Origin: Owenia fusiformis
Taxonomy: Eukaryota > Annelida > Polychaeta > Sabellida > Oweniidae
Assembly: GCA_903813345.2 (NCBI GenBank)
Contig: CAIIXF020000009.1
Span: 25,766,740-25,830,739, forward strand
Direction of reading: 5' to 3'
Length of the DNA stretch: 64,000 nucleotides
Shown one piece after another: positions 1-64,000 of this stretch. The translations under genes were made by a program, and so were the position numbers. Position 1 is the first letter of the stretch. Each line of letters starts with the position of its first letter. The notes beneath the pieces were generated by a model. It was given only the letters and a program-made list of their open reading frames with translations. It was not told the DNA's origin and did not search any database.

Positions 1-219
1 TCTCACTGATTTTATTTTCTGAACTTAGGCACCAAATAGGTCTAACACCCTATTTTACCTGTTCTTAAACATTCTAATCCTCTAATCCTTTTTGAAGAGT
101 GCAAATTTTCAACAGGTAGGCAAGAAATATCCAAATTTTTAGCCAGGTGCAACACGAGGCTGCTGAAATGCTGGGAGATCACTGGTTTATACTATTGGTC
201 AATATTTGAATGAGGCTTA

Positions 220-23694
<23,475 letters not shown>

Positions 23695-23830
23695 TCCAAA
23701 GTATCACATTTATGCTTATTTTGTTGATTTTTCTTCAAAATTGAGTTGGAAATTTTTTTCGTCGTACACTTTTAACACGGACTTATTTTGACCTTCCTTC
23801 TGATTGGTTGATAATCGAGTCTCAACATGA
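23695..23830 (-). promoter_or_regulatory. SMG1 promoter region with CCAAT box
   Basis: Read toward SMG1, CAACCAATCAGAAGG lies at about 23798-23812, roughly 110 nt before the start codon. No TATA box was recognised in the expected place, in keeping with a housekeeping gene. The transcription start is not determinable here. Confidence 0.45.
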
Positions 23831-23951
23831 ACAACCCCGTGCATATTTCAGCTATTTGTATCACCAGAAATTGGACCAGAAAACCGGGTCATGGGGTTCA
23901 CTTTAATTTGTTATGTTGTTATCGTTATTTAATTTGTTATGTTCTATTAGG

Positions 23952-24626
23952 TACACTCCCCTCCACAAGTTTAGCAACCTTAGCTCCCCCGTTGAACTAC
24001 GTGTTAAAGCTTACTCGAGTCTCTTGCCATGGTTAGGGGGGGGGGGGGGGGGCTGGTAAGTTTAAGCCTCTTTTCCTTTTAATTTTTATTTACTTAACCT
24101 GCGATGGAAATACTTATACTATTGATGGAAACGTAATTTGAATGACCCCTCTGCACTAATTATTGCACCTTTAAAGTCAAAATTATTTTTCAAAAAACCT
24201 CTCCCATTGAAATAACACAGGAGGCGAAAAATGATTTTCAAATTTTTTTAGTATTCATCAAGTAAGCTAAACACTTAGTCTAGAAAAATTTAGACAATTC
24301 AATTTTCTGCATAAAAATATTTTTTGCTGAATCTTTTACTGAATAGATATTATCCTGAGAATGGGAATGACGATTTTTTAATAGGCCTATTCATAAAATT
24401 TATCATCAATTTTCGACCTAGATCTATTGTAGTCGAGGAAAAAAATTGGGAAAATTTGGAGGTATTGGAAATAAAGTCAAGTTACGTTTCCATCAATATT
24501 ATAAGTTATTTCATCGCAGGTTAAGTAAATAAAAATTCAAACGTAGGCCTAAAGAGCCCGGGCTAAGACTTTAACACGTCGTTCAATGAGGGAGCTAAGA
24601 TTGCCAAACTTATGGAGGGGAATGTA
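23952..24626. mobile_element. Foldback element with ~220-bp inverted arms upstream of SMG1
   Basis: The left arm from TACACTCCCCTCCACAAGTT is matched, inverted, by the right end (TACATTCCCCTCCATAAGTT). Similarity continues through CTTAGCTCCC, ACGTGTTAAAG, TTTTTATTTACTTAACCTGC and TTGATGGAAACGTAA. One arm has gained an 18-G run at about 24036. The element is 675 bp, with no coding potential, and begins about 260 bp from the SMG1 start codon. Confidence 0.75.
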
Positions 24627-24639
24627 ATTCCGTATGTCA

Positions 24640-26230
24640 CTGGCGGATTAGGGGGGGGGGGCTGGGGGCCCGCCCCCCCCCCCCTTGGGTGGGCCCAGAA
24701 AAAAAATTGGGCCCTAAAGAAATTTTGGGCCAAAAAAGACCTTCAGGCCCCAAAAAGTGGGCCTTTTTGGTCATTACTGGGCCTTTTAAGGCCTTATTTT
24801 TTAATTTCAGGCCAAATTTTGAAGAAAATTGGCCTAAAAATTTCAAAACTTGGGCCCACTTTTGGGTTTTTCATCCATTTTTGCTATATCATGAATCTTG
24901 GGAGATATTGTATTTGAGATTGTAAGGAACAGATTGGTAGGTCATTTGTACATGTTGCTTGTAATTTTGTCACCCCCATAGATCTGATTCTGCCTTTAGT
25001 TCAGGAAATCGCTCAGTTTTGCACAAAGAGTATCCAAACGCACCTAGATAATGATAGATAATGAGTTCACTGAGTAGTAAGAGTAGCATAAATATTCTAG
25101 AACAACCCCCAACTATTAATCTGGTATGCACTCCTTTGATAAAACTGAAAGATGTTATGCCTAAAAACAACGATTCGTTAAAATTTCTGAACATACAGAA
25201 CTACCTTAATCACAGAGAAATATTCACATGTTGTTATTTGTTAGTATTATATATTTGTTTGTATGTCCGATATCAAGAATATCGAGTTATTTTACGCAGT
25301 TGCTAAGTTGTTACTTTTTATTTGACTTTCTGGTGATGACCTTTGATCTGTTTATCCCTTTTTTAAGGATGGCATGTATGGCCATATATGGCTGTATATG
25401 GGACTGTTAAAGCTAACAACTTTCACGTGCATTAGCCGGTGTTCATCCATGTTGAGGTTTATAGTGGGGGGCCTTTAGAGACGTAGGCTACTCTTCTTTT
25501 GTGACATCCTTGATTGAACATAATATTCCAAACAACACATTCTAAAAGTGACCTTTTAGAAAGTTATTAGTCCACTAAAGTATGCGAAATTACCTTTTTG
25601 AAATTACAAACACTTCCGGTGATCGGACAAAATGAACGTATCTTCTGCTTTTAATTTGCCCCACTGACCTATTGATTCTCAAACATATTCTCTCAAAATC
25701 AGAAAATTAGGGTGATGGGCGGGGAAATTTTGTAGAAATTAAGCCCAAAAATAACGAGTGACAACTTACACTTCCTCCGGTTGTACATAATGTTTAATAG
25801 ACTAGATGCGAGTTGAAATAATCTTGATTTACGTCATCTAAAATTCAAAATTCAGTCAAAATGTCATATTTGGAATCTACGCGTAGTTACATCAAGAAAT
25901 GTGGTTTTGAAAAGAGTTTATCAACTTTGGAAATTTCTTAGAAAATATGACTTCTAGGTCCGTAGTTTTATCGTAGTTTTATTAGTTTGCATGGCGAAAC
26001 TTTTGGAAGCAAGATTCAACTTAGTTTAGCTGAAATCGGAGGTTTGTCGAAAACGAAAGAATTTCGGCAACCATCTTGAATGACGCTAACTGCAGTTAGA
26101 GTCATCCAGCTGTGGAACGGTGATTATTAAATTTTCTCTCAGATAGACTTAAGAAATATTCCTTCATCACTCGCAGAGTTAATATGGTTTTGTCGGTAAA
26201 TGTTTTAGGGACACCCTTTATAGAAAAAGT
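24640..26230. other. Intergenic stretch without a recognisable gene
   Basis: It starts with an 11-G run, GGGCCCG and a 12-C run (24651-24684) that form a strong GC palindrome, then GGGCC-rich sequence to about 24860. Downstream is unremarkable AT-rich DNA. Small open frames here have no recognisable domain. Confidence 0.5.
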
Positions 26231-26254
26231 TCGATATTGATTGAACTGTATCAG

Positions 26255-26700
26255 GGGCGTAGGAAGGTGTAAATTCAACACTACGCCAAAAATATGAAAC
26301 TATTCTGTCAAAACTTCAATATCAAAACGCCTATTTTATGCTCGTAAAACGTTTTTGACATTTTTGACCATTTTGACCTTAATAAGGTCAATGAAGGTCA
26401 AATCTCAAATCTAAAGTTAGATTTGAACTTATGATATCTTGTAGATGATTTTGAAAAAATGGTCAATTTGAAGCAAGTTGAAAAATACCTTTTTTGACCG
26501 TGAAAATCTTTAATGAAAAGTCAAATTTGAACTTCTCAAAACTTCAGTCCAAACAGTATTTGTTAAGTTATTGGAATGTTTAAGAATGTGTTACAGACGC
26601 CAACTGCCGACCGCCAACCGCAACCCGCCGATCACCAACCGCCGTCAAAAAAACGAGACCACCCCAATATGTCACCACTTTTTGGTGGTGACATAATTAG
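26255..26700 (+). repeat. Dispersed 3'-hairpin repeat, longest copy
   Basis: The block begins GGGGCGTAGGAAGG and contains repeated TTTGACC/GGTCAA words. A run of CCAACCGCC-like units follows, and it ends in the hairpin TGTCACCACTTTTTGGTGGTGACA. The last ~105 bp match the repeats at 2985, 6715 and 55607. It is non-coding. Confidence 0.55.
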
Positions 26701-26984
26701 AAACAGGGTAACTTTCCATTCTGATACACATCGCATCTAAAAAAACTGTCTGTGCAAGAAGAGAGGGCCATGGTATTCCATAATGGTAAGTTTCAATATT
26801 TTACGAATTAAATTTTTCGAAAAGTGTCATTTATCTGTGGCTCAACTTAGAAATATAACAGAGGCACAAAAACCCTGCAAAAGAGTACTGTTGAAAAAAT
26901 CGAGTATATTACTCAGTATATAAGTGGGTAAAGTTGGCTGCATATTGGTATTGGGATTGGGATTCAAAATGACCAGCAGCTAGT

Positions 26985-29900
26985 GAGCTTGAATGTCAAT
27001 ACCAATACAAATATGAAACCTAATATGAATCAAAATATGGTTAAGTATATCATTATACCAATGAATGTTGATGTTTATGTATCAAATGTACTCGAATGTC
27101 AATACCAATACAAATATGAGCTCATATTATTAGGATTCGCCAACTATGTTTGAATCCCAATTTCAACCCCAATATGAATCCTAATATGGTTATTTATATC
27201 CTTCTTGCAAAGAATGACGATTTTCTGCATCAAATGCGGTCGAATGTCAATACCAATACAAATTTGATCTCATATTAGGATTCAACACATATGTTTGAAT
27301 CCTAATACAAATACTAATATGAATGCTAATACATTGATTGTTTACATCATTCTAGCGAAAAAGACTACTTTTCTGCTGCAAATGCGGTCGAATGTCAATA
27401 CCAATACAAATATGAGCTTATATTAGGATTCGCTTACTATGTTTGAATCCTAATACGAATACTTATATGAATCCTAATATGGTTATCTATATCACAATAG
27501 CGAAGAAACGCGATTTTTCTACAGAAAATGCGGTCGAATGTCAATACCAATACAAATATGAGCTCATATAAGCATTCACCAACTATGTTTGAATCCTGAT
27601 ACGAATACTAATATGAATCCTAATATGGTTTTTCATATCATTCTAGCGAAGAAAAACGACTTTTCTGCTGCAAATGCGGTCGAATGTCAATACCAATACA
27701 AATATGAGCTCATATTAGGATTCACCAAATATGTTTGAATCCCAATACGAATACTAATATGAATCCTAATATGAATCCTAATATGTTTGTTTACATCATT
27801 CTAGCAAAGAAAGACGACTTTTCTACAGCAAATGTGGTCGAATGTCAATACCAATACGACTATGCGTTCATATTGGGATTCGCCAACTGTGTTCGAATCC
27901 TAATACGAATCCTAATATGAATACTAATATGGTTATCTACATCACAATAGCGAAAAAACACGATACTTCTACAGCAAATGTGGTCGAATGTCAATACCAA
28001 TACAAATATGAGCTCATATTAACATTCACCAACTATGTTTGAATCCTAATACGAATACTAATATGAATCCTAATACGGTTGTTTATATAACAGCAAATGT
28101 GGTCGAATGGCAATCCCAATACAAATATGATCTCATATTAGGATTCAACAAATATGTTTGAATCCTAATACGAATACAAATATGAATGCTAATATGGTTT
28201 TTCATATCATTCTAGCGAAGAAAAACGACTTTTCTGCTGCAAATGCGGTCGAATGTCAATACAAATACAAATATGAGCTCATATTAGATTCACCAAATAT
28301 GTTTGAATCCCAATACGAATACTAATATGAATCCTAATATGGTTGTTTACATCATTCTAGCAAAGAAAGACGACTTTTCTACAGCAAATGTGGTCAAATG
28401 TCAATACCAATACAACTATGCGTTCTTATTGGGATTCGCCAACTGTGTTCGAATCCTAATACGAATTCAATATGAATACTAATATGGTTATCTACATCAC
28501 AATAGCGAAAAAACACGATACTTCTACAGCAAATGTGGTCGAATGTCAATACCAATACAAATATGAGCTCATATTAACATTCACCAACTATGTTTGAATC
28601 CTAATACGAATACTAATATGAATCCTAATACGGTTGTTTATATAATTCTAGCGAAGAAGGATGATTTTTCTGCAGCAAATGTGGTCGAATGTCAATACCA
28701 ATACAAATATGATCTCATATTAGGATTCAACAAATATGTTTGAATCCTAATACGAATACAAATATGAATGCTAATATGGTTGTTTACATCATTCTAGCGA
28801 AGAAAGACGACTTTTCTGCTGCAAATGCGGTCGAATGTCAATACCAATACAAATATGAGCTCATATAAGCATTCACCAACTATGTTTGAATCCGAATACG
28901 AATACTAATATGAATCCTAATACGGTTGTTTATATAATTCTAGCGAAGAAGGATGATTTTTCTGCAGCAAATGTGGTCGAATGTCAATACCAATACAAAT
29001 ATGCATGATCTCATATTAGGATTCAACAAATATGTTTGAATCCTTAAACGAATACTGAATGCTAATATGGTTGTTTACATCATTCAAGCGAAGACGACTT
29101 TTCTGCTGCAAATGCGGTCAAATGTCAAAACCAATACAAATATGAGCTCATATTAGCATTCACCAACTATGTTTGAATCCTAATACGAATACTAATATGA
29201 ATCCTAACACGGTTGTTTATATCATTCTAGCAAAAAAACACAAATTTTCTACAGCAAATGTGGTCGAATGTCAATACCAATACAACTATGCGTTCATATT
29301 GGGATTCGCCAACTGTGTTCGGATCCTACTACGAATTCTAATATGAATACTAATATGGTTATCTATATCACAATAGAGTAAAAAGACGATTGTCTGTAGC
29401 AAATGTGGTTGAATGTCAACACCAATACAAATATGAGTTCATATTAAGATTCGCCAACTATGTTTGAATCCCAATTTCAATCCTAATATGAATCCTAATA
29501 TGGTTGTTTATATCATTCTAGTGAAGAAACGCAGATTTTCTACAGCAAATGTGCTCGAATGTCAATACCAATACAACTATTTATCGTATAATCTGTAAAA
29601 TGAAGCCCTCTGATTGGTCAGTTCTTGTGCTGTACCAATCTGTATTGCTACTGAGATTGTCCGCGTTGATCATCTCCGTCGCAATACAGAAAATATTGGT
29701 ACGGAGGAGACAATTTCAGTAGCAATACAGAGGATAACACGATAAAAACGTTATTGAATGATTTGAAGTGCAATACAGGATATATTCTGTCTCGATATTC
29801 TGTATTGGCACTCGACTTCGTCTCGTTCCAATACGGAATTTCTCGAACAGAATATATCCTGTATTGCACTTCAAATCATTCAATAACTTATAGTGTTCAT

Positions 29901-31530
29901 ATTGGGATTCGCCAACGGTGTTCGAATCCTAATACGAATCCTAATATGAATCCTAATATGGTTATCTATATCACAGTAGCGAAGAAACAGGATACTTCTA
30001 CAGCAAATGTGGTCGAATGTCAATATCAATACAATTATGAGCTCATATTATGATTCGCCAACTATGTTTGAATCCTAATACGAATACTAATATGAATCCT
30101 AATATGGTTATCTATATCACAATAGCGAAGAAACGCGATTTTTCTACAGAAAATGTGGTCGAATGTCAATACCAATACAAATATGAGCTCATATTAGCAT
30201 TCACCAACTATGTTTGAATCCTAATACGAATACTAATATGAATCCTAATATGGTTTTTCATATCATTCTAGCGAAGACGACTTTTCTGCTGCAAATGCGG
30301 TCAAATGTCAATACCAATACAAATATGAGCTCATATAAGGATTCACCAAATATGTTTGAATCCCAATACGAATACTAATATGAATCCTAATATGGTTGTT
30401 TACATCATTCTAGCAAAGAAAGACGACTTTTCTGCTGCAAATGCGGTCGAATGTCAATACCAATACAACTATGCGGTCATATTAGGATTCGCCAACTGTG
30501 TTCGAATCTTAATACGAATACTAATATGAATCCTAATATGGTTATCTACATCATTCTAGCAAAGAAAGACGACATTTCTGCTGCAAATGCGGCCGAATGT
30601 CAATACCAATACAACTATACGTTCATATTGGGATTCGCCAACTGTGTTCGAATCCTAATACGAATCCTAATATGAATCCTAATATTGTTATCTATATCAC
30701 AATAGCGAAGAGACACGATACTTCTACAGCAAATGTGGTCGAATGTCAATACCAATACAAATATGAGCTCATATTGGCATTCACCAATTATGTTTGAATC
30801 CTAATACGAATACTAATATGAATCCTAATATGGTTGTTTAAATCATTCTAGCAAAGAAAGACTACTTTTCTGCTGCAAATGCGGTCGAATGTCAATACCA
30901 ATACAACTATGCGTTCATATTGGGATTCGCCAACTGTGTTCGAATCCTAATACGAATCCTTATATGAATCCGAATATGGTTATCTATATCACAATAGCGA
31001 AGAAACACGATACTTCTACAGAAAATGTGGTCGAATGTCAATACCAATACAAATATGAGGTCATATTAAGATTTGCCAGGTCTTTTTGAATCCTAATACG
31101 AATACTAATATGAATCCTAATACGGTTGTTTATATCATTCTAGCGAAGAAACACGACTTTTCTACAGCAAATGTGGTCGAATGTCAATACCAATACAACT
31201 ATGCGTTCATATTAGGATTCGCCAACTGTGTTCGAATATTAATACGAATCCTAATATGAATACTAATATGGTTATCTATATCACAATAGCGTAGAAAGAC
31301 GATTTGTCTATAGCGAATGTGGTTGAATGTCAACACAAATATGAGTTCATATTAGGATTCGCCAACTATGTTTGAATCCCAATTTCAATCCTAATATGAA
31401 TCCTAATATGGATTTTTATATCATTCTTGTGAAGAAACACAAATTTTCTACAGCAAATGTGGTCGAATGTCAATACCAATACAACTATGCGTTCATATCG
31501 GGATTCGCCAACTGTGTTCGAATCCTAATA
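26985..31530 (+). repeat. Left satellite arm, ~30 units of ~146 bp
   Basis: Each unit contains GGTCGAATGTCAATACCAAT, GAGCTCATATTAGGATTC, GTTTGAATCCTAATACGAAT and TTCTAGCGAAGAAA. Spacing measured between successive GTCAATACC words is 146 bp, or about 157 when an extra GAATCCTAATAT is present. Several unit subtypes alternate (ACATCATTCTAGC versus ATATCACAATAGC forms), suggesting higher-order structure. One insertion interrupts the arm at 29581-29891. The unit length is not a multiple of three, so its ~66-codon frames are not genes. Confidence 0.9.
29581..29891. mobile_element. Double-hairpin insertion E1 in the left satellite arm
   Basis: A normal unit is broken after CAACTAT and resumes at GTTCATATTGGG. 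The insert starts TTATCGTATAATC and ends AATAACTTATA. It consists of two successive palindromes. The first has arms containing TATTGCTACTGAGATTGTC. The second has arms GTTATTGAATGATTTGAAG... and its complement, meeting at the hinge CGATAAAAACGTTATT. It carries TCTGATTGGTC near the left end. It is non-coding. Confidence 0.7.
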
Positions 31531-31620
31531 AATAATAAAGTCTATATTAATTGTTTGTTTAGTTGTTGATGTGGCAATAGTTGTCTGACGTCACAGGTGA
31601 TTGCATCATATTCAAGTAAC
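31531..31620. other. Single-copy centre of the giant foldback element
   Basis: About 90 bp separates the two opposed arrays. It contains the palindrome TGACGTCA, a CRE-like octamer, at about 31587. Nothing else is recognisable. It would be the loop if the arms paired. Confidence 0.6.
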
Positions 31621-33384
31621 GACCATATTTGGATTCATATTAGGATTCGTATTAGGATTCAAACATAGTTGGTGAATCCTAATATGAGATCATATTTATA
31701 TTGGTATTGAGATTTGAACACACTTGCTACAGAAAAATAACATCTTTTGTTATGATGACATAAATAACCATCTTTGCATTCATATTAGGATTAATATTGG
31801 GATTCGAAAAGTCGTCGTTCTTCGCTAGAATGATATAAACAACCATATTTGGATTCATATTAGTATTCGTATTAGGATTGAAACAGACCTCGCGAATCCT
31901 AATATGAGCTCATATTTGTATTTGTATTGACATTCGACCACATTTGATGCAGAAATTCGTCATTCTTTGCTAGAATGATATAAATAACAATATTAGGATT
32001 CATATTAGGATTCGTATTAGGATTTAAACAGACCTGGCGAATCCTAATATGAGTTCTTATTTGTATCGGTATTGACATTCGACCACATTTCCTGCAGGAA
32101 TGTCATCATTCTTCGCTAGAATGATATAAACAACCATATTAGGATTCATATTAGTATTCGTATTAGGATTCAAACATAGTTAATATGAGCTCATATTTTA
32201 TTGGTATTGACATTCGACCACATTTGCTGTAGAAGTATTGTGTTTCTTCGCTATTGTAATATAGATAACCATATTAGTATTCATATGAGTATTCGTATTA
32301 GGATTCAATCAGAGTATGCGAATTCTAATATGAGCTCATATTTGTATTGGTATCGACATTCGACCACATTTCCTGCAGAAATGTCATCTTTCTTCGCTGG
32401 AATGGTATAAACAACCATATTAGGATTCATATTAGTATTTGTATTAGGATTCAAACAGAGAAAGCGAATCCTAATATGAGCTCATATTTGTATTTGTATT
32501 GACATCCGACCGCATTTGCAGCAGAAAAGTCGTCTTTCTTTGCTAGAATGATGTAAACAACCATATTAGCATTCATATTAGTATTCGTATTAGGATTCAA
32601 ACATATTTGTTGAATCCTATTATGAGATCATATTTGTATTGGTATTGACATTCGATCGCATTTGCAGCAGAAAAGTCGTCTTTCTTTGCTAGAATGATGG
32701 AAACAACCATATTTGCATTCATATAAGTATTCGTATTAGGATTCAAACATATTTGTTGAATCCTTATATGAGATAATATTTGTATTGGTTTTGACATTCG
32801 TCCACATTTGCTGCAGAAAAATCATCCTTCTTCGCTAGAATTATATAAACAACCATATTAGGATTCATATTAATATTCGTATTAGGATTCAAACAGAGAA
32901 AGCAAATCCTAATATGGTTGTTTATATAATTCTAGCGAAGAAGGATGATTTTTTATGAGTATTTGTATTGGTTTTGACATTCGACCACATTTTCTGCAGA
33001 AATGTCATCCTTTTTCGCTAGAATGATATAAACAACCATATTAGAATTCATATTAGTATTCGTATTAGGATTCAAACAGAGAAAGCGAATCCTATTATGA
33101 GCTCATATTTGTATTGGTATTGACATTCGACCGCATCTGCAGCAGAAAAGTCGTCTTTCTTTGCTAAAATGATGTAAACAACCATATTAGCATTCATATT
33201 AGTATTCGTATTAGGATTCAAACATATTTGTTGAATCCTAATATGAGATCATATTTGTATTGGTATTGACATTCGACCACATTTGCTGCGGAAAAGTCGT
33301 CTTTCTTAGCTAGAATGATGTAAACAACCATATTAGTATTCGTATTAGGATTCAAACGTATTTGTTGAATCCTAATATGAGATC

Positions 33385-33964
33385 TTATTCCATGATGGTG
33401 AAATTCCCTGCAATCTGATTGGTCCACGTGACTTAAATATATTCTGTATTTACACGCACTTTCCTGTGTCAATGACGTCAGCGTTGGGATACGGTCCAGT
33501 ATCCCAACGCCCTAGATTTCCATCCAGGATATTACTGTTACTGAAAAAAATCAATGGCGATTTCTTTACACCAACGCATGCTTATCTTTGAATTTTGCTA
33601 TAAATATCTGATTCAAATATCAGAAACGTATACTGTGATCACCACAATCAATAATTTTAAGAGGAAAAAACGCAAACAAAAAGCAAACAACAAGGACATA
33701 AAGATTTTGAAGGAATATCGATGTAAAATATCTCTGAAGTGAGAAGGTTGATCTGTTTCTCCGGCCCCAAGCCAACGGACTTGATTTAGGCGAGTTTTAT
33801 ATGGGTAATCATGGAATAAAAACGTTATTCAATGATTTCTTGTGAAATACAGAGAATATTCTTCCCTTGAACGTCTGTATTTCACTCTGCTAGCGCATCG
33901 TGAAATACGACCTTCTCGGGAAGAATATTTTCTGTATTTCACTCGAATCATTGAATAACTTATA
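33385..33964. mobile_element. Double-hairpin insertion E2 in the right satellite arm
   Basis: It begins TTATTCCATGATGG, has TCTGATTGGTC near its left end, the hinge GGAATAAAAACGTTATTC, and ends ATTGAATAACTTATA. The right palindrome has the same layout as E1 but different arm letters (GAAATACAG paired with CTGTATTTC, against GCAATACAG/CTGTATTGC in E1). The flanks resume the satellite unit. The left palindrome is longer and includes GGGATACGGTCCAGTATCCC. Confidence 0.7.
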
Positions 33965-34529
33965 ATATTTGTATTGGTATTGACATTCGACCACATTTGC
34001 TGCAGAAAAATCATCCTTCTTCGCTAGAATTATATAAACAACCGTATTAGGATTCAGATTAGTATTCGTATTAGGATTCAAACATAGTTGGTGAATGTTA
34101 ATATGAGCTCATATTTGTATTGGTATTGACATTCGACCACATTTGCTGTAGAATAATCGTGTTCCTTCGCTATTGTGATATAGATAACCATATTAGTATT
34201 CATATTAGGATTTGTATTAGGATTCAAACATAGTATGCAAATTCTAATATGAGCTCATATTTGTATTGGTTTTGACATTCGACCACATTTCCTGCAGAAA
34301 TGTCTTCCTTCATTGCTAGAATGATATAAACAACCATATTAGGATTCATATTAGTATTTGTATTTGGATTCAAACAGAGAAAACGAATCCTATTATGAGC
34401 TCATATTTGTATTGGTATTGACATTCGACCGCATTTGCAGCGGAAAAGTCGTCTTTCTTAGCTAGAATGATGTAAACAACCATATTAGTATTCGTATTAG
34501 GATTCAAACGTATTTGTTGAATCCTAATA

Positions 34530-34733
34530 CTGTATAAGTGGTATTTAATCCGAGTGGTTAATTTTCCGAATGGTCAAATTTCATCATTTTCCTAATTTTA
34601 ATTTTCTAATGACAAGAAACCTCCCATTGGATAACATTATAAAGACAATATTTCCGACATTTAATTTTCCGAACCTGGCAAAAATGAGGAAATAGGCAAA
34701 TTAAATGATTAGGCAAAATTACCACTTATACAG
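34530..34733. mobile_element. 204-bp Tc1/mariner-like MITE inside the satellite
   Basis: Terminal inverted repeats CTGTATAAGTGGTA / TACCACTTATACAG lie between duplicated TA dinucleotides (34528-34529, 34734-34735). Removing the element and one TA restores the satellite word CCTAATATGAGATCA exactly. TA duplication is diagnostic of Tc1/mariner-type insertion. It has no coding capacity and postdates the array. Confidence 0.9.
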
Positions 34734-35699
34734 TATGAGATCATATTTGTATTGGTATTGACATTCGACCACATTTGCTATAGACAAGTCGTCTTTTTAC
34801 GCTATTGTGATATAGATAACCATATTAGTATTCATATTAGGATTCGTATTAGGATTTGAACACAGTTGGCGAATCCCAATATGAACACATAGTTGTATTG
34901 GTATTGACATTCGACCACATTTGCTGTAGAAAATTTGTGTTTCTTTGCTAGAATGATATAAACAACCGTATTAGGATTCATATTAGTATTCGTATTAGGA
35001 TTCAAACATAGTTGGTGAATGCTAATATGAGCTCATATTTGTATTGGTATTGACATTCGACCGCATTTGCAGCAGAAAAGTCGTCTTTCTCGCTAGAATG
35101 ATGTAAACAACCATATTAGCATTCATATTAGTTTTCGTATTAGAATTTAAACATATTTGTTGAATCCTAATATGAGATCATATTTGTATTGGTATTGACA
35201 TTCGACCACATTTGCTGCAGAAAAATCATCTTCTTTGCTAGAATTATATGAACAACCGTATTAGGATTCATATTAGTATTCGTATTAGGATTCAAACATA
35301 GTTGGCGAATGCTAATATGAGCTCATATTTGTATTGGTATTGACATTCGACCGCATTTGCAGCAGAAAAGTCGTCTTTCTTCGCTAGAATGATGTAAACA
35401 ACCATATTAGCATTCATATTAGTATTCGTATTAGAATTTAAACATATTTGTTGAATCCTAATATGAGATCATATTTGTATTGGTATTGACATTCGACCAC
35501 ATTTGCTGCAGAAAAATCATCCTTCTTCGCTAGAATTATATAAACAGCCATATTTGGATTCATATTAGTATTCGTATTAGGATTCAAACAGAGAAAGCGA
35601 AACCTAATATGAGCTCATATTTGTATTGGGATTGACATTCGACTACATTTGCTGCATAAAATCGCTAGAGTGACATAAAATTCATATTAGGATTCAAAA

Positions 35700-36030
35700 T
35701 GACGATTTTATCACATGCTTAGGAATCTTGAAGCATTTTGCTTTGGTCAGTTATGATTGTGTTCAGTACTGTTACTCCCGGTAACTTTTATAATTTTTGT
35801 GTGTTTTGAAATTTAACTTTGAAATAATATGACGTCATACCGTTGAATACTTACTTGTTCGTGAAATAATATGACGTCATATGAAAGAATGGAATGTAGT
35901 TGTATGACGCCATTTCGTTACCATAGACAAAGTGTGGAACGTGTGCTCGTATCACATGAAAAGTATGTGATACGGGAAATACGTCTTAGAAAGCAACCAA
36001 TCAAATCACTAGTATTCTACATAGTATGTG
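35700..36030. mobile_element. Double-hairpin-like insertion E5 in the right satellite arm
   Basis: Foreign sequence runs from GACGATTTTATCACATGC to CATAGTATGTGATAAAC, so its ends are inverted copies of TTTATCACAT. It contains GTATCACATG...TATGTGATAC and two ATAATATGACGTCAT words (35827, 35869). The sister segment of the array near 37200 lacks it, so it arrived after that duplication. GACGATTTTATCAC is the complement of the hinge in E4 (52826). Confidence 0.55.
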
Positions 36031-37350
36031 ATAAACAACCATATTAGCATTCATATTAGTATTCGTATTAGGATTCATTTCAAACATATTTGTTGAATCC
36101 TAATATGAGATCATATTTGTATTGGTATTGACATTCGACCGCATTTGCAGCGGAAAAGTCGTCTTTCTTAGCTAGAATGATGTAAACAACCATAATAGTA
36201 TTCGTATTAGGATTCAAACGTATTTGTTGAATCCTAATATGAGATCATATTTGTATTGGTATTGACATTCGACCACATTTGCTATAGACAAGTCGTCTTT
36301 TTACGCTATTGTGATATAGATAACCATATTAGTATTCATATTAGGATTCGTATTAGGATTTGAACACAGTTGGCGAATCCCAATATGAACGCATAGTTGT
36401 ATTGGTATTGACATTCGACCACATTTGCTGTAGAAAATTTGTGTTTCTTTGCTAGAATGATATAAACAACCGTATTAGGATTCATATTAGTATTCGTATT
36501 AGGATTCAAACATAGTTGGTGAATGCTAATACGAGCTCATATTTGTATTGGTATTGACATTCGACCGCATTTGCAGCAGAAAAGTCGTCTTTCTTCGCTA
36601 GAATGATGTAAACAACCATATTAGCATTCATATTAGTATTCGTATTAGAATTTAAACATATTTGTTGAATCCTAATATGAGATCATATTTGTATTGGTAT
36701 TGACATTCGACCACATTTGCTGCAGAAAAATCATCTTCTTTGCTAGAATTATATAAACAACCGTATTAGGATTCATATTAGTATTCGTATTAGGATTCAA
36801 ACATAGTTGGTGAATGCTAATATGAGCTCATATTTGTATTGGTATTGACATTCGACCGCATTTGCAGCAGAAAAGTCGTCTTTCTTCGCTAGAATGATGT
36901 AAAAAACCATATTAGCATTCATATTAGTATTCGTATTAGAATTTAAACATATTTGTTGAATCCTAATATGAGATCATATTTGTATTGGTATTGACATTCG
37001 ACCACATTTGCTGCAGAAAAATCATCCTTCTTCGCTAGAATTATATAAACAACCATATTTGGATTCATATTAGTATTCGTATTAGGATTCAAACAGAGAA
37101 AGCGAATCCTAATATGAGCTCATATTTGTATTGGGATTGACATTCGACTACATTTGCTGCATAAAATCGCTAGAGTGACATAAAATTCATATTAGGATTC
37201 AAATTGGCATTCAAATAGAAGACTATGTATCCTAATGTGAGATCATATTTGTATTGGTATTGACATTCAAGCTCACCAGCAGGTGCTGGTCATTTTGAAT
37301 CTCAATCCCAATACCAATATGCAGCCAACTTTACCCACTTCTCAGTATAT

Positions 37351-37857
37351 GGTATGATCTTTCGATCCATCGACCGGCGCCCGGTCGGTTGAGTGTTTTG
37401 TTCAATATTGTATTCAGAGATTACTTTTACAATTTATGAATGAGAAAATATGACTAAAGAACATGGGAAATTTAATAATCCTTCTTTTTCTCACTTTTCA
37501 ACACTACGCACTGGCGTTTTGGCGTACATTGTTCCTACGCCACTGTGTATGTTAGCTAGATGTGATCATATACAAATCCAGACTCCTAAAAAGAAACAGC
37601 TTATAAAAAGCACGTGATAACAATGATTTAAACCCAATTTACTTCCTTGTTTGATATAGAAAATGAAAGCTCATGTTACTTCCGCATCTGGTAAAGTTAA
37701 AATGTTCTGATGAATGTTTGCACAAATATACATATGAATGGAGACGTTTTAACATTTTTCAAGTCATACGGAGTCATAACGTGCGTAAAACAGTTCTTTT
37801 AGTATCAGCAATTCAAAGCTAATAGTGAGTGTATGGATACACATGTAAAATTATAAA
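37351..37857. other. Intergenic gap before the membrane-protein gene
   Basis: At 37369-37422 there is half of the palindromic repeat also found whole at 48658-48803 (shared words CGATCCATCG, CCGGCGCCCG, TTGAGTGTTTTGTTCAAT). The rest is AT-rich. No clear TATA box was found ahead of the start at 37858. Confidence 0.5.
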
Positions 37858-40800
37858 ATGTTTTGCTGGTATTGGATTCAAGTTTATGTATTGGCAGTCT
37901 ATATTATACGTTTATGTGATGGAGGTAAGATTTTCTACTGTATTGTATTGTTATTATTATTGTATTATTCTACTGTATATATATTGTATATCTATATAAA
38001 TATGATATTATTGTTATATACAAAAATACTTTCGTTTTACTTAAAATCTCATATGGTTATCTCATATTGATTTGTCATTTGCCTCCGTATGGATTTATTA
38101 CTTGTTGTTGATATAAGGAATCATAAACTCAAACATCGTCATAAACTCAAACTTCAGATCGGTATATGATTCCTGTTATAGATAAATACATGTTTATTAT
38201 GAGATTGAGAACCATTAGAACATGTTCTCAATGTTCAAGTGACTGAATGCTAAATATAAAGCACCAATTTTTAATGACAATTAAGATATATTATATACTA
38301 TTTAGAGGTTATGTCACTATCGTGGCATATATGCCCGAGGTCTCAGTGATATATGGCCCGACCTTGGGAGGGACATTGATCTCTGAGAACCGAGGGCATA
38401 TGTGCCACGATAGTGACATAAACGATTTATAACATACCTATGATGATGTAGACTGGTCAGAGAGTACCGTTTTCTTATAGAATTGACAAACAAATGGTTT
38501 GAAAATGATTGAAATGAGTTTAGAAAAATTGCTCGCGCAGTTTTACCTTCGATTGATTGGTTATGACGTCAGCGCCTTAACCAATCAGAAAGTTAGCGGG
38601 CGCGGGCTTTTCAAAACTTATATTGGCCCGCTGTCTTGTGTACACTTTGCACTATACATCATCATAGGTATGTTATAAAATCTAGTATAATACCAGGTAT
38701 AATTTGATGTCAAACAAAATTGTCACTTTGCTATATGTCGTTGACATAACTTGGTAATGGATGGATCAGATTCAGAAACATATGGATCGGAACCGGATCA
38801 CGCTCCATCTCAAATCTTCAATACCAATCCATTTAGTAATCAGATATCTCGATTCTTCAAAAAATTAGGAATATAAGGGAGATCATGATATATTTTGAAG
38901 AAGACTTCTCGCGTTTTACACTCTCAATCCTTATTCCTGTTATTATTTTCAATAATTCATGAGGCATTCCAGTGCAAACAATTACCAAACAGGCCAATAG
39001 CCAGGATTCGCCAAGGGGGATGGGGGTCACTTTTCAAAAAGTTCTAGGGGTGGGGGGGGGGGGTCACTTATAACAACTTTGGCCAAAATGGCAAAAATCA
39101 CTTGAAAAGTGCAAAGAATGGGAGTATTGGGGTACTAATCATAAGTCACAATTCAATGTTATTGTAAAGGTTTCCCCCTCCAGTTTTAGACAATTCATTG
39201 CCATAACCATCTAACCATTTAACCATCTAATAAATACGCTTTCACATGATGCCATTACCAATTTTCATTCAAAGTATTCAACTATTGATTATTTGAATCA
39301 CTGATTGAATCAGTAAATAAAACCGTGCAGTTAAACATTAAGACATACTTTTCATGTAACCAATTATACAATGCACTTATAACATTTCCTTGATGTCTCT
39401 TTTAGAATGCCCTAGTGGGAAAACAGATGAATCTTATGGACTGAGTTGCGCGGAGGAATTCGCTATACATATTCAAAATGTAACAGATTATTCAAAGGGG
39501 GCGCTCACTGGTAGATTATATTGCAAAGGAAATATTGAACCAAGCTTTAGATTAAAACAAAGCAATGGAAGACGCTTTTATAACGATACGTTCTATCCAA
39601 GTGACACCTCTTGTAAGCTTTGTAATTTCCCAGGAGCATGTTATCCGTATAGAGAAATATGCTATAAGTGTTACGAATCTGTCCAGGAATTATCAGGTAA
39701 TACAATAGAAATAGACTGTGATATGACAAAATCAATCAACATAAAACTCGTAATACACAAGCAAAACAAAACAGAAACTACAAAGGATTATTGCAAAGAG
39801 GAAAATGAGAACCGTCTCAATGACATAAAATCTATGTGTAATGAGAGAAATCGATGTCGTCCTATAGCTTCACCAACCAATCCATTAACAGGCTGTAGAG
39901 GGGATAATAAATATGAGCAGATATTGTTCGAGTGCAGTACGAGACAAAACAAACACACAACTGTAACAGTTCCATCCACTAATCATGACCCAACAACAAA
40001 GGAACAAACATTAACAATTCCCGGTTTAAGTCCTACAAAGCCTTTAAATCTATCTATACGGACAACAACAACGACGCCTACCACAACCACTGCCAAAAAA
40101 TCGACTATTTCTCCTGTCACAAAAGATGTTCAAAATGAGGTGACGGATCAAGTTGGGAAAGTTAAACCTGCAGTGTCACAAACAAGTAAGTGTTCTTTTA
40201 GGTCAGAAGATGTTTAAAATTTCCAAGTAATTTCTGAATTCATTTCATTTAAATACATCACTATATGTTCATGTCAATATTGGATATTATTCATATTGGC
40301 ACCCGTTATCAAGGATATCCTTCTGAATACATCTTGCACTATTAGAGAAAGAGAACAGAAACATACCCATTAACTATAACTACAAATACACATAGCCACT
40401 AAATGTTTTTATAGAATGATACATGTAATTTCAGCAATGATCGTTCTTATTGCGGTTGGGGTGGTTATTATTATGGTGGTGATATTAGTAACTGTATGTG
40501 TATATAAGATAAAAAGGTATGTTAAGAATAACTTACTAGTATAAGCCAATTTACGATAATTGATATTAGTTACCCCCCTATCACACCAAACTAGTTCTTA
40601 CCCGTTCTTGCCAGTCCTACGAAAATGTCGTAAAACGGGCTAAATCTGACTGTGGTCGGGAAATATGTCTGAAATAATTAGCTTCTTCGTTCTTAAACAG
40701 TCTTCAATACGTCCATCTCGTTCGCAGTTCGTTTAGGTCGCACCACGTCGGTGTGCAACGTCGTAGAACGCGTCCCTTAGTCCAGAAGGTCATCATGACC

Positions 40801-42227
40801 TGATTACAGAACGGTATGGTCGCCATCGAATTTTGAATCGATTCAAAATTCTAAATTACATTCCCGTCTGAGAACGTTCATAAAGTTCGTAAATAGACCT
40901 TAGAAAGTTGCAGCTACGTTCATTCCGTTCGCACACAGTTTAAAACCAGTTTTGAAGAACGCAGTGGCAACTTGTTTGGTGTGATAGCTATATTTTTGCT
41001 AACTCGTTCATAAGCAGTGTTAAATACGTTCTTAATCAGTTTAAACCCGTTTGCAATTAGTTCTACCTCGTTCTCAACACGTCCTCAGACAGTTCAACTC
41101 GTTGTTAAAACGTCCCTAGTAGGATTGAAGTGCGACGGTTCCCTTCGTAGTACGTCCAGCTCGTCGTTAGTACGTTTTCAGTCGTTCTAATTGTAGAACG
41201 TGACGACCACGAGAACATTTTGATCATTGTCTAAGTTCTAGAGGACCTATCCGTTCGAGTACGTTGGATGAAGTTTATAAATAGATCCCAAACGGTTCTT
41301 AGTAGGTCCAGTCCGTTCGTACACAGTTGAAGCCCGTTTTCGAGAACGTAGTGAGAACTAGTTTGGTGTGATAGAAGGGTTATCAAACAATATCAACCCT
41401 ATTTAAGATAAACCAGAATATAATTTTGCATTTCTAGAAACAGAGCACAAAGAAGAGATCAACATTCACAACCAGACAAGATGAATGAAGAAAAGGACCA
41501 AATTATAGAGATGTTTCCACTTGTATTGAACAAAAATTATGAGAATACTGACCAACCGGATCTCATTCCAAATGAGTTGTATGGCATTGGAAAAGATGGA
41601 AATCGCGATAGTCTGAATGATAAAGGTGAATATACATATGTGGGAAAGGAGCCTGTTAATGAGAGTGTATATTGTGTTGAAACATATGGAAAAGGTCTAC
41701 CTACTACTAGAGAAGATGCTGTCTATGCATTTCCAAGCAGGAATTCCATAAATTCCAAACAAGACGACGATGGCAACCAACCAGCAAGCACAGATAGGCC
41801 TAATCAAATAAACAGTGATGCAAATCCATATTATGCCTCACCATTAGATGTGGACCAATCTAGTGTCAGTGTAGGGCATATTGACACACCCGGTGACTAT
41901 AATGAACTTCAACTGGGAACAAAGAAACCACGTAAAGGAAACCCCAGTGATGAAAGCTACTTTCATATAGGTATGGTCAGAAATAATGATGAGGATATGC
42001 ACTACAATACCCCTATGGAGATGAGTGATACAAATGTTGACAGAAATCTGAGAGAAAATAGAGACCAAAGTCAGACTCCATTTGAGCATAACGGTCCATA
42101 TTCCTACGTGTCCACGCGAGGTAGTAACAATAATGTTAAGGATAATACACATCACATTAAAGATAATATTAAAGGCAGAATCAGATCTATAGGGGGTGAC
42201 AAAATTACAAGCAACGTGCATAATTGA
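37858..42227 (+). CDS. Type I membrane protein, Cys-rich/lectin-like ectodomain, Tyr-rich tail (572 aa)
   Basis: Exons 37858-37924, 39406-40185, 40435-40516 and 41438-42227 have matching phases (1, 1, 2) and consensus borders, and encode 572 residues. Exon 1 is a signal peptide (MFCWYWIQVYVLAVYIIRL). Exon 2 holds a Cys-rich ectodomain of about 190 residues. Its second half, from IDCDMTKSINIKL to GDNKYEQILFEC, resembles a degenerate SUEL/RBL galactose-binding lectin. A Thr/Pro-rich stalk follows. Exon 3 is the membrane helix (VLIAVGVVIIMVVILVTVC). The exon 4 tail carries about a dozen Tyr motifs (YENT, YTYV, NPYYAS, DYNELQL, SYFHI), suggesting phosphotyrosine signalling. A Harbinger-like element sits in intron 3 and a double-hairpin element in intron 1. 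Function and ligand are unknown. I do not recognise a named orthologue. Confidence 0.82.
38305..38680. mobile_element. Double-hairpin insertion E3 in intron 1 of the membrane-protein gene
   Basis: The first palindrome is TTATGTCACTATCGTGGCAT... and its complement ending GATAGTGACATAA. After the hinge ACGATTTATAAC a second palindrome has arms AACATACCTATGATGATGTA and the complement TACATCATCATAGGTATGTT. It includes GATTGGTTATGACGTCAGCG. The layout is that of E1 and E2 with different arm sequences. Confidence 0.6.
39000..39130. repeat. G-rich repeat fragment in intron 1
   Basis: GCCAGGATTCGCCAAGGGGG, a run of 11 G at about 39052 and GGTCACTT words make up a short G-rich tract. Similar GTAGCCAG...CCAAGGGGGGG wording occurs at 47650. 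It is probably transposon debris and has no coding content. Confidence 0.4.
40573..41379. mobile_element. Harbinger-like non-autonomous element, copy A
   Basis: The inverted ends CTATCACACCAAACTAGTTCT lie between TTA on both sides (40570-40572 and 41380-41382), a 3-bp duplication typical of PIF/Harbinger. The 807-bp interior is dense in CGTT, CGTCC and GTTCTTA words. At about 40975 it holds an internal copy of the end (GTTTGGTGTGATAG), as if two shorter elements had fused. There is no transposase. Copies B, C and D lie at 56064-58277. Confidence 0.8.
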
Positions 42228-44402
42228 CCTACCAATCTATTCCTTACAATATCAAATACAACATCTCCCAAAAGATTCACAATATATTATAAATTGGTGA
42301 AGTTATTAATGATTCAAAGTGCAAAAATGGGTGAAAAATGTTTAAATTCTCCCAAATAATAAGAATGGTAACCATTCTTATAGAAAAATAATACATTATT
42401 GTAAAAATCTTTAGTTTTCCTTGAGTAAAGTATGCACTTTTGTGATTTTTAGAAAATAGACATGACAAGGAATGACATGAGCCAAATATATTCTAAAATT
42501 GAAACAATTTTTTGTTTAGCCTGCTTGCTATCTCTGATTCTCTCTTTAACGATCTTAGCCAAATGTATGCACAAGTGGATAAAACTAAAAAATGAAACGT
42601 AATTCTGTTTACTCAGAAATGTTAATGGCTTCCAAATTGGAGTGCCATGTTATTTTGAGGAACATATAACTCATTCCATACTTGGTCCAGGTTACATCTT
42701 TCAGTTTTGCACAAATAGTACACACACGTACCTTAATTATTTAGTGCGGTGAATGATTTTCTACGCTGTATGAATATTTGGAGAATTCAGCGACCTACTT
42801 TTCAAAAGTACAAAAATACAGGTCACTGAGTTTTCTCCTTTTTACGTATTATAAAGAATATAGAGGCCTGTTACCTCTTAACTAATAATCGAGAACTAGG
42901 CTATTTTGTGTTTAACTGAAAGATGTAGACCATGTAAACAATGAGTTATCTACCTGAAAATAACATCGGACTTGAACTAGGTAACCATTAAACTTTCTAA
43001 ACACACGGACTACCCTAAACTTGTACAACATAAATATACTATATCTTATTCTCCCTTTGCATATTGTTTGATAAAATAGTTAAGCTTATGTAGCCATTTG
43101 TGTGATTTCTCGCTTAATGACTCATTTCGGTCAAATCCAAAGTCAGAAAGCACATTAAATGTTATCCAAACCGTATGAAACAATATATAGCAAGTGCGAT
43201 AAAAAGCGAAGGGAGTAATGATGCATGATCAACACGTCACAGGCCAGGGCTTAAAATTAAATCAGACAATAACTTTGAGGTATTCGTAAATCATTTTAAA
43301 TGCTAACTTATTTCTGTTGAAAAATATTCTGTATGCTAATTCAATAGCCTGAAAGATCTCTACATTTATTTTCAACCACTTTTTATCAGTTAAGAGAGAC
43401 TCAGCTCAAATATGGAATAAATATATTCAAACGCAGAGGAAATTGTTTTAGGAGTAATTTTTTCAATATAATTACTATTTAAAATAATTGGCATATACTT
43501 AGGAAATGTTTCATTATCTCACAATATACATATTATCTGTAAATGAAGTCGATTATTAAGTCTATTAGTTTTCACCACACTGACGTATCCATCCACATTA
43601 AAAATGTGATGGGGGTTCGTTGGTAACACTGTAAATAGTTTGTTAAAACAACAAATTCTTTACATTTGTTGTAATATTGAAGCTTTAACGAAATTGAATT
43701 GTAGAGTATATATCCTTAAAAAGGTCCCAAGGTACACTTGTTGATTGTTGTACGGGCATATGCATGATAAACCAATGGACTTGGAGTATATCGTATGTGC
43801 TTAATTACATTGTGTATATATACATTTTTGTTGCACTCAAATTTTATTTTGGATCGAGTGGATTGGATTCATGTAAAAGGTGGATTGGATCGGGAATCTT
43901 CAAAAATGGATTTTCTTTTAGAAAAAAATTTCTAAAATTACCCTTGGAATGAATAAGACTGTAATTTTTTCCATTTCTCATTTATTCCATATATATAAAA
44001 TACAATACAATATTATTGCCTACGTTTTTCAACATTGTCGGCAATATACAAAACATATCAAACTGGAAATAATGGTAAGACAAAAGATTAGGTGCACGAT
44101 ATAGACGGTGAGAAATGTCAGAGGCCTTCGGGGGGGGGGGTGTTTAATCTAAAATATCAAGAGCTAAACAGATGTAATGGCTAAATATTTGAATAATTTG
44201 TTCATTCTCTATTACTGTAAGGTTTCTGTCTCCAAATAATGAAAATTGAATTTTTTCATTGGAGTTTAAGTTTTGGAAACGGTCGAGAAATCCTAAGGTT
44301 TTTAGTCCTGCTAGGAGAGTGCATCTTTTTTGTTGCAGCAGAGGGCCTTAAGTAAAATTGAAAGTCGACTTATTGTGAAAACAAAATGAATGGGTTTAAA
44401 GT
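42228..44402. other. Convergent intergenic region between the membrane-protein and WxxW-EGF-Ly6-CUB genes
   Basis: It holds the 3' untranslated regions of both genes. On the minus strand an AATAAA signal (TTTATT at about 43980) lies some 420 nt past the stop at 44403. A 10-G run occurs at about 44131. No other gene or repeat was recognised. Confidence 0.5.
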
Positions 44403-47400
44403 TTAATTCTTGGTCCAACTCATTTTAAATCCAGACCGTTGAACCGAGCCATCCGTTTTGAAATACACAGAAAGGGTTGTTCCTGGTGTCACGATAACGC
44501 TTGGTGGTTTTTTGCTGTCACAGTAATAACCAATGAGTGGAGAGCTGTACTGTTCACCATTACGAAGCTGAAACATTTAATAATCTTATATAGAGGGCAG
44601 TGTCTGTTATACTAACCTACAGATGAATAAAACCCGTAAGAATGTTTATATCAAGGTCTATTAGCATACAAATCAATATTTCAAAATGCAATATTTCAAA
44701 AACTTTAAATACATTTTCTCAATCAACAATGTTTCTAACATACATGCATTTTTCATATTCAAACATTACAGATATATTTTTCTCTCATTCTTTGAAAACT
44801 TAAAGTCATGTATAGTTTTCTTATATACAAGTGACTTGTAAAATAACTTTTGATCTAATATTCCTATCCCTATTTTCTCATTATCATTCAAAGCTATATA
44901 TTTCCAAATATTTTTGATTGCATTACAATGTATAAAATCAAGGTCTATTATATATCAACAATATGAACATTAGTTTGTGAACTTAGCAATTTATAGGTTC
45001 TGATTTACAACTTAGAAAATATCCATTCTCCAAATCGAGTCTACTTCAGATACCCATTCAGCTTCAGAGTTTAGCGTTTTGAACGGAAAACTCGAATTTT
45101 CACGTTGGTGTCAACGGGAATCATTTTACTCGTGTCTGTTAAACAGGCAATGCGCCTATTTTTGAAGGAAAAGGGAAAACATATCATTTGAGACATGTCA
45201 CTCACACAGTCAATCAAATATTATAAAAACTTTAATTTGGGTCAATACTGAAGTGAAAAAAAGTTACTCGCATAGAAAACAGCATTTGAAGTTCAGAGAT
45301 CAAAAGAAGTGAATTACCACTTTTCACAAAGTGTATGTTTTTAAATACCTCGTGGATTAAAAGATGGCGCATGGTTGAAAATCCTATCAAAAATGAATGG
45401 ATAATTAATGCAAACAACAATGCCATCTTTCTATGGTACTGTTAATAACTTGACATATATAAATTGATAGATCAAAAATAGTTTTTCATGATCTAGTGTC
45501 AACTCTGATATGGTCTGTTTGAGCTGTTTTTGGTGTCAAATGAAAGATCAGGTACTTATTAATCCATTGGAAATACTATGAAGATCAAAAGTGAGACTTC
45601 ATTTACGCACTTTGTCCCTTTAACAAACTATACTGGTAATTTTGATTTCGATACACGGTAGAATTATTTCTGAAGAAGATGATGTATGTCATGCGTGTAT
45701 TAGGTCCAAATATCTTACGGAACGAGATCGTTTAAATATGTTTTAGAAAATCAGCTATAGAACTATCAATGGCATATTTCTGTATTATTAATTATAACAT
45801 GCTGCGGTGTAGTCTAAACAAACACTTGAGCCGAACGGCTTTTGTAAAAAACCCACATGCATTTGTAAATGGGCGATTTATACGTATACGTTGTCGTTTC
45901 GATTTCATAGGCCATGCTCAAACTCTCTATTATTGATAACCTACACATGAAGGTACCTGTAGAATTTTAAGCAAATTGTGTGAATACTTGAAGAGTTATG
46001 ATGATAAAATAGAATTAAAAGCCTGATTTTTCAGCAATAAAAGAAACAGCCATTTTGAATATTTTCGACTTGTTTTGTCGAAACCTGTAGACGAAACCTG
46101 TAATCTAGAAATCAAGATACCATCTTGATTTCAAGGTTGAGATATGACCAAAAGAGCTGAAAACCTGTTTTTCCATAATAAAGTGGCCGCCATTCTGTAA
46201 CTTGAGCTTTTGAGACGCCACTTATGGAAAAATTGTTGACTTTATTTTAAAAGTGAAACCATTTCAATTGTCGTCGAAGATTTCTAATTAACTAACAAAA
46301 TGTGTTGATAGACGGATAGACGGACGGACAGTGGGGGATAGAATGTACTCGGGGTTATGGTTTTTTTTGCGCAAATAAATGGCGTGCCCATGCCAGTACA
46401 AGGCCAATTTGCGTTTGGTGGATGAAATGAGGATCAGTTACTGATCTATCTGAAAACAAATCAAAGATGAGTGATATTTTCTAATGACAGCGGAGTGATT
46501 TGTGGAGACTACACATAGCAGACTACTTCTCAATTGTTTTCCATATCAGGTAGATTGAAGGGGGTAATTTTCTTCAAGTTTATTTTTCTCAAAATTTCGG
46601 TGAACAACCTAGTGATAATATTGTAGCTCAGTAAGAGATATTGATAAGTCCCCCCATCACAGTTGTATGTTAAACTTTATATGATCACTTATGGAAATCT
46701 ATTCTCCAAACTATCACTAACCATAACTACAGCTAACCCATGTGAGCTAATAATATTTCGTGCATGCTACTTACAGTAAGGCTATCATATACACAGAATC
46801 TGTGAGCCTCTATATTAAAATGTGAGAAGGTGACTTTCATACGGTGATTTGCATAGATCACGTAGGTGGTCTGGATGTTGTTGTCGTACTTCAGGTTACC
46901 GCCAAAATTTTGAGAAGTTAGCGTGCCATATCCTTTGATGATCTTTGCTTTTCCACCTAAAACGATTTCGGTTTAAAGTCGAAGCAGCATAATGGTAAGC
47001 TTCACGTATTTTAAATGTGAATTGATCAATTTTATCGGATATGAGTGTACTTTTAGAAGGTATGCCCATTATCCGAGAAATAGAGGATGCTTACCATTTC
47101 CATTACAAAGATCACCGGAGCAGTAAGTGTATTGTACATCAGGTTTTGATCGTAACGTGTATGGATGATGCCACGAATCATACCCTGGCTTACTCGGAGG
47201 TCTATAGGGGTTGTAGGCTCCGCTTGGCGAATCGCTGAAGACAAGTCTATTAGGGTACTTGGGATTTGTTTCGGCACAACCTCGGTAATACCCTACGGAT
47301 ACACAGATGGAATGTAGAGATAAGTGAGAAAAAATATTTTAATCCTACCTGATTAATCTCCAATATATTATATAATAAGATAGTACCTGCAACTGTAAAA

Positions 47401-50400
47401 ATTGTTTTAATTATTTTTATGTAAATGGTGTTTTCATAATGACCGTCCTCCCATCTACAGTCAATCCTATATCACATGGCCCCATAATCTATATACCATC
47501 ATGATCTGGACTTATGTGCCAAATATTACCATGACAGCGCAATCGTGCCTCATAAGGTACGCAATTATGAACAAAATGATTTTGAGAATGACAATGCAAT
47601 GTGTTTCATTCTTGGGTAAACGTTATCAGAAAATGGATATAGTATCAGGCCCGTAGCCAGCTTTTGCCAAGGGGGGGGGGGATTTTTTCCAAATCCTTTT
47701 TTTGGCAAGGGGAAGGGGCGGGGAGGGTTCGTCTCCCCTCCGGCTACGGACCTAAGTACCCTTCGTAAGGTCGCAATATAAAGTAAAGAACATATCTACT
47801 CACTACCGTTCCAGTCTTTTGCTGTGTAGCACATAGTATTACATGGTAACTGTAATATTTTATCATCCGTCTTGGTTATTTGACCACATTTTGTTGGATC
47901 ATTAATACTATTGCACTCAAAACACCTAAGAGGCTCTAAAAATTCGACAAGATGGAAACATATCCTATAGAATTGCACAGATAAATTAGTAGTTCCACGA
48001 TGTCTAGTTACAAATGAAACTGATCTTTCGCATATAATAGTTTTTGCAAGCATAACATCGAAATGACAAAAAATACTTGAGCATATAAAAGAGCCTCCAA
48101 GTGCTCTCCCAAGTGATTTTTAAATGATCTCTTCTGCACTAAGGTTTTAAACGACAGTTGGAAAGCTGAGAGTATCAGCTTTAAGAATTTAACCTCCATT
48201 CGAATTTTGGCTGATGTTCATCACCAAGGGGTAAAATTAAGAAATTAATCATGCTTTTTCAATCAAGATACATTTTGACAATCGGTTTCTAATTTCGATC
48301 TAAATGTCCATAACAACAATGTTTGTGGTCCAGGCAACACAACAGTATATAATTATGATGTTTACACTTTGTGGTTATAATTACATTTTATCTTTGAATG
48401 AAATTACCACTCAAGGGAGGGTGGTGTATGTGAAAATATATGGTTTCAGAATGCCCTGTGGACTGTTATGTCTAATGCAATCTTAATATTCTCAGGAGAA
48501 AATTAGTAATTTGTATTGAACATTCCTAAATACCAAAATTACACATTAAAGTACATATTGTTTTCAAATATCAAATCTTATTTATACTGAGAACTAAAAT
48601 TCTGACACATTTTGTAGCATAATGGAGTCACTGCACTTATCCGGTATTTAGGTAATGTAATGCCTTGGTCACATATGCTCCGATCCATCGGCCGGCGCCC
48701 GTCCGATTGAGTGTTTTGTTCAATTTTGTATTCAATTTTGAACAAAATACTCAATCGGCCGGGCGCAGTAGTGTAAATCGGAGCAAATGTGACCAAGGCA
48801 TTAATGACCCCTATCTCAACCTATATGGGTTCAAACTCTTAAATATTCTTCAAAGTATAATTTTACATTGAATTAGTTAGGCCATTGGTAACCTGAAAAT
48901 AATCCATTCTGGCCATAGGGGAACTTGTCATTTTGAAATTGATAAATGACCCATTTCACTGGGGGGTATCGTGATGCAACAACACCGTGTTGTTGCATCA
49001 AGATGGCCAGATTTCCGGTGATAGATTTTCGTACGATGTTTTGTTTTCCCAATTTACACCCATTTCTAGGACGAGTTGCTCAATAATCATACACATGCAG
49101 TTAGGTTATGATCTGTATTTTAAAAAACTGTCATTGGTATACATGTAGCATCATCAAGAAGCGATAAATTCGTGGTTTTAATTCCTCACTATTGATGCAA
49201 CAACACCACTCTGTTTCTTATCGATGATGCAACAACACCAATGTGCTGATGCAAAAACGCCAATATAATGTATCATTGAACAACAAGAGAAACTGTTTTA
49301 TGTTCTGTTTACAGGTGTAGGTCGGGACATGAATAAAACGCGTGAGTCAGTGGTCCATGAACGAAGCGTATTTTGTTTGGTTTCTTTGTCTATATCAAAG
49401 TTAAAAGGATATACAAGGCAAACTAAATAAAGTACTGAATCCCCGGGAGGCAATCTCATTGATATTGTATCTGAAAAATAAAGATTATACATTTTCTAAA
49501 TTAAATGCCCTTGATTTACCGTAAGGAAATTGTTTACAAATAACTAATATACTTTTGGAAAGACAACAGATATCAGTCATTTTGTGTTGTTAGTACCTCA
49601 ATTGAAATACTCAATTCTGATTGGTTGATGAGCGGTCAACAAAATGTATTGTTAGTACCTCAACTGAAATACTCGATTCTGATTGGGTGATTATTGGATG
49701 AGAATGACTTTACTAGGCGATAAGTATAGCAAAAATACAAATAGAAACTTAAAATTAACATTAATTCACTAACGAGTACGCCGTGATGTGCCAAATACAG
49801 AGTTAAGCTACTTGCACTGTCTCCAGATTTTCTAAAAAAAAAAATTGCTAACGTGGTTCGGAGAAAAGGTTGTGAAATGAAACCATGCCGATTGATGATT
49901 GTCGTCTATATGTGTATTATTAGTTTACTCGGACTAACAAAACAATTGTAGACCTCTCCATTCGATCAACCGTCAAAATCATATACCTCGACTGTAAACC
50001 TTGAAACTACTGTTGACCTCGACCTTCATCTCTGTCAACAGTAGTTTTTCGGTTTACAGTCTCGGTATACAATTTTGCCGGTTGACCTCTGGGGAGGTCA
50101 ACAATTGTAAACTGTTGACCACTACTAGGTACTGTTGACCCCTATTTTTGAAAAATTGTTTTTTAATGTTGAAATTTTTTTAATTTTGAAAAAATAAGTT
50201 GTGCAAAAATTACAAGTATTCGACGGTTTTGGGATTTTTTGCTAGAATATGATACCTTTACTTATAAAATATGTTCATGTGATATTCGATTATATATTCG
50301 TCCAATTATTATATTATTTGGACTAACAGAACAATTGTTAACCTCTCTTTTCGGTCAACTGGCAAAAGTGTCCTCGACCTCTGGTCTTGATCAACAGTAC

Positions 50401-53400
50401 TTTCAAGGTTTACAGTATCGGTATACAATTTTGCCAGTTGACCTTAAGAGAGGTCTACAATTGTATATTATTTCTTTCAAATTATTATATTCTTCGGACT
50501 AACAAACAATTGTTAACCTCTCTATTCGGTCAACTGGCCAAAGTGTATACCTCAACAGTAAACCCTGAGAGTACTGTTGACCTCGACCTCCGAACTTTCA
50601 AGGATTACAGTATCGGTATACAATTTTGCCAGTTGACCTCAAGAGAGGTCTACAATTGTATATTGTATATCCTTTGTTATCCCACCCAAAGTATGATGTC
50701 ATATATCAAGTTGAAGAGTTGTATATGCTGCTCAGGAGTTTACGCTATCCAGGAGTTGAACACCACCGTTCTCAAGGGTTGTATAGGATGAGAATTGGTT
50801 TAATGATATTGCAGTTGCTATTATATAGAGGTTATTTACTGAGAGGGATTCAATATTGGTTTTATTCCGAGAGACAATATGATATTTCCCGAGGGCCCGG
50901 GATATCTGGGATAACTGTACCCCTATCAATTTACCTTTTTGGGCCCTTAATCTTATCACTTTTGTTTACCTTTTTACTCAGTCGGAGAGAAGGAATCCAA
51001 AGAGAGCAATAATTCTACATGTGCGTCGTTCAAGATTTCCATTAAACGTGTAACTAAACGGCTTCTCTAATAAAGTCACGTTTTTACACGTTGGCTCTCC
51101 AAATTGGAGGAAATAAAGAATCATATCATATTATATCATAGATGAAACAATCATCCCATCAACATAAGCTCACGAATGTCACAGTTAAACTGTTTTAGTT
51201 ATAATTTGATAAACAGTGGTAACGTAAATCTACTAGTTTATCACTGTTCCACAGATGGATGACAGATAATTTCCAATAGCTCATCATATTTACCGAGAAC
51301 GAAAGATGTTTGTCCACCATTTTGAATGATACTAACTGGAGTCAGGGTCATCAAGCTATGGAATAGTGGTTTATGAAAATAGATTGGGTTACTAAAGCTT
51401 GCCATGTTAAAGGCGATTGAACTATGTTATAGAACAACGTCCAGAACGTTATAATGTTTAAAAGTATAAATTTTTTGAAAACACATATAAATGATCTTCA
51501 CCCGCAGCAAGTGTATTTTGAATGCCTTGAGAAGAACGCAAATATGGGTAATGGGTAACGGTATCGCAATAGTAGCATTTAAAAATCTGTTCCACTCGAG
51601 ATTTATGGTCTTTGAAATTATACTATTAATTGGTGTTGCTGCATCATTCCTCAAATCTAGAGGAGTGTTGTTGCATCTTCAGTTTGGTGTTGTTGCATCA
51701 ATAGTGAGGAACTAAAACCGTGAACTTATTGCTTCTTGGTGATGGTACATGTATACTAATGACAGTTTCTTTAAATATAGATCGTGCGCTAACTGCACGT
51801 GTATGGTTATTGAGCAACTCGTCCTAGAAATGGGTTTAATTGGGGAAACAAAATATCGTACGAAAATCTATCACCGGAAGTCTGGCCATCTTGATGCAAC
51901 AACACGGTGTTGTTGCATCACGATACTCCCCAGTGCATTTGGAATGAAAGGGTTAATATCTAATTAATATCACAGTACTGAACACAATGATAATGACCAA
52001 AGCAAAATGCTTCATTTCTACATTCCAAGACATGTGAGGACAACCTGCAACGAATGCTAGATACCCTACACACTTGGTGTACCAAATGGCGCATGACGGT
52101 AAATGAAGCAATCTTATGGAGCGGAACATCTTTTTCATGTTGAAACAAGAAACATAAAAATACAATTGAAACAATTCAAAGAAATTCTCGTTGCAAAAGA
52201 ACACGAGTCATGGTATACTGCATTGTGGAACGATAACCGTAACCCTGTAAATGGTAATAAGCTACGAGTATACCGGCTTCATAAAATCCATGCTTCACAC
52301 ACAGAACACTATGTAACTATTTTCATGCATAAACACGAGCGCAGCAACTTAGCAAGATTACGCTCAGGAACTTTACCGCTGAAGGTTGAAACAGGCAGGT
52401 TTCAAGGTATTCCCCTTCAAGAAAGATTATGCATGTGTCAACAAGGGGTCGAAGATGAAATGCATATCCTCATTGACTGTGATCTTCATACTTATGCACG
52501 AAGGGATTTTATTGAACTTTGCAAAAATGAAATAACTGACTTTAATACATTATCTAGTCTAGCTAAATACTGCTCAATTATGAACAACTCTATTTTACAA
52601 AGACCATTGGCAAAAACTATACATAAAATAATGTGCAATAGAAGAGAATATGATATTTAAAACTTTTACATCTGAGCATATTTTTGATATATTTTTACAT
52701 TGCTTTCTTGAGTCTCTCATACGCCGAAGCCGGCGGGACTGTTAATTATTGTATGTTATTTTAGTACGTATATTGTTAACTACAGTGTGAGACTTTAATA
52801 AATATTTTACTAACTAACTAACTGTGATAAAATCGTCATCACACGTTTCAGCTTATGTGATACAGGAAAAATTCCACTCGGGTAAGAATGTATCACTACT
52901 TCGCTTTCGTGGATGATACAATATTACCTTTCGTGGAATATTTCCTGTATCACATTCTGAAACGTGTGATAACTGATAGTAAAATGTATATTTCAAGGCA
53001 AATGAGTGAAATCCTACCGCTACAAGTTTTATGGTCGCTCATCAGTTTGTACCCAGGGTAGCAACTACACCGCGGCTGACCTCCATCGGTAGAGCCAATT
53101 CTATAATAACATTGATGAGTACACAAGCCATTGTTCTTCGTACATGGGTTAGACTTCCCGCCTGTTAAAATCAATGAAGATGATGGAAGTTTAATTGCAA
53201 AATTAGAAAATGCGAAGCAGAAGTAAATCAATAGGCAGAAGACTATCTCCTCATTGTAAAAAGGTGACAACAGGCAAGAATGATATCCGGAATGACCTTA
53301 ACAACATTGAATTCAAGCACACAGGTCCAAGCAACAAGCTAAGAACAAAGATGTACACAAGCCTTACCTGTATTGCAGCGATATCTTGTTTTATAGTCCT

Positions 53401-55445
53401 GACAGCCAGGTCTATTTCTTGAATTCAAGCACACAAGTCCAAGCAACAAGCTAAGAACAAAGATATACACAAGCCTTACCTGTATTGCAGATATATATCT
53501 TGTTTAATAGTCCTGACAGCCAGGTCTATCTCTTGAATTCACGCATACAAGTCCAAGCAACAAGCTAAGAACAAAGATATACACAAGCCTTACCTGTATT
53601 GCAGCGATATCTTGTTTTATAGTCCTGACAGCCAGGTCTATTTCTTGAATTCACGCATACAAGTCCAAGCAACAAGCCAAGAACAAAGATATACACAAGC
53701 CTTACCTGTATTGCAGCGATATCTTGTTTTATAGTCCTGACAGCCAGGTCTATTTCTTGAATTCACGCATACAAGTCCAAGCAACAAGCTAAGAACAAAT
53801 ACATAAACAAGCCTAACCTGTATTGCAGCGATATCTTGTTTTATAGTCCTGACAGCCAGGTCTATTTCTTAAATTCACGCATACAAGTCCAATCAACAAG
53901 CTAAGAACAAAGATATACACAAGCCTTACCTGTATTGCAGCGACATCTTGTTTTATAGTCCTGACAGCCAGGTCTATTTCTTGAATTCACGCTTACAAGT
54001 CCAAGCAACAAGCTAAGAACAAATACATAAACAAGCCTTACCTGTATTGCAGCGATATCTTGTTTTATAGTCCTGACAGCCAGGTCTATCTCTTGAATTC
54101 ACGCTTACAAGTCCAAGCAACAAGCTAAAACAAAGATGTATACAAGCCTTACCTGTATTGCAACGATATCTTGTTTGATAGTCCTCACAGCCAGGTCTAT
54201 TTCTTGAATTCAAGCATACAAGTCCAAGCATGAGAGTGCATTCATATCCTTTTTCAAACTTCTGCTCGGTTTTATCATACGACTCACCGCTCGTAGTTTG
54301 GCATTCGATTCCGTTGGGATACGGACATGGATCCAAATGCTATAATCAGTTAGGCCTCCTAGACTTCCACCAACGCGAACATCAGTTCTGACCTCGCGAA
54401 CTACGTTCCTTGCACTCGAACAACGGTTCTCACATCGCAAACGTGAAATCTTAGTCGCGCACCACCTTTTCCTCGCTCCCGAACATACTTCTCCACCAGT
54501 CCACACGCACACAGAGATCCGTGCTCGCGAACCACTTGTTCACTTGTGCGAGACTAAAGATTTCACGTTTGCGATGTGAGAATCGTGGTTCGAGTGCAAG
54601 GAACGTAGTTCGCGAAGTCAGAACTGATGTTCGCGTTGGTGGAAGTCTAGGAGGCCTGATAATGCAGGACAAATAAATTGGTCTATAAGATATCATATGG
54701 GGTATTTGTGATGAAGCCAATCAAAGCGAGAGCAATGTTTTGGAAGCATGTTGGAATACTTTGACTTTTAAAACCGTTATCAACAGAGATCGAAAAAATA
54801 CCAATCCACGTTTCTTCTTACTTTCGATTTTATCAAGATTTATACCTTGAATAAACATTCTGGTTATATCACACTTTTGGACCTATAGAGCTGCGCAATA
54901 AATGATGACGTAATCAAACGCTTTATAAGTTATACGTTATGCGGAAATATTAAACATAGTATTCAGGGAGTTGCAAAATCTCATAAATATCTTGCATGAT
55001 CACCTTTCCAAAATCTTGTCTTGTCTCTGAATCGCCATTGCCTGATGGGTTATCTCGGTCGACCCAAACTGTCATATATTCACTCCTCACTGCTGATGCA
55101 ATACCTAGATTTATTGGGGTAGAGAGGGATAAACGTCGAGTTAGATGAACATTATGAATTATAGTCCCTGACCTGAGTTTTCTAAGAGTGGATTATCAAA
55201 TAAATTTTATTTTTCTATTAGATTGATATTGTTTTAGAAAAGTTAAAAATGTACTTATTCTCCAACAATTTGTCAAAGGAGTAAAGGATACACCAAGAAA
55301 ACCAGCATGTTGAATTAGAATCTTGGAAAAGTGTGATTTAAATACCTTTTTTTTATCAAAATAGTATAGTTCACCGTATCATACCTGAGCACATAACAAG
55401 AAAACCCAGACAAAACGTCATGTATGGAGAAGACCTATAAAACAT
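44403..55445 (-). CDS. Secreted WxxW-EGF-Ly6/uPAR-CUB protein, 8 exons (388 aa)
   Basis: Exons, in gene order: 55385-55445, 55004-55104, 54153-54339, 53018-53161, 47807-47935, 47095-47292, 46775-46956, 44403-44567. All phases agree (1, 0, 1, 1, 1, 1, 0), total 1167 nt with stop. Exon 1 is a signal peptide (TFCLGFLVMCSG). Exons 2-3 form a WxxW domain of the CILP/mucin type (VWVDRDNPSGNGDSE, PYPNGIEC, GLVCLNSRNRPGCEDY, RYRC). Exon 4 is one EGF-like domain (CTKNNGLCTHQC, CSCYPGY). Exons 5-6 form a Ly6/uPAR three-finger domain (RCFECNSINDPTKC to YCSGDLCN). Exons 7-8 form a CUB domain (GYGTLTSQNFGGNLKYDN, LIGYYCDSKKPPS) ending at the stop. No membrane or GPI signal follows, so it should be secreted. 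Intron 4 (about 4.9 kb) is full of transposons. I know no named protein with this domain order. Role unknown, possibly extracellular matrix, cuticle or immunity. Confidence 0.87.
47640..47760. repeat. G-rich palindromic repeat in intron 5
   Basis: TCAGGCCCGTAGCCAGC and GGCTACGGACCTAAG face each other across a 12-G run and GGGGCGGGGAGGG. It resembles the fragment at 39000. It is non-coding transposon debris within the intron between the first and second Ly6 exons. Confidence 0.45.
48658..48803. mobile_element. 146-bp near-perfect palindromic MITE
   Basis: Arms of about 65 bp, beginning TAATGCCTTGGTCACAT and ending with its complement, fold around GTATTC. TAA/TTA at the two edges is compatible with a 3-bp Harbinger-type target. 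It lies in intron 4 of the WxxW gene. Half a related copy sits at 37369-37422, just outside the giant foldback element. Confidence 0.75.
49575..49700 (+). repeat. Two-copy ~65-bp direct repeat
   Basis: TTGTTAGTACCTCAATTGAA ... ATTCTGATTGGTTGA is followed by a second copy TTGTTAGTACCTCAACTGAA ... TTCTGATTGGGTGA. The TCTGATTGG word is shared with the left ends of the double-hairpin elements E1 and E2. Confidence 0.6.
49915..50665. repeat. Three successive hairpin-forming repeats
   Basis: Units near 49925-50115, 50318-50465 and 50492-50660 each begin CGGACTAACA(A)AACAATTG and pair GTTAACCTCTC...GGTCAACTGGC with GCCAGTTGACCT...GAGAGGTC. Arm sequences vary between units while pairing is kept. Frames across them are repeat translations, not genes. 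Confidence 0.65.
50626..51012 (+). other. Unexplained 128-codon open frame with hydrophobic stretches
   Basis: From about codon 14 the frame leaves the hairpin repeat. It then encodes a Tyr/Leu/Arg-rich stretch (IGLMILQLLLYRGYLL) and a C-terminal hydrophobic segment (PLILSLLFTFLLS), and ends QREQ. About 50 nt later AATAAAG occurs twice and the sequence passes into CATATTATAT-type simple repeat, like the 3' end of a retroelement. I do not recognise the product. It may be the tail of a mobile-element protein or chance. Confidence 0.3.
51990..52830 (+). pseudogene. 5'-truncated, internally deleted non-LTR retrotransposon
   Basis: Around 52045-52105 one frame reads LQRMLDTLHTWCTKWRMTVN, the region after the catalytic motif of a LINE reverse transcriptase, with a one-base shift just upstream. 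At about 52105 the frame changes again and 52103-52660 (185 codons) gives the C-terminal domain, including RSGTLPLKVETGRF and the Cys/His zinc knuckle CMCQQGVEDEMHILIDC. The 3' tail has AATAAA at 52797 and ends in a TAAC repeat (CTAACTAACTAACT). The RT core is largely missing, so this is a dead copy. Clade not determined. Confidence 0.8.
52826..52976. mobile_element. Hairpin element E4 (right half of the double-hairpin family)
   Basis: GATAAAATCGTCATCACACG leads into arms CACACGTTTCAG...TGTGATACAGGAAA and the complement TTTCCTGTATCACA...CTGAAACGTGTG, closing around CTTCGCTTTCGTG. Arm layout parallels the right hairpins of E1 and E2. It abuts the LINE tail and lies about 40 nt from the EGF exon donor. 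Confidence 0.65.
53308..54240 (-). repeat. Eight-copy ~112-bp tandem repeat amplifying the end of WxxW exon 3
   Basis: Donor positions on the gene strand recur at 54153 (true exon), 54042, 53930, 53818, 53706, 53594, 53480 and 53367. Each unit carries the last ~60 nt of the exon (encoding RPGCQDYKTRYRCNT), its GTAAGG donor, and intron ending TTTGTTCTTAG. The copies keep the Cys codons. A copy spliced via its own AG would enter in the wrong phase, so tandem inclusion would break the frame. They may be decoys or competing donors. Confidence 0.88.
54352..54657. mobile_element. 306-bp palindromic MITE abutting WxxW exon 3
   Basis: The left arm AGGCCTCCTAGACTTCCACC... is repeated inverted at the right edge for about 115 bp with only a few mismatches (shared words CAACGCGAACATCAGTTCTG, CGCGAACTACGTTCCTTGCA, CATCGCAAACGTGAAATCT). 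It ends 12 nt from the acceptor boundary at 54339, so the MITE edge falls inside the region normally used for branch point and pyrimidine tract. No clear target duplication was seen. Confidence 0.85.
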
Positions 55446-56063
55446 TGTTTTTTTAACTTTTGCATAGAACAGCATTTTCAAATCAATAATTACATGGTTA
55501 TCCAAAGTATCCAATCACGTTTGTTCAATATGCTACATATTATACAATTTAGAATCGAATATATTTTCTTCGTCGCAATAAAACAAAATATTTTCAACAA
55601 GGCAAAAGGCACGAACATGCAAAATGTCAACACCTACCATTCGTTACAGAAGCCGAAGGCTGTTCCCGACGCCGAACACCAACCTCCGAACACTAGCCAC
55701 AAAAACAAAACAATATGTCACCACTTGGTATCTGGTGGTGACATAATAAGAATCGAAAATAGAAATGTTTAACTTACATCATGTTTCCTCCTCAGATGAT
55801 GACTTTTTAAAACGCTTTTACAACAATATCACCGCAATTTCATATACTGTAAGTCCTCCAACTTTTAATGAGCCACGATCCTTGAATGTCGCTATTGTTA
55901 TCTAAATGCTACCTATTATACCCTTTGTTCTCGTAATTGAAGGCCTTTGTGTTTAAAAGTCACCGAGGGACGCTCCTCGTGAAAACATGTTAACGTTATT
56001 ATCATAGTCACGTTATTAATACGTTTTATTTCACATTTTGCTTTGAACATCGGATTTACGTAA
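55446..56063. other. Intergenic region upstream of the WxxW gene
   Basis: It should contain the promoter of the gene starting at 55445. No TATA or other element was recognised. It contains the dispersed repeat at 55607-55753 and otherwise AT-rich sequence. Confidence 0.45.
55607..55753 (+). repeat. Dispersed 3'-hairpin repeat, copy 4
   Basis: ACATGCAAAATGTCAACACC, then GCCGAACACCAACC, then CAATATGTCACCACTTGG...TGGTGGTGACATAATAAGA. It is the same family as 2985, 6715 and 26255-26700. Confidence 0.65.
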
Positions 56064-56871
56064 CCCCCCTATCACACCAAACTAGTTCTTACCCGTTCTT
56101 GCCAGTCCTACGAAAACGTCGTAAAACGGGCTCAATCTGGCTGTGGTCGGGAAATATGTCTCGAATAATTAGCTTCTTCGTTCTTAAACAGTCTTCAATA
56201 CGTCCAACTCGTTCGCAGTTCGTCCAGGTCGCACCACGTCGATGTGCAACGTCGTATAACGCGTCCCTTAGTCTAGAAGGTCAACATGACCTGATTACAG
56301 AACGGTATGGTCGCCATCGAATTTTGAATCGATTCAAAATTCTAAAATCTTATTCCCGTCTGAGAACGTTCATAAAGTTCGTAAATAGACCTTAGAAAGT
56401 TGCAGCTACGTTCATTCCGTTCGCACACAGTTTAAAACCAGTTTTGAAGAACGCAGTGGCAACTTGTTTGGTGTGATAGCTATATTTTTGCTAACTCGTT
56501 CATAAGCAGTGTTAAATACGTTCTTAATCAGTTTAAACCCGTTTGCAATTAGTTCTACCTCGTTCTCAACACGTCCTCAGACAGTTCAACTCGTTCTTAA
56601 AACGTCCCTAGTAGGATTGAAGTACGACGGTTCCGTTCGTAGTACGTCCAGCTCGTCGTTAGTACGATGTCACTCGTTCTAATTGTAGAACGTGACGACC
56701 ACGAGAACATTTTGAGCATTGTCTAAGTTCTAGAAGACCTACCCGTTCGAGTACGTTCGATGAAGTTTGTAAATAGATCCCAAACGGTTCTTAGTAGGTC
56801 CAGTCCGCTCGTACACAGTTGAAGCCCGTTTTCGAGAACGTAGTGAGAACTAGTTTGGTGTGATAGTAGGG
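56064..56871. mobile_element. Harbinger-like element, copy B
   Basis: It is near-identical to copy A (40573-41379) over its full 808 bp, in the same orientation, with TAA at the left edge and TTA at the right. Small open frames inside are not conserved between copies. Confidence 0.8.
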
Positions 56872-57056
56872 TTATACCGTAGTAGCACATTAGCACATGC
56901 TGGATTAAAAATAAATATTTACATTTTATGTTAGACTTTTTTGAAAATAAAATATGATCGTGTCCATTGAAAACAAGACATAAATAAAAATACTAGTAAC
57001 TTTAACATTCGACATAACTGAAAGTTTGGCAACCCGAAGTTAGTCTAATATGCTTA

Positions 57057-57835
57057 CCCTACTATCACACCAAACTAGTTCTCACTACGTTCTCGAAAAC
57101 GGGCTTCAGCTGTGTACGAACGGACTGGACGTACTTAAAAACAGCTTCGGGTCTATTTACAAACTTCATCGAACGTACTCGAACGGGTACTAGTAGGTCC
57201 TCTAGAACTTATAACATGCTCAAAATGTTCTCTTGGTCGTCACGTTCTACAATTAGAACGAGTGACAACCTACTAACGACGAGCTGGACGTACTACGAAC
57301 GGAACCGTCGTACTTCAATCCTACTAGGGACTTTTTTACAACGAGTTGAACTGTCTGAGGACGCATTGAGAACGAGGTAGAACTAATTTCAAACGGGTTA
57401 AAACTGATTAAGAACGTATTTATCAACGAGTTAGCAAAAATATAGCTATCACACCAAGCAAGTTGCAACTGCGTTCTTCAAAACTGGTTTTAAACTGTGT
57501 GCGAACAACGTTACAACGTTCTACGGTCTGTTTACGAACTTCATGGACTTTCAAGGACGGGGAATGTGATTTAGAATTTTGAATCGATTCAAAATTCGAT
57601 GGCGACCATACCGTTCTGTAATCAGGTCATGATGACCTTCTAGACTAAGGGACGCGTTATACGACGTTGCACACCGACGTGGTGCGACCTGAACGAACTG
57701 CGAATGAGATGGACGTATTTAAGACTGTTTATGAACGAAGTAGCTAATAATTTTAGACATATTTCCCGACTACAGCCAGATTGAGCCCGTTTTACGACGT
57801 TTTCGTAGGACTGGCAAGAACGGGCAAGAACTAGC
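57057..57835. mobile_element. Harbinger-like element, copy C (inverted, right end lost)
   Basis: It is the reverse complement of copies A and B from CTATCACACCAAACTAGTTC to GGGCAAGAACTAG, where the final ~15 bp of the terminal repeat are missing. TTA precedes its intact end. About 185 bp separate it from copy B, so the two form a large inverted pair. Confidence 0.75.
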
Positions 57836-57884
57836 GGAATTGTTTTTGACGCATCTTTTTAATTGTGTCGCCGATTCTAATCCT

Positions 57885-58277
57885 ATCCTATCACACAAAA
57901 CTTGTACCCACTACGTTCTCGGAAATGGGCCTCCAGAACTTAGAGCATGTTCAAAATTTTCTGAGGGTCGTCACGTTCTGCAATTCGAACGAGTTACAAC
58001 GTACAAAGACGAGCTGGCCGTCTACGGTCGTACTTCTACAGTACTAATTGTAAACGGGTTTAATTGATTAAGGACGTAAATTGAAGACTGCCAATGAACG
58101 AGTTAGCAAAAATATAGTTGCCAAACTTGTTGCCACTGCGTTCTTAAAAATGTCGCCGAATATTGCTTTAAAACTATGTACGAACGGAATGAACGTAGCG
58201 TCAACTTTCTACGGTCTATTGACGAACTTCATGGACGTGCTCGGAAGAGAAGGTGATTTATAATTTTGAATAATTTC
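57885..58277. mobile_element. Harbinger-like element, copy D (degraded)
   Basis: It begins CCTATCACACAAAACTTGTA and follows copy C with many deletions (shared words CACTACGTTCTCG, GTCGTCACGTTCT, GACGAGCTGG, AACGAGTTAGCAAAAATATAG). It is the oldest-looking member. The remaining 370 bp to the next gene hold nothing recognisable. Confidence 0.6.
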
Positions 58278-58651
58278 AGAAACATTAAAATTACAACCAT
58301 CACTGCAGCCCATGAGTCTACAATTATACAGTAATCTAAACCCAATGACTGCTCGCTGTCAAGAAGCACTGGCCTATGATAAATAAACTCAATACTGTCA
58401 AAAACTAGAAAAATATTAGACCGGATAAATGAAAAATTCTAATATGACAAGATATCCTGTTACTATTATTTTTTAAGTGGACAAAATATTCTTATAGATT
58501 TTTCCATTTAATTCCACTCCTTGAAAGGTTAGACTACTTCATTTAGGCCATATTGAACAAGTTCAACGGCTCAATCATAGCGTCACGAATTTCCTGTTAC
58601 AATACTAAATTATAAGTGAAACTGTCCAACACCACCTGGATTAATCTGATT

Positions 58652-59860
58652 TCACAAATCTATTTGCAAGTCAATATATTCCTTGATTAAGATTGGAAGT
58701 GGTAACTGCTGGATTTTCTTTGGTATTGAAATTATGGCATTTCCGTTGTTTCTGCTCAGTGTGTTTCGTACAGTGCACTTCGCTATATGACGTAATGTTC
58801 GGGGACCATGTGTAATGGACCTTGGAAGACTGGACTTGTAAGACGGATGGACACAAAACAGGGTACTTGAGCTTCCCATGTGATCTTGTGTAAGTTGTTG
58901 ACATGGACGAAGTGGTAATGTGGGCAAGGCAGTTTGGAATGCATTTATGCATTCATTGATCTGCATGTCGTACGCTTTTCTCTGTCGCATGAATTCTTCA
59001 CGGTAATTACTTTCAATAGCGTGAATGTGCGTTTTCCAAAAAACGGACGCGTTTAGTTTCATTGCAAGAACTTGAAGTGGAAATCGCTGTTGGCCTGAAG
59101 GATCACTGAAACTGTAGACTGGAAACATCGGTTGAGCTCCGTACCTCAAGAGCAACCTTACTCCTTCGGGTGACTCTGCTTGACAAGCAAGAAGTAATGG
59201 ATTGCAATTACGGCATGATGAAAGTGGTGCATCTATAAACGCAACGTCTGACCAACGCGATGCTACTGCTGTTTCGTTCAAACCCAGAATGTTAGCAATT
59301 GCACCGTGGTTCGTCCTTACCACAATTCCACTGCAATGTGTGAGAAAGTACTCAAGGGCATTGAGTTGTTCTTTCGTGACGACTGTGGTAGCCGCATTTG
59401 ATTGGTTATAAATCGGGTATAGATTGTTTTCTAGCTCGCATGAAAATGCCAATGGGTCCAAGAATTCGAACCATCTATCATGGTTTCCGGTACAACTGAT
59501 AGCAGTTTGCACAACTTCTAAGACAAGTTTTGAATCTTCAATTGAGTACTTTTGACAAAGATGAGCTGCGATGTATAGTGCCTCTGTTGGATCATCATAC
59601 ACATCATGTGAAGAGCACGGCGTAGCTGCATGGAACTCCAAAGCTTGCTTTATGATTTTCTTTACAACTGCTTTGTAAGAACAGTTATCGCTAATATGTT
59701 TGTATATGAGATTTCTCGCCTTCTTTGCATGTTCTTTATTAGTAAGACATCGCCATCCATATATTCCACGAATCTTTGTAAATATGTTTATATCAGTCAT
59801 CATTCTGAGGTATTCTGAGTGAGCGAAGATTTCATATTTCGCGCCTATGGAGTTGAACAT
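58652..59860 (-). CDS. Intronless ankyrin-repeat and SOCS-box (ASB-like) protein, 402 aa
   Basis: One uninterrupted frame of 402 codons. The C-terminus is a SOCS box: RTLRHIAKCTVRNTL matches the Elongin BC-binding part and LPLPILIKEYIDL matches the LPxP Cul5 part. Upstream, LLLACQAESPEGVRLLLRYG is a clear ankyrin repeat (residues about 230-255), and TEALYIAAHLCQKYSI is a weaker helical repeat. SOCS-box proteins recruit substrates to Cul5 ubiquitin ligases. The substrate is unknown. ASB17 of vertebrates has a similar single-SOCS-box C-terminus, but orthology is not established. Lack of introns suggests a retrocopy origin or loss. A possible ATTAAA signal lies near 58507. The start is the first Met of the frame. 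Confidence 0.85.
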   Translation of the reverse strand: MFNSIGAKYEIFAHSEYLRMMTDINIFTKIRGIYGWRCLTNKEHAKKARNLIYKHISDNCSYKAVVKKIIKQALEFHAATPCSSHDVYDDPTEALYIAAHLCQKYSIEDSKLVLEVVQTAISCTGNHDRWFEFLDPLAFSCELENNLYPIYNQSNAATTVVTKEQLNALEYFLTHCSGIVVRTNHGAIANILGLNETAVASRWSDVAFIDAPLSSCRNCNPLLLACQAESPEGVRLLLRYGAQPMFPVYSFSDPSGQQRFPLQVLAMKLNASVFWKTHIHAIESNYREEFMRQRKAYDMQINECINAFQTALPTLPLRPCQQLTQDHMGSSSTLFCVHPSYKSSLPRSITHGPRTLRHIAKCTVRNTLSRNNGNAIISIPKKIQQLPLPILIKEYIDLQIDL

Positions 59861-59975
59861 GATGACACGATTGTTACGTCATAGCTATTACGATGTGATT
59901 TTCTGCTGGGCACCATGCAATTTTAGATAAGGAAAGTAAATCTTTAAAACACATCTTATTGGATTGCAATATAAT

Positions 59976-60094
59976 CTAAAGCCCAGTATACACCAATGGG
60001 GCAAAATCCCACTTGCTCCATCGAGTCCCATCGTACCCCATCGAGCCCCATGGAGAAATCCCACCGTGCCACATTGGTGCATGTTGGGCTTTAG
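59976..60094. repeat. Palindromic repeat with CCCCATCGAG core
   Basis: The edges CTAAAGCCCAGTATACACCA and TGGTGCATGTTGGGCTTTAG are near inverted copies. The interior repeats CATCGAGTCCCATCG and CCATCGAGCCCCATGGAG. It is a short MITE-like unit upstream of the SOCS-box gene. Confidence 0.65.
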
Positions 60095-60175
60095 CCTACA
60101 CAACACGTCATATGATCGAAAATTCCACGATGCCCCATGGAAAATATGAACATGTTCATTCTCGATGGGGCAATA

Positions 60176-60283
60176 TATGGGACTCCGTCGGATTTTGCCC
60201 AGTCTTGGCCCATCGAATCCTACAGAGTCCCACGTGGGACCTCATGGGACTCGATGGGGCAAAATCCGACGGAGTCCCATGAA
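60176..60283. repeat. Hairpin with 24-bp perfect stem
   Basis: ATGGGACTCCGTCGGATTTT plus GCCC is exactly complementary to GGGC plus AAAATCCGACGGAGTCCCAT across a loop containing CCCACGTGGGA. It belongs to the same word family as 59976 and 60459. Confidence 0.7.
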
Positions 60284-60458
60284 GTCACACAAACCTTCCT
60301 CTTATCTTAAGAATCTGCTTGGAACCATCCCATTGGATTTCTATGGCAAATTCCTCAACGAGAATATTCTAGGGATTAAGGAAGGTGTCAGCATTACATA
60401 ATTTGAGAAATTATTGGCATACGTGAAACCTATATAAACTAGCATTTTTCTTATTGAA

Positions 60459-60695
60459 AAGCATGGGACCTTGATGACTTTGCTCCATCGAGTCCCATCG
60501 TGCCCCATCGAGCCCCATGGAGAAATCCCACCGTGCCACATTGGTACACAAAACACCATTTATCTTATTTAAAAGCATGGGACCTTGATGACTTTGCTCC
60601 ATCGAGTCCCATCGTGCCCCATCGAGCCCCATGGAGAAATCCCACCGTGCCACATTGCTGACACAAAACACCATTTATCTTATTGAAAAGCGTTG
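60459..60695 (+). repeat. Two-copy ~118-bp tandem repeat
   Basis: Each copy reads GCATGGGACCTTGATGACTT, CTCCATCGAGTCCCATCG, CCCCATCGAGCCCCATGGAG, CCACCGTGCCACATTG, then AAAACACCATTTATCTTATT. The copies are nearly identical and are related to the core of the repeat at 59976. Confidence 0.75.
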
Positions 60696-60699
60696 ATTC

Positions 60700-62614
60700 T
60701 CAATGATTCTCAGTCCTCTGAAGTTTGAAAATAGATACCTGGGTGTTAATCCATGCATTTTCTTTGAAAATAAGAAATATCTTTTTGGATTATATGGTGT
60801 CATCTTACGGTCAATAAAACGTTTTAAAGTGTATCTTTATGTTATTTAGATGAAAACATAAGCGAAATGCATGAAAAAACTCCTCGATTCATTCTACATA
60901 CAACTCGCGGTCCTTTGAAATCAATCCATCGCAAACTATTCGACTATTCGTGAGTGGGGCTTTGATGGCCATAATGTTAAATATCATACATTTTTTTTAA
61001 AAAATGCCTCGAAATCTAATATTTTCATGACGATATAAGCTTATGCCATTTCGAATCTTTTCAATACATTTTTGTGGCCACCACCTTGATGTAATCTTGA
61101 TTGGCATTCCTTGGTCCATTGTACTTGTTTTATAACTTCATAAAATCATAAAAGTACCATTATATGCAATCGTGCAATTGTTTGATATATTTGTAGAGGG
61201 CTGTAGATAATACTTTGGTATTCTGGCAGGCTCAATGCATTGCCATTTCCACTATGCTTTATAACTCATTGTAACTCCCAATTAGCGACCACGACCCTGG
61301 TATCTTGAGACTACTTTTAACTTGTAATCGTTTAAAAATAGGATGCAAGTACAAAGGAAACAATGACGCATTATGAGAAAGTCACTTAACCTTGTCCACT
61401 CTAATTTTCCAGTGTTTGCTAACATGAGGTAAGTACCCACTTTTCTTTTATCAGAAATGTCGATAAAATGAAAAAGAAATCATTGAGCTTGTTCTTTGTC
61501 GCGAAAAATAGTTCGCATATTTCAATTCAGTTTTAATTCAATGTTGCCTTTTTGGCAAAGAATTATTCATCTTTCAAGTATAAGATTTCCAATTCTTGTA
61601 TAATTCTAATATTTAAAGGTTAAATCCAGGGATCACACTTGTGTATGAGATATATAAAAGTACATTTGAAAAGTGCACCCGGACCATCTTGCCCTGGAGC
61701 ATTTTGAGAGTTAAACAAATTCGTTGAAAATTAACTTTAAATCCCAAACTTTAATTTGATAATATCGAATACGAACCTTTTCTTAAGGAGCCAATAAAAC
61801 CCACCCTTTGATAAGCTACAATCAATAGCTTGAACAAACACGTCTACTATTAGTATGAGCGAAGAACATTGTTATCTTAACTCATTCAATAACTTAAGTC
61901 ATAAAGGATTGTTGCTTTTTCGTTTTTTACAAGTACGAGGTTAAGACTTCAATGAACTGAGGACATTAAGGTCGTCAAACTTTTGCGAAAATAAAATAAG
62001 AAATATTATGAATGTATCATCTGAACAATAGATCATTTGTTGAGTTCATAATACTATCAAATCAAACTAAAGATATGATCGAATACATAAAAATTAAGAA
62101 TAACATTTTCTATTATTATTTGCATTCATCGTGTTCATGTTATTATAAGTGTGCGCAAACTGAAAAATTCATATTTAGTGAAATTTGAGAATCAAATTCA
62201 AACAATGTTGTATTCATGTGCAATGTTGCTAGGTAACCCGTTTACATCAACATTGATTTGAAGTTGTACTATTTGATTGAAGAGTGTTAAAATGTACTTA
62301 ACATTTAAACTTAGACGATCGACGAAGTAGCATAAGCAATAGAAAAAATAAACTTTTTGTTCGTAAACTGGGCAGAAAATCATTTGAATGGATTACTCAA
62401 ATTGAGTCTAAAACTCCGAAGAAACGTTTAAGAGTTAAGTTAAGGATACTGTTATATCAATCAATTATTTGCTGGAATGAATAAGATCTAAAAGTAAGAA
62501 ACTATGAATTACAACTATTGATAAACCTATTGGATTATGGCTTTCCATATCGACTGCAAACACTGAACTTGAATTGAGTGATAATAAAGTAGGGGTTGTC
62601 GATGAAAAGTCACC
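60700..62614. other. Intergenic region between the divergent SOCS-box and ankyrin genes
   Basis: AT-rich DNA in which I see no gene, repeat family or clear promoter motif. Small open frames on the minus strand near 62198 and 62527 have no domain. Untranslated first exons of the gene at 62615 could lie here. Confidence 0.5.
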
Positions 62615-64000
62615 ATGAGCCGCTTGAAAGGACAGAGAACCAATATTAACAGTAAAAACACAGACAACAATGTTGCTGTATCGACAAATAGTGATGAAGC
62701 AACAAATGACATAATGTCTCGGAATAATGGGACTTCATCTCAAGTTCGGCGTGAGAACTATAACACCGGCAGAAATATCGACACAACTCAAGGCTCAAAA
62801 CGAATGAGAAAGGGGTCTAGGTTTCCCGAAATTGAAAACACATTTCACAATAATCAACTTCAAGCAGAAAAATTTCCCCGATATGATCAAAAACAAAGTG
62901 GATTAACTAAAGGATACGATGGTAGGCCTACCCAGCGGATATCCGTTGAAGAAAATGGGGAGATATCCAGAAGAAATAGTTCCTCGAATAATAGTGCAAT
63001 CTCTCAAAAAGACAAAAGGGTTAGGCGAAAACTCGACCCATCTCGACTGACAATTATGTCGAAGGGGTTATTCAAGGCGGTCGCCGAGTGCCGCTTCAAC
63101 CAAGTTAAGTTCCTGGTTAACTGTGGTGTTAAGTTAGATTCAAGGAATGATGAGGGATTTAACGTACTGGTGTGTGCTTTGCATATAGAAGACGACGACA
63201 GGAGGGATAGAATGTTTCGGTATCTCTTAAAACGTGGAGCTGAATGCTTGGACGTGGATGACAAACATAATAAAAATGTCCTCTCTTGGGCTTGCAGTTT
63301 AGGCCGATCAAAACAAGTTGAAGAGATACTACGTGAATACATGGGCGAAATTGACTTCCATGTACGGGACAAAAGTGGTCGAACTCCTTTACACGATGCC
63401 GCTATATCGGGAGATATGAGTACGGTCAAAGCGGTTTTAAAAATCATGGAAAAATACAAAATATCTGTAGATGTATCAGACAATATGGGATTGACTCCCT
63501 ATCTTCATGCGAAGCGTTTGGGCCATCATGAGATTGTGTATGTATTCGAGAAAGACAGTGGAGTCTGTCGCTCTCAGTTTGATACAAGAACGTTTAGAAC
63601 TGCAAGCGCATGGGAGAGAGTAGGGCAAGATGACCGTAAGAAACAATCACAACATCAGCGCGAACAGGATGCCGCAGCTTTTAAAATACGTGGACAAATT
63701 CCTCCTTGGGATAAACACAAACTCAGTCTACCGAAATTGAAGTTTACAATGGATGATACTATGGTAACACCAAGTTTCTCGGACAGTTCGTCTAGCAAAA
63801 ACTATAATTTACGAAATCCCAAACGGTATAGTCAAAACTTGAGACAAACTTACCCCGATGGCACAGGAAATAATATACATCTTGGGGGAAAAGGACAAGG
63901 TCTCAATACAGCTCTATCTATATTAGATTTGGCTCAATCACAAGGCAAAGGAACCATTGCAGATCATTTCGTTCAGAGTACTGCGATTGAATCTCTTGGC
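62615..64000 (+). CDS. Ankyrin-repeat protein, 5' part (462 codons, runs off the window)
   Basis: An open frame starts at ATG in the context CACCATGAGC and continues without a stop to the last base. Residues 1-140 are Asn/Ser/Arg-rich and low in complexity. Residues about 148-315 contain four or five ankyrin repeats (FLVNCGVKLDSRNDEGFNVL, YLLKRGAECLDVDDKHNKNV, DKSGRTPLHDAAISGDMSTV, DNMGLTPYLHAKRLGHHEIV). The rest, RTFRTASAWERVGQDDRKKQ onward, is Lys/Gln/Ser-rich and probably disordered. It could be a scaffold. No named family is assigned. It is divergent to the SOCS-box gene 2.75 kb away. Overlapping minus-strand frames are shadows. Confidence 0.82.
   Translation, partial: MSRLKGQRTNINSKNTDNNVAVSTNSDEATNDIMSRNNGTSSQVRRENYNTGRNIDTTQGSKRMRKGSRFPEIENTFHNNQLQAEKFPRYDQKQSGLTKGYDGRPTQRISVEENGEISRRNSSSNNSAISQKDKRVRRKLDPSRLTIMSKGLFKAVAECRFNQVKFLVNCGVKLDSRNDEGFNVLVCALHIEDDDRRDRMFRYLLKRGAECLDVDDKHNKNVLSWACSLGRSKQVEEILREYMGEIDFHVRDKSGRTPLHDAAISGDMSTVKAVLKIMEKYKISVDVSDNMGLTPYLHAKRLGHHEIVYVFEKDSGVCRSQFDTRTFRTASAWERVGQDDRKKQSQHQREQDAAAFKIRGQIPPWDKHKLSLPKLKFTMDDTMVTPSFSDSSSSKNYNLRNPKRYSQNLRQTYPDGTGNNIHLGGKGQGLNTALSILDLAQSQGKGTIADHFVQSTAIESLG

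Follow-up and report, generated by a model that had tools for sequence, protein, structure and literature searches.

A palindromic satellite block in the annelid Owenia fusiformis has moved as a whole, probably as a non-autonomous foldback transposon

A block of ~10 kb, built from a ~146-bp satellite in two arrays of opposite orientation, occupies positions 26922–37340 of a 64,000-nucleotide stretch of the Owenia fusiformis genome (hereafter the window; C9:25766740–25830739 of the 498-Mb genome, with no N within it). With a probability of roughly 0.9, we consider this element to be a non-autonomous cut-and-paste foldback transposon with satellite arms, moved by a trans-acting transposase that is most likely of the MULE type. 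The common tip, the target duplications, the empty sites of two copies and the descent from a two-armed ancestor demonstrate that the whole block is mobile, in agreement with the earlier note on this DNA, which had argued that the palindromic satellite block moved as one unit.

The architecture of the element was established using nhmmer, Tandem Repeats Finder (TRF) and a comparison of the tips. The nhmmer unit scan gave 30 forward matches at ~26978–31538 (left arm, + strand) and then 32 reverse matches at ~31579–37267 (right arm, − strand), and TRF returned a period of 146 in both halves. Divergence among the satellite units is ~15%. Unit orientation flips at the centre (31539–31578), which is free of units over ~40 bp by the unit HMM and ~90 bp by TRF. 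The arms are broken by non-unit stretches, one in the left arm (~29554–29892) and three in the right arm (~33391–33990, 34531–34768, and 35643–36021). The two tips are inverted relative to each other, with 95% identity, and measure 95 bp at the left (26922–27016, + strand, L type) and 98 bp at the right (37243–37340, − strand, R type). Both consist of the same 20-nt linear end, AAGTGGGTAAAGTTGGCTGC, followed by an imperfect hairpin of ~75 nt, which is stronger in the right tip (DNA fold z = −7.1) than in the left tip (z = −4.4); the tips of the family range from −4.4 to −8.3 against shuffles. Moreover, CTCAGTATAT is confined on the + strand of the window to 26912 and 37341, abutting the outer edges of both tips as a perfect 10-bp target-site duplication (26912–26921 and 37341–37350); given the base composition, ten bases would match at a fixed boundary with a probability of ~2 × 10−6. 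The opposed ~146-bp arrays, the ~95-bp inverted ends and the perfect 10-bp duplication described in the earlier note were thus confirmed. The open reading frames (ORFs) of the element reach at most 127 aa and are mostly satellite read-through, and the element contains no genes.

Several other features were observed in the window. The right flank of the element contains a 54-bp motif (~37363–37416) that occurs again at 48681–48734 and at ~40 scored places genome-wide, and is possibly a short dispersed repeat. A 112-bp tandem repeat (8.2 copies, 94% matches) lies at 53307–54230, and one interspersed repeat is present three times (40569–41383, 56060–56875, and 57056–57834; 96% identity in direct and ~90% in inverted orientation). 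Two host-type ORFs are found on the − strand, one with a SOCS box and weak ankyrin matches (58655–59878) and one with a FAT domain barely above the cut-off (4949–5593).

The 95-bp tip and the 23 bp at its start, used as queries across the genome, identified ~44 tips, and a reversed control pattern gave none. Ten long elements were recognized as convergent tip pairs, and eight of the ten, including the window element, have perfect target duplications. The seven besides the window copy are 4.1–15.9 kb long and carry perfect 9-bp duplications (C10:30059582, C4:25781189, C9:18423244, C11:13351440, C4:19036223, C7:30078451, and C3:32664155), each expected by chance at ~8 × 10−6 per locus. The duplicated words of the paired copies are CTCAGTATAT in the window and ATATTATTA, CGATTTACG, TCTAATTAT, TAAGTTTAG, GAGTATGAT, ATTCAAATT, and GGATTTACT elsewhere. 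Comparison of both boundaries revealed no duplication at the remaining two pairs, C10:5368662, an array of same-direction units throughout, and C8:23784545, an element with ~10 kb of other DNA inside it. Well-preserved copies each have one L tip and one R tip. In addition, a 445-bp relative at C1:60971910, composed of one full tip, three same-direction units and a 12-bp opposite tip, AAGTGGGTAAAG, is flanked by the perfect 9-bp duplication GTAAAAAGC. Two more copies of this relative are located on C13 and look like duplicates of one insertion, because at least one of them has the same outer flank.

The window copy thus has a target duplication of 10 bp and the eight others have duplications of 9 bp, within the ~8–10 bp of foldbacks. 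The earlier note had proposed searching for other loci with the same ends and for shorter, few-unit relatives; the former were found as eight other bounded copies with matching 9-bp duplications, and the latter as the three-unit copy at C1:60971910. An assembly artefact is unlikely, because the inverted architecture recurs at independent loci.

For the empty-site search, both flanks of seven copies were joined with one target kept and searched against the genome. The site of the C11 copy is present without the insertion twice elsewhere on C11 (94% and 92% identity), and that of the C4:19036223 copy is empty in ~40 members of a dispersed repeat (~84–90% identity). A single target was present in all three of the empty sites aligned for these two copies. 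Such clean single-target paralogous sites indicate that both copies arose by insertion with target duplication. The empty-site check suggested in the earlier note was thus borne out for two sister copies but not for the window copy, whose empty site was not found genome-wide, only short right-flank stretches matching elsewhere. Together with the same ends and duplications at other loci, the paralogous empty sites uphold its view that the unit is mobile, of foldback type and flanked by a true target duplication.

The satellite itself was located using a 26-base unit word, which occurs 382 times in the genome with up to two mismatches (0 in the control). Tip-bearing loci that were read account for 370 of the 382 words (~97%), namely 317 plus 53 in the interior of the C3 copy, which indicates that the satellite is carried by the element. 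The word is absent from the rest of the window outside the element, and this genome-wide word search revealed no free satellite arrays away from element ends. The suggestion in the earlier note that the element could seed satellite DNA therefore found no support.

For 271 of the 316 units compared among eight elements (86%, versus 50% expected), the nearest unit in another element shares the arm type. Arm-type runs are nearly pure in most arms, the exceptions being the C10:5368662 copy and the left arm of the C4:19036223 copy. Since L and R tips are paired and the units group by arm type, two distinct arms were already present in the ancestor, and the copies moved whole. Units can be matched clearly by position only up to the third from the tip, so that the inner arrays have been reshuffled.

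The arms also show local similarity to each other. In the C3 copy they are ~84% alike over the outer ~3.5 kb; identity then steps from ~88% to 97–99.6%, in register, across an inner tract of ~1.85 kb, and the inner part of its R arm includes nine units of L type. In the window element, a ~0.92-kb tract of the left arm (28527–29443, + strand) is ~94% like the right arm, against an inter-arm median of ~85%, and overlaps consecutive L-arm units that are of R type; its right-arm counterpart lies at 34734–35654 (− strand), with a second copy closer to the right tip. This tract is a candidate for inter-arm exchange. As judged from sequence, copying of one arm onto the other across the foldback seems the simplest reading of both the C3 centre and the window tract.

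A transposase-bearing partner was sought with the models PF10551 and PF21056, with protein queries from the C11 MULE and the resident PHD-FLYWCH-MULEs, and with 12-, 14- and 23-bp tip patterns. No transposase was found within tip-bounded DNA in this assembly, with most single tips covered to 2.5 kb inward, so that the autonomous partner with the same ends for which the earlier note had proposed to look did not emerge between the tips. No MULE-type match was found near the tips except for one relic at C9:14963867. This relic was rejected as a partner: the tip-like match 2.4 kb away points away from it and has three mismatches, and both the satellite unit and a paired tip are absent from the locus. 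The C7 copy, suspected of being autonomous because its left side is without satellite, has no long ORF. The ORFs in the C8 and C4 copies resemble, by eye, fragments of other transposons rather than a MULE. PHD-finger MULE transposase is present elsewhere in the genome and absent from the window element and from the surroundings of its tips.

These resident transposases raise the alternative that they drive the element, which would then be a non-autonomous member of the Rehavkus type. A non-autonomous Rehavkus member would be without transposase. Moreover, intact PHD-FLYWCH-MULE ORFs of 599–631 aa are found in resident Rehavkus-like elements (C12:5759367, C80, C12:4481409, and C4:4983455), three of which have opposed 16-bp arrays at their ends, and Rehavkus, a MULE outgroup known from annelids and arthropods, makes 9-bp duplications and has minisatellites near the end (PMC6446971). 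However, the three Rehavkus-like elements with readable boundaries have duplications of 8 bp (GTTAATTT, GTACATAG, and GTTTGAAA), their tips (GGTTCCTAG... and GGTAACCGG...) share nothing obvious with AAGTGGGTAAAG, and no resident Rehavkus-like locus lies near a AAGTGGGTAAAG tip, which makes this origin unlikely. Because of the difference in tips, the resident MULEs are treated here as models for the architecture and not as the demonstrated driver. A further MULE gene at C11:14061165 has opposed 15-bp arrays at its flanks and no clear target duplication.

It is likewise improbable that the element is a foldback of another cut-and-paste superfamily, as Galileo is of the P superfamily. P and hAT elements produce target duplications of 7–8 bp. 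Several superfamilies have given rise to foldback architecture (PMC4079207; PMC3169594), and the tip starts with AAGT, unlike the G/C-rich start of most arthropod MULEs (PMC13359780). Nevertheless, duplications of 9 bp in the sister copies and 10 bp in the window copy fit a MULE better, as both fall within the MULE range of 8–11 bp (PMC6446971). It is the length of the duplications that suggests the Mutator (MULE) superfamily.

A Helitron/Helentron-type satellite carrier, like the oyster pearl elements, would account for the tandem-repeat core and for the hairpins close to the ends, but the inverted tips at both ends, the 9–10-bp duplications and the single-target empty sites render it very improbable; Helitrons are not known to have terminal inverted repeats or target duplications. 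Finally, an ordinary, immobile satellite array, made palindromic when it was duplicated locally in inverted orientation and with its 10-bp repeat due to chance, would suit the satellite-like interior (~15% unit divergence) and the recently copied palindromic centre of the C3 copy, but its likelihood is negligible and as a full explanation it is refuted by the same tips with differing 9-bp duplications at eight other loci (~8 × 10−6 each by chance) and by the empty sites of two copies, tip-less arrays not having been detected.

In the preferred reading, that of a non-autonomous foldback transposon, a transposase supplied in trans, most likely from the Mutator (MULE) superfamily, would recognize the ends formed by the ~20-bp tip and the ~75-bp hairpin segment. 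The whole block would then be inserted with duplication of 9–10 bp of target. The arrays may grow and shrink through unequal exchange, and foldback pairing may occasionally copy one arm onto the other, as suggested by the shared tract of the window copy (~94%) and the palindromic centre in the C3 copy (~99%). At C2:35318183, a 38-bp tip as in the element is backed by a 26-bp unit repeated ~78 times (C2:35316105–35318183, read from the tip end). A speculative extension, possible although we would not favour it, is that the hairpin tip caps interchangeable arms (146-bp units in most copies, 26-bp units at C2:35318183) and that arm copying renews the palindrome, giving a self-maintaining moving satellite.

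The copies, duplications and paralogous empty sites in this one assembly show that a palindromic unit whose satellite arrays reach ~5 kb per arm can move in one piece. Because the two arm lineages are traceable and identity changes abruptly within the C3 copy, foldback growth and copying between the arms are open to direct tests. Such long near-palindromes are also potential sources of rearrangement, and the intact resident MULEs with opposed minisatellite ends offer a possible model for the origin of such arms.

The closest known systems are Tetris and Foldback (FB) of Drosophila. FB in D. melanogaster has long inverted arms of tandem repeats of ~31 bp and 9-bp duplications. By description, the window family is like FB in its long inverted tandem-repeat arms and 9-bp duplications, whereas the FB repeats are far shorter and the window family has hairpin tips and two distinguishable arm lineages. 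Oyster pearl elements have a one-directional core, are of the rolling-circle type and are not known to have target duplications or inverted tips. Oyster pearl and Helentron elements resemble the window family in being mobile and carrying satellite-like tandem repeats (PMC7492417). Rehavkus is similar in its 9-bp duplications and end minisatellite, and the Rehavkus-like copies in the same genome end in opposed arrays; it differs in tip sequence, in being coding and in its 16-bp arrays, and the resident copies have 8-bp duplications. Tm1, a Mutator/Foldback element of Meloidogyne assigned to Phantom-type MULEs, has variable composite terminal inverted repeats (TIRs), 9-bp duplications and mostly non-autonomous members, but it differs in having a tandem motif of ~14 bp and a known putative autonomous copy (PMC3169594). 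Tetris, a foldback of Drosophila virilis and a suspected MULE, contains ~220-bp tandem repeats in its TIRs and makes 8–10-bp duplications (PMC4079207). Like the window family, it is non-autonomous, bears satellite-length repeats in its arms and has no autonomous copy found, but its repeats also formed free satellite arrays (PMC4079207), of which none were seen here. Furthermore, Tetris arms reach at most 1.7 kb, with few repeats and a separate middle domain, whereas those of the window family reach ~5 kb and ~30 units and make up nearly the whole element. No description of this family was found among open-access papers. Compared with its known relatives, the window family is larger, almost pure satellite and hairpin-tipped, and its arm lineages are traceable.
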